From positions 109,690 to 173,689 of the forward strand of contig CAJNOJ010000222.1 of the NCBI GenBank assembly GCA_905250025.1: 64,000 nucleotides of DNA. The letters run 5' to 3'. Source of the DNA: Adineta ricciae (lineage: Eukaryota > Rotifera > Eurotatoria > Adinetida > Adinetidae). The position numbers and the translations under genes were made by a program. The notes below the pieces were generated by a model. That model was not told where the DNA came from. It did no database searches and saw nothing but the letters and a program-made list of their open reading frames with translations. Shown here in pieces: positions 1 to 64,000 of this stretch (position 1 is its first letter; each line of letters starts with the position of its first letter).

Positions 1-1
1 C

Positions 2-349
2 ATCTATTTCATGGAGGGATCACGGCATTGGTTTCCAAATGATTGGCACAATGCACAAAGACATGCACATGGAGGTTACTTCGCTGATTACCATATGCTT
101 TGCACAGGTGAATATTGTCCTTTTGGACCGAAAATCCGTGGATTGACAGAAATAGACTCAAGAATTGATCAAGTATTATTTCTGAACACATCTAGTGAGC
201 GACAAGGACGAATGGGTTGCTGTTCTAATGTTGCCTGGAGATGTCCAACAAGTGCGAAGCGACACAGCTACAAAGAAGGTCGACATCGCATCAAAAGTCA
301 ACGTCGGCAAGGAAATCGGTTAACAAAAGAAGCAAACAAGTATAACTAA
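2..349 (+). CDS. 3' end of an unidentified Cys/His-containing protein (partial)
   Basis: An open frame runs in from the left window edge and stops with TAA at 347-349, giving about 115 residues. It holds regularly placed Cys, His and Trp (for example RHWFPNDW, GGYFADYH, GEYCPFGP, CCSNVAWRCP) followed by a basic tail. This composition looks like the end of a folded, possibly disulphide-bonded protein rather than random translation. I do not recognise the family. The block 2 copy starts at the equivalent of base 285, so only the last 20 or so codons are repeated there. The internal ATG at 11 is probably not the real start, because the frame stays open upstream. Confidence 0.4.
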   Translation: MYFMEGSRHWFPNDWHNAQRHAHGGYFADYHMLCTGEYCPFGPKIRGLTEIDSRIDQVLFLNTSSERQGRMGCCSNVAWRCPTSAKRHSYKEGRHRIKSQRRQGNRLTKEANKYN

Positions 350-364
350 AACTTTTATTTGAAA

Positions 365-945
365 TCATGAAGGAGAAAAACATAACGTCATCATTCCATA
401 TCCTTTACATCCAACACCTGCTGTGGTAAACCAAGCACCGTCGATAGCCACAATGAATTTTCCCGTTCCAGTTTTGATACTTAACAGTGACATCTTGATC
501 AAGATCATAACGACTGAAAATCGAACCTGTTGTATGATCACTCGTTGGAATAATTCGACAATCCATTGGATAGACATCAAATGACCAAGTACAACCTTCA
601 TTCGGTGGATAGATCCTTATCTTTAGAGATATTATCGTTTGTGGAACAAGTAAACTTGCATCGATTCGGTGGTGCGATATATTCGATAGATTGGTTTATG
701 CATGAATTCAAAGAAATTCCTCTGCTACCCGTCGAATGAGTATATGGAGGCGATGGTGTTGACACTTGCTGGTTTCTCGGCGTTGCATAAAGGATTATTA
801 TGGTTAATGCTAAGATAAGAGATACAACTGCAACAGCAACACTAATTATCATAATGAATTTATTTCGGCATTGCTTTTGTCTTTGCTCGACTGAATCAGT
901 CCAAGATGGAGCAGCGCACGAAATACTCATATTAGAAAAATTCAT
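365..945 (-). CDS. Small single-pass membrane protein, coding sequence changes frame
   Basis: The frame from ATG at 945 gives a polar N-terminus, one strong transmembrane helix at about residues 30-53 (start FIMIISVAVAVVSL), then a Ser/Thr/Pro-rich stretch, and stops at 598 (115 residues). The downstream sequence reads better in another frame, with a Cys-containing segment (IYPPNEGCTWSFDVYPMDC) that is open until about 390. A third frame is open to 365. No GT-AG intron of the right phase joins them. Either there is an unusual intron or the gene carries a frameshift. Both blocks share the same arrangement, so it is not a random sequencing error. Type II membrane topology is likely. The family is unknown. 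Confidence 0.45.
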
Positions 946-1439
946 TCTTTAGAAATTATATGTTACTATCGATCAATATGTACTACACATTGAATAGAAG
1001 TCAACGAAGCGCATCTTCAAATTGGGCGTCACTTTTCTTTTTTCAACCATTCGAATTGTAAAGGAGAATATGGCGATAGGAAGGTACTCGTCAATCATTT
1101 GTTACAAAAATTAAGAATAAATAAGAAGCTAGTTTCTAGAAGATCTTCGTCGGCGAACTGATATTCATCGAGGTAATTTCATAGGGAGGGAGATGACGGC
1201 GAGTGTGCACGACAACACGGAAAATCCTGAAGACTAAATTCCGGGGCGCTAAAAGTTGTTAATAGATGCAATATAAATTGAATCTCTCATGGTAATCAAC
1301 ATTCGCATTGGCCAAAAAGACATTCTCAATCTCCTTCCAGTTACGAATGATATTCGCAGTAAATAATCGTTTGCAGGAACACAGTCAGAGAGTGTTCGCA
1401 AATCCAGACCAGCTCTATGCGATCATAATTAATACGTCA
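946..1439. other. Intergenic, no gene recognised
   Basis: No open frame of useful length on either strand. The block 2 equivalent is about 45 bp longer near 21520-21565. The right end runs into the decayed FG-GAP-family pseudogene. Confidence 0.5.
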
Positions 1440-2800
1440 GAATTAACAGAAGGTCTAACTCTCCAGATACTGTTTGCTTCTCGATAATGAAACTCAGACT
1501 GGTGCTCAATTGGCTGCGCGAATACATTCGTTACGACAATCTGTTCATACATGATGAAAATGATGATTGATCAACTTCTTCACTACTCTATTGTCAGCGA
1601 ACACAACTTCGCCCATTACCATTATTGTACCAATAAGTGGATTCGATCCTCGATCCTCGATCAGTGAATCATGGTAATATGATTATGTCGGCGTACGAAA
1701 CTTACTTCACATTCATCGATCCATGGTCTGATCTTAAGGTGTCTATTGCAATTACAAAAGCAATGATCTATGATAATAACTTTTCATGCTAATTGAATAT
1801 GAATTGCACCACTCAAGCTGGACTTGTTCAACCAAATTCAACCGCAATTAGAATTGTTGAATTATCCGATGTTCACTGGCAACCAGTCAATAGCAATTGA
1901 CTATAGAGGATACTTCGACCCATGTTTACCTTCTTCATGCTCATATAAATACTCTACAGCTGAACGGTCTCGTGGTTGGCCTTTTTGGTGGCTTGACATT
2001 TGTGCTCAAATTGATATGCCTTAATATTATGTATTTCTTTCACAAAGTCCATCAATACAAGACTAATCGAACGAAAGCGGATGAATTGACGTCGTCAATC
2101 CCAATGATAATCGTGTAGAGTATCGCCTTAGCGGTGGGTACTGAATGTACTGAGAATGTTCCTACTTATTCACATCCGCGGCGTCACCAACTTTAGCAAA
2201 CATGTAAGATACTTTTTTCTGAATTTGAATTGTCATCGGTGTCTTGTTATTGCTGCTAGGGCACAAAGTTTGTTCTGATTATTTTACTTTGAAAGAATGC
2301 GCAGAAATATTGTATATGATGCATAGAGCTTTGAGTACGGAAAATAACGTTTCCAAGGAAAATTTTCTTGTAGAATAAACAGACATAACGACTCTTGCGA
2401 CAACTAATGCGATCCTTTCGACTACAGCAGTTGAACACTCTTATTCTCATAAAATCCTGAAACGATTGTAGTCAGTTGCAGATTGGAAGATTTTGGAGAG
2501 AATGTGAGCAATCTCATTCTTTTCTCTGCTATAACATGGCACTGTTCGCTGACATTCAGGAATAAGAATGGAAGTTTCGGCAAAAAAAAGTGACTTGTTC
2601 CACTGGAACATTTACTTCACTGACTTCCGTGACCGCGGCTGACTTCAATCACGACCGTGCAGTAAATCCTGCCGTTGCCAACGAACATGCCCTTAGTCTG
2701 GGTATTTGGCTTGGTGTTGACAATAGAACTTGTTCTGTCACCGATCACGTTCTCAACCGGGATCCGTACTACTTCAGCACGACGGCAACATAGTCATTTT
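1440..2800 (+). pseudogene. Decayed member of the [TM-ectodomain-TM]-FG-GAP family
   Basis: Short + strand frames, broken by stops and shifts, match the multi-unit gene at 40.2-47.8 kb in order. Around 1670-1790 is a segment reading NHGNMIMSAYETYF then DPWSDLKVSIAITK, like NYGNAIVSAYGTNF and DPWVNETYSVAITQ at about 44227-44316. Around 1805 is MNCTTQAGL. At 1965-2118 is the second membrane segment (VGLFGGLTFVLKLICLN). At 2590-2793 is an FG-GAP-like piece (TAADFNHDRAVNPAVANEH). Block 1 additionally has an 8-base duplication near 1647-1660 that breaks the frame which block 2 keeps. It is non-functional by inspection. Confidence 0.7.
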
Positions 2801-3041
2801 ATTAAACGCATGTACATATTGTGCGCATCCAGTTTTGAACAAAAGTTATTCATCAATTGATCTTTGATAATCTGATGCTGAAGATGTGCTTGTTAGCTAC
2901 ACTAACACACTAGCGAACGATCTCACAGAATATTGCGTGTCCAATGGTCATTATCAAGTAATTTGACGTTTTTCATGAAACTTGAAGCGATGTGAGGCGT
3001 AATTTATTGATGAGACAAAAATAAAAGTAAAGCTATATGAG

Positions 3042-4447
3042 CTAGTTATTCATCATAGCTACAATTAACGAGACGATCATCAATAACCATTGAAGATTGT
3101 GATCAGCAGCAGCAGATGGCATCTGTGCGCTTGTCGTTGTTGCTGATGATCTTGGAATGCTTGTCGAACTAGATAAGCGCGTTGTTGAACCTAAATGAAA
3201 TCAAGGTTAAAATATTCTAATGAAAGTCTCGTATTTACTTGAAACTATTGTACGAATTGTTGACGACGCTGTTGTTAGGCGAGTAGTGATTATTGTTGTG
3301 CTTGTCACATTCGCTATTGAAGTCAAGTAAATATAGAAGCAGTTTAAATTGAAAACTTACAACAAATGGCCGAGAATTTTTGAGTTCGATTATTTTTAAA
3401 ATCAGGAACATAAATTGAATAATCTGGACCAAATTTAAAATTATATGGATTATATAATTGATTTGATGATGATCCAGCTGTTAAAGTTCCAACAATAAGA
3501 CTGCCGACCGTTGCTCCGACTTGCCATTTCACAATCGAACTAGTTGTAAAACATAAAATATATAAATTTTTGTTTCCATCTCCAATCACTGATATTGGAT
3601 AATAAAGCACACTTAAACTCGAACCAGCTACACCTGTTTGTCCAGCTACTGTTGTTCCATTCTTTGCTCCTGACAACCATTGTTGAATTCGATGATTATA
3701 TGTATCAGCAACATATAATGTATTCGCATCCTTTGTATCAACAAATAATCCGAATGGGTAGTTAAACTGGTCAGCATTTGATCCATTACTTCCACCAACA
3801 ATGATACCTGTTGTGGGTGATTCCCAACGAACAATTCGATGATTATATGTATCAGCTATCCAGATAAACATCGTATTTGGATCAAAAAACATTCCGCAAG
3901 GTGCGTTCAACTGATTTGCGCCATAACCATTTCCATATCCACCTGCTACGACCGTTCCATTCATATTCGCAGTTGACCATTTTACGACACGACCAAGTTT
4001 CACATCAAGAATGTAAAGATTTCCATTGGTATCACCTTGAATGCCAAGGACTGTAGCAAAAAAAGAAACACTAAAATTTAATTTCTTCTACAAATATAAA
4101 CGCTCACTATAAGATGACTGATTGAAAACTGGTCCTGTCATCGCATTTATAAACGTCCGTTCGACTGTCGAATTGGGCCATATACGGCGTACACGACCAT
4201 ATCCGCTATCTAATACATATACAACATTGTTTTGATCAGCATATAAATCTCGGGGTTGATTAAGATTTGTGTCATCAGTCAATGTTTTAGCATTCGATTC
4301 CCATTGTAATGTGAGACAATTCTCACCGATTGCGAAACATTTTTCCATTGAACATCTGCAAACATCTCTTTGTATGGAATTAACATAGACCAAAATACGA
4401 TTAACTTACGTGAACAGAAGAAAAATGATGAAATATAGTTGCTTCAT
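3042..4447 (-). CDS. NHL-repeat beta-propeller protein with signal peptide and GPI-like tail
   Basis: Five exons with GT-AG borders and consistent phase: 4410-4447, 4108-4355, 3361-4050, 3239-3313, 3042-3190, giving 399 residues. Exon 1 encodes a signal peptide (MKQLYFIIFLLFT). Exons 2-3 hold NHL repeats with the repeated signatures YVADTYNHRIQQW, WIADTYNHRIVRW and YVLDSGYGRVRRIW, alternating with Gly-rich turns, as expected of a beta-propeller. Exons 4-5 encode a Ser/Thr-rich stalk that ends in a short hydrophobic tail (WLLMIVSLIVAMMNN), typical of a GPI-anchor signal or a terminal TM. It is likely a cell-surface or secreted recognition protein. The ligand is unknown. I chose this start because it gives the signal peptide. 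Confidence 0.85.
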
Positions 4448-5389
4448 ATTCGTCTAAATGAGAATATTCAAGAATGCAAGCGATTTTATACCATCGAGTG
4501 AAATGAGAATTTCTAACGAGAAAAAAAAAAGTAATCATCTTGAAAAGAAAGGAAGTGTTGTTTTCAAATTATTCATTTGAACAACGAGAAGCAAAATAAA
4601 AAAAAAAGAATATCATTTACTGAATAGCTCTTTTCGAACTGTATTAGAAGACTTACATGAAAGTTTAACCGACGTGAAACGTCACCCTCTATATTTTCTG
4701 AATTGTACATTTGTGTTTGCTCCTGTTGATTATCAAATCATAGTGAATTCACATTATTGACGTTTCCAGGTAGAAAAATCAGAATGTTATATATTATTCT
4801 ATTCGTGAGGGAGAAAAGCACTTCACTGGGAAAATTAATTGAAATCTAAGTCATGCTTGTCGAATTCTCCTCGCTATACTTGTTCTGCTATGGTTTCACT
4901 CAAAAATACCCTGAGTTTATATTTATGAAAAGTCAGTTATATTACTTTTCAGTATAGGTATGTTTTATTCATTTCAAATCGAGTGCGGATATCTTCTCAT
5001 GACGATAGAATAACAGAAAGAAAACATTTTTCCTCTGTAAATATCAACTGTTGAAATAGGGCAAATATATCTACACTCGCAAATTCTTAAATGATGATAT
5101 TGTTTTTGTTTCTTATTTAGAGGAGGATGAGTTGCGACTCCGCAAGTAGCTATAGTTATGTATGGATGAGATACAGAAGAGTTTATTGCACATACTAGTA
5201 AGTTGCTTTACTGTTAGCTCTCCAATGAATTCGATATAAGCTGAGTCCAGAATGGAAGCATATGGAGAACGACTTATCATGCTCAAATTTGATTTATCAA
5301 GTCCTCATCTAGATAGCATCATAAGATACTGTTAACATTTATTATGAGAGTGCATATTATATTTGCACACCTCGCCTCCAAGAAAATGA
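4448..5389. other. Intergenic between NHL and ART-TPR genes
   Basis: AT-rich with several poly-A runs. I see no conserved coding frame. Both neighbouring genes are on the - strand, so it should contain the NHL promoter and the ART-TPR 3' UTR. Confidence 0.5.
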
Positions 5390-6454
5390 TTACTGTCGAA
5401 TCGAAAAAGATTTATGACAATATTCGAGCGCTTTTGTATAATCACCCATGTTCTTATACACGACACTGATGTTGATATAGGATGTAGCCAGATGAGGATG
5501 ATTTGCAGGAAGTGATTGTTCCCAAATTGAAAGAGCTTTGTGATAGTATTTGAGTGCTTTTGGATGGTCACGCATATCACTATATACACCACCGATGTTG
5601 TGGTAAGAGGCCGCCAAGTCAGGATGATTTGTAGGAAGTGACTGTTGTCGAATTGAAAGAGCTTTCTCGTAGTATTCAAGTGCTTCTTGATAGTCACTCA
5701 TATGATGATATACCAAACTGATGTTGTTGTAGGACGTGGCCAGATGAGGATGATTTGCAGAAAGTGATTGTTGGTCGACTGAAAGGGCTTTCTCATAATG
5801 CTCGAGTGCTTTTTGATATTCACCTGTATGACTGTACACACTACCAATGTTATTGTAGAATGTGGCTAGATGAGGATGGTTTGCAGGAAACGCTTGTTGA
5901 TGAACTAAAAGTGCCTTCTCAAAATATTTGAGTGCTTCTGGATAATCACCCATATTCTTATATATCAAACCGATGTTGCTGAAAGATGTGGCTAGATCAG
6001 GATGATTTACAGGAAGCGATTGCTGTTGAATTGTAAGAGCGCTCTGAAAATATCTGAGTGCTTTAGGATACTCACCCGTCTGAGTATATACACTACCAAT
6101 ATTGGTGTAGGATGTGGCTAAAACAGGATGATTTGCAGGAAGTGAATGTTGCCCAATTGAAAGAGTTCTCTGATGGTATAAGACTGCTTTTGGATAGTCA
6201 CCCATATAATGATACACCAAGCCTATGTTATTGTAGGACGTGGCCACATCAGGGTGATTTGTAGGAAGTGATTGTAGTTTAACTGAAAGGGCTTTCTCAT
6301 AGTATTCGAGTGCTTTTTGATATTCACCTGTACGACTGTACACACTACCAAGGTTGTTGTAGGACGTGGCCAGATGAGAATGATTTGCAGAAAGTGATTT
6401 TTCGCAAATTTCGACTGCTCTTTGACAAAGCTCTATTGCTTTCAGATATGCGCC
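5390..6454 (-). pseudogene. TPR half of the ART-TPR gene, cut off by a stop codon in block 1
   Basis: This frame continues directly from the ART gene after a TAG at 6455-6457 where block 2 has CAG. It encodes about eight kinesin-light-chain-type TPR repeats of 42 residues with the recurring core NHPxLATSYxNIGxVYxxxGxYxKAL, and ends FSIRQ-stop at 5390. An internal ATG at 6343 could start a TPR-only protein, but there is no promoter evidence for this. In block 2 the same repeats are fused to the ART domain. Confidence 0.75.
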
Positions 6455-7846
6455 CTAATGGTCCTGGACGGTAGCAAGTTGATGATAGATTAGCCATTTA
6501 TCATTATCATTCGACGTTTGACTTAACAATACATTGTAAATTTCTTCAGCTTTCTGATTCTGACTCAGCTTGATTAGCAGTTGACCTAATCTACTCCAAC
6601 CATCTCCATCTAAATAATTCTCTTGTCGAATATAATTGGTAAGTGTACTCAGTTCTTTGTCAACGTCGCTAGTTAGTAATATATTCACTTCGTAGATTGG
6701 GCGATCGGTACAAAGCGGTTTGATCTCATGTATGCGAAATACACTATGCATAGTAAACAACACTTCAGCTTCAACGCCGAATTCACTAACATTTTCAATA
6801 AAAGCAAATGGCGTGGTTGTTTGAGTAGGATCAACCTTTATGTTAAAAAGAATTCCCACTAAATCAGAATTGTATGCATTACTGTCTGCATAATGATTGG
6901 CAATGTCGCGTTCCATGGTAGTAGATAAGAAGTAGTTGAATGACATCAAACCACCTTTAGTCTTAGATAGTTCTTCAAAGTCTTCTCTAGACAATCCTTG
7001 TCCACGATAAACGGTAAAGATGTTCGAAAAAGATGTATTAATAATTTGTTCTCTATGCAATTGTTCGATGTGTCGATGAAGATCAGCGATGAAGAATCCC
7101 ATTCGCACGAGGATTTCACCATCTATTACTCGTAAGGCACGATTGAGCATGGAGTGTAAGATAGTACCTCTAGTATACCACCAAATAGGCTCATTTGCAA
7201 GATAGTCATTCACTAATTGATCGGCATCGCTAGATTGTTTACTATTGATAGTTAATGCAGTGGGATAATCATGGATAAATTGTTTTATATGTTCGTCGCC
7301 AAAGTTTATGGTTAATAAGACTTCCTTGAAGAGTTGCGTATACATGAACGATGGATTGAGTTGATCCAGTCTTCTTTCTGATGCTAAGAAACTTATTGGC
7401 ATAGCATTCTGTTCGTACCGATTAAATATATCTTTTACTGCTTCATAGAGTGACTTTATGTCTATGAAAACACCCTTTATCTTAGTCCAAATTGTCGCCC
7501 ATGTTTCATGACGACGTTGATTTTCACAGAAGATGAAAATTGAATCCAATTGAGGCATATCATGAATACAAGGAACAAGGTATCGTACAACTGAATCAGA
7601 AAGGATTATGTATACTTTGCTCTGACTACTATTCAAAATAAACTCAACGCATTCGTCATTATCGGTAAACGTATTTACATGACTCACAATGCGTTCAAGT
7701 TGTCTAATTGTATATTGAAAATCTTCGTTGTTGTGATCCTCACAATCGTGCAACCATATCGTAACAACGCTAGGCATCTTATGAACAGCAATGAGTCGAC
7801 CATTGTCGCCTTCATTTGAAGTTGTGACTGTTTCTCGGCTTGCCAT
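6455..7846 (-). CDS. Arginine ADP-ribosyltransferase (ART) protein, truncated before its TPRs
   Basis: 463 residues from ATG 7846. The N-terminal 135 or so residues are alpha/beta-like and include a segment ending YIILSDSVVRYLVPCIHDMP; this domain precedes ART domains in many bdelloid proteins, and I cannot name it. The ART domain has the R-S-E triad of arginine-specific transferases: Arg in VYRGQ, Ser in FLSTT and the ExE motif in VEAEVLF. Such enzymes move ADP-ribose from NAD+ to arginine side chains. A premature TAG at 6455-6457 (CAG in block 2) removes the eight TPR repeats, so the product keeps catalysis and loses its probable protein-binding arm. No signal peptide is visible, which suggests an intracellular role. 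Confidence 0.8.
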   Translation of the reverse strand: MASRETVTTSNEGDNGRLIAVHKMPSVVTIWLHDCEDHNNEDFQYTIRQLERIVSHVNTFTDNDECVEFILNSSQSKVYIILSDSVVRYLVPCIHDMPQLDSIFIFCENQRRHETWATIWTKIKGVFIDIKSLYEAVKDIFNRYEQNAMPISFLASERRLDQLNPSFMYTQLFKEVLLTINFGDEHIKQFIHDYPTALTINSKQSSDADQLVNDYLANEPIWWYTRGTILHSMLNRALRVIDGEILVRMGFFIADLHRHIEQLHREQIINTSFSNIFTVYRGQGLSREDFEELSKTKGGLMSFNYFLSTTMERDIANHYADSNAYNSDLVGILFNIKVDPTQTTTPFAFIENVSEFGVEAEVLFTMHSVFRIHEIKPLCTDRPIYEVNILLTSDVDKELSTLTNYIRQENYLDGDGWSRLGQLLIKLSQNQKAEEIYNVLLSQTSNDNDKWLIYHQLATVQDH

Positions 7847-9661
7847 TGATACTATAGATCGAATCGTTTCAATGTGTAGCTAGTTTTGCAAAAAAAATTC
7901 TCTCTCTCGGCTCCCTTTTTCCAACGTGGATGAGATGTTTTTTTCCGTTATATTTACGTGTAGTCAGTATATGTTTTGCCAACAACTGAGGGATGATAAG
8001 AACGTTACAATCCGTAGTTTGTTATCATCAAACAGGATAGAGTCAAGTAAACTGAAAAAAAAACTTTCATAAAGAAGATATCCTTCTCACCAAATACAGC
8101 AACACGTAATTTGCATTATGTAATCGTGATGATAGATAAAATAACGCGTGCTAAAAAGATTTAGTTCCTATAGAAGTATATTTTTTGTGTTGATCTTCCG
8201 AGCGCTTAGCTTACAGAAAAAACAGCATAACCTCATGTTGGTTTCTCCCAACACTAAACATTTTATTGTGCAAAAATGAAACTTGGAATTACTGTATGTC
8301 TTTTTTAGATTTCTATAAAAATGAAAAATCCGAACAGAGAATCATGCAAACACTCCCGAATTTTCACAGTGACCGAAAATGCCTGCGGGAAAACGACAGT
8401 AAGACCTTTGCAGAAAAAAAATACAGACAAGGTAATTCTGGACATGTCGATGAGAATGCAATCGAGAAATAACCAGATTTTACTACCAGCTTCAGTGTAA
8501 TAGTGACTAAATTTACATAATGGGGTCCATCAATCGCCACAATCTATAGCCATAAGCCGAACAAAAGGTAATTGTTCGTTTACTTACTAGATTAAGTCTA
8601 CTGAAGTTTTGCACACACCAAATGCTTGATCCTCTTTTGATGAAACTCAACATATAGAATATGAAACCAAACATTACACACAATACATTCTTCTTAATCA
8701 GAATACTCAAATCACTCACTTAGATCAGAGATGACACTGTACTTCACCTCTATGATAAACAACGTGTTTTCAAAAGCTCCTCTTGATTTAGACTACAAGG
8801 TGACAAACCTTGAGATAAACCATGCATATCTTGTTTCCTGGTCATTTGCTCTTACTTTGTAGTTTGTTTAGGTTGCTGATTAGCTCCTCCGTGTAATCCT
8901 ATATCCGTTTCCATTGCTTAGTACTAACACCCCATAATAACAAATTGAATGCGTCTAATGTTGGGATCTTGATTCGCCAGGTATACTCTACTTCCTGCTA
9001 ATAGCATGATTGCATTCAACGTTTTATCGAGAAAACTTTCCAATGGATAGAGATGGGTACATCGCCGCCAAACTACCACCTTTCCACTACTCTTGTTGTC
9101 GCAAATATTTGTCTACCTTGCAGCATGCCACTATTTTCACCAGTTTTCAAGATGTTTGATGGTATAGCCATAATAGAATCGGCTGCTAATGATGTTCCCA
9201 CATGTGCTGGAGCTTCTCTTGTTACTTGAAAGCGAGAAAATCATAACCAACATACTATATACAAAATAGAAGTGCAGTTTGTAAAAACAAAACCACATGT
9301 CCCTCGAGACTGTATTGAACAGTACGAGGAAATTACAAAAATCCAGTAGATGTCTAGTTTGAATTCGAAATACAAACCTTGGTATAAAACCAGTTCTTCA
9401 GACAGACATAAGCCTACTTGAACATGCTTCGTTTTCATATTCAGTCATAAATACATCTGTGTGCGTGAAATATAATTAAGCAAGAGTAAAATAAATTTAT
9501 TTATATCATTAGAAAAGAACAGAGGGATACGCTATATACGCGTTGAATTAAAACTCTGTATAGTTCCTATTTCCACAATTGATTTCCGAAATTATGATAC
9601 ATAACTTAATCTGGATTGATGTTCGAATTCACTCTCAAGACAACTAATGTAAGCAATGCAT
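7847..9661. other. Long intergenic stretch with a possible decayed coding segment
   Basis: 1.8 kb without a confident gene. Short frames at 8266-8472 (+) and 8513-8719 (-) are mostly conserved between blocks but look like chance frames; the + one is shifted in block 2. The part from 8930 to 9438 is described separately as a possible coding remnant. Confidence 0.4.
8930..9438 (-). pseudogene. Unidentified possible coding remnant
   Basis: On the - strand, ATG 9436-9438 opens a frame that could splice at a GTTTGT donor after LVLYQ to a CTTTCAAG acceptor near 9227. It would then read on as VTREAPAHVGTSLAADSIM. Another frame below it reads LESFLDKTLNAIMLL and QDPNIRRIQFVIMGC before a stop at about 8930. 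The pieces are not joined in one clean frame. Both blocks keep them with some amino-acid changes. I do not recognise the protein; it may be a decayed gene. Confidence 0.25.
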
Positions 9662-11252
9662 TTAAATCAGCTGAACACGTTGAATTCTATGATTTCCAGT
9701 ATCAGCAATATAAAGAAATGTTTCATCGTCATTCAGAGCGATTCCATATGGGGAAGAGAGCATAGTAGCACTATTACCTGAAGACCCACTTGGGTCGCCA
9801 ATCATAGTGACACCCGATTGTGCACCTTGACTCCAGCGTTGAATTCGATGATTGACGCTGTCTGCGATATACAAGGCTTTTGTCTTTGTCGACACATATA
9901 CGGCAAAAGGCGTATTCAGTTTGTTGTTCGATGCGCCTTGGCCATTTCCACCAGCCACTGTCGTGCCATTATTCGGATATCCCCCAAACAATGAAAACCG
10001 TTGTATTCGATGATTATTCGAGTCACTTACATAAATATAAGAATTATTTTCATCCAAAAATACGCCACGTGGTGTATAAAGAGAAAACGAATTGCTACCA
10101 GCAACATTCGAGCCGGCTATAATAGTTCCATTGGGATTTCCTGGTTTCCACTTCAAAATACGATTGTTGCTGGAGTCGGCAATATAAAGAGTGCCATTAC
10201 TGTCAATTGCGATTTCTCCTGGCGTATTCAGTGCATTCGTTCCAGTTCCACTAGTACCACATATACCCACCACAACTGAAGGCATTGGGGTTGTAACTTG
10301 CATACTAGTGAATTTTATTACACAATGTTTATTATAATCACTAACGTATAAATTCGATCTTTGATTTGGATCAATCGCTATACCAAAGGGTAAGCCAAGA
10401 TAATTTCCACCACTCCAAGTTTGCGCAACAAGTGACACATTGTTTGTAGTTATATTATAATCATAAAGGCGAATCACTTGACTTCCACCTGAGTTAGCCA
10501 CGATTATAGAATTATCTGTGGTTTTGTTAACAATAATGCTGTAAGGATAATTCAAACCGGTCGTAGGGCTATTTGCGATTTGTGTAGTACTGCTTGCGAT
10601 TGTTGTGCCCATTGACAATGAGAGTGCTTGAATAAAAATAGCTAATAGTTAAACATGGGAAAAACAAACGTGCACACTTACGTCCACATTGATTAAACTG
10701 TAAACAGGTGAAAGTAAGATCTGCTCGGCACATACTCAAGTTTTGTTGACAAGTTGAGCCAAGTATAGGTGATTGGGCCGAACACATTGATATCGTTGGA
10801 TTCCAGTACGTATTTTGAGGACATGTCCATGTGAAATTTCCTCCACAAACCAGATAGCGGTCTTCTGGAAGAGTTGAAGAGCATGGTTGGCCATAAGCGG
10901 CATACAAATCATTTGAAAATTGTATCACACCCACTTGTGAGTTGTTTATTGATGATGAAATGATTGTTCCATGAAGATTAATATCACCTTGGAAAATTCG
11001 GCATTGGTTTGGCAGAACGCCATTAATGTCAAATATCCGACATAAAATATTTTGATTGCATATTTTGACACATGACATCAATAAATTGTTCTCATCGATG
11101 AATGTTGAAAGAATTTGACCAGGGTAATTACCCGGTGAAAATCGCAAATTAGTATTGGATAATGTTATACGTGATTCATGAATACTTTGATTTTCTTTCC
11201 AAAGCGTTGAGAGAATTGCGAAGTAGAGGCAGATATGTTTTGTTGAAAACAT
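9662..11252 (-). CDS. Secreted PAN/apple-like plus NHL-repeat protein
   Basis: Two exons, 10682-11252 and 9662-10626, separated by a 55 bp intron (donor GTAAGT, acceptor TTCAAG) with matching phase, give 511 residues. ATG 11252 begins a signal peptide (MFSTKHICLYFAILSTLW). The open frame extends 40 codons further upstream but is less plausible there. Residues of about 35-120 form a PAN/apple-like domain with paired Cys (MSCVKICNQN, CRIFDINGV, QCRIFQG). A short Cys-rich module follows (VCGGNFTWTCPQN, CLQFNQCG). The C-terminal 320 residues are NHL repeats (YIADSSNNRILKW, YVSDSNNHRIQRF, YIADTGNHRIQRV), probably one six-bladed propeller. It is likely an extracellular adhesion or recognition protein. 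Confidence 0.87.
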
Positions 11253-11665
11253 ATTGAACAGGAAAAGGATGTGTGTGCTGTGTGAACTTTGTTTATTAGA
11301 AAGAATGAGACGGGATGCATTTCGAGTTCTTTTATTTATAGCCGAATCTTCTAGTACTGATGCTGCCGTCACATGAGTGAAATTAGTTCATAATGGAAGT
11401 AGAAAGCAACTCTTAGAATCCTTTTTAAATGACTGTCACTTAACGCAAAGCATTGATTCGAATTCTCTTTTGCTTATTGAACCTCTTACAAACAAAACTT
11501 ATAAGCAACAAGAGTAGTGTAGAGCTGAAACTAAATTCAATTTCAGTTTTTTTTGACGAAAGAGAGAACGCTAGGGCAAAAATAATCATTCTGGATTAAT
11601 AAAAAAAAAGAGACAGTACAGGAAAAGATTCGATTTTCTTTGTTCACTTTTTAAATGGCAAGCAA
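11253..11665. other. Intergenic, no gene recognised
   Basis: Lies between the start of the PAN/NHL gene and the end of the F-box gene. It includes poly-A/T tracts and nothing that looks coding. Confidence 0.5.
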
Positions 11666-12652
11666 TTATTGCAAATGCTCTTTATAGTTCACGAGGAATG
11701 CAACGCTTTCCCTACTAGACAATGACACCGTAAATTTAGGACGTCGAAACTGATCGATTACATATGGAATCAATGGAAATGTTTGACGAATAGTCTGGAA
11801 CTCATTAAAATTGACACCATATTTTGTTCGAGTATATATATCAAGGTATCGTAGATGCTTCCATGAGGATAAAAACTGAAGCCAATTTGCATTGTTGAGA
11901 AATGATCGATCATGTACAGCTGTATCACAGTCTAATCTTACATGTTCAACATTCTGAGTTGATTGTGCCAGCAAATATAACTGTTCAAATTCAATCGAGT
12001 TAATTGTCAATATCAACGTGGAGAGGTCATTCAGATTAGCAATAGGGTCATGTTGAATCTTCGAATGAGCTCGACTACTAGTTACAAACCCACTGAAATA
12101 TCGAATAGATGGAATATATCGAAGAATATTTGAATAGAGATAGGCAAATGATAGGCAACACTTCGATTCCATCTCGAAATATTCGATTGTAGAAACTAAC
12201 TTGTCGTTTTTGTTGTCATAATTTACGGGAGTGACTGTAACTCGACCAGAACATTGTAACGAATTCTTTATTTGACAATATTTTAGTTGCGGAATTCTAA
12301 AAATAAAGTCAATAATGGATGTGATACTTACATTTGTGGCGTATTTGAATACAGTTAAAGAACGAAGCGTTACAAATTGCTTGGGATCCACTGTTCGTAT
12401 CAAATCGTAATCATAACATTTCAGAGATCTGAGTTGTTCCAAGCAAATAGCTGATAAAATTATGTCGAGATTGTTTAGATCATTTATCAATGAACAATGT
12501 AATAATAAATGATAATCAGTTAACAGTCGATTGAAATAGACATTTAAATTATAAAATGAGTCGAGTAATTCATTAACATTTAAATATTCAAATATGGAAA
12601 TATGTATTTCGCTGCTCAAGTCTTCGAATGCAGTTGTTTTCGTTTGCGTCAT
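11666..12652 (-). CDS. F-box protein with leucine-rich C-terminal region
   Basis: Single exon, 328 residues from ATG 12652 (MTQTKTTAFEDLSSE). Residues of about 8-45 match an F-box: FEDLSSEIHISIFEYLN followed by a short helix pair ending in YFNRLLTDY. F-boxes bind Skp1 and recruit substrates to SCF ubiquitin ligases. The remainder is Leu/Ile-rich with spaced segments such as LRSLTVFKYA and LSTLILTIN, suggesting degenerate leucine-rich repeats for substrate binding. The frame is open for 40 more codons upstream, but block 2 aligns from this Met (MAQTKTT), so I chose it. This kind of F-box protein is common in bdelloids (family knowledge). The substrate is unknown. Confidence 0.75.
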   Translation of the reverse strand: MTQTKTTAFEDLSSEIHISIFEYLNVNELLDSFYNLNVYFNRLLTDYHLLLHCSLINDLNNLDIILSAICLEQLRSLKCYDYDLIRTVDPKQFVTLRSLTVFKYATNVSITSIIDFIFRIPQLKYCQIKNSLQCSGRVTVTPVNYDNKNDKLVSTIEYFEMESKCCLSFAYLYSNILRYIPSIRYFSGFVTSSRAHSKIQHDPIANLNDLSTLILTINSIEFEQLYLLAQSTQNVEHVRLDCDTAVHDRSFLNNANWLQFLSSWKHLRYLDIYTRTKYGVNFNEFQTIRQTFPLIPYVIDQFRRPKFTVSLSSRESVAFLVNYKEHLQ

Positions 12653-12929
12653 AGGATGAGAGCAACCTTCTTCTGTGACTACACAAATATACTCGTCATT
12701 TATTATTCTTTGACGGGCTTGATAAGAAAAAAAAACCGATGTTGATTGTTCTTCTTTCTCTCTGCTTTTCACATTTTGTGTGCGAAAAACCGGTTACATG
12801 TGTTTGCAAGCATACTCGCAAGCTATTGCGAAAGACACCTGAACTCTTTATTGCAGAAGCAGTGAAAAAAAAACAAATGAGTTAGATATAGAAATTTTAC
12901 GCAATTCCTGAGTAAAATCTACGGGTCAT

Positions 12930-13400
12930 TTATGAAGCAGCAGCACCACCGGACACGAGACAAGTGGACAGTCCTAAGATGACATCGAGTGTAATGAATG
13001 TGCCTCGAGTGACCTCAGCTAATTGCGGATGACAATAAGTTGAAAGAGTTGCATTTTCATACTGCATAATATTCATTGAATTCGATGCAGAAAATCTTGC
13101 ATAATTACTGTATATTGTCCAAACTAAGAAGAATAAAGCAAGAATTGTCACAAGAATTATCAAACAGGTAATTAACTTTTTCCATTTGAGTTTACAAAAA
13201 AGAAATATCATTGGAACTGCAAGAAATAGTAACATTCCAGTTGAACCAGACACTAAGTTAAGCCATGGAAACATTGGTTGAACAGGACATTTATTAAAAT
13301 GCATTGCTCCCATAACAAGTTGGATAATAAAAAGAGTTAGAAATCCAAGTGAGAGCATTACTGCAATGGTGATCATCACGATGGTCGAATAGGAATACAT
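12930..13400 (-). CDS. Four-transmembrane protein of unknown family
   Basis: 156 residues, single exon. Four hydrophobic segments lie at about residues 7-31, 44-68, 75-97 and 132-152. Between TM3 and TM4 is a loop with NATLSTYC that could be glycosylated if extracellular. The layout resembles MARVEL, claudin or tetraspan proteins, but I do not see the claudin W-GLW-C-C or tetraspanin CCG signatures, so no family is assigned. The block 2 copy is nearly identical, with mostly conservative changes. Confidence 0.65.
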   Translation of the reverse strand: MYSYSTIVMITIAVMLSLGFLTLFIIQLVMGAMHFNKCPVQPMFPWLNLVSGSTGMLLFLAVPMIFLFCKLKWKKLITCLIILVTILALFFLVWTIYSNYARFSASNSMNIMQYENATLSTYCHPQLAEVTRGTFITLDVILGLSTCLVSGGAAAS

Positions 13401-14121
13401 GATTGTATTGAAATTAAACTTTGAATGTGCGTCGACCTTTTCTAGTAAAACGTATTTTTATATTGATTGTCATAAAATGTTCTTTGGTTTTTTCCTAGGA
13501 AAAAGCGTTGGAGTAAATTAGTCATTTAAGTTTTACAGCTATGATTCAATTCGATCGAACGATGAGTTTCTCCAACTATTTGCTGTCTTACGTTGAAAAC
13601 ATCATGAATACAACAAGTAACAGAGCGAACATCACATATCCGTTTTCAATCATATCATGACGAAAGTATTGCATGAAGGTGAAGCCTCTGCTACTCATCA
13701 TGAACTTCCACACTAACGTTTTGTTGACAGAAATTGACTTTACATCAAAATTGCGCGTGTTTAATTGTAGTTATATAAAGTCAATAGTATGATGTATTTT
13801 GGAATACAGCATTACTGATACAGAGCTTCTTCCGAGCACTTCAACTTGCGATACTATGCGAATATGAATTCAATAAATCTAGGTTTGCTATAGCATGGAA
13901 ATGTTCATTCAAAATATAAATGTAATTATAACTGCGGAGAATGCACAATTGATACATTTGATTGTTTGGCAATGAGCGCCATCTTTCGATGAAATTTGTT
14001 TATAGGCAGTTGACAAAAACCAGTTGTAATGCGATTGATTTTTTCTAACTATCTAACGCGTGCGCTAATATGAATGCATCTACGATACAAATTTATCTGA
14101 CATAAAGTAGAACGACGGCCT
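13401..14121. other. Divergent intergenic region upstream of the ART-NACHT-HEAT gene
   Basis: 720 bp between a - strand and a + strand gene, so it should hold both promoters. No TATA or other element can be called with confidence. Block 2 differs by small indels, including loss of about 15 bp near 34503. Confidence 0.45.
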
Positions 14122-17100
14122 ATGATGGGTAGTCGTTATGTAGACAATGCTTCGGAGTTCGAAAGCATCAATCGAAACCCAATATTTGAGTATGAAGATT
14201 TACCACTCCAGTCTATAGAAGAAACATTACAATGTATTATATCTGACATTCCTTGCATCATGGATTACGTCAAAACAGCTAAGAATAAATGCAATCGTGC
14301 TTCAAACATACTAACACTTGATGAATCCGCAGCCATCTATCTCTATTCAATGTCATCACCAGTTTATAATCAGCTCAACAGTACTCTTCGAGCTCACGAT
14401 CGTACAACATCAAAACTATGGTTTCCTTTCCTAAAACTCCTCACAACGGCTCTCAAAAGATTACCTTCAATCGAGACTACTGTTTGGCGAGGAGTCAGTT
14501 ATGATGATACTTTGGCATTCGTTGAAAATGATGTACAATATTGGTGGAGTGTAAACTCATGTTCTAAGGCGCCTAATATTGTCAAACCATTCTTGGGAGA
14601 AAAGGGTACTATATTTGCTATTGATGTCATCAATGGCAAAGACATTTCAACGTTTGCCGCAAATTGCGAAGAACTAGAAGTTATTCTTATGCCCGGATCT
14701 CGTGTACGCCGCAAAAATGAATCACTTTGTCTGTCCGATCATATCATTCTTCACTTGGAAGAAATAAGTTCTGACAAGTAAATCAACACTTAACTTCTTT
14801 GAACATTATTAACAGTATTTTTTAGTGACACACAATTAGGATCGAACTATTTGTTTGATATAGTGAAGCAAAATTATCTGTACAACAGTCGCATCGAACG
14901 TTTGATAAATCCGACCAAATCGTTTCCGATCGAACAAAGTTACATCAATTTATCAGTAGTTACTTCTCAAGAACAACACAAACGAGAACAAAAATTGCGC
15001 GGCGCTGCATACAGTGACCACATGTTAAGTTCTTATGAAGAAATCTATGGTACGAAGAGTCCAATAGATATCCAAAATATTTTTCAATCTTGTGAGAAAG
15101 ACATGAATCAAGTTCTTGTATTTGGTCGAGCGGGTATCGGAAAATCAACATTCTGCCGTTACGTCACTTATCAATGGGCAAAAGGTGCATATTGGCCACA
15201 GTATGACTTACTTGCTCTGATTCCATTGCGTCGTTTGACCGCCAATCGTTATCCTCCAATGACATCTGGTCAGAATTATTCTCTTATTGACGTGTTGAAA
15301 AAAGAAGTATTCTCATGTGAACTTTCCGAAAGAGAAAATGCTTTGTTAGAAAAACAATTCGATGTTAAGAATATCCTTTGGGTGTTAGACGGCTACGATG
15401 AAATCATACAAAATGAACCAGGACATTTAGAAGAGTTGTTGGAGAAGTTACTTAAAACTCCTCATCATATTGTTACATCGCGTCCGTATTTAAATACTTT
15501 ATCATATCATGCACAAATGGAAATCACTGGTTTCACAGATGAAAATATTGGTCAATACATACAACAATTTTTCGATCAAATGAAAAACGAAGTCGAGGAT
15601 GCGACAGTCAAACATCAAACTTTAATGAAATTTTTGAAATCAAATCCTAGCATATGGGGTGTCGCTCATATTCCAGTCAATTTGGAATTGATTTGTAGTC
15701 TCTGTAGCAATCAAGATTGGTCAAAGACAGAACATCTATCGATAACAACATTGTATAGCATGATAACAGAATGGCTATGTCGTCGCTACTTAAAAACATC
15801 GAATGACAAGATTTCTCAATTGCCCGACCATGAGCTTTACCAATGTTGTAGAGGTGAGCTGAAATTTTTGGAAAGACTCGCTTTTACTGCAATGGAAAAC
15901 AATACAATCATTATCCGACCTACTCTACTAAAAAGAACTTTAAGAGATACCAATATTATCACTCAAGATCATCCACACATTCTTAATATTGGCATTCTCA
16001 AAAGCTTTGCCAAAGAAGGGGTCGGCACTCAAATTGAAATGAATAAAGAATACTATTTCGTTCATCTCAGCTTTCAAGAATACTTTGCAGCACGCTATTG
16101 GACAAATACTCTCAGTGAATCGTCAGCAGAGAATGTCCTTGAATTCGTTCAGCGTCATAAGTATAACCAACGATATGCATTGGTATTTACTTTTATGGCT
16201 GGTTTACTGAGTGAAAACGATGAAATGACACTTTTGAATACCTTTTGGAATCGGATTCTACAAGAGCCATTGGATTTAGTGGGATTACGACACATCGAGC
16301 TTATTGTCATTTGTCTTGGAGAAATATCTTCAAATTCTAACTTTCCTCGACGACACGATTTCCTCTTGCCGATAGCCGCGTACATGCAGCATAATCTGTT
16401 GGCGAAAAACCAAATTATCCTACAGCATCTGGCACACGTATTACGTAAAGCCCCCTTTGTGATATGTGAAGAGATAATGATCACTACGCTGATCGCTTTA
16501 CTCCAAAGGAACGAAGCAGATGTCAAAACAGAAGTATTACAATTTATATGTTCATTGAACGTGTCCAATATACCGAGTCGTCTTAGCAATTCCATAAATG
16601 CTTTACTAACTGATAACAGTGACGAAGTTAAAATCTATGCATGTGACACTATTGGAATACTTGGTGAACAATCAGCAACGTTGGAGATACTAAACAGATT
16701 AGTAAATTTACTAGATGATAAGAACGACAGGGTCAGACGAAGTGCGTGCTATTCTTTGGGACGAATGGGTGAAAAAGTAGGGACAGCAGAGTTTGTTAGT
16801 AAAATATTACATACAGTAGGAAATGAAAGTTGTAGTATTCATTTAGATAGTTTCTCTATTCTTATCACTATGCCGGAAAAAGTGATTACAGAGGAAATAG
16901 TTAACTTACTGGTAAATGCACTTAACAATGAAAACGATTTTATTAGGAGCCATGCGTATGACATTTTGATGAAGATATCTAATCAGTTAGTAGCAACTGA
17001 AATGATTAGTAGATTGACGACTTTATTAGAAGATAGACGTGATGATGTCGTACTGCATGCTTGCACACTTCTTGATAAGATCGGTGAAAAGGCAGGTGTA

Positions 17101-18789
17101 CCTGATGTAATCAATAAATTAATGACGAAAGCATTGAAACATGAGAGCTTCCTAATCAGAGTGCTGGCATGCTCCACTCTGAGCCAAATAAGTCAAGGAA
17201 TACTTCCGAGTGAGACCCTATCCATGGTGTTGGCTGCATTAAAGGAGAAGAGAATGACCTTGAAAGAGAATGCGTTCTATGTTCTCGCACACATGGGTCA
17301 GAATGCAGCGACAGCTGAAACAATCAATGAATTAAAGAAGGCAACTAAGCATGAGAACGAATATATTAGAGCAAGCGCGTGCAACGCTTTCATGCATATG
17401 AAAGAAAGCGTACCAATAATCGAAATAAACAGTATATTAATGAATGCATTAGATGATGAGAAAGAATGCGTTAGAGCTAGTGCATGTAAAGCTGCCGAGA
17501 AAGTACTGGCAAGACAAGAAACTAGTGAGCTGCTGATGAAACTAAAGGGTGCGCTTAACGATGAAAGTTTTACTGTTAAGCTTGCAGCGTTTGATACTCT
17601 TTGCACAGCTGGAGAGATAACAGCGGCAACTGAGATAATCGATGCGTTGATAAACCTGTTAGAAGACAAAAATGAACATATCAGAAGAGATGCCCACCAA
17701 GCTATTGTCAAAATCAGTGTAAAAGCGACAACGACTGAAGTGATCGACAAACTAGTGAAGTTACTAGAACATAGGGACGCACAGGTTAGAGGGTCGATGT
17801 GTCACGCTCTTGAAGGTATGTGTGAGAAAGTGGCAACTAATGAAGTGATTGAAAAAGTTGTAGGATTATTAAAAGATCCAGATACAAATGTTAGAGCAAG
17901 CGCATGCACTACATTGTGTCTCTGGAGTCGATTAATACCGATATCATGGGTGGCTGACGATTTCATCCATGTATTAGGAGATGAAGATGAACATGTCAGG
18001 CACTTAGCATGCATTGCCATGCAGAATATCTGTGAGCAAGAAACCACATTTGAAGTGATTCCGAAGCTGGTTAATGTACTGGAAGATGAAAATATGCATG
18101 TTAGAGATTCAGCATATTTTCTTCTCGGTTGCATGCGAGAAAAAGTCGCAACGACTGAAGTGATTGCCAAACTTGTAAATGCGCTCAATGATGAAAATCG
18201 TCATATAAGAAGTAGAGCATGCCAGGCTCTTTTTCAAGTAAATGAAAAGATCCTGGTGACCAAAGGTATTGAAACGATAGCGAATGCGCTGATTGATGAT
18301 GACATTCAAGTGAGAGCCAATATGTGTTTTCTTCTTCGGCAGTTAAAGGAACAACTACCAAGCGTATCGATTAGTAGATTGATTGTTCCGCTTAATGGAG
18401 ATGATCGTCATGTTTCACATGATGTTGCAGAATTTATTGGAAAAAATTTAAACTCTTCCGAGATTATTTCCGAACTAGGTTCGAGTAAAATTTTAGAACT
18501 TTGTGAGTCGAAATTCGCTTCCATTTGTTTAAAAAATGTGTCTGAGGAGCAGTTAATCCAACAATTTATAGCTGAGGACAATGATTGTTGGTATCGTGCA
18601 ATAACAAACTTGGCATTAGTAAGAGAAACTGCTATCGTAGATAAAAATGATACCATCGTAGTATACGGCAGAAAAGGACCACTGGAATTGCCTATTTCGT
18701 CATCCAGACATGACAAACTAGTTGAAGCTTTTAAGGATCAAAGAGAAAAACTGCATCTATTTTATCCTTGTAATTCTCTTAGTAAATGA
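14122..18789 (+). CDS. ART-NACHT-HEAT fusion protein (NLR-like STAND NTPase with ADP-ribosyltransferase)
   Basis: Two exons, 14122-14777 and 14826-18789, joined by a 48 bp intron (donor AAGTAAAT, acceptor TTTTTTAG) in matching phase, give 1539 residues. Exon 1 is an ART domain with the R-S-E signature: R123 in VWRGV, S146-C-S148 in VNSCS, and E184-L-E186 in EELEVIL. Exon 2 starts with a linker, then a NACHT NTPase: Walker A GRAGIGKST at 319-327, Walker B ILWVLDGYDE at about 402-411, and a VTSRP sensor motif. From about residue 740 to 1420 there are many HEAT repeats with the core NEVIxKLVxLLxDxxxxVRxxACxAL. Block 2 begins at the second ATG (14125), so either Met may be the start. By analogy with NLRs, the HEAT array would sense, NACHT oligomerise and ART act; this is inference. 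Confidence 0.85.
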
Positions 18790-20205
18790 TAACTGTATCA
18801 AGAAAGTATGAATATCGTTTAGTAGAATTAGTGACAGATGATGTTTGTTTGTTTATTGTATGTTTTTCTATAAATATTAAAGTAAAAGCTTTTCTTAACT
18901 AACAAGGGACACTCTAAGAAGGCAATTGTGCATAATTCACAATACTCATATTCGTGTACCCACCCTCAAGTCGATTTCTTTTCGACCTACGAAAAGATAT
19001 CATTCTCCTCTGATTCAGATTTTGTAAAGCATCACTTTCGTTTGGCTTATTTAAACAATAAAAGCATGATATTTTCTTCTATGAAGTATAATGAAGCGGT
19101 GACTTCATTGACATTCACTTTCATCCATTAATCATGAAAACCTTGAAATTCGACTCGTATTATAGAAAAGGATCGTTTTTAACAATTACAAATCGGCATA
19201 CTGTCACAGTTTTGGTTCTCGTTCATATGTTGTTATCGATAGTTATGAGTGTGCTAATGAGATATTGTTGTAAAAAGATCATTGAATAACTATCTTATCT
19301 ATAATGAATGTTGAAATCTCTATGTGTCGAAAAATCGGCTCGCAAAGTTCATAACAAATATAATGCAAACTTACATATCCCGTTTTTTCTCTTCACGCTT
19401 GCTTCAATCTTATAAGAATAAAAATATGATGTTAAATTAGTAACGATTATTACTTAGCATATTTTCATCACAATTTACAAGAGCTGGATTTTAATGTTTC
19501 TAAATATCTCTTCTACACCTTTATTTACACCTCCGCTTTTTTTATAGTTTTGATACTGTTAAACTGTGTCGTCTTCTTTAAATTTTCATATCGCTCTACT
19601 TTTCAACAGGCAAACAGAAAAGATTCTTTTTCTGATTACCTATCAGAATGCTCTTTTCTCAACTTGAAGTTAAGATCTCTTACATTTCAATTTTCTACTC
19701 ATTACTTGAAAATTTGTTTACTTAGGGTAATTACTTTTACCTTAAGATAAAAAAAAGCATTCGAATTCAAAATATTAACTCACAGTGCTGATTCAATTTA
19801 AACTTTTTATTTCGCTTAATCGAAAGATTTTGTCATCGAATGAATAGAACGGTTTGCGGCAGTTCGACAATTATACAACGTAATGATGAATCACACTTTT
19901 GGAGAGCAAAAATTAATATATCATGAAGATACCTCTACCGCTATTTTTAATTGAGTTTTGCCAAATTACACGCTAATTAGAATTTCTTTCTGCAAAGAAT
20001 TAAAAAGTCAAGCGACTGCTCCATAATACACAATAGATGTTGCCTAGAGTGTATAGCTCACTCGCATAACTCACAGGCAGTTAAACTATAGGCCAATCTT
20101 ATTTTCATTTATTCGTATCCTTACGTTCGCTACTATTGTTGTTAAAACATTTCGTGTATGGAGGGTTCTTCAAGATTTGATTTGGCTTAAGTAACAACAA
20201 TATAA
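18790..20205. other. Intergenic between the NACHT gene and the multi-unit membrane gene
   Basis: AT-rich 1.4 kb with no convincing gene. About 107 bp around 19818-19924 is missing in block 2, and block 2 instead has a 92 bp extra segment at 39389-39480. Confidence 0.5.
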
Positions 20206-20762
20206 ATGACCATTAAAAGTCTCTTTTTTTGGCTACTGGAGCATATTTACCATTACAATATTTTCATACCCGATGAAAATGATTACGATGATGATGATAA
20301 TGACGATGCAGCGAAAGATCCTGCAATCATCCTTAAACATCAATTATATTCCACTCGATTGTACATTCCTCTACTTATCAGTAAGCGTGAAATACATTGT
20401 GATTCGTTTGAATATCAATTTTTTCTGTCAATCCCCTAGCAATCTTGTATATTCTGATTTTAATTGCTGTGATCAGTCCACAAGATCGATCGATTACAGT
20501 CTCGAACATTACTCCAACACTTTTCAATCAGCTCTCTCTCGAACATGCGGACACACTGTCTTGTCCATGCTCAAATATTGCTATGCCATACAAAGCATTT
20601 GTATCGCATATAATCTACTTTCATCCGGTGTGTTCGAGTGTATATGTGAGCAAAGAATGGATACAAGCACTTTATCTCACCTATGCCAGTTCGTTGTTGG
20701 TGAATGATTTTCGAACAACTGCTAAATCTCAAGTAAGTCAGCATTATTGAAAGCAAATGATT
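20206..20762 (+). CDS. 5' exons of the multi-unit membrane gene (block 1 copy, cut by N)
   Basis: Exon 20206-20380 encodes a cytoplasmic N-terminus with an Asp-rich run (NDYDDDDNDDAA) and the start of a TM helix. Exon 20440-20732 completes the helix and enters the first ectodomain (CPCSNIAMPYKAF). The donor GTAAGT at 20733 is followed by intron sequence that ends at the N at 20763. It is the counterpart of 40231-40759. Confidence 0.65.
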
Positions 20763-20763
20763 N
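20763..20763. other. Single-N contig joint
   Basis: The sequence to the left breaks off inside an intron. The sequence to the right jumps back to the equivalent of base 285. It marks an assembly joint, not a biological junction. Confidence 0.9.
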
Positions 20764-20843
20764 ATCGCATCAAAAGTCAACGTCGGCAAGGAAATCGGTT
20801 GAAAAAAGAAGTAAACAAGTGCAACTAACACTTTTATTTGAAA

Positions 20844-21424
20844 TCATGAAGGAGAAAAACATAACGTCATCATTCCATATCCTTTACATCCAACACCTGC
20901 TGTGGTAAACCAAGCACCTTCGATAGCCACAATGAATTTTCCCGTTCCAGTTTTGATGCTCAACAGTGACATCTTGATCAAGATCATAGCGACTGAAAAT
21001 CGAACCTGTTGTATGATCACTCGTTGGAATAATTCGACCATCCATTGGATAGACATCAAATGACCAAGTACAACCTTCATTCGGTGGATAGATCCTTATC
21101 TTTAGAGATATTATCGTTTGTGGAACAAGTAAACTTGCATCGATTCGATGGTGCGATATATTCGACAGATTGGTTTATGCATGAATTCAAAGAAATTCCT
21201 GTGATACTCGTCGAATGAGTATATGGAGGCGATGGTGTTGACACTTGCTGGTTTCTCGTCGTTGCATAAAGTATTATTATGGTTAATGCTAAGATAAGAG
21301 ATACAACTGCAATAGCAACACTAATTATCATAATGAATTTATTTCGGCATTGCTTTTGTCTTTGGTCGACTGAATCAGTCCAAGATGGAGCAGCGCACGA
21401 AATACTCATATTAGAAAAATTCAT
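20844..21424 (-). CDS. Small single-pass membrane protein (block 2 copy)
   Basis: Same two-frame structure as 365-945. The 115-residue frame from ATG 21424 has one TM helix, and the downstream part is open in shifted frames. Differences from block 1 include both silent and replacement changes in each candidate downstream frame, so substitution pattern does not settle which frame is real. Confidence 0.45.
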
Positions 21425-21959
21425 TCTTTATAAATTATATGTTACTATCGATCAATATGTACTACACATTGAATAGAAGTTAACGAAGCGCATCTTCAAA
21501 TTGGGCGTCACTTTTCTTTTTTAATTTGTACGCTTTACGAGCATAAACAGAATGTTTTTCTCATTTATTTTTCAACCATTCGAATTGTAAAGGAGAATAT
21601 GGCGACAGGAAAGTACTCGTCAATCATTTGCTACAAAAATTAAGGATCAATAAGAAGCTAGTTTCTAGAAGATCTTCGTCGGCGAACTGATATTCATCGA
21701 GGTAATTTCATAGGGAGGACGATGACGGCGAGTGTGCACGACAACACGGAATATCTTGAAGACTAAATTCCGGTGCGCTAAAAGTTGTTAATAGAAGCAA
21801 TATAAATTGAATCTCTCATGGTAATCAACATTCGCATTGGCCAAAAAGACATTATCAATCTGGTTCCAGTTACGAATGATATTCGCAGTAAATAATCATT
21901 TGCAGGAACAGAGTCAGAAAGTGTTCGCAAATCCAGACCAGCTCTATGCTATCATAATT

Positions 21960-23316
21960 AATACGTCAGATTTAACAGAAGGTCTAACTCTCCAGATACT
22001 GTTTGCTTCTAGATAATGAAACTCAGACTGGTGCTCAATTGGCTGCGTGAATACATTCGTTACGACAATCTGTTCATACATGATGAAAATGATGATTGAT
22101 CAACTTCTTCACTACTCTATTGTCAGCGAACACAACTTCGCCAATTACCATTATTGTACCAATAAGTGGATTCGATCCTCGATCAGTGAATCATGGTAAT
22201 ATGATTATGTCGGCGTACAAAACTTACTTCACATTCATCGATCCATGGTCTGATCTCAAGGTGTCTATTGCAATTACAAAAGCAATGATCTATGATAATA
22301 ACTTTTCATGCTAATTGAATATGAATTGCACCACTCAAGCTGGATTTGTTCAACCAAATTCAACCACAATTAGAATTGTTGAATTATCCGATGTTCACTG
22401 ACAACCAGTCGATAGCAATTGACTATAGAGCATACTTCGACCAATTTTTACCTTCTTCATACTCATATAAATACTCTACAGCTGAACTGTCTCGTGGTTG
22501 GACTTTTTGGTGGCTTGACATTTGTGCTCAAATTGATATGCCTTAATATTATGTATTTCTTTCACAAAGTCCATCAATACAAGACTAATCGAACGAAAGC
22601 GGATGAATTGACCTCGTCAATCTCAATGATAATCGTGTAGAGTATCGCCTTAGCAGTGGGTACTGAATGTGCTGAGAATGTTACTACTTATTCACATCCG
22701 CGGCGTCACCAACTTTAGCAAACACGCAAGATACTTTTTTCTGAATTTGAATTGTCATCGGTGTCTTGTTATTGCTGCTAGGGCACAATGTTTGTTCTGA
22801 TTATTTTACTTTGAAAGAATGCGCAGAAATATTGTATATGATGCATAGATGTTTGAGTACGGAGAATAACGTTTCCAAGGAAAATTCTCTTGTAGAATAA
22901 ACAGACATAACGACTCTTGCGACAACTAATGCGATCCTTTCGACTACAGCAGTTGAACACTCTTATTCTCATGCAATTCTAAAACGATTGTAGTCAGTTG
23001 CAGATTGGAAGATTTTGGAGAGAACGTGAACAATCTTATTCTTTTCTCTCCTATAATATGGCACTGGTCGCTGACATTCGGAAATAAGAATGGAAGCTTC
23101 GGCAAAGAAAAAATGACTTGTTCCACTGGAACATTTACTTCACTGACTTCCGTGACGACGGCTGACTTCATTCACGACCGTGCAGTAAATCCTGCCGTTG
23201 CCAATGAACATGCCCTTAGTCTAGGTATTTGGCTTGGTGTCGACAATAGAACTTTTTCTGCCATCGATCATGTTCTCAACAGGGATCCGTACTACTTCAG
23301 CACGACGGCAACATAG
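21960..23316 (+). pseudogene. Decayed [TM-ectodomain-TM]-FG-GAP family member (block 2 copy)
   Basis: Counterpart of 1440-2800. Here the ectodomain piece stays open at 22096-22314, ending DPWSDLKVSIAITKAMIYD and then a stop. The second TM piece is at 22487-22640 and the FG-GAP piece at 23005-23316 (GNKNGSFGKEK, then TTADFIHDRAVN). Stops and frame changes separate the pieces. Confidence 0.7.
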
Positions 23317-23556
23317 TCATTTTATTAAACGCATGTACACATCGTGCGCATCCAGTTTTGAACAAAAGTTATTCATCAATTGATCTTTGATAATCTGATG
23401 CTGAAGATGTACTTGTTAGCAACACTAACACACTAGCGAACGATCTCACAGAATATTGCGTGTCTACTGGTCATTATCAAGTAATTTGGCGGTTTTCATG
23501 AAGCTTGAAGCGATGTGAGGCGTAATTTATTGATGAGATAAAAAGTAAAAGTAAAG

Positions 23557-24972
23557 CTATATGAGATAGTTATTCATCACAGCTATGATTGATGGGACGA
23601 TCATCAATAACCATTGAAGATTGTGATCAGCAGCAGCAGATGGTATTTGTGCGCTTGTTGTTGTTGCTGATGAACTTGGAATGCTTGTCGAACTGGATAA
23701 GCGCGTCGTTGAACCTACATGAAGTCAAAGCTAAAATATTCCAATGAAAGTTTCGTATTTACTTGAAACTATTGTACGAATTGTTGACGACGCTGTTGTT
23801 AGGCGAGTAGTGATTATTGTTGTGCTTGTCGCATTCGCTATTGAAGTCAAGTAAATATAGAAGCAGTTTAAATTGAAAACTTACAACAAAGGGCCGAGAA
23901 TTTTTGAGTTCGATTATTTTTAAAATCAGGAACATAAATTGAATAATCTGGACCAAATTTAAAATTATACGGACTATATAATTGATTTGATGATGATCCA
24001 GCTGTTAAAGTGCCAACAATAAGACTGCCAACCGTTGCTCCGACTTGCCATTTCACAATCGAACTAGTTGAAAAACATAAAATATATAAATTTTTGTTTC
24101 CATCTCCAATCACTGATATTGGATAATAAAGCACACTTAAACTCGAACCAGCTACACCTGTTTGTCCAGCTACTGTTGTTCCATTCTTTGCTCCTGATAA
24201 CCATTGTTGAATGCGATGATTATATGTATCAGCAACATATAATGTATTCGCATCCTTTGTATCAACAAATAATCCAAATGGGTAGTTAAACTGGTCAGCA
24301 TTTGATCCATTACTTCCACCGACAATGATACCTGTTGTGGGTGATTCCCAACGAACAATTCGATGATTATATGTATCAGCTATCCAGATAAACATCGTAT
24401 TTGGATCAAGAAACATTCCGCAAGGTGCGTTCAACTGATTTGCGCCATAACCCTTTCCATATCCACCTACAACGACCGTTCCATTCATATTCGTAGTTGA
24501 CCATTTTACGACACGACCAAGGTTCACATCAAGAATGTAAAGATTTCCATTGGTATCACCTTGAATGCCAAGGACTGTAGGAAAAAAAAACAACACTCAA
24601 ATTTAATTTCTTCTACAAATATAAACGCTCACTATAAGATGACTGATTGAAAACTGGTCCTGTCACTGCATTTATAAACGTCCGTTCGACTGTCGAATTG
24701 GGCCATATACGGCGTACACGACCATATCCACTATCTAATACATATACAACATTGTTTTGATCGACATATAAATCTCGAGGTTGGTTAAGATTTGTGCTAT
24801 CAGTCAGTGTTGTAGCACTCGATGCCCACTGTAATGTGAGACAATTCTCACCGATTGCGAAACATTTTTCCATTGAACATCTGCAAACATCTATTTGTAT
24901 GGAATTATCATAGACCAGAATAAGAGTAACTTACGTGAACAGAAGAAAAATGATGAAATATAGTTGCTTCAT
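23557..24972 (-). CDS. NHL-repeat protein with GPI-like tail (block 2 copy)
   Basis: Same five-exon structure as 3042-4447, with ATG at 24972 and exon 3 spanning about 23885-24575. NHL signatures are preserved. The block 1 stop TAG is TAT here, so the protein reads three residues further (YLI) to a TAG at 23557-23559. The extension lengthens the hydrophobic tail slightly and probably does not change anchoring. Confidence 0.82.
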
Positions 24973-25911
24973 ATTCGTCTAAATGAGAATATTCAAGAAT
25001 GCAAGCGATTTTATACCATCGAGTGCAATGAGAATTTCTAATGAGTAAAAACAAGTAATCATCTTGAAAAGAAAGGAAGTGTTGTTTTCAAATTATTCAT
25101 TTGAACAACGAGAAGCAAAACAAAAAAAAGAATATCATCTACTGAATAAATCTCCCGAATTGTATCAGAAGACTTACATGAAAGTTTAACCGACGTGAAT
25201 CGTCACCCTCTATATTTCCTGAATTGTACATTTATGTTTGCTCCTGATAATCATCAAATCATAGTGAATTCAAATTATTGACGTTTCCAGGTAGAAAAAC
25301 CACGATGTTATATATTATTCTATTCGTGAGGAAGAAAAGCGCTTCACTGAGAAAATTAATTGAAATCAAAGTCATGTCTGTCGAATTCTCTTTGCTCTAC
25401 TTGTTCTGCTATGATTTCACTCAAAAATACTCTCGGTTTATATTTATGGAAAGTTAGTTATATTACTTTTTAGTATAGACGTGTTTTGCTCATTTCAAAT
25501 CGAGTGCGGATATCTTCTCATGATGAGAGAATAACAGAAAAGAAAACATTTTTCCTCTGTAAATATCAACTGTTGAAATAGGGCAAATATATCTACACTC
25601 GCAAATTCTTAAATGATGATGATGTTTTTGTTTCTCATTTTGAGGAGGATGAGTTGCGACCCCGCAAGTAGCTATTGTTATGTATGGATGAGATACAGAA
25701 GAGTTTATTGCACATACTAGTAAGTTGCTTTACTGTTAGCTCTCCAATGAATTCGATATAAGTTGAGTCCAGAATGGAAGTATATGGAGAACGACTTATC
25801 ATGCTCAAATTTGATTTATCAAGTCCTCATCTAGAGATCATCATAAGATACTGTTAACATTTATTATGAGAGTGCATATTATATTTGGACACCTCGCCTC
25901 CAAGAAAATGA
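24973..25911. other. Intergenic (block 2)
   Basis: Counterpart of 4448-5389. No gene seen. Confidence 0.5.
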
Positions 25912-28338
25912 TTACTGTCGAATCGAAAAAAATTTGTGACAATATTCGAGCGCTTTTGTATAATCACCCATATTCTTATACACGACACCGATGTTGATAT
26001 AGGATGTAGCCAGATGAGGATGATTTGCAGGAAGTGATTGTTTCCAAATTGAAAGAGCTTTGCGATAGTATTCAAGTGCTTTTGAATGGTCACGAATATT
26101 ACTATATACACCACCGATGTTGTGGTAAAGGGCCGCCAAATCAGGATGATTTGCAGGAAGTGACTGTTGTCGAATTGAAAGAGCTTTCTCGTAGTATTTA
26201 AGTGCTTCTTGATAGTCACTCATATGATGATATACCAAACTGATGTTGCTGTAGGACGTGGCCAGATGAGGATGACTTGCAGGAAGTGATTGTTGGTCGA
26301 TTGAAAGGGCTTTCTCGTAATGCTCGAGTGCTTTTTGATATTCACCTGTACGACTGTACACACTACCAATGTTATTGTAGAATGTGGCTAGATGAGGATG
26401 GTTTGCAGGAAACGCTTGTTCATGAATTAAAAGTGCCTTCTCAAAATATATGAGTGCTTCTGGATAATCACCCATATTCTTATATATCAAACCGATGTTG
26501 CTGAAAGATGTGGCTAGATCAGGATGATTTACAGGAAGCGATTGCTGTTGAATTGAAAGAGCGCTCTGAAAATATCTGAGTGCTTTGGGATACTCACCCG
26601 TCTGAGTATATACACTACCAATATTGGTGTAGGATGTGGCTAAAACAGGATGATTTGCAGGAAGTGAGTGTTCCCAAATTGAAATAGTACTCTGAAGGTA
26701 TAAGACTGCTTTTGGATAGTCACCCATATAATGATACACCAAGCCAATGTTATTGTAGGACGTGGCCATATCAGGGTGATTTGTAGGAAGTGATTTTAGT
26801 TCAACTGAAAGGGCTTTCTCATAGTATTCGAGTGCTTTTTGGTATTCACCCATATGCTCATACACGCCACCGATGTTGTTGTAGGACGTGGCCAGATGAG
26901 AAGGATTTGGAGAAAATGATTTTTCGCAAATTTCGACTGCTCTTTGACAAAGCTCTATTGCTTTCAGATATGCGCCCTGATGGTCCTGGACGGTAGCAAG
27001 TTGATAATAGATTAGCCATTTATCATTATCATTCGACGTTTGACTTAACAAGACATTGTAAATTTCTTCAGCTTTCTGATTCTGACTCAGCTTGATTAGC
27101 AGTTGACCTAATCTACTCCAACCATCTCCATCTAAATAATTCTCTTGTCGAATATAATGGGTAAGTGTACTCAGTTCTTTGTCAACGTCGCTAGTTAGTA
27201 ATATATTCACTTCGTAGATTGGGTGATCAGTACAAAGCGGTTTGATCTCATGTATGCGAAATACACTAGGCATGGTAAACAACACTTCAGCTTCAACGCT
27301 GAAGTTACTAACATTTTCAATAAAAGCAAATGGTGTGCTTGTTTGAGTAGGATCAACCTGTATGTTAAAAAGAATTCCCACTAGATCAGGATTGTATGCA
27401 TTACTGTCTGCATAATGATAGGCAAAGTCGCGTTTCGTGGAGGTAGATAAGAAGTAGTTGAATGACATCAAGCCACCTTTAGTCTTGGATAGTTCTTCAA
27501 AGTCTTCTCTAGACAATCCTTGTCCACGATAAACGGTGAAGATGTTCGAAAAAGACGTATTAATAATTTGCTCTCTATGCAATTGTTCGATGTGTCGATG
27601 AAGATCAGTGATGAAGAATCCCATTCGCACGAGGATTTCACCATCTATTACTCGTAAGGCACGATTGAGCATGGAGTGTAAGATAGTACCTCTAGTATAC
27701 CACCAAATAGGTTCATTTGCAAGGTAATCATTCACTAATTGATCAACGTCGCTGGATTGTTTACTATTGATAGCTAATGCAGTGGGATAATCATGGATAA
27801 ATTGTTTTATATGTTCGTCGCCAAAGTTTATGGTTAATAAGACTTCCTTGAAGAGTTGCGTATACATGAACGAGGGATTGAGTTGGTCCAGTCTTCTTTC
27901 TGATGCCAAGAAACTCATTGGCATAGCATTCTGTTCGTACCGATTAAATATATTTTTTACTGCTTCATAGAGTGACTTTATGTCTATGAAAACACCCTTT
28001 ATCTTAGTCGAAATTGTTGTCCATGTTTTATGACGACGTTGGTTTTCACAAAAGATGAAAATCGAATCCACTTGAGGCATATCATGAATACAAGGTACAA
28101 GGTATCGTCCAACTAGATCAGAAAGGATTATGTATACTTTATTCTGACTACTATTCAGAATAAACTCGACACATTCGTCATTATCAGTAAACGTATTTAC
28201 ATGACTCACAATGCGTTCAAGTTGACTAATTGTATATTGAAAGTCTTTGTTGTTGTGATCCACAGAATCGTGCAACCATATCGTAACAACGCTAGGCATC
28301 TTATGAACAGCAATGAGTCGACTATTGTCGCCCTTCAT
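25912..28338 (-). CDS. ART-TPR protein, intact fusion (block 2 copy)
   Basis: 808 residues in one exon. Residues 1-135 are the unnamed alpha/beta domain. The ART domain has R271 (VYRGQ), S298-T-S300 (FLSTS) and E349-A-E351 (VEAEVLF). Residues of about 460-808 are eight kinesin-light-chain-type 42-residue TPRs. The codon that is TAG in block 1 is CAG here, so ART and TPR stay joined. One extra G in GGGC near 28330 shifts the frame relative to the upstream ATG used in block 1, so this copy must start at the internal ATG 28338 and lacks about 14 residues. Predicted intracellular mono-ADP-ribosyltransferase whose TPR arm binds partners. Confidence 0.87.
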   Translation of the reverse strand: MKGDNSRLIAVHKMPSVVTIWLHDSVDHNNKDFQYTISQLERIVSHVNTFTDNDECVEFILNSSQNKVYIILSDLVGRYLVPCIHDMPQVDSIFIFCENQRRHKTWTTISTKIKGVFIDIKSLYEAVKNIFNRYEQNAMPMSFLASERRLDQLNPSFMYTQLFKEVLLTINFGDEHIKQFIHDYPTALAINSKQSSDVDQLVNDYLANEPIWWYTRGTILHSMLNRALRVIDGEILVRMGFFITDLHRHIEQLHREQIINTSFSNIFTVYRGQGLSREDFEELSKTKGGLMSFNYFLSTSTKRDFAYHYADSNAYNPDLVGILFNIQVDPTQTSTPFAFIENVSNFSVEAEVLFTMPSVFRIHEIKPLCTDHPIYEVNILLTSDVDKELSTLTHYIRQENYLDGDGWSRLGQLLIKLSQNQKAEEIYNVLLSQTSNDNDKWLIYYQLATVQDHQGAYLKAIELCQRAVEICEKSFSPNPSHLATSYNNIGGVYEHMGEYQKALEYYEKALSVELKSLPTNHPDMATSYNNIGLVYHYMGDYPKAVLYLQSTISIWEHSLPANHPVLATSYTNIGSVYTQTGEYPKALRYFQSALSIQQQSLPVNHPDLATSFSNIGLIYKNMGDYPEALIYFEKALLIHEQAFPANHPHLATFYNNIGSVYSRTGEYQKALEHYEKALSIDQQSLPASHPHLATSYSNISLVYHHMSDYQEALKYYEKALSIRQQSLPANHPDLAALYHNIGGVYSNIRDHSKALEYYRKALSIWKQSLPANHPHLATSYINIGVVYKNMGDYTKALEYCHKFFSIRQ

Positions 28339-30180
28339 TTGAAATTGTGACTGTTTCTCGGCTTGCCATTGACACTATATATCGAATCGTTTCAATGTGT
28401 AGCTAGTTTTGCAAAAAATTTCTCTCTCCCGGCTCCCTTTTTCCAACGTGAATGAGATGATTTTTTTTCGTCATATTTACGTGTAGTCAGTATATGTTTT
28501 GCCAACAACCGAGTGACGATAAGAACGTTACAATCCGTAGTTTGTTATCATCAAACAAGATAGAGTCAAGTAAACTAAAAAAAAACTTTCATAAAGAAGA
28601 CATCCTTCTCACCAAATACAGCAACATGTAATCTACATTACGTAATCGTGATGATAGATAAAATAACGCGTGCTAAAAAGATTTAGTTCCTATAGAAGTA
28701 TATTTTTTGTGTTGATCTTCCGAACGCTTAGCTTACAGAAAAAACAGCATAGCCTCATGCTGGTTTCTCCCAACACTAAACATTTTATTGTGCAAAAATG
28801 AAACTTGGGATTACTGTATGTCTTTTTTAGATTTCTATAAAAATGAAAAATCCGAACAGGGAATCATGCAAACACCCCCGAATTTTCACAGTGACCGAAA
28901 ATGCCTGCGGAAAAACGACAGTAAGACCTTTGCAGAAAAAAATACAGACAAGGTAATTCTGGACATGTCGATGAGAATGCAATCGAGAAATAACCAGATT
29001 TTACTACCAGCTTCAGTGTAATAGTGACTAAATTTACATAATGGGGTCCATCAATCGCCACAATCTATAACCATAAGCCGAACAAAAGGTAATTGTTCGT
29101 TTACTTACTAGATTAAGTCTACTGAAGTTCTGCACACACCAAATGCTTGATCCTCTTTTGATGAAACTCAACATATAGAATATGAAACCAAACATTACAT
29201 ACAATACATTCTTCTTAATCAGAATACTAAAATCACTCACTTAGATCAGAGATGACACTATACTTCACCTCTATAATAAACAACGTGTTTCCAAAAGCTC
29301 CTCTTGGTTTAGACTACAAGGTGACAAACCTTGAGATAAACCATGCATATCTTGTTTCCTGGTCATTTGCTCTTACTTTGTAGTTTGTTTAGGTTGCTGA
29401 TTAGCTCCTCGGTGCAATCCTATATCCGTTTCCATTGCTTAGTACTAACACCCCATAATAACAAATTGAATGCGTCTAATGTTGGAATCTTGATTCGCCA
29501 GGTATACTCGAATTCCTACTAATAGCATGATTGCATTCAACGTTTTATCGAGAAAACTTTCCATTGGATAGAGATGGGTACATCGCCGCCAAACTACCAC
29601 CTTTCCACTACTCTTGTTCTCGCAAATATTTGTCTACCTTGCCGCGTGTCACTATTTTCTCCGGTTTTCAAGATGTTCGATGGTATAGCCATAGTAGAAT
29701 CGGCTGCTAATGATGTTCCGACATGTGCTGGAGCTTCTCTTGTTACTTGAAAGCGAGACAAGCGTAACTAACATACTATATACAAAATAGAAGTGCAGTT
29801 TGTAAAAACAAAACCACATGTCCCTCGAGACTGTATTGAACAGTACGAGGAAATTACAAAAATCCAGTAGATGTCTAGTTTGAATTCGAAATACAAACCT
29901 TGGTATAAAACCAGTTCTTCAGACAGACATAAGCCTACTTGAGCATGCTTCGTTTTCATATTCACTCATAAATACATATGTGTGCGTGAAATATAATTAA
30001 GCAAGAGTGAAATAAATTTATTTATATCATTAGAAAAGAACAGAGGGATACGCTATATACACGCTGAATTAAAACTGCGTATTTCTCCTGTTCCCACAGT
30101 TGATTTTCGAAGTTATGATACAAAACTTAATTTGGATTGATGATCGAATTCACACTAGACAACTAATGTGAGCAATGCAT
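28339..30180. other. Long intergenic stretch (block 2)
   Basis: Counterpart of 7847-9661. It contains the possible remnant at about 29460-29965, with some replacement changes relative to block 1 (for example IRVYL for SRVYL). No confident gene. Confidence 0.4.
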
Positions 30181-31771
30181 TTAAATCAGCTGAACACGTT
30201 GAATTCTATGATTTCCAGTATCAGCAATATAAAGAAATGTTTCATCGTCATTCAGAGCGATTCCATATGGAGAAGAGAGCATAGTAGCACTATTACCCGA
30301 AGACCCACTTGGGTCGCCAATCATAGTGACACCCGATTGTGCACCTTGACTCCAGCGTTGAATTCGATGATTGCCGCTGTCTGCGATATACAAGGCTTTT
30401 ATCTTTGTCGACACATATACGGCAAAAGGCGTATTCAGTTTGTTGTTCGATGTGCCTTGGCCATTTCCACCAGCCACTGTCGTGCCATTATTCGGATATC
30501 CACCAAACAATGAAAACCGTTGTATTCGATGATTATTCGAGTCACTTACATAAATATAAGAATTATTCTCATCCAAAAATATGCCACGTGGTGTATAAAG
30601 AGAAAACGAATTGCTACCAGCAACATTCGAGCCAGCTATAATAGTTCCATTGGGATTTCCTGGTTTCCACTTCAAAATACGATTGTTATTGGAGTCGGCA
30701 ATATAAAGAGTGCCATTACTGTCAATTACGATTTCTCCTGGTGTATTCAGTGCATTCGTTCCAGTCCCACTAGTGCCACATATACCCGCCACAACTGAAG
30801 GCATTGGGGTTGTAACCTGCATATTAGTGAATTTTATTACACAATGTTTATTATAATCACTAACGTATAAATTCGATCTTTGATTTGGATCAATCGCTAC
30901 ACCAAAAGGTAAACCAAGATAATTTCCACCACTCCAAGTTTGCGCCACAAGTGACACATTGTTCGTAGTTATATTATAATCATAAAGGCGAATCACTTGA
31001 CCTCTACCTGAGTTAGCCACGATTATGGAATTATCTGTGGTTTTGTTAACAATAATACTGTAAGGATAATTCAAACCGGTTGTAGAGCTATTTGCGATTT
31101 GTGTAGTAGTGCTTGCGATTGTTGTGCCCATTGACAATGAGAGTGCTTGAATAAAAATAGCTTATGGTTAAACATGGGAAAAACAAACGTGCACACTTAC
31201 GTCCACATTGATTAAACTGTAAACAGGTGAAAGTAAGATCTGCTCGGCACATACTCAAGTTTTGTTGGCAAGTGGAGCCAAGTATAGGTGATTGGGCAGA
31301 ACACATTAATATCGTTGGATTCCAGTACGTATTTTGAGGACATGTCCACGTGAAATTTCCTCCACAAACCAGATAGCGGTCTTCTGGAAGAGTTGAAGAG
31401 CATGGGTGGCCATAAGCGGCATACAAATCATTTGAAAACTGTATCACGCCCACTTGTGAGTTGTTTATTGATGATGAAATGATTGTTCCATGAAGATTAA
31501 TATCACCTTGGAAAATTCGGCATTGGTTTGGCAGAACGCCATTAATGTCAAATATTCGACATAAAGTATTTTGATTGCATATTTTGGCACATGACATCAA
31601 TAAATTGTTCTCATCGATGAATGTTGAAAGAATTTGACCAGGGTAATTACCCGGTGAAAATCGCACATTAGTATTGGATAATGTTATACGTGATTCATGA
31701 ATACTTTGATTTTCTTTCCAAAGCGTTGAGAGAATTGCGAGGTATAGGCAGATATGTTTTGTTGAAAACAT
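30181..31771 (-). CDS. Secreted PAN/apple-like plus NHL-repeat protein (block 2 copy)
   Basis: Exons 31201-31771 and 30181-31145, with the same signal peptide start, Cys-rich region and NHL propeller as 9662-11252. Changes are scattered substitutions only. The open frame upstream reaches 31981, but the signal-peptide Met at 31771 is preferred. Confidence 0.87.
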
Positions 31772-32184
31772 ATTGAACAGGAAAAGGATGTGTGTGCTGT
31801 ATGAACTTTGTTTATTAGAAAGAATGAGACGGGATGCATTTCGAGTTCTTTTATTTATAGCCGAACCTTCTAGTACTGATGCTGCCGTCACATGAGTGAT
31901 AATTAGTTCATAATGGAAGTAGGAAGCAACTCTTAGAATCCTTTTTAAATGACTGTCACTTAACGCAAAGCATTGATTCAATGTCTATCTTTTGCTTATT
32001 GAACCTCTTACAAACAAAACTTATAAGCAACAGGAGTAGAGTAGAGCTGAAACTGGACTCGATTTCAGTTTTTTTACGAAAGAGAGAACGCTAGGGCAAA
32101 AATAATCCTTCTGGATTAATAAAAAAAAGAGACATTACAGGAAAAAATTCGATTTTCTTTGTTCACTTTTTAAATGGCAAGCAA
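31772..32184. other. Intergenic (block 2)
   Basis: Counterpart of 11253-11665. No gene seen. Confidence 0.5.
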
Positions 32185-33171
32185 TTATTGCAAATGCTCT
32201 TTATAGTTCACGAGGAATGCAGCGCGTCCCCTGCTAGACCGTGACACCGTAAATTTAGGACGTCGAAACTGATCGATTACATATGGAATCAATGGAAACG
32301 TTTGACGAATAGTCTGGAACTCATTATAATTGACATTATATTTTGTTCGAGTATATATATAAAGATATCGTAGATGCTTCCATGAGGATAAAAACTGAAG
32401 CCAACTTGCATTGTTGAGAAATGATCGATCATGTACAGCTGTAACACAGTCTAATCTTACATGTTCAACATTCTGAGTTGATTGTGCCAGCAAATATAAC
32501 TGTTCGAATTCAATAGAGGTAATTGTCAATATCAAAGTGGAGAGGTCATTCAGATTAGCAATAGGGTCATGTTGAATCTTCGAATGAGTTCGACTACTAG
32601 TTACAAACCCGCTGAAATATCGAATAGATGGAGTATATCGAAGAATATTTGAATAGAGATAGGCAAATGATAGGCAAGACTTCGATTCCATCTCGAAATA
32701 TTCGATTGTAGAAACTAACTTGTCGTTTTTGTTGTCATAATTTACGGGAGTGACTGTAACTCGACCGGAACATTGTGCCGAATTCTTTATTTGACAAAAT
32801 TTTAGTTGCGGAATTCTAAAAATAAAGTCAATAATGGATGTGATACCTACATTTGTGGCGTATTTGAATACGGTTAGAGAACGAAGCGTTACAAATTGAT
32901 TGGGATTCACTGTTCGTATCAAATCGTAATCATAACATTTCAGAGATCTGAGTTGCTCCAAGCAAATAGCTGATAAAATTATGTCGAGATTGTTTAGATC
33001 ATTTATCAATGAACAATGTAATAATAAATGATAATCAGTTAACAGTCGATTGAAATAGACATTTAAGTTATAAAATGAGTCGAGTAATTCATTAACATTT
33101 AGATATTCAAATACGGAAATATGTATTTCGCTGCTCAAGTCTTCGAATGCAGTTGTTTTCGTTTGCGCCAT
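32185..33171 (-). CDS. F-box protein (block 2 copy)
   Basis: Full-length 328-residue homologue of 11666-12652, starting MAQTKTTAFEDLSSE at 33171. The F-box (FEDLSSEIHISVFEYLN) and Leu-rich region are conserved. Three bases upstream is an N, after which the first 60 or so codons occur again because of an overlap that was not merged. Confidence 0.75.
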   Translation of the reverse strand: MAQTKTTAFEDLSSEIHISVFEYLNVNELLDSFYNLNVYFNRLLTDYHLLLHCSLINDLNNLDIILSAICLEQLRSLKCYDYDLIRTVNPNQFVTLRSLTVFKYATNVGITSIIDFIFRIPQLKFCQIKNSAQCSGRVTVTPVNYDNKNDKLVSTIEYFEMESKSCLSFAYLYSNILRYTPSIRYFSGFVTSSRTHSKIQHDPIANLNDLSTLILTITSIEFEQLYLLAQSTQNVEHVRLDCVTAVHDRSFLNNASWLQFLSSWKHLRYLYIYTRTKYNVNYNEFQTIRQTFPLIPYVIDQFRRPKFTVSRSSRGRAAFLVNYKEHLQ

Positions 33172-33175
33172 AAAN

Positions 33176-33369
33176 ATGTCGAGATTGTTTAGATCATTTA
33201 TCAATGAACAATGTAATAATAAATGATAATCAGTTAACAGTCGATTGAAATAGACATTTAAATTATAAAATGAGTCGAGTAATTCATTAACATTTAGATA
33301 TTCAAATACGGAAATATGTATTTCGCTGCTCAAGTCTTCGAATGCAGTTGTTTTCGTTTGCGCCATAAA
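33176..33369. repeat. Unmerged 194 bp contig overlap
   Basis: Bases 33176-33369 repeat 32981-33174 on either side of the N at 33175, with only a few differences. It contains the F-box start a second time (- strand, ATG 33366). The true upstream flank of the F-box gene continues after it. Confidence 0.85.
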
Positions 33370-33645
33370 ATGAGAACAAACTTCTTCTGTGACTACACAA
33401 ATATACTCGTTATTTATTATTCTTTGGCAGGCTTGATAAGAAAAAAAAACCCAGTGTTGATTTGTTTTCTTTCTCTCTGCTTTTCACTTTTTGTGTGCGA
33501 AAAACCAGTTACATGTGTTTGCAAGCATACTGTCAAGTTATTACGAAAGACACCTGAACTCTTTATTGCAGAAACAGTGAAAAAAAAAACAAATGAGTTA
33601 GATATAGAAATTTTATGCAAATCCAGAGTAAAATCTACGTGTCAT

Positions 33646-34116
33646 TTATGAAGCAGCAGCACCACCGGACACGAGACAAGTGGACAGTCCTAAGATGACA
33701 TCGAGTGTAATGAATGTGCCTCGAGTGACTTCAGCTAATTGCGGATGACAATAAGTTGAAAGAGTTGCATTTTCATACTGCATAATATTCATTGAGTTCG
33801 ATGCAGAAAATCTTGCATAATTACTGTATATTGTCCAAACTAAGAAGAATAAAGCAAGAATTGTCACAATAATGACCAAACAGATCATTAACTTTTTCCA
33901 TTGGAGTTTACGAAAAAGAAATATCATTGAAACTGCAAGAAATAGTAACATTCCAGTTGAACCAGACACTAGGTTAAGCCATGGAAACATTGGTTGAACA
34001 GGACATTTATTAAAATACATTGCTCCCATAACAAGTTGGATAATAAAAAGACTTAGAAATCCAAGTGAGAGCATTACTGCAATGGTGATCATCACGGTAG
34101 TCGAATAGGAATGCAT
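33646..34116 (-). CDS. Four-transmembrane protein (block 2 copy)
   Basis: 156 residues, same four hydrophobic segments as 12930-13400. Differences include FLFRKLQWKKLM for FLFCKLKWKKLI in the loop between TM2 and TM3. Confidence 0.65.
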   Translation of the reverse strand: MHSYSTTVMITIAVMLSLGFLSLFIIQLVMGAMYFNKCPVQPMFPWLNLVSGSTGMLLFLAVSMIFLFRKLQWKKLMICLVIIVTILALFFLVWTIYSNYARFSASNSMNIMQYENATLSTYCHPQLAEVTRGTFITLDVILGLSTCLVSGGAAAS

Positions 34117-34824
34117 GATTGTATTGAAATTAAACTTTGAATGTGTGTCGACCTTTCCTAGTAAAACGTATTTTTATATTGATTGTCATAAAATGTTCTT
34201 TGGTTTTTTCCTAGAAAAAAGCATTGGAGTAAATTAGTCATTTAAGTTTTACAACTATGATTCAAGTCGATCGGGCGATGAATTTCTCCAACTATTTGCT
34301 GTCTTTCGCTGAAAACATCACGAATACAACAAGTAACAGAGCGAACGTCACATATCCGTTTTCAATCATATCATGACGAAAGTATTGCGTGGAAGCGAAG
34401 CATCTGTTACTCATCATGAACTTTCACACTAACGTTTTGTTGACAAAAATTGACTTACATCAAAATTGCGCGTGTTTAATTGTAGTTATATAAAGTCAAT
34501 AGTATTACTATGATACAGAACTTCTTCCGAGCACTTCAACTTGTGATACTATACGAATATTAATTCAATAAATCTAGGTTTATTGCCATAGCATGGAAAT
34601 GTTCATTCAAAATATAAATGTAATTATAACTGCTGAGAATGCGCAATTGATAGATTTGATTGTTTGGCAATGAGCGCCATCTTTCGATGAAATTTGTTTA
34701 CAGGCAGTTGACGGAAGCCAGTTGTAATGCGATTGATTTTTTCTAACTATGTAACGCGTGCGCAATAATATGAATGCATCTACGATACAAATTCATCTGA
34801 CATAAAGTAGAACGACGGCCTATC
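34117..34824. other. Divergent intergenic region (block 2)
   Basis: Counterpart of 13401-14121 with small indels. No gene seen. Confidence 0.45.
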
Positions 34825-37800
34825 ATGGGTAGTCGTTATGTAGACAATGCTTCGGAGTTCGAAAGCATCAATCGAAACCCAATATTCGAGTATGAAGATT
34901 TACCACTCCAGTCTATAGAAGAAACATTACAATGTATTATATCTGACATTCCTTGCATCATGGATTACGTCAAAACAGCTAAGAATAAATGCAATCGTGC
35001 TTCAAACATACTAACACTCGATGAATCCGCAGCCATCTATCTCTATTCAATGTCATCACCAGTTTATAATCAGCTCAACAGTACTCTTCGAGCTCACGAT
35101 CGTACGACATCAAAACCATGGTTTCCTTTCCTAAAACTCCTCACAACGGCTCTCAAAAGATTACCTTCAATCGAGACTACTGTTTGGCGAGGAGTCAGTT
35201 ATGATGATACTTTGACATTCGTTGAAAATGATGTACAATATTGGTGGAGTGTAAACTCATGTTCTAAGGCGCCTAGTATTGTCAAACCATTCTTGGGAGA
35301 AAAGGGTACAATATTTGCTATTGATGTCATCAATGGCAAAGACATTTCAACGTTTGCCGCAAATTGTGAAGAACTAGAAGTTATTCTTATGCCCGGATCT
35401 CGTGTACGCCGCAAAAATGAATCACTTATTCTGTCCGATCATATCCTTCTTCACTTGGAAGAAATAAGTTCCGACAAGTAAATCAACACTTAACTTCTTT
35501 GAACATTATTAACAGTGTTTTTTAGTGACACACAATTAGGATCGAACTATTTGTTTGATATGGTGAAGCAAAATTATCTGTGCAACAGTCGCATCGAACG
35601 TTTGATAAATCCGACCAAATCGTTTCCGATCCAACAAAGTTACATAAATTTATCAGTAGTTACTTCTCAAGAACAACACAAACGAGAACAAAAATTGCGC
35701 GGCGCTGCATACAGCGACCACATGTTAAGTTCTTATGAAGAAATCTATGGTACGAAGAGTCCAATAGATATCCAAAATATTTTTCAATCTTGTGAGAAAG
35801 ACATGAATCAAGTTCTTGTATTTGGTCGAGCGGGAATCGGAAAATCAACATTCTGCCGTTACGTCACTTATCAATGGGCAAAAGGTGCATATTGGCCACA
35901 GTATGACTTACTTGCTCTGATTCCATTACGTCGTTTGACCGCCAATCGTTATCCTCCAATGACATCTGGTCAGAATTATTCTCTTATTGACGTGTTGAAA
36001 AAAGAAGTATTGTAATATGAAGTTTGTGAAAGNGTCTTGGAGAAATATCTTCAAATTCTAACTTTCCTCGACGACACGATTTCCTCTTGCCGATAGCCGC
36101 GTACATGCAGCATAATCTGTTGGCGAAAAACCAAATTATCCTACAGCACCTGGCACAGGTATTACGTAAAGCCCCCTTTGTGATATGTGAAGAGATAATG
36201 ATCAATACACTGATCGCTTTACTCCAAAGCAACGAAGCAGATGTCAAAACAGAAGTATTACAATTTATATGTTCATTGAACGTGTCCAATATACCGAGTC
36301 GTCTTATCAATTCCATAAATGTTTTACTAACTGATAACAGTGACGAAGTTAAAATCTATGCATGTGACACTATTGGAATACTTGGTGAGCAATCAGCAAC
36401 GTTGGAGATACTAAATAGATTAGTAAATTTACTCGAAGATAAAAACGACAGGGTCAGACGAAGTGCGTGCTATTCTTTGGGACGAATGGGTGAAAAAGTA
36501 GGGACAGCAGAGTTTGTTAGTAAAATATTACATACAGTAGGAAATGAAAGTTTTAGTATTCGTTTAGATAGTTTCTCTGTTCTTATCACTATGCCGGAAA
36601 AAGTGATCACAGAGGAAATAGTCAACTTACTGGTAAATGCACTTAACAGTGAAAACAATTTTATTAGGGGCCACGCGTATGACATTTTGATGAAGACATC
36701 TAATCAGTTAGTAACAACTGAAATGATTAGTAGATTGATGACTTTATTAGAAGATAGACATGATGATGTCGTACTGCATGCTTGCACACTTCTTAGTAAG
36801 ATCGGTGAAAAGGCAGGTGTACCTGATGTAATTAATAAATTAATGACGAAAGCATTGAGACATGAGAGTTTCCTAATCAGAGTGCAGGCATGTTCCACCC
36901 TCAAACAAATAAGTCAAGGAATACTTCCGAGTGAGGCCCTATCCATGATGTTGGCTGCGTTGAAGCAGACGATAGTGACCTTGAAAGAGAATGCGATCTG
37001 TGTTCTCGCACACATGGGTCAGAATGCAGCGACAACTGAAACAATCAATGAATTAAAGAAGGCAACTAAGCATGAGAACGAATATATTAGAGCAAGCGCG
37101 TGCAACGCTTTCATACATATGAAAGAAAGCGTACCAATAATCGAAATAAACAGTATATTAATCGATGCATTAGATGATGAGAAAGAATGCGTTAGAGCTA
37201 GTGCATGTAAAGCTGCCGAGAAAGTACTGGCAAGACAAGAAACTAGTGAGTTACTGATGAAACTAAAGGATGCGCTTAACGATGAAAGTTTTACTGTTAA
37301 GCTTGCAGCGATTGATACTCTTTGCACAGCAGGACAGATAACAGCGACAAGTGAGATAATCGATGCGTTGATAAACCTGTTAGAAGACAAAAATGAACAT
37401 ATCAGAAGAGATGCCCACCAAGCTATTGTCAAAATCAGTGTAAAAGCGACAACGACTGAAGTAATCGACAAACTAGTGAAGTTACTGGAACATAAGGACG
37501 CACAGGTTAGAGGGTTGATGTGTCACGCTCTTGAAGGCATGCGTGAGAAAGTGGCAACTAACGAAGTGATTGAAAAAATTGTAGGATTATTAAAAGATCC
37601 CGATGCAAATGTTAGAGCAAGCGCATGCAGTACATTGTGTCTCTGGAGTAGATTAATACCGATATCATGGGTGGCTGACGATCTCATCCATGTATTAGGA
37701 GATGAAGATGCACATGTCAGGCACTTAGCATGCATTGCCATGCAGAATATCTGTGAGCAAGAAACCACATTTGAAGTAAGTCCGAAACTGGTTAATGTAC

Positions 37801-38094
37801 TAGAAGATGAAAATATGCATGTTAGGGATTCAGCATATTTTCTGCTCGGTTGCATGCGAGAAAAAGCCGCCACAACTGAAGTGATTGCCAAACTTGTAAA
37901 TGCGCTCAACGATGAAAATCGTCGTATAAGAAGTAGAGCATGCCAGGCTCTTTCTCAAGTAAATGAAAAGATCCTGGTGACCAAAGGTATTGAAACGATA
38001 GCGAATGCGCTGATTGATGATGACATTGAAGTGAGAACCAATATGTGTTTTCTTCTTCAGCACTTAAAGGAACAACTACCAAGCGTATCGATTA
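34825..38094 (+). pseudogene. ART-NACHT-HEAT gene, interrupted (block 2 copy)
   Basis: Exon 1 (34825-35477) keeps the ART triad and the same 48 bp intron. Exon 2 begins at 35526 and keeps Walker A GRAGIGKST. At 36012 the sequence departs from block 1 and meets a TAA, then an N at 36033. About 1 kb that encodes Walker B and the rest of NACHT is absent here. After the N the HEAT repeats resume in frame, then stop abruptly at 38094 where a CCCATGTAA-type transposon begins inside the exon. The last 139 or so codons are missing. The gap may be an assembly loss, while the transposon break is direct sequence evidence. Confidence 0.75.
36033..36033. other. Single-N joint with about 1 kb missing
   Basis: Left flank corresponds to base 15333 or so and right flank to 16313 of block 1. 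The last 20 or so bases before the N diverge from block 1, which can be low-quality contig end. Confidence 0.8.
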
Positions 38095-38550
38095 CCCATG
38101 TAACTCTGAAACGCAGGATAAACGCGTGTAAACGCGTTTAGGTGTGCGTTTGAACGCGCTTGACATTTCAAATTCTATTACACCGCGTCCAAACGCATCT
38201 CATAAATGCGTTAGAACGCGTTTATATTAAACAATCGTATGCAGATGCGTTTCAAACGCAAACGCGTTTGATTTTGTGTAACGCACGAAACGCGTTTACG
38301 AAGATTTTGAAAAATAGGTGCGTTTAGATGCAACTGACAAGCGCGTTCTGGCGCGGCTGAAATAAGGAACGCGTTTGGATGCGATCTTAAAATGCGTTCC
38401 GTTGCGTTTGACGTGAAAAACGCATCCACGTGCGTTACGATTATGAACGCGTTCGTACTTAATATACACATTAAACGCGTTTTGATGCGTCTATACAGTG
38501 AACGCATCAGAACGCATCTTATTGCCATACGCTATAACGCGCTCAGACTC
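38095..38550. repeat. Subterminal array of AAACGCGTTT-like words
   Basis: Roughly one ACGC or GCGT core every 10-20 bp in both orientations, often within the palindrome AACGCGTT. It begins next to the terminal repeat and stops near 38550. Spacers are unrelated, so it is not a simple tandem satellite. Confidence 0.75.
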
Positions 38551-38639
38551 GAATGTAATGTACGTCTTTTGGTCAAACAACTGAATCCTCATTCGCTTAC
38601 AGTTAAAACTGCATTTAAACGGATAGTAATAAAGTTTTT

Positions 38640-38748
38640 TAACATCTTCTCACAGACCTACAATATTGATGATGAAATTGGCACATTTGGTTTAAATGCC
38701 ATGAATACGAAATACAGACGTGGTCGCTTATCTCGTAGACTCTTTTAG
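38640..38748 (+). CDS. Possible last exon of an element gene
   Basis: After an acceptor-like TTCTCACAG near 38657, the frame reads YNIDDEIGTFGLNAMN and RRGRLSRRLF, then TAG at 38746-38748. The basic C-terminus and splice-like start suggest a terminal exon, but upstream exons are not recognisable. Weak call. Confidence 0.2.
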
Positions 38749-39089
38749 TCTCTTATTAATCTGTAGAAGCGTTCCATTATATGGAACATCTATATCAATA
38801 TGATTGTAAATCATCGATTCCATCCATTATTTCTCCATGTTTATAAATCCTTAGTCTTCTCTTGATATCACGATTACAATCAATCATTATTAATGTTTTG
38901 CTTATCTATTTATTTATTTGTATATATGTGTATATGAAATACATCCAATTAAGAAGATTCGCAGAGGTTAGGAACACGACAAAAGATATAGCATTTTAAT
39001 TGCGTGTTGTATACGTGTATAATCTTTTCAATGATTGCGTCTGCTTTGATGAATATGCTATTGTTGTTCATGTCAAGATCACCATATAN

Positions 39090-40230
39090 ATTTAAACAAT
39101 AAAAGCATGATATTTTCTTCTATGAAGTATAATGAAGCGGTGACTTCATTGACATTCACTTTCATCCATTAATCATGAAAACCTTGAAATTCGACTCGTA
39201 TTATAGAAAATGATCGTTTTTAACAATTACAAATCGGCATACTGTCACAGTTTTGGTTCTCGTTCATATGTTGTTATCGATAGTTATGAGTGTGCTAATG
39301 AGATACTGTTGTAAAAAGATCTTTGAATAACTATCTTATCTATAATGAATGTTGGAATCTCTGTGTGTTGAAAAATCGGCTCGCAAAGGTCATTAGTCTA
39401 TATGGCATGTATGTTACAATCAAAATGAGTTTACGATCGATCTGACACGTGTCAGAAACTGTAACTGCAGATTTGGAAAGTTTATAACAAATATAATACA
39501 AACTTCAATATCCCATTTTTTCTCTTCACGCTTGCTTCAATCTTATAAGAATAAAAATATGATGTTAAATTAGTAACGATTATTACTTAGCATATTTTCA
39601 TCACAATTCACAAGAGCTGGATTTTAATGTTTCTAAATATCTCTTCTAAATCTTTATTTACACCTCCGCTTTTTATAGCTTTGATGCTGTTAAATTGTGT
39701 CGTCTTCTTTAAATTTTCATATCGCTCTACTTTTCAATAGGCAAACAGAAAAAATTCTTTTTCTGATTACCTATCAGAATGCTCTTTTCTCAACTTGAAG
39801 TTAAGATCTCTTACATTTCAATTTTCTACCCATTATACTTGAAGATTTGTTTATTTAGAGTAATTACTTTTTCCTTAAAATAAAAAAGGCATTCGAATTC
39901 AGAACATTAACTCATAGCACTGATTCAATTTAAACTTCTTATATCGTGAAGATACCTCTGCCGCTATTTTTAATTCAGTTTTGCCAAATTACACGCTAAT
40001 TAGAATTTCTTCCTGCAAAGAGTTTAAAAATCAATCGACTGTTTCATAATATACACAGTAGATGTTGCCTAGAGTGTATAGTTCACTCGCATAACTCGCA
40101 GGCAGTTAAAATATAGGCCAATCTTATTTTCATTTATTCGTATCCTTACGTTCGTTACTATTGTTTTTAGAACATTTCGTGTATGGATGGCTCTTCAACA
40201 TTTGATTTGTCTTCAATAACAACAATATAA
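39090..40230. other. Intergenic (block 2) with a 92 bp extra segment
   Basis: Counterpart of 19048-20205. Bases 39389-39480 are absent from block 1 and are flanked by AAAG on both sides. They contain the perfect 16 bp palindrome TCTGACACGTGTCAGA at 39441-39456. No gene seen. Confidence 0.55.
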
Positions 40231-42112
40231 ATGACGATTAAAAGTCTCTTTTTTTGGCTACTGGAACATATTTACCATTACAATGCTTTCATACCCGATG
40301 AAATTGATTACGATGATGATGATGATAATGACGATGCAGCGAAAGATCCTGGAATCATCCTTAAACATCAATTATATTCCACTCGATTGTACATTCCTCT
40401 ACTTATCAGTAAGTGTGAAATACATTGTGACTCGTTTGAATATCAACTTTTTCTGTTACCCTCTAGCAATCTTGTATATTCTGACTTTCATTGCTGTGAT
40501 CAGTCCACAAGATCGATTGATTACAGTCTCGAACATTACTCCAACACTTTTCAATCAGCTCTCTCTCGAACATGCGGACACACTGTCTTGTCCATGTTCA
40601 AATATTACTATGCCATACAAAGCATTTGTATCGCATATAATCTACTTTCATCCGGTGTGTTCGAGTGTATATGTGAGCAAAGAATGGATACAAGCACTTT
40701 ATCTCACCTATGCCAGTTCGTTGTTGGTGAATGATTTTCGAACAACTGCCAAATCTCAAGTAAGTCAGCATTATTGAAAGCAAATGATTATACGGATATC
40801 CGTTTAGTTTGAACTTCTCGCTGCGTTTNCTATGCCATACAAAGCATTTGTATCGCATATAATCTACTTTCATCCGGTGTGTTCGAGTGTATATGTGAGC
40901 AAAGAATGGATACAAGCACTTTATCTCACCTATGCCAGTTCGTTGTTGGTGAATGATTTTCGAACAACTGCTAAATCTCAAGTAAGTCAGCATTATTGAA
41001 AGCAAATGATTATACGGATATCCGTTTAGTTTGAACTTCTCGCTGCGTTTTGTTCAATATCCCAAGAAACAGTTTATCAATCTCTGGTCGATTTGGAAAA
41101 TGAGCAGCTGGTGACTTTTCAGTTACTTCCAGATGTTCAAGTTAATTCTCAAGTATCAGCCAATATTGATCTGATTAGAAGTAGTGTACCTGTTCAAGTT
41201 GATATTACAGTAGTTCTGTTACAAATAACAACTCGATCAAACTCTCTTGTCTCCGCTCTCAATACCAATATATATGTTAGCATACATCATTTCGACAGCC
41301 AGATTACATCCATTACAACATATTTTACTCCTTACTTCGACGAAAACAGCGGTTTGGGCGTAAATTATTTCGGGCACACTTGTGATGTGATAGGTTTCAC
41401 AACATCTGCCGCTTTTTACCTGATGTCACAGTTTGATAGCGCATATAATCATGGCTCTTGGCCACCAACGTCGCCAGGTTTTACAGCAATTGCCAATGGG
41501 ACAGTCGATGGATTTTTTAGTGGATGCATTACACTCGATGGTTTACTTGTCAGCACTTTTGATTGTTTATATAATATCAGTTGTCTAAAGAATTTTGCAA
41601 ACTATTTTCCGAATCTCAGTCAGGTATTAATTATTGTGTTTCTTTTAATCGAATAATTTCTTCTATAACCATTCAGATAAACGTTTCTTGGTCTGACGGT
41701 CTTTCACCTCCACTGTCGAATCAGATTGCAGTTAAAGATCTTTTATCTGAATTGTTTGTAGTAAATTGGTCGACTACGATCAATTACTCACAATACTTTC
41801 ATTCATGTGCTCCGAAGACGTGCACATACACGATTACTGACCACATGAATATTCTCTACACCGGTACACTCTTACTCGCTCTCTACGGAGGCATCGCCGT
41901 TCTACTTCGTTCAATCACACCTTACGTAGTTTTGCTTTGGTCAAAACTCAAACGTCGTTCCACTAATCTTAATCTGAGCAACTTTCAACGATCAAAATGT
42001 ATTATATATAATTTAAGACGACTGAACTTGTTCAAATCAATCAACAGACGTACTCCAGACGATATCAAACTGCAACAAGCAGCCACATGGGTTTATTTGA
42101 TTTTACTTGCAA
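40231..42112 (+). CDS. Multi-unit membrane gene, unit 1
   Basis: Exons 40231-40408, 40467-40759, then (after a repeated overlap) 41030-41623 and 41677-42112, all with consistent phase and no stop. The N-terminus is cytoplasmic with an Asp-rich run. TM1 is at about residues 45-72 (ending YILTFIAVIS). The ectodomain of about 330 residues has paired Cys (CPCSN, CAPKTCTYT) and N-glycosylation sites. TM2 is TGTLLLALYGGIAVLLRS, followed by a basic cytoplasmic tail that leads into the next unit (AATWVYLILLAS). The family is unnamed, but the pattern recurs in units 2 and 3. Confidence 0.6.
40830..41050. repeat. Unmerged 221 bp contig overlap
   Basis: Bases 40830-41050 repeat 40608-40828 across the N at 40829. 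I see one difference, a T for C in AACTGCTAAA, and the T is also the block 1 base. It duplicates the end of one exon of the multi-unit gene. Confidence 0.9.
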
Positions 42113-42171
42113 GTATGAGTATTCGTATCTAATTGCTTTTAATCTGTATAATGACGCTGTAACTATTTAAG

Positions 42172-43706
42172 GTGTTGTGTACATACTTTTACTGCACGCA
42201 TGAGTTGATGAGAAGGCAGTAGATATAATTGTATCAAAACCTTCGTTGGCAGAATACAAACAACTAGACAAACTGTATTCCAATTCGCTGAAGTGTTCTT
42301 GTTCAAACATTGTAGTGCCGTTTCAAGCATTTGTCAACTGGACATCAAGATTTCATCAATTGTGCTCAAGCGATTTTGTTAACGAGACGTGGATTCTAAC
42401 TTTGTCGTAACTTGACGTAACTTTTTCAGGGTTCCGAATTGTAGATTGGTATGGCTTCCGCGGCCGACATTTTCGTTTGTTAGCAACTCTATGTGAACTG
42501 GCAAACAGAACTGTGACCGATGCTGTTCATCGATTTGGTACTCAGTCTTTCGTCACACTAAATGTCACTAGTGAAACTAGTTTTAATATTCAGTTGAATA
42601 CAATTGTGCATGCGTTCGCTCAGTCATTTTCTACGAATTTTGATCTTCTTGTCAAGATTGTGCAGCTGTTCACGCGTGCCGATCAGCCTTATACGCAGAG
42701 TAGCAACGACAATTTAGTTAATTCAGGAACACAAGATGATATCAATTACGGCCAAATTCTTAAGGTACGTTGACATAATGAACAGATGAAAATTGACCTA
42801 ACTGAACTTTGATTTAGTTTGCATTCAACTTTACTGGTCTAATGAACATCGACACAAAGGCAGTAGTATGTATATGTGCTACCAATTCTCATTGTCAAAC
42901 TCCAGTTCTTGATTCTGTGAATGAAATCTCGTTAGATCATGCTGTAGACTTTTCTCAGGTAGTAGGATCAATCGAAGGTTGCTCTACTTTGGACTCCGTA
43001 TTGCTGTCAACATTAGAATGCTACTATTTACCTTCTTGTCTATCTATTCTATATAAATATATAAACTACACACGCAGAATAATTGATACAGGTCTCCCGT
43101 ACCTTGATGTGAAACCTCTTGTTGATGATCCAACGTCCAGTCGGTTTCCTCCAAACACTTCACTTACAATAATAATCAAAGAATTAATGATCGAAGATTG
43201 GAATCCAGTCTTTTCATTCGAGAAATATTATGAAGAATGTGCACCGAACAAATGCACTTACTCTCAGATAGTACACACTAACAGCTTTGTTGGAATAATA
43301 ATGACACTGTTATCGTCCATTGGTGGTCTTATTGTTGCTCTACGACTAATAACACCTCTGCTGGTCAAATTAATTTTTATTCTAGGGCAGACGAAACGAC
43401 AATCAAAGAGATCACAAGGTAAGTAACGCAGTTTCGAAGGAATAGACGTGTCCTTTACGCATTGCTAATTTTCCTCACACAGATTCTCCGAAATTGATCA
43501 GTCGGATGAAAATAAATCTAATTAAACTGATTAATCTATTGACATCTACACTCTTGAATCTAAATATATTTCCAAGACGAAATTTTGGTGGACGGATCAC
43601 TCATCACAAAGCGAAGTATTTTGGTCAACTGGCAACACGGTTCTATATCGTTCTTCTAATCATCAGCATGAGTATTCTGACATTTTACAATGTCATCCAA
43701 TCATGA
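42172..43706 (+). pseudogene. Multi-unit membrane gene, unit 2, with in-frame stops
   Basis: Exons 42172-42764, 42818-43418 and 43483-43706 continue the phase from unit 1. They repeat the ectodomain (CSCSNIVVPFQAF, NRTVTDAVHRFG) and TM2 (TLLSSIGGLIVALRLI). In-frame stops are TGA at 42201-42203 and TAA at 42408-42410. A further TGA at 43704-43706 follows a third hydrophobic stretch (FYIVLLIISMSILTF). Frames reopen immediately after each stop, so these are point losses in an otherwise preserved reading. The other haplotype at 44805-46118 lacks the first two stops but has its own. Confidence 0.6.
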
Positions 43707-44802
43707 ATAATAACAAAAAGCTTTCATAAACCAAGTATTGATGTCTACGAGGATCTTCTACTTAGTCACAGTGACACGCTTCAATGTCATTGCTTATCAA
43801 TTTCGTCAACATACAATCATTTTGTTCAAATTCAACCGAATTTCCATTCAGTGAGATTCTGAAGGAACATGTCATTTAACCTCTATGTACGTGATTAATC
43901 TGTTTTAGATATGCTCAAGTTTTTTTATCTTAGAAGATTGGCAAATGAATATCACGTCCAAGTTAGCTTCAGACTTATTCATCTATGATGCTCGAGATTA
44001 TCGTCGGTTTCTGTACGCCCATTTACAACTTTTGGCGGGATTATGTTCTGAAGCCATGCAATCAGTGAATAGTTATATTGCCCAACTGCTTTCTTCGTTT
44101 TTCCTTACTGATCAACTTGTGTCACCTATCACACTTCAGACACGCATCAATACACTGGTTAATAGTGGTCAATCCAATGCTCCTACTTCCTTCAAAAGTC
44201 GTCTATCGCTCTTGCGAGCGATCAATTATGGCAATGCAATTGTATCAGCTTATGGAACAAACTTTGAATTCTTCGATCCTTGGGTAAATGAAACTTACTC
44301 TGTTGCAATCACTCAGCCAATCATTTACGATGATGGATGTTCATGTGCAACAAGTATGAACTGTACTACTCAAGCAGGATTTATTGCAAAAGATTCATCA
44401 ACACTAATACCAGTTACGGGTTTGAAGATGGGTTGCACACCGAGTGAAGCACTGTTATCTTCAACATACAAATAATAATACCTATATATCTTCGAGTCTT
44501 TCCACAGATAATAGTCGATATTTGTTAAATGCAACCGTGATGGAATTGGCCACAAATGTTTTCACCGAGAACTGGTCAACATCAATCAACTATTCAGAAT
44601 ATTTTCAACAGTGTTCGCCCAGCTCGTGTTCATATTCATATCGTCAGAGATTTGATTGGTTCTATACTGTTACTGTCTTACTTAGTTCGTTTGGTGGTTT
44701 GATATTCATTTTGAAGTGGTTGTGCCCTAAAATTATTCTTGTTCTCAATCAAATATATCAATACTATCGAAAGAAGAGAGGTACCGTTGAACAGATATCT
44801 CA
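43707..44802 (+). pseudogene. Multi-unit membrane gene, unit 3 (frameshifted)
   Basis: After the TGA at 43704-43706 the frame continues (DTLQCHCLSISSTYNHF) to a likely donor GTGAGA near 43851. It resumes at 43909 (ICSSFFILEDWQM) and holds NYGNAIVSAYGTNF and CATSMNCTTQAGF. At about 44470 the frame ends (ALLSSTYK) and the continuation is in another frame (NSRYLLNATVMELATN, then CSPSSCSYSYRQ and TM2 SSFGGLIFILKWL). Compared with unit 2 about 30 residues are missing at this point. A shifted deletion is the simplest explanation. Confidence 0.55.
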
Positions 44803-44804
44803 NT

Positions 44805-46118
44805 GATTACTGACCACATGAATATTCTCTACACCGGTACACTCTTACTCGCTCTCTACGGAGGCATCGCCGTTCTACTTCGTTCAATCACACCTTACGT
44901 AGTTTTTCTTTGGTCAAAGCTCAAACGTCGTTCCACTAATCATAATCTGAGCAACTTTCAACGATCAAAACGTATTTTATCTAATTTAAGACGACTGAAC
45001 TTGTTCAAATCAATCAACAGACGTACTCCATACGATATCAAACTGCAACAAGCAACCACATGGCTTTATTTGATTTTACTTGCAAGTATGAGTATCCGTA
45101 TCTAATTGCTTTTAATTTATATATTGACGCTGTAACTATTTAAGGTGTTGTGTACATACTTTTATTGCACGCATCAGTTGATGAGAAGGCAGTAGACATA
45201 ATTGTATCAAAACCTTAGTTGGCACAATACAAACAACTCGACAAACTATATTCCAGTTCGCTGAAGTGTTCTTGTTCAAACATTGCAGTGCCGTTTCAAG
45301 CATTTGTCAACTGGACATCAAGATTTCATCAATTGTGCTCCAGCGATTTTGTTAACGAGACGTGGATTCTAACTTTGTCGTACCTTGACGTAACTTTTAT
45401 AGGGACCAGACTTGTAGATTGGTACGGTTTCCGAGGCCGACATTTTCGTTTGTTAGCAACTCTATGTGAACTGGCAAACAGAACTGTGACTGATGCTGTT
45501 CATCGATTTGGTACTCAGTCTTTCGTTGCACTAAATGTCATTAGTGAAACTAGTTTTAATATTCAGTTGAATACAACTGTGCATGCGTTCGCTCAGTCAT
45601 TTTCAACGAATTTTGATCTTCTTGTCAAGATTGTGCAGCTGTTCACGCGAACCGACCAACCTTATACGCAGGGTAGCAACGCAAATTTAGTTAATTCAGG
45701 AACACAAGATGATATCAATTACGGCCAAATTCTTAAGGTACGTTGACATAATAGACCGGTGAAAATTGACCTAGCTGAACTTTGATTTAGTTTGCATTCA
45801 ACTTTACTGGTCTAATGAACATCGACACAAAGACAGTAGTGTGTATATGTGCTACAAATTCTCATTGTCAAACTCCAGTTCTCGATTCTGTGAATGAAAT
45901 CTCCTTAGATCATGCTGTAGACTTTTCTCAGGTAGTAGGATCAATCGAAGGTTGCTCTACTTTGGACTCCGTATTGCTGTCAACATTAGAATGCTACTAT
46001 TTACCTTCTTGTCTATCTATTCTATATAAATATATAAACTACACACGCAGAATAATTGATACAGGTCTCCCGTACCTTGATGTGAAACCTCTTGTTGATG
46101 ATCCAACGTCCAGTCGGT
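44805..46118 (+). pseudogene. Second-haplotype copy of units 1-2, placed between two Ns
   Basis: Bases 44805-46118 correspond to 41832-43145 with no net length change. TGA 42201 is TCA here (45174) and TAA 42408 is TAC (45381), but there is a TAG at 45216-45218 where the other copy has TCG. Both ends are Ns (44803, 46119). The following contig repeats 44582-44802 as 46120-46340, so this piece was probably dropped into a scaffold gap rather than being a real extra unit. Confidence 0.7.
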
Positions 46119-46119
46119 N

Positions 46120-46340
46120 TCAATCAACTATTCAGAATATTTTCAACAGTGTTCGCCCAGCTCGTGTTCATATTCATATCGTCAGAGATTTGATTGGTTC
46201 TATACTGTTACTGTCTTACTTAGTTCGTTTGGTGGTTTGATATTCATTTTGAAGTGGTTGTGCCCTAAAATTATTCTTGTTCTCAATCAAATATATCAAT
46301 ACTATCGAAAGAAGAGAGGTACCGTTGAACAGATATCTCA
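46120..46340. repeat. Unmerged 221 bp contig overlap
   Basis: Repeats 44582-44802, the TM2 region of unit 3. Removing 44803-46340 restores one continuous unit 3. Confidence 0.85.
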
Positions 46341-46488
46341 GCAATCACTGGAGGAGAATCCTAATGGTGCTGATGAAGCATTGTCCAGTTCAATTCCATC
46401 GTTTAGCACGGAGTTCACTTCGAAAATATATTGTTACATTATTTTTGGGATGATTTTGTTCATTGGTTTGATAGTAGCACTAATATAG
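46237..46488 (+). CDS. C-terminal cytoplasmic part and third TM of unit 3
   Basis: Continues from TM2 through the basic stretch YQYYRKKRGTVEQIS, an acidic/Ser-rich linker, and a final hydrophobic helix (YCYIIFGMILFIGLIVALI) to TAG at 46486-46488. A GTTTGA donor inside the last helix could instead splice in phase to the FG-GAP exon at 46602, making one protein. I cannot decide between these from sequence alone. Confidence 0.45.
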   Translation: MIFILKWLCPKIILVLNQIYQYYRKKRGTVEQISQQSLEENPNGADEALSSSIPSFSTEFTSKIYCYIIFGMILFIGLIVALI

Positions 46489-46601
46489 TCGTATCTATTT
46501 ATTTAAACGGAAAGGTCAATGGAATCTCCACGACATCGTTAGGTATTATTGTTTCTTTTGCGACCTACTTTTGCAACATTGAATATTTTTATTTCGATTA
46601 G

Positions 46602-47823
46602 CTTTGTCAACAACTGTAGAATCAGCGTTTGCTACCACCATAATATCTACAACAACAATATTCACAACAGGTTTAAACACATTTCAAAATATCAAATCTT
46701 TCTTTATCTTTCTACTTTAGACCCATCCTGCCAATTGACCTTTGACCGATCAAATTTATGTTCATTTTATCCCACCTCTTTGCTTACTTCACTCACCGTC
46801 GATGATTTTAACGGCGATACTTATTTAGATCTTGCTTTTATTGATAATATATTTAGTAATCTCTATGTATTGATTGGGAACAACAGTGGAGCTTTTGCAG
46901 CGCCATTGATATATAAAATCACAACAACTGATTCACCGTGGGCAATCGTTTCGGACGACTTTGACAACGATGGTAGGAAGGACCTTGCCGTGGCAAATTA
47001 CGGTTCTAGCACTGTAGATGTGTTCATGGGTAATGGTAATGGCACTTTCCGAACCCAACGAAAGTTTCCGACTGGACTTGTGATGCTCCCGATGGCGATT
47101 ATAGCTGTTGACTTTGATAGTGACACTCACATAGATCTTATTGTGTATGGCGCCGACGCAGGTATTATGTTTGGCAGAGGTGATGGCTCTTTTAGTACTG
47201 CTGTGAGTCTTTACGATGATGACGGTGCTCAACCGAATTTGCTAACTTGTGCTGATATAAACGATGATAGTTATCTAGATCTTTTCATCATTGAAATGAG
47301 CCCTGATGTGATACTAATACTGCTTAATAATGGTCATGGATATTGTAAATTGTGGCAAACTTTGAGTTTGGTGGCCTTTTCTGGATCGACTTCGCTATCA
47401 GTAGCTGATTTTAATAATGACGATCTATTGGATATAGCCATTACGAATTCGAATAAAGCTAACATAGGCATTTTTATTCAACAGAGCAATGGTTCGTTTG
47501 GACAGCAAACAATATATTCAACAGGAATATATAGTAATCCACGCTCAGTTGTCGCTGCCGATTTTAATCATGATGACCAAATTGATCTTGTTGTGAGTCT
47601 CTTCTACAAGAGTCAAGTGGGTGTTTGGCCAGGAGTTGGCGATGGTACATTTTTACCACCGACGATGTATTCGACGGGCCCTACCAGTTCTCCGAATGAA
47701 ATAATTACAGGTGATTTAAATAATGACAACCGATTGGATTTCATTGTATTAGATCGCACATATCCCAACATGACTATTTTTCTCAATTCATGCGCGTGTT
47801 GTTTAAAAGAGCCTTCGAAATGA
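46602..47823 (+). CDS. FG-GAP/VCBS-repeat (integrin-alpha-like) extracellular domain
   Basis: Exon 46602-46670 encodes a Thr-rich linker (TTIISTTTIFTT). A 50 bp intron leads to exon 46721-47823. The second exon holds seven FG-GAP repeats with Ca-binding-like loops: DDFNGDTYLD, DDFDNDGRKD, VDFDSDTHID, ADINDDSYLD, ADFNNDDLLD, ADFNHDDQID and GDLNNDNRLD, each followed by a beta-hairpin and often a G-DGTF turn. This should fold as a seven-bladed propeller outside the cell. No separate signal peptide is seen, so it is probably the C-terminal domain of the multi-unit membrane gene, joined through 46237-46488. The end is a Cys-rich tail (NSCACCLKEPSK). Confidence 0.75.
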
Positions 47824-47967
47824 AAGACTTGAACATTTACATAAATAGCTGCTGAGTTTGAACCAAATGGATTTGCTTTGCTTTTCTTGATCGTCATCAT
47901 TCGCTTATTACATATCTAATAAATATGTTGCATTCTATAGGATTCGGTCTTTAGTATCGTCATCGAA

Positions 47968-48440
47968 CCCATGTAAACGCTAGACGCAGATTAAATGCGT
48001 TTGACTGCGTTCTGATTCGGGATACGCGCTCAGACGCGGTTAAAACTGAATTTTGACGCAATTGGACGCAGGTATACTCACAATCGCGTCCAAACGCAAA
48101 AAACGAAATAATTTCTGTAGCATGTAGACGCAATCTTGCAATTGATTGCGTGTAGCCGCGGTTTATAGCTATTTCAGACGCGTTTGAAGGCGGTTCTAAG
48201 CAAACTCGCATTTGCACGCGATTTATTCAATCCTGTGCGATGCGTCTAAACGCGATCAATCTAGCCACTGCGTCGACACTCATATATTAAGAATTCTTGG
48301 ACGCATTTAGACGCACTGACGAGCAGACTCGCATTCACATGCGTTTATTGCGAGTCCTTAGAATGCGTTTACATGCGCTTTATCGCGGTACCGCGTGCAA
48401 ACGCAGGCTAGTACACCTTTTAAGCGCATATGGACGCGGT
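47968..48440. repeat. Left subterminal ACGC/GCGT array, copy A
   Basis: Words such as AGACGC, AAACGC and GATGCGT repeat every 10-20 bp in both orientations. Closely matches the copy B array at 50931-51425. Confidence 0.75.
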
Positions 48441-48793
48441 TAACGTACACAGTTCATCCACGTCGTAATGTGGTTATTCATTGAGTTATGTTCATGTGTA
48501 GAAATGTAAACGATTGGAGAAGCTTTGGTTATAGTTCTCGAAAATAGTAAAAGGTATAGATTAACAACGGTACTAAGTGTCATTCTGTTGCGTCATGGGA
48601 AGATTGAGACAAGCTGATAGCTTCAATATCTTGTGTTATATGCAAGAAAGAGCACACACAAAGATCTGAGTGTTAATATTCGAAAGCTTCATCTCTGCGA
48701 ACTAGTGTGCTGAGCAGGGAACTTGCCTTATTGTGTGTCTGATTCAATCAGACTAGATCATTTATCTGCATCTTTCAGCGATGAATAATTTTT

Positions 48794-50480
48794 TCACAAG
48801 TAATGATCAACGATGCTTTCTGACTCATTTAGCTCACCTAGATAACTTTCAAAGTTGAAAGTAGAATAGTTGTAAACACCACCAAAATCTCTAATTGATT
48901 CTGATAAATGAAAAATCATGTGTATTGACATAACATTTTGTCGATCGCCATAAAGCAATGGAAATTGATGAATGAATTCGGTTGTCAACATTTTGATTTG
49001 TAATAATTGTTCTGGTGTAATAGTCTTTGCTTCACAAAGATGTGTAATAAAGGTAAGCAACAGAAAATGTCGACCATATCTCTTTGGCAGATACATACAA
49101 AATGTTGAGAATCCAAATAAAAGAAGAGATCTTAATTCATTTGCCTTGAATTGTTTGTACTTCAGAATCGTCCTAGGCGTTCGGTACATTGTAGAAGGAA
49201 ATTTATGTGTTGATAAAGCAATATCGATCAGTTCAATTTTTGATCTTAACGACCACGGTTGATGACGATGTTCTGGATCAAACCATAAATCAAGCAGCCT
49301 GCTCTATAAATATAAAAGGATTATTTTTGCATTCTAAATTGAAAAGATCTCGAAATTAGATAGTTACATGAAAACCTCAATCTAACCACAATCTATCTAT
49401 CAACAGACAACAGTTTCATTCTGTCTTTTCAATGTTCTCGTGTGAAAATCGACTAAGTATCAATACAAAGAAGAAGAAATATATGTCGATATGACTACGA
49501 AAAAACTACTTAACAAATATACTTACAAATGACCCTCTGTATAGATTATGAAGAGTATCGAATACGAAACAACGGCCAACATCAAAAAAGCGTAAATCTC
49601 GTAGATGACATTCGCCCAGATAACCACACATGTAATCACGACGAGCTGTTTTCTCTTTGGGACGAAAGCTTTCAGGTATAGCCATTTTAACATCATAAGA
49701 GAAATTGTTTCGTAGCTTCGGTTGAACATCTTGTTTTCGAACTGGAAATACGCGAAGTTTATGTGTATATCCTGGCTTAATTGGTACTGTAATGCCTGAA
49801 AAGGTGAAGAAATCAATCTTAATTGTATCTGTTCACAATAAAAGTCGATAGCTACAAATGAAATGAAATTTACCTTTGATCAAGCATTTACCGCAGCCAT
49901 ACGCTCCATTTATTTCCGTAAGATTTTGCACAAGAGCTTGTGCAGGTTTGTCCAGAGATCCAGCGATTAAAAATACTTTAAGAAATGAATGCGTTCCATC
50001 CCCCATTGTATAACGATTTTCATTCTCCAAAAGTAACAATTCATTGATAATTGGCTGTAAATATGCAGCCATTTCTTGTCGTGATGGTTTTGATACACCG
50101 GCTCCAATACCGCCAACGAGAACATTTTGCATTCGAAACCTGTCTGGTTTCTTTAATTCATTTATAACGAAAGTAATAACCCATAAAGAAGATTTCGAAC
50201 TTTTTGAAATTTCAATACCGTCTACATTCATCACCAACGAAATAAAACCATCACCTTCCTGTTCTACAATCTTCTTGTAAAATAATCCTTCGGTAATATT
50301 AGAGGAGTCAGATATATTGGAACTGGACTGTTGTTGAAAATAAAGTGCAGGAAATCGTGATAATACATCTTGTATTTGAGTTTTTAAAGGCAAACGAACA
50401 AAAACAGGTGGTCTTGTAGTGAATCCTTTATTTTCATTGCATTCAACATTCGTACAATTTGTTTCTTTCGCCGATAGCTT
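48794..50480 (-). pseudogene. tnp2-type transposase fragment, copy A
   Basis: Equivalent exons of copy B: part of E3 (49874-50480, cut by N), E4 (49527-49795) and E5 (48794-49303). Motifs present include VMNVDGIEISKSSK, FDTLHNLYRG and YNYSTFNFESYLGE. The C-terminal exon has been deleted and the N-terminus is not visible. Confidence 0.7.
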
Positions 50481-50481
50481 N

Positions 50482-50930
50482 GTATTTGTACAGAAACGAT
50501 CGAAAATCCATAAAAGATTGTCAAAACTGCTAAATTCTGATCGCGTCACTGGTGCCACCTGAGCCAGCTATGGAACTGAAATTGGTCACGATAACTCAAT
50601 ATGCATTTTCTAACTTTAGCTGTAGATGCCAATGCGGTTTTTTGTATTGTTAAATATAACTTATGAAATAAACTCTTCCTTAAATATTTCGGATATAGGC
50701 ACAGAGTGATCTTTTAGTGTTTTACTCAACTAAGTTGATACCTTATAGAAAACAATGTCATCATAGGACAGTTTACCACCGATTATAACACAGGTGCCGA
50801 AAAATAATGATAAACCGTCTTGCACCGTCAAAATGTTAATCCTGTATGTCTCGAAACATGAGATTTCGATTACGTTATTGTATCATGCAACATTCGTTCT
50901 CATTATTATCCTTCAAAATCTCATGTTCTT
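50482..50930. other. Flank of copy B
   Basis: 450 bp unlike the transposon or the rest of the window. It should be the host sequence left of copy B. No gene seen. Confidence 0.45.
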
Positions 50931-51425
50931 CCCATGTAAACGCCAGACGCAGATTAAACGCGTTTGACTGCGTTCTGATTCGGGATACGCGTTCAGACGC
51001 GGTTAAAACTGAATTTTGCCGCAATTGGACGCAGATATACTCACAATCGCGTCCAAACGCAGAAAACGAAATAATTTCTGTAGCATGTAGACGCAATCTT
51101 GCAATCGATTGCATGTAGCCGCGGTTTATAGCTATTTTAGACGCGTTTGAATGCGGTTCTAAGCAAACTCGCATTTGCACGCGATTTATACAATCTTGTG
51201 CGATGCGTCTAAACGCGATCAATCTAGCCACTGCGTCGACACTCATATATTAAGAACTCTTGGACGCATTTAGACGCAGTGACGAGCAGACTCGCATTCA
51301 CATGCGTTTATTACGAGTCCTTAGAATGCGTTTACATGCGCTTTACCACGGCACCGCGTGCAAACGCAGGCTAGTACACCTTTTAAGCGCATATATATGG
51401 ACGCGGTTATCGTACACAGTTCATG
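50931..51425. repeat. Left subterminal ACGC/GCGT array, copy B
   Basis: Dense, irregular repeats of short words with an ACGC core (AGACGC, AAACGCG, TGCGTTT) at 10-20 bp spacing in both orientations. CpG is far richer here than in the AT-rich surroundings. In CACTA elements such subterminal repeats are binding sites for an element-encoded protein (family knowledge). Confidence 0.75.
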
Positions 51426-51769
51426 CACGTCGTAATGTGGTTATTCACTGAGTTATGTTCATGTGTAGAAATGCAAACGACTGGAGAAGCTTTGGTTATA
51501 GTTCTCGAAAATAGTAAAAGGTATAGATTAACAACGGTACTAAGTGTCATTCTGTTGCGTCATGGGAAGATTGAGACAAGCTGTTAGTTTCAATATTTTG
51601 TGTTATATGCAAGAAAGAGCATACACAAAGATCTGTTGAATCATTCCAAAATTACGATCTGAATTGATCCACCAGCCTAGAATAAAAGCCACAATGAGAA
51701 ATACGAGATTCGATCTCAAATACAGTATAGTCAGTTTAGACGTTTATTTCGAATAATTTGACATGAGTT

Positions 51770-54700
51770 TTATGATGACTCTAAAAGATTTGGAAAACGA
51801 AAAAAAACAAAAGTTTTTGAAGAATTGTCAAAAACGTGTGCTAATTTCTCTACGATATTGGTCGGTTTTACAAAAAACGAACTACTGTTCTGTTCAGCAC
51901 TACCAAACATAACAGTGGAACAAGTTATTCGAGTGTTATTTAAATTAATTGACAAATATTTGTTGATTGGTACATCACGAATTCGTACAATACAGTTATC
52001 TTCTTCCGAATTTTTTCGTATGATGGAAATAATAAATCCGACGCGAATCTTGTTCGCCAATTTGTATAAAACACAAGAATCATCTTCTTGGCCATTGCTC
52101 CGTTGTGTAAGGATGGTAAAACGAATGCTATTGAAAATAAGACTATTATAAAGTGTTACGCTACTTCCAAGTATGCTACGTATATCACAATTTCGTCCTT
52201 TGTCGTAATCAATATTCTTCAATTGACAAGATTGTTTGAGCTTAGATGAACGACTAGTACGTAAATTCGGAAGAAAACGATCGATGAAAGCACCTAGTTG
52301 AAAGTTAAACGATTTGTCATTAATATGTATGCAAGAAGAACGTAAGAGTTTAACATTAGATTGTACTTCCAAAGCATGTCGACGAGTTGAATGGATAGTT
52401 GATCTTAACGTTCCTATAACACAATAAAAAACGAATGCTTTGTGTTTCTCTCATATATGTTATCAAAACACACAGATAATGGAAGTTTCTATTAGATAGA
52501 CGGTGAATAGATTGGAACTTTACTCGAAATCTATCGGTTATTGCCATCAGCTATCGTCGGAATAACTAAAGGACATCATTGTGTGAAATACCATTATTTT
52601 CGAACAACTGGTAATGTTAATATTCAAAAGCTTCATCTCTGCGAACTAGTGTGATGAGTAGGGAACTTGCCTTATTGTGTGCCTGATTCAATCAGACTAG
52701 ATCATTTATCTCTATCTTTCAGTGATGGATAATTTTTTCACAATGAATGATCAACGATGCTTTCTAACTCATTTACCTCACCTAGATAACTTTCAAAGTT
52801 GAAAGTAGAATAGTTGTAAACACCACCAAAATCTCTAATTGATTCTGTTAAATGAAAAATCATGTGTATTGACATAACATTTTGTCGATCGCCATAAAGC
52901 AATGGAAATTGATGAATGAATTCAGTTGTCAACATTTTGATTTGTAATAATTGTTCTGGCGTAATAGTCTTTGCTTCACAAAGATGTGTAATAAAGGTAA
53001 GCAACAGAAAATGTCGACCATATCTCTTTGGCAAATACATACAAAATGTTGAGAATCCAAATAAAAGAAGAGATCTTAATTCATTTGCCTTGAATTGTTT
53101 GTACTTCAGAATCGTCCTAGGTGTTCGGTACATTGTAGAAGGAAATTTATGTGTTGATAAAGCGATATCGATCAGTTCAATTTTTGATCTTAACGACCAC
53201 GGTTGATGACGATGTTCTGGGTCAAACCATAAATCAAGCAGCCTGCTCTACAAATATGAAAGGATTATTTTTGTATTCTGATTTGAAAAGATATCGAAAT
53301 TAAATAGTTACATGAAAACCTCAATCTAACCACAATCTATCTCATCAACAGACAACAGTTTCATTCTGCCTTTTCAATATTCTCATGTGAAAATCGACTA
53401 AGTATCAATACAAAGAAGAAGAAATATATGTTGATATGACTATGAAAAAACTACTTAACAAATATACTTACAAATGACCCTCTGTATAGATTATGAAGAG
53501 TATCGAATACGAAACAACGACCAACATCAAAAAAGCGTAAATCTCGTAGATGACATTCGCCCAGATAACCACACATGTAATCACGACGAGCTGTTTTCTC
53601 TTTGGGACGAAAGCTTTCAGGTATAGCCATTTTAACATCATAAGAGAAATTGTTTCGTAGCTTCGGTTGAACATCTTGTTTTCGAACTGGAAATACACGA
53701 AGTTTATGTGTAGATCCTGGCTTAATTGGTACTGTAATGCCTGAAAAGGTGAAGAAATCAATCTTAATTGTATCTGTTCACAATAAAAGTCGAGAGCTAC
53801 AAATCAAATGAAGCTTACCTTTGATCAAGCATTTACCGCAGCCATACGCTCCATTTATTTCCGTAAGATTTTGCACAAGAGCTTGTGCAGGCTTGTCCAG
53901 AGATCCAGCGATTAAAAATATTTTAAGAAACGAATGCGTTCCATCCCCCATTGTATAACGATTTTCATTCTCCAAAAGTAACAATTCATTGATAATTGGC
54001 TGTAAATATGCAGCCATTTCTTGTCGTGATGGCTTTGATACACCGGCTCCAATACCGCCAACGAGAACATTTTGCATTCGAAATCTGTCTCGTTTCTTTA
54101 ATTCATTTATAACGAAAGTAATAACCCATAAAGAACATTTCGAACTTTTTGAAATTTCAATACCGTCTACATTCATCACCAACGAAATAAAACCATCACC
54201 TTCTTGTTCTACAATCTTCTTGTAAAATAATCCTTCGGTAATATTAGAGGAGTCAGATATATTGGAACTGGACTGTTGTTGAAAATAAAGTGCAGGAAAT
54301 CGTGATAATACATCTTGTATTTGAGTTTTTAAAGGCAAACGAACAAAAACAGGTGGTTTTGTAGTGAATCCTTTATTTTCATTGCATTCAACATTCGTAC
54401 AATTTGTTTCTTTCGCCGATAGCTTATTACATTTTGCACAAAAATAAGCAGGTGATGTCGCATCAGTTGTTAACGTTGGTGATAGGATACACTTGATATG
54501 TGATGAATTTTTGGGTACGTTTTGAACCTTTAACAATCGCATTAATTGGCAAAAGTGGTCCAAGCAACGATTCGACAATTTATGTCTAGTTTTCAGTACA
54601 ATCAGGACGGCGGCAACTTCATAGACTGACGCCTCAGAAGATCTTTTTTGAAAAAGAAAACAAAAGAAGTGTCAAAATTACGAACATCAATCATAAGTAC

Positions 54701-55103
54701 TCACAAATCGAGAAAGTCCTCTTCTTCCGTATTCGTTTCTTCTTCAGCATTCGGATCAGCCTGGATGTCATGAAGTTTATCAGTATCTGTGTTAACTCCA
54801 AGAGAATTTAGAAAATCTTGAAGGTTAATTGATGGAGACGAAGACGGTTTTTCATCAGTAGTATTGCTGGAATTATCATTTGTGTTCAATTGTATTCCAC
54901 TTGACGAATTGTTATCTTGGTTAAAAGAATGACTTGATCTAGGAACATAATACAAATACATATTGAAGAAAAAGAAACTAAACTGGTTAATTAACATACT
55001 CATGATCGTTCGAAAATGCTGGTGCATCAATTAGAAACGGTGTTCTATTGAAAAGATCCTGAACACGCTGTCTGTTACGCCATTTCGTAGATCTAGAAGC
55101 CAT
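51770..55103 (-). CDS. tnp2-type (CACTA) transposase, copy B
   Basis: Exons E1 55000-55103 (start MASRSTKWRN), E2 54705-54938 (Ser/Asn-rich, ending in an acidic stretch), E3 53819-54642, E4 53472-53740 and E5 52738-53247, all in matching phase. E6 (51770-52413) encodes the C-terminal domain (YKLANKIRVGFIISII, FRFPNLLESS), but its junction with E5 is unresolved and E5 as read ends in TGA. E3 has a CxxC zinc-like patch (YFCAKCNKLSAKETNC) and the catalytic-type NVDGIEISKSSK..SLW segment. E4 has FDTLHNLYRG. E5 has MSIHMIFHL and YNYSTFNFESYLGE, both hallmarks of tnp2/DUF4218-like proteins. It would cut and paste the element. It may or may not be active. Confidence 0.75.
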
Positions 55104-55229
55104 CTATAATAAAACAAATGATAATCTATCTATTATCTTTTTTTCTCTCTACGAATATCAAAATGCTTGTAACTTCTACGAATAAACAACAAAATCAATC
55201 ATAAAATTTGAGAAAAAAAAGCTCTTTTT

Positions 55230-57926
55230 TCATAGTTCATCATCTTCATCACCACTAATCGACAACGTGTTATTACGTGCAGTTGTTGTCGTTTTACTTG
55301 GTATCTTTGACTTCTTGGATGAAACCATGTCATCGATCGTCAATTGCTTATCAGAAGTTTTTCGCTTTTCCGAAGTTATTTTCGAAGAACTTCCGTTTTT
55401 TTCCTTTTCATCTTTCGCTTGACGAAAAACACCATTAATTGCTTCATTAAATGGACGATCGTTGTCGATCGGACCATGATGCGCTTCTACGAAATCTAAA
55501 TAACGAATAACACGTTAATACAGTTAGCACATTTTCACAAGTGAAGAATACGAATTAATCAAGGCGAATATCTACACTTTGATTACTTATTCACGTTTTA
55601 TCCCCACAATATCGATTAAATTCTTAAAATGTGTCGATCAACGATAGACGTTTCTCAAATTCTTGTAACTCAAACCAGTTTAAAATATTCCAATTGAACA
55701 ACAATCAATCTTTCGGCTTTTTTCTCTAGAAAGCTTTGTATTGAGATAACCAATACTTACCACGAATTTTCTGTCGCAACGGTTTAGAAACAGCTTCTGT
55801 TCCGCTATTCTTTAGCAATTCATCAGGTGTAAACAATGCATAGATAATTTTTCGAGTGGTAGCAGTGGCAGTATGTTTAATACAACCGAGAAGTGTGTTT
55901 GGATTAATGTTGCTAATTTGTTTAGCGTGTTCGTAGATATCGGTTGCCGATAGTGTCGAACTAATCGCTTTGGCCATTTTTAAAATGTATGGGCGTGCAC
56001 CGGCATCGGGCAAAGCTAAAATAAATGAAGAACATTGCATTACTTGTATGAAAGAATGCGGTCAATGATGAGATTGAGTTGTAAATAGCTTTTTCCTAAA
56101 GAACAAAGTTGCAAAACACAATCACAAAAGTCGCCTTTCAATATGGCCTAAAACAATGTCATTGGAACTGTTCAATCCTTAAAGAAGAAACGACTTGGTA
56201 TTTTCTCCAAGCTACTATGTGCTTTTCAAATGCAGCTGTGTGAATATTCGCTCGTGCCATTGAAATAAACAATATGAAGTGACAAAGATTCAACATGATT
56301 GAGTCCATACGTACGTATGTAATTCTTTTTGTAGTAATTAATCTTCTTTTCGAGTGCTAGAACCTTGTTCTTCTGATTTTGCAATTTCGTTTTCAATTTA
56401 TTAAACTTTTCTTTCGTAACAAAATCCGAAATATCTCCTTCGTCAGAACTTGTATCGCTTGAATCTATACGCAAATGCATGGATTATGACAACGTATAGT
56501 GTGAGAAGAAGACATACCACTCGTAGGATTGACTGGCGTGACGATTGAATCGGATCGGTTTTTATTCGATGAATCATTTGGTGTTAGAATTTTACGAGAA
56601 ATTGCAAGATTCTTGGATTGTGTTGCTCGCGGAGATGATTTATCGAGAAGAATGGCCTTCGATTTGGATTTGGCTGAACAACATTGAACGTCGGAATCTT
56701 CACCTTCTGAAACGATACTATCGGTTAATATCAATTTACATCAAAAGCATCTTTCTACATAAACATGGTACGCAGAAATTGCTTTTCAACGATGAATAAA
56801 TGGTAAGTACATCTAGTCGAGATAGAAACTGAAGCGATGCAATAGATGAGTATATAGTTTTATCCAAGAGTTCAACGGACGAAATTCATTGAAATTAACG
56901 TTCGTTTGCTCACCTTCGAGTGTATTTTTAGTTGTTGACAATAGTTCAGTGTCATCAGCATTTTCATCATCACTATTATCGAACAACTTTCGTTTAACTT
57001 GTACTGTTCTTTTTGCCTGACATGTTGATGATTCACTAGGAGTTTTGTTCGTAGCCGAATTCATACATTGTCGTGGTACCGTTTTTGATCGATGGTGATC
57101 GAATTCTACAAAAAAGAAATGCAATGAGTGATAGAATGAAAGTCTACATGAATTCATGGAAATCAATACATTTCTGAAAGAAAAGAACAATATTTCACTT
57201 GTCCTTACCGTTCGATTTCAATGATCGTTTTGATCCTGTAGAATTACTCATCGCGTGGTTTTCTTTATTTGCCACTTGAATTGGATTACCTATGGAAGAC
57301 AAATATGAATTCAAATTTACTAATATTTTGATTTACAAACTCACTAGTTTTCTTATGCTTGTTGATCGGATGGTTTTCAATGTCGATATTATTCAAATTC
57401 GTAGTTAATAAATCCGTTTTCTCTAAACACATAAAAACAAGCATTTATCTATTGCAATTACAAAATAAAAAAGTGAAAACGTTCTGTTTTGTTTTTAAAA
57501 TAACAAAACAAGCCTATCAAAATGGCGGCATTTACTTGGTGGTTTTTGCGGAAGATGCTCTCCTTCGATGGTGTCTTCTTGTAAAATTTCAAGCTGCTCG
57601 ACGCACAAATCCTCGGTACCTTATAAAAAAGTCAGCAAAACCGTTATTCTTGGAAAATATTCAATATTTAGAAGCTCACCAAAAAGTAAAACTTTGCCAC
57701 GGTCTGATTTACGGGAATCGATAATTCCTTTGTATGTGGCAATTTCGTTGACTTTTACTGTTTTACCAAAGTTAATGAAATTGTTCAATGGAACAAGAAC
57801 AACCTTCTTGTCCTTTTCTCGTCGAACAATAGCATGAGTATGCTCTTCGGAACAGTCAACATTTGCTGAGTTCGTTTGTGAACGAATACTCGAAGTTGAG
57901 TTTCTTCGGGAATGTTGTCGTTCCAT
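55230..57926 (-). CDS. BEN-domain DNA-binding protein encoded by the transposon, copy B
   Basis: Nine exons with GT-AG borders and consistent phase: 57680-57926, 57536-57619, 57345-57422, 57209-57289, 56914-57105, 56518-56706, 56315-56464, 55761-56015, 55230-55495, giving 513 residues. The N-terminus has a compact segment (VVLVPLNNFINFGKTVKVNE), then long Ser/Lys/Asp-rich disordered exons. A coiled coil lies at about residues 300-340 (LKTKLQNQKNKVLALEKK), and a BEN-type domain at about 341-425 (TATTRKIIYALFTPDELL). The tail is acidic (SGDEDDEL). BEN domains bind DNA. The gene lies 126 bp upstream of the transposase on the same strand and inside the same element, so a TnpA-like role at the subterminal arrays is a reasonable inference. 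Confidence 0.75.
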
Positions 57927-59380
57927 CTAGAGATAAATGCAAGAAATTAAGACAGCTATTTTATCAGCAAAGCTTGAGATAAACTCGTTTTGAATTGTTA
58001 AAAAATTTAAACGAAAAAGGTTTTCCTTGAGACAAGTTTTCAATGTCATAGGTTTGTTAGCGCGGATGTATAACCGTTCATCAAGACATGAAAGGACAAA
58101 ATGAACGGTTTTATTGGAGGATTTTTTTATTAAATATTTCCATGTTTGTCATTTCGATTTTGTAAGAGACTGTGCAAGGTTTTACTAATTCAAATGATTA
58201 AGATATTTTTACCAAGAAAATGCTAGAAACTTATATAGGTGGCGCTGTTATGCTTTCAAAGCTTTTATTGTCAAAACAATTTCTCGTGTATAAAAATATA
58301 AAAATACAAATAAATGAAATTTTCTCTCTTCTAAAGAACCTTTTAAAAATACAATTTGTTTGAATATAAAAGCTTTGGACCCGAATATATAACAAAGGAT
58401 GAAAAGGATTTCAGATAGATAATAAAGAAATGTATATATTCTCATCATTTGTGTCTGGAAGATATATCTCAAGGGCTTTCAGGATGGATTTTGATGGCAT
58501 TTCAGCTTTCTGGATTTTCAAGATGTGTTTCTAAGTCGTTTAGATGCTAAAGAAGAAATCAAATGTATAAACTGTGTTGACGTTGACGACTAAGTTCTGT
58601 ATTGAAATTTCAATGTCAAGTTGTTCTTTATTTGATGGAACATATCAAACCAAGATTCTGCCTCACAACTGAAATAATAAAGTTGTAAATGGAATTGAAT
58701 ATTCTTCTCATCCATTGTTGAGTACTGCAATGGTATTGAATAGACTGGAATTCAGTAGAACTGTTTTTATTTTTCTTTCATCTTGAATTTGAGTATTTGT
58801 GTTCATTGTCAAACAAATAGTTCAATGGCTTGCGGATCTTGTTTTTCAAAATAATCAAGAGCTATTTTGATTGCTGTTAGTATCGAAAAAAATATATGAA
58901 CTTATGATAATAAAATCTGACACATCGATCAGCAATTCAAATTGAGAAAGAATCGTGTGAAAAAGCCCTTGAACACATTAGAGAAATTCTTCTTAATCAG
59001 AAACAATTGAGTACATGATGCATTTTAATCTGACTCTTTTACATCAGAATATGAATATTAATAATTGAAAACATAATTTATGTCAGAACTATTCATATAA
59101 TTGATGTAATCACATGGAAATGAATTCAACGTTCACATATAGGTTGTCGTCCATATGATACTGATTGCAGTCACATGTGACTGAACGGTATGTACGCTTG
59201 CTTCTGAATCGCATGTTCACTTGTTCTAATCTAACTTACATCATTCTAGATAAATCAACATATTATCATTCCGTTGACCTACAATGAGGTAAAGACCATC
59301 ACCAGAGAGTAGTGATTGATGGCAACTCAGATCGAAGCTGAGATGGATATGATATATTTTTCAAATTTTAAAATGTGGCC
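57927..59380. other. Non-coding interior of copy B
   Basis: AT-rich, no conserved frame. It repeats closely in copy C (62308-63746). It presumably contains the BEN gene promoter. Confidence 0.5.
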
Positions 59381-59705
59381 AAACGCATCTAGACGCGCTC
59401 TTGCCACCAGCTGCGCTCAGTTGCGTTTGTTCTTCGAAGCTCATAGATGCGTGCAGTTCTGAACTTGCGTCTGGATGCCATTGTATCTCAAACGCAACTA
59501 GCCGCACCTCATTTTCGGCTGCGTCTGTGGTGAAACAATCGGAGCGTTTAGACGCGGCTTCAATCAGATGCGTCTAAATGCGATTATTTTCCAGCTGCAT
59601 CCAAGTGCTGCGATTGTTTCACCTGGGACGCGCTCGATTACTGTGATCTAGACGCGATTTGGACGCAGTCGAAACGCGTTTTGACCCAAAAAATGGTTAC
59701 ATGGG
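59381..59705. repeat. Right subterminal array and terminus, copy B
   Basis: Words AAACGC, AGACGCG, TGCGTCT and GGACGC repeat to about 59690, then AAAAAATGGTTACATGGG ends the element. Shorter than the left array (about 310 versus 490 bp). Confidence 0.75.
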
Positions 59706-60433
59706 TTTACATTTTAACTATTAATTGTTAACTTATCCGTTTCTTCTCACTGCTACACGTTACATTGTATGTCATTGAAATGTTCTTTTTGACAAATTCC
59801 CATGTACTTCTAATTTCTCTATTAGTAGACAAGGAGATAGAAACATAGTACAAATTGATTTATTCGATTATTTTGTCTTTAATCGTTCCTTTACTGGTTT
59901 CCCTTTGATCATATACCATAAATTAAGGTATTGCAGTTAATTGAAATTATTTAATCGAAGAATGTTAATATCGAATAGAGCAGATTGGAAAACAAACATT
60001 GAAATTTGATTGAATCTTCGCATTTAGTAGTATTTGCATAAGTCATGATCTGATATAAATGAATTGATCACAAAATTGTATTCTTCATAGCAGATACACA
60101 TATATTATAGCACAAGTTACTAAAGGAAGTTAATGACCAATCCAACTGTACTGATGTATTATTAATCGTGGATAAAGAAGTGTCCGGTTTTCTTTTGAAT
60201 CCATATAATTCTTGATTTCGAAGCACAACCTCCAAATTTCATGAAAGTTTCGTTTTTTGCTTACCATCATCGTTTGCATATCTCTTTCAGTGCTCGTTGA
60301 ATCTTCGATAGAACTCATAACCGAAAAGAAACGTTCTATTTACTGTCATTGAAACACGTACGTATAAACTGTTACGCATGAAACTGGTAGAACGGGTAAC
60401 TGAGTGTACGAAATTGAGAGAAGCAGGAAAAAA
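59706..60433. other. Right flank of copy B
   Basis: AT-rich, no confident gene. A 62-codon frame at 60130-60318 (-) is too weak to call. Confidence 0.4.
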
Positions 60434-60434
60434 N

Positions 60435-62307
60435 GTGATTGAGTTGTTAATAGCCTTTTCATAAAGAACAAAGTTGCAAAACACAATCACAAAAGTCGCC
60501 TGTTAATATGACCTAAAACAATGTCATTGGAACTGTTCAATCCTGAAAGGAGAAACGACTTGGTGTTTTTTCCAAACTACTATGTGCTTTTCAAATGCAG
60601 CTGTGTGGATATTCGCTCGTGCCATTGAAATAAACAATATGAAGTGACAAAGATTCAATATGATTGAGTCCATACGTACGTATGTAATTCTTTTTGTAGT
60701 AATTAATCTTCTTTTCGAGTGCTAGAACCTTGTTCTTCTGGTTTTGCAACTTCGTTTTCAATTTATTAAACTTTTCTTTCGTAACGAAATCCGAAATATC
60801 TCCTTCGTCAGAACTTGTATCGCTTGAATCTATACGCAAATGCATGGATTATGACAACGTATAGTGTGAGAAGAAGACATACCACTCTTAGGATTGACTG
60901 GAGTGACGATTGAATCGAATCGGTTTTTATTCGATGAATCATTTGGTGTTAGAATTCTACGAGAAATTACAAGATTCTTGGATTGTGTTGCTCGCGGAGA
61001 TGATTTATCGAGAAGAATGACCTTCGATTTGGATTTGGCTGAACAATATTGAACGTCGGAATATTCACCTTCTGAAACGATAGTATCGGTTAATATCAAT
61101 TTTCATCAATTTACATCAAAAGCGTCTTTCTACATAAACATGGTATGCAGAAATTGTTTTTCAATGATAAACAAACGGTAAGTAAATCTAGTCCAGATAG
61201 AAACTGAAGCGATGCAATAGATGAGTACATAGTTTTATCAAAGAGTTCAACGGACCAAATTCATTGAAATTAACGTTCGTTTGCTCACCTTCGAATGTAT
61301 TTTTAGTTGTTGACAATAGTTCAGTATCATCAGCATTCTCATCATCACTATTATCGAACAACTTTCGTTTAACTTGTACTGTTCTTTTCGCCTGACATGT
61401 TGGTGATCCACTAGGAGTTTTGCTCGTAGCCGAATTCATACATTTTCGTGGTGCCGTTTTTGATCGATGGTCATCGATTTCTACAAAAAAGAAATGCAAC
61501 GAGTGATAGAATGAAAATCCACATGAATCCATGGAAATCAATACATTTCTGAAAGGAAAAAACAATATTTCACTTGTCCTTACCGTTCGATTTCAATGAT
61601 CGTTTTGATCCTGTAGAATTACTCATCGCATGGTTTTCTTTATTTGCCACTTGAATTGGATTACCTATGGAAGACAAATATGAATTCAAATTTACTAATA
61701 TTTTGATTTACAAACTCACTAGTTTTCTTATGCATCTTGATCGAATGGTTTTCAATGTCGATATTATTCAAATTCGTAGTTAATGAATCCGTTTTCTCTG
61801 AACACATAAAAACAAGCATTTATCTATTGCAATTACAAAAAAAAAACTGAAAACGTTCTGTTTTGTTTTCAAAATAACAAAACCGCCCAAGCGTATCAAA
61901 ATTGCGGCATTTACTTGGTGGTTTTTGCGGAAGATGCTCTTCTTCGATGGTGTCTTCTTGTAAAATTTCAAGCTGCTCAACGCATAAATCCTCGGTACCT
62001 TATAAAAAAAAGTCAGCAAAACCATTATTCTTGGAAAATGTTCAATATTTAGGAGCTCACCAAAAAGTAAAACTTTGCCACGATCTGATTTACGAGAATC
62101 GATAATTCCTTTGTATGTGGCAATTTCGTTGACTTTTACTGTTTTACCAAAGTTAATGAAATTGTTCAATGGAACAAGAACCACCTTCTTGTCCTTTTCT
62201 CGTCGAACAATAGCATGAGTATGCTCTTCGGAACAGTCAACATTTGCTGAATTCGTTTGTGAACGAATACTCGAAGTTTAGTTTCTTCGGGAATGTTGTC
62301 GTTCCAT
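60435..62307 (-). pseudogene. BEN-domain gene, copy C, truncated and with an early stop
   Basis: Exons equivalent to the first seven of copy B are recognisable. ATG is at 62307, but codon 10 is TAA (62278-62280) where copy B has TCA. The exons encoding the BEN domain and acidic tail lie beyond the N at 60434. Downstream exons keep splice sites and open frames, so the decay is recent. Confidence 0.7.
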
Positions 62308-63746
62308 CTAGAGATAAATGCAAGAAATTAAGACAGATATTTTATTGGCAAAGCTTGAGATAAACTCGTTTTGAATTGTTAAAAAATTTAATCGAAAAAG
62401 GTTTCCCTTGAGACGAGTTTTCAATCTCATGGGTTTGTTAGCGCGGTTGTATAACCGTTCAAGACATGAAAGGACAAAATGAACGGTTTTATTGGAGGAT
62501 TTTTTTATTAAATATTTCCATGTTTGTCATTTCAATTTTGTTAGAGACTGTACAAGGTTTTACTAATTCAAATCATTAAGATATTTTTACCAGGGAAATG
62601 CTAGAAACTTTTATAGGTGGCGCTGTTATGCTTTCAAAGCTTTTATTGTCAAAGCAATTTCTCGTGTATAAAAATACAAATAGATGAAATTTTCTCTCTT
62701 CTAAAGAACTTTTTAAAAATATAATTTGTTTGAATATAAAAACTTTGGACCCGAATATATAACAAAGGATGAAAAGGATTTCAGATAGATAATAAAGAAA
62801 TATATTCTCATCATTTGTGGCTGGAAGATATATCTGAAGGACTTTTAGGATGGATTTTGATGGCATTTCAGCTTTCTCAATTTTCAAGATGTGTTTCTAA
62901 GTCGTTTAGATGCTAAAGAAGAAATCAAATGTATAAACTGCGTGTTGACGTTGACGACTAAGTTCTGTATTGAAATTTCAACGTCAAGTTGTTCTTTATT
63001 TGATGGAACATATCAAACCAAGATTCTGCCTCACAACTGAAATAATAAAGTTGTAAATGGAATTGAATATTCTTCTCATCCATTGTTGAGTACTGCAATG
63101 GTATTGAATAGACTGGAATTCAGTAGAACTGTTTTTATCTTTTTTCATCTTAAATCTGAGTATTTGTGTTCATTGTCAAACGAATAGTTCAACGGATTGC
63201 GGATCTTGTTTTTCAAAATAATCAAAAGCTATTTTGATCGCTGTTAGTATCGAAAAAAAGATATGAACTTATGATAATAAAGTCTGACACACCGATCAGC
63301 AATTCAAATTGAGAAAGAATCGTGTGAAAAAGTCCTTGAACCCATTAGAGAAATTCTTCTTAATCAGAAACAATTGAATACATGATTCATTTTAATCTGG
63401 CTCTTTTACGTTGGAATATGAATATTAATAATTGAAAACATAATTTATGTCAGAACTATTCATATAATTGATGTAATCACATGGAAATGAATTCAACGTT
63501 CACATATAGGCTGTCGTTCATATGATACTGGTTGCAGTCAAATGTGACTGAACGGTATGTACGCTTGCTTCTAAATCGCATGTTCACTTGTTCTAATCTA
63601 ACTTACATCATTCTAGATAAATCAACATATCATCATTCCGTTGACCTACAATGAGGTAAAGACCATCACCAGAGGGTATTGATTGATGGCAGCTCAGATC
63701 AAAGCTGAGACGGATATGATATATTTTTCAAATTTTAAATTTGGCC
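62308..63746. other. Non-coding interior of copy C
   Basis: Matches 57927-59380 with small indels, such as loss of a few bases near 62462 and 62680. Confidence 0.5.
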
Positions 63747-64000
63747 AAACGCATCTAGACGCGCTCTTGCCATCAGCTGCGCTCAGTTGCGTTTGTTCTT
63801 TGAAGCTCATAGATGCGTGCAGTTCTAGACTTGCGTCTGAATGCCATTGTACCTCAAGCGCAACTAGCCGCAGCTCATATTCGGCTGCGTCTGTGGTGAA
63901 ACAATCGGAGCGTTTAGACGCGGCTTCAATCAGATGCGTCTAAATGCGATTATTTTCCAGCTGCATCCAAGTGCTGCGATTGTTTCACCTGGGACGCGCT
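63747..64000. repeat. Right subterminal array, copy C (cut by window end)
   Basis: Same order of ACGC-core words as 59381-59633, with a few substitutions. Confidence 0.75.

What the first reader, a model, noticed from the sequence alone, without database searches (positions are those of the whole stretch)
14122..18789. ART-NACHT-HEAT: an NLR-like protein whose effector is an ADP-ribosyltransferase
A 48 bp in-phase intron joins an R-S-E ART domain to a NACHT ATPase with Walker A GRAGIGKST and VLDGYDE, followed by about 700 residues of HEAT repeats. Classical NLRs carry CARD, PYD or death-fold effectors and LRR sensors. Here both ends are replaced: the HEAT array is the likely sensor and ART, which consumes NAD+ and modifies arginines, the likely effector. 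This would be an animal counterpart of NAD-targeting STAND defence proteins. The domain calls are sequence based; the immune role is inference.
Basis: partly seen in the sequence, partly recalled or inferred. Interest (0 to 1): 0.85.

Follow-up and report, generated by a model that had tools for sequence, protein, structure and literature searches.

The report
Rotifer immune-like sensor with ADP-ribosylating enzyme
A bdelloid rotifer gene joins an enzyme domain that attaches ADP-ribose to proteins to the same kind of molecular switch found in human inflammasome receptors, and it belongs to a large rotifer family whose members swap or stack this enzyme with a second NAD-related domain called TIR.

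Summary
Window 14122-18789 (bdelloid rotifer; an identical deposited protein is labelled Adineta ricciae) encodes, across a 48-nt phase-2 intron, an R-S-E ART domain, an NLR-type NACHT-WHD and a HEAT array. The deposited protein uses the same splice. A phase-2 intron follows the ART in nine further copies, one being the window's own second copy. Database proteins P0066 and P0073 run through the junction in one polypeptide.

Best reading: an intracellular NLR-like switch whose HEAT array senses a ligand and whose oligomerised NACHT activates an arginine ADP-ribosyltransferase; some relatives add or substitute TIR. Anatomy is well supported; sensing, activation, targets and immunity are inference, with no RNA or biochemical data. 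The second 20-kb copy is probably the other haplotype, wrongly joined. I found no description in the literature searched.

The parts
14122..14777 (+). Exon 1: R-S-E ART domain (Pfam stretch 14308-14760); R123 at 14488-14490, S146 at 14557-14559, E184-x-E186 at 14671-14679. The start shared with the second copy is ATG 14125.
14778..14825 (+). Phase-2 GT-AG intron of 48 nt with in-frame stops; one substitution in the second copy
14826..18789 (+). Exon 2: linker, NACHT, WHD/helical domain, HEAT array, C-terminal tail
15109..15576 (+). NACHT (Pfam stretch): Walker A GRAGIGKST 15124-15150, Walker B LDGYDE 15385-15402, TSRP (sensor label recalled)
16057..16101 (+). Winged-helix motif FVHLSFQEYFAARYW (label recalled)
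16594..18366 (+). HEAT array; 11 units of 32 aa recognised with the family matrix, mostly spaced by 35 residues
34822..38094 (+). Second copy of the gene (95%), broken at a single-N join at 36033 where about 980 bp present in copy 1 (most of NACHT) is absent; its sequence differs from copy 1 after 38094
285..20762 (.). First arm of a 20-kb head-to-tail duplication, about 95%; the second arm is 20764-41050; joined by one N at 20763. Probably two haplotypes joined in scaffolding.
25912..28374 (-). Neighbouring gene with ADPrib_exo_Tox ART plus TPR repeats; homologous copy at 5390-7879, split by one in-frame stop

Best explanation
The gene encodes an intracellular NLR-like STAND receptor. Shown by sequence and models: an ART domain with the catalytic residues of active enzymes, an NLR-type NACHT-WHD, and a HEAT array, joined as one gene model and belonging to a bdelloid family with interchangeable N-termini (ART, TIR, ART+TIR). 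Inferred: the HEAT array binds a non-self or damage ligand; nucleotide exchange in NACHT releases auto-inhibition and drives oligomerisation; the clustered ART domains then ADP-ribosylate arginines on host or invader proteins, consuming NAD+, to shut down or signal from the affected cell. In ART-TIR members the TIR domain adds a second NAD-consuming or signalling output.
Against: No transcript, expression, binding, ATPase or enzyme data. Between the window's own two copies, amino-acid changes are not enriched at the variable HEAT positions (6 of 26; Fisher p 0.60), and this gene's repeats are degenerate (11 recognised units with gaps). One ART row has K for the catalytic R and one A for the first E. 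PADLOC and NCBIfam found nothing. HEAT arrays also serve as plain scaffolds. The ART exon's dN/dS rests on 12 changed codons. The NACHT fold match has moderate TM-scores (about 0.3-0.5).
Confidence: 0.6

Rival explanations
1. ART and NACHT-HEAT are two neighbouring genes, or the ART exon is used only as a separate short protein that ends at the TAA inside the intron.
For: The ART exon has an in-frame stop right after the donor site, and this genome holds very many ART-bearing open frames. No RNA was available.
Against: Deposited proteins splice through; intron phase recurs in 10 of 10 ART-bearing copies; P0066 and P0073 span the junction in one polypeptide; upstream adjacency is far beyond chance under the stated assumptions.
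Confidence: 0.04
2. The protein is a regulatory or scaffolding STAND ATPase (stress, desiccation, self-recognition), not an immune receptor; the ART acts on a fixed host substrate.
For: HEAT arrays often scaffold (recalled); the window gene's repeats are degenerate, and its two copies show no excess change at surface positions. ART-bearing frames are numerous here, one also with TPR repeats in this window.
Against: Large family with swapped ART/TIR N-termini and family-wide variation focused on one face of the repeat, with 9.5-22% aromatics at five of the six positions.
Confidence: 0.25
3. The NACHT-HEAT core came by horizontal transfer from bacteria (or the reverse) and keeps a bacterial role; similarity to NLRs is old STAND kinship, not animal NLR descent. 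This can be true together with the best explanation.
For: The three strongest prokaryote-labelled matches reach 27-32% over most of NACHT-WHD; L029 has HEAT and lies beside an ankyrin-TIR frame, L030 has a trypsin-like N-terminus and HEAT.
Against: By fold the best matches are vertebrate NLRs; the other 53 prokaryote loci are mostly at 19-26%. Other animal genomes could not be searched evenly, so origin is not resolved; MAG contigs may be misassigned.
Confidence: 0.35
4. The ART is catalytically dead and serves as an NAD-sensing or docking module.
For: One row has R to K and one E to A.
Against: Catalytic residues are otherwise unchanged while overall identity to the window ART is 40-50% in the seven other loci aligned.
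Confidence: 0.07

Closest known systems
Animal NLRs (NOD2, NLRP1, NLRP3, NLRC4)
   Same: NACHT with Walker A/B, TSRP, FxHLSFQE winged-helix motif and following helical region; fold matches NOD2 (5e-14), NLRP3 and NLRC4
   Different: N-terminal enzyme domain instead of CARD/PYD/BIR; HEAT instead of LRR
Mono-ADP-ribosyltransferases of the R-S-E clade (rat ART2.2; bacterial 6drh, Vis, HopU1)
   Same: Fold, R, S-x-S and E-x-E
   Different: Fused to a STAND switch; no N-terminal hydrophobic stretch seen by eye, unlike vertebrate ecto-ARTs (recalled)
TIR-STAND receptors (plant TNLs, bacterial and fungal TIR-NACHT)
   Same: Bdelloid paralogues carry TIR before NACHT with a Glu kept in at least 90% of 103 rows
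   Different: The window member has ART and no TIR; 14 of 196 listed relatives carry both, four of them with a partial ART match
Fungal NLRs with highly conserved, diversifying repeats (PMC4986451, passages seen)
   Same: Swappable N-termini; near-identical repeats that differ among themselves
   Different: 'ADP-ribos' and 'ART domain' do not occur in the main text of the fungal effector survey PMC9815663; PMC4986451 deals with WD, ANK and TPR (HEAT included) repeats, here HEAT
Bacterial NACHT-HEAT proteins (Parachlamydiaceae, gammaproteobacterial and Campylobacteraceae MAGs)
   Same: NACHT-HEAT core, in some with an enzyme domain at the N-terminus
   Different: Trypsin-like domains in named records, TIR_2 in unnamed ones; PF00644 (PARP) is annotated on two proteins without names, P0235 and P0280; PF01129 not seen in the 120 of 206 listed (Pfam cells cut in some rows)

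Membership tests
NLR (NACHT-type) | NACHT ATPase with Walker A and B | tested here: met
   PF05729 53.6 bits; invariant or nearly invariant P-loop and LDGYDE columns in 32 rows
NLR (NACHT-type) | Winged helix and helical domain C-terminal to the NBD | tested here: met
   FVHLSFQEYFAA motif; Foldseek to NOD2/NLRP3/NLRC4; NLRC4_HD2 matched below its cut-off
NLR (NACHT-type) | C-terminal LRR (vertebrate definition) | tested here: not met
   HEAT array instead
NLR (NACHT-type) | Death-fold or BIR N-terminal domain | tested here: not met
   ART instead
NLR (NACHT-type) | Ligand-triggered oligomerisation and immune signalling | not testable with these tools
   needs experiment
R-S-E mono-ART (PF01129) | R, S-x-S and E-x-E on an ART fold | tested here: met
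R-S-E mono-ART (PF01129) | Transfer of ADP-ribose to arginine | not testable with these tools
   predicted from E-x-E (recalled rule)
Vertebrate ecto-ART | Signal peptide and GPI anchor | tested here: not met
   sequence read by eye only: no N-terminal hydrophobic stretch; the ART is the N-terminal part of a longer protein; no signal-peptide program was run
Catalogued anti-phage STAND systems (PADLOC 2.0.0) | Match to a PADLOC model | tested here: not met
   no match at E 0.001 for ART exon, NACHT region or the L010 TIR region

The most novel reading that the evidence does not exclude
Bdelloid rotifers run an expanded, modular receptor system in which one NLR-type NACHT-HEAT chassis is wired interchangeably, or in series, to two unrelated NAD+-using enzyme folds, an arginine ADP-ribosyltransferase and a TIR domain (ART-NACHT, TIR-NACHT, ART-TIR-NACHT), with HEAT arrays diversified at the surface used in engineered alphaRep binders: an NAD-centred animal resistosome repertoire in an asexual lineage.
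Probability: 0.5. Interest if true: 0.88.

Novelty: new variant of a known kind. Interest (0 to 1): 0.75.

Why it matters
If true, an animal has NLR-like receptors whose output is itself an ADP-ribosylating enzyme, with an effector logic better known from bacterial and plant immunity, and in some members that enzyme is stacked with TIR. It would link NAD+-based immunity across kingdoms, give part of the large bdelloid ART repertoire a role, and offer a testable answer to how an asexual animal generates recognition diversity: repeat arrays varying at a fixed binding face.

Tried and rejected
Chance frame or artefact: rejected. ART by single-sequence search of PDB: nothing; a 9-row profile was needed. 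Enrichment of changes at variable HEAT positions between the window's two copies: not found. PADLOC and NCBIfam: no match. Gain or loss order of ART and TIR: a quick NACHT tree of 113 rows needs 17 label changes, but gene models that start at the TIR exon blur TIR against ART-TIR, so no ancestral state is claimed. Origin of the NACHT: not resolved. Literature: searches found 0 papers; one search found 1 (PMC7145615); (two of three terms) listed 20 of 3,526, of which two hold all three terms (PMC7145615, PMC11291939). In the passages seen of these two, bdelloids appear only in the reference list. Searches gave general papers; passages of some were seen, no whole paper was read. One search found the fungal-challenge study PMC11258130 (passages).

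Rows dropped: for the tree, proteins without a P-loop match, with under 50 residues upstream or under 300 in the cut stretch, then rows 90% or more alike (147 to 113); for ART counts, gaps; P0024 as a linker-only match. HEAT units were picked by a pattern that restricts positions 9, 13, 20, 21 and 24, so conservation there is by construction.

Full report
WHAT IS THERE. The window lies in a 130-Mb genome held as G000, contig C222; a deposited protein identical to the spliced product from residue 47 is labelled Adineta ricciae. Exon 1 (14122-14777) and exon 2 (14826-18789) flank a 48-nt GT-AG intron in phase 2. Short introns are usual in bdelloids: a published survey puts the majority at 30-100 bp, with a mean of 104 bp in A. 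ricciae (PMC5916493, passages). Pfam gives ART 26.5 bits, NACHT 53.6 bits and HEAT_2 174 bits. No RNA evidence was available.

ONE GENE. (1) The deposited protein splices at exactly this intron; it is an unnamed product whose basis is unknown, not a transcript. (2) In the same genome 20 NACHT regions were fetched of the 40 places PF05729 marks (38 over its cut-off). With family HMMs, 15 of the 20 are NACHT-HEAT-type genes with an N-terminal domain: 2 ART only (L009, L012), 6 ART then TIR (L010, L013, L014, L016, L019, L021), 7 TIR only (L011, L015, L017, L018, L020, L022, L023; L022 starts at a contig end, so its upstream is unseen); 2 match the NACHT HMM without either (L024, L025), 3 do not match (L026-L028). 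With the window gene, 9 of 16 carry ART. (3) In 10 of 10 ART-bearing copies (window, its second copy, eight others) a GT-AG intron of 48-416 nt follows the ART in phase 2, with T as first exonic base; the next domain's frame needs exactly one base to complete the split codon in the 9 copies where this was computed (with sites picked by eye). (4) P0066 and P0073 run through the junction in one polypeptide without extra sequence; that these are intronless frames is inference from their sources. (5) Adjacency by chance is about 0.002 per locus if 600 ARTs are assumed; some loci are probably homologous copies of each other, so the 16 are not independent.

THE FAMILY. Searches with the window NACHT and with L010 TIR-NACHT gave 532 and 506 hits, of which the best 120 each were listed: 196 distinct proteins. 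Local HMM classes: TIR-NACHT 89, ART-NACHT 38, ART-TIR-NACHT 14 (four with an ART match of about 100 residues only: P0130, P0131, P0152, P0179), N-terminus too short 49, other 6. Three of the six (P0078, P0090, P0105, Didymodactylos) show a different ART-like region, in P0078 and P0105 after ankyrin repeats (ART reading by eye, for P0078 also its precomputed PF01129). Named species include A. ricciae, A. vaga, A. steineri, Rotaria and Didymodactylos. Many TIR-only and short models have no named source and may have lost an upstream exon.

SWITCH. By sequence the closest solved relatives are NLRP1, NLRP3 and rabbit NOD2 (5irm). By fold the 42 best entries are NLRs, NOD2 first, with TM-scores on the query of about 0.3-0.5 (model pLDDT 80.6).

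SENSOR. A profile of 33 rows, in which the window contributes only its ART exon, has mainly alphaRep binders as best solved matches in its HEAT part (9sah synthetic fusion, 6fsq, 6ft5, 4zv6): this speaks for the relatives' arrays. In 1,682 pattern-picked 32-residue units of the 196 proteins, positions 18, 19, 22, 23, 26 and 30 carry 46% of the 4,242 differences in 914 within-protein pairs that differ at 1-6 positions (19% by count); aromatics (FWYH) make up 9.5-22% at five of them and 2.4% at position 30, against 4.5% or less elsewhere except position 25 with 9.6%. Five other free positions (7, 8, 11, 14, 16) carry 15% (16% by count; summed). Pairs are not independent. The six numbers are those of the variable positions in Table 3 of an alphaRep paper (PMC3754942, passages); the common register is inferred from the numbering and the small residues at 23, not from an alignment. 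Against: in the window gene 11 degenerate units are recognised, and its two copies show 6 of 26 changes at these positions, no excess (p 0.60).

SECOND COPY. 285-20762 repeats at 20764-41050 with about 95% identity, joined by a single N at 20763; further single Ns sit at 33175, 36033, 39089 and 40829, two of them (33175, 40829) flanked by near-identical ends. Median divergence of separately assembled A. ricciae homologues is 4.55%, and that paper suspects scaffolding errors at gaps, though it also reports two homologous blocks in tandem on one scaffold (PMC5916493, passages). So the tandem is most likely two haplotypes placed head to tail. The missing NACHT in copy 2 coincides with the N and is not evidence of a natural NACHT-less form.

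ORIGIN. A scan of prokaryote genomes with the NACHT alignment gave 56 loci, the strongest at 32% (L029, a gammaproteobacterial MAG). L029 has HEAT and a neighbouring ankyrin-TIR frame, L030 a trypsin-like N-terminus with HEAT. Of 206 relatives of L029, the best 120 listed include many chlamydial and unnamed entries, with a few bdelloid and fungal ones. MAG contigs may be misassigned. Animal, bacterial or fungal origin is open.

LITERATURE. No paper held the terms bdelloid with ADP-ribosyltransferase or with NACHT plus ADP-ribosyltransferase. Two papers hold bdelloid, NLR and NACHT; in the passages seen, bdelloids stand only in their reference lists. The fungal-challenge study states that metazoan genes were not closely explored (PMC11258130, passages). 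The library lacks most subscription papers, and public databases already label such proteins NAD(P)(+)--arginine ADP-ribosyltransferase or NACHT domain-containing. Hence: sequences public, architecture apparently undescribed in what could be searched.

VERDICT. Existence and domain anatomy: near certain. NLR-like ART receptor: likely (0.6). Modular ART/TIR system: anatomy shown, function inferred.

Noticed in passing
window 285-20762 and 20764-41050; also 41832-46121, 48671-54444, 56072-64000: Several head-to-tail near-duplicates at 93-98% with single-N joins nearby: the scaffold seems to chain haplotypes.
   Followed up: partly
window 5390-7879 (-) and 25912-28374 (-): A second ART-type gene (ADPrib_exo_Tox plus TPR array); the first copy has one in-frame stop where the second is open.
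   Followed up: partly
G000 genome-wide: Very large ART expansion: 150 PF01129 matches from 150 scored of 553 first-look candidates, a lower bound.
   Followed up: partly
L010, L013, L014, L016, L019, L021: ART, TIR and NACHT in series in one gene; deposited A. ricciae proteins such as P0122 and P0128 carry all three.
   Followed up: yes
P0235, P0280 (no names given): NACHT proteins annotated with PF00644 (PARP catalytic domain), a second ADP-ribosylating domain type on a related chassis.
   Followed up: no
window 38095-39088: After 38094 copy 2 runs into sequence rich in AACGCGTTT-like repeats with no blastn match elsewhere in the window.
   Followed up: no
P0078, P0090, P0105 (Didymodactylos carnosus): A different ART-like domain (after ankyrin repeats in P0078 and P0105) on the same NACHT-HEAT core, suggesting independent recruitment.
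   Followed up: partly
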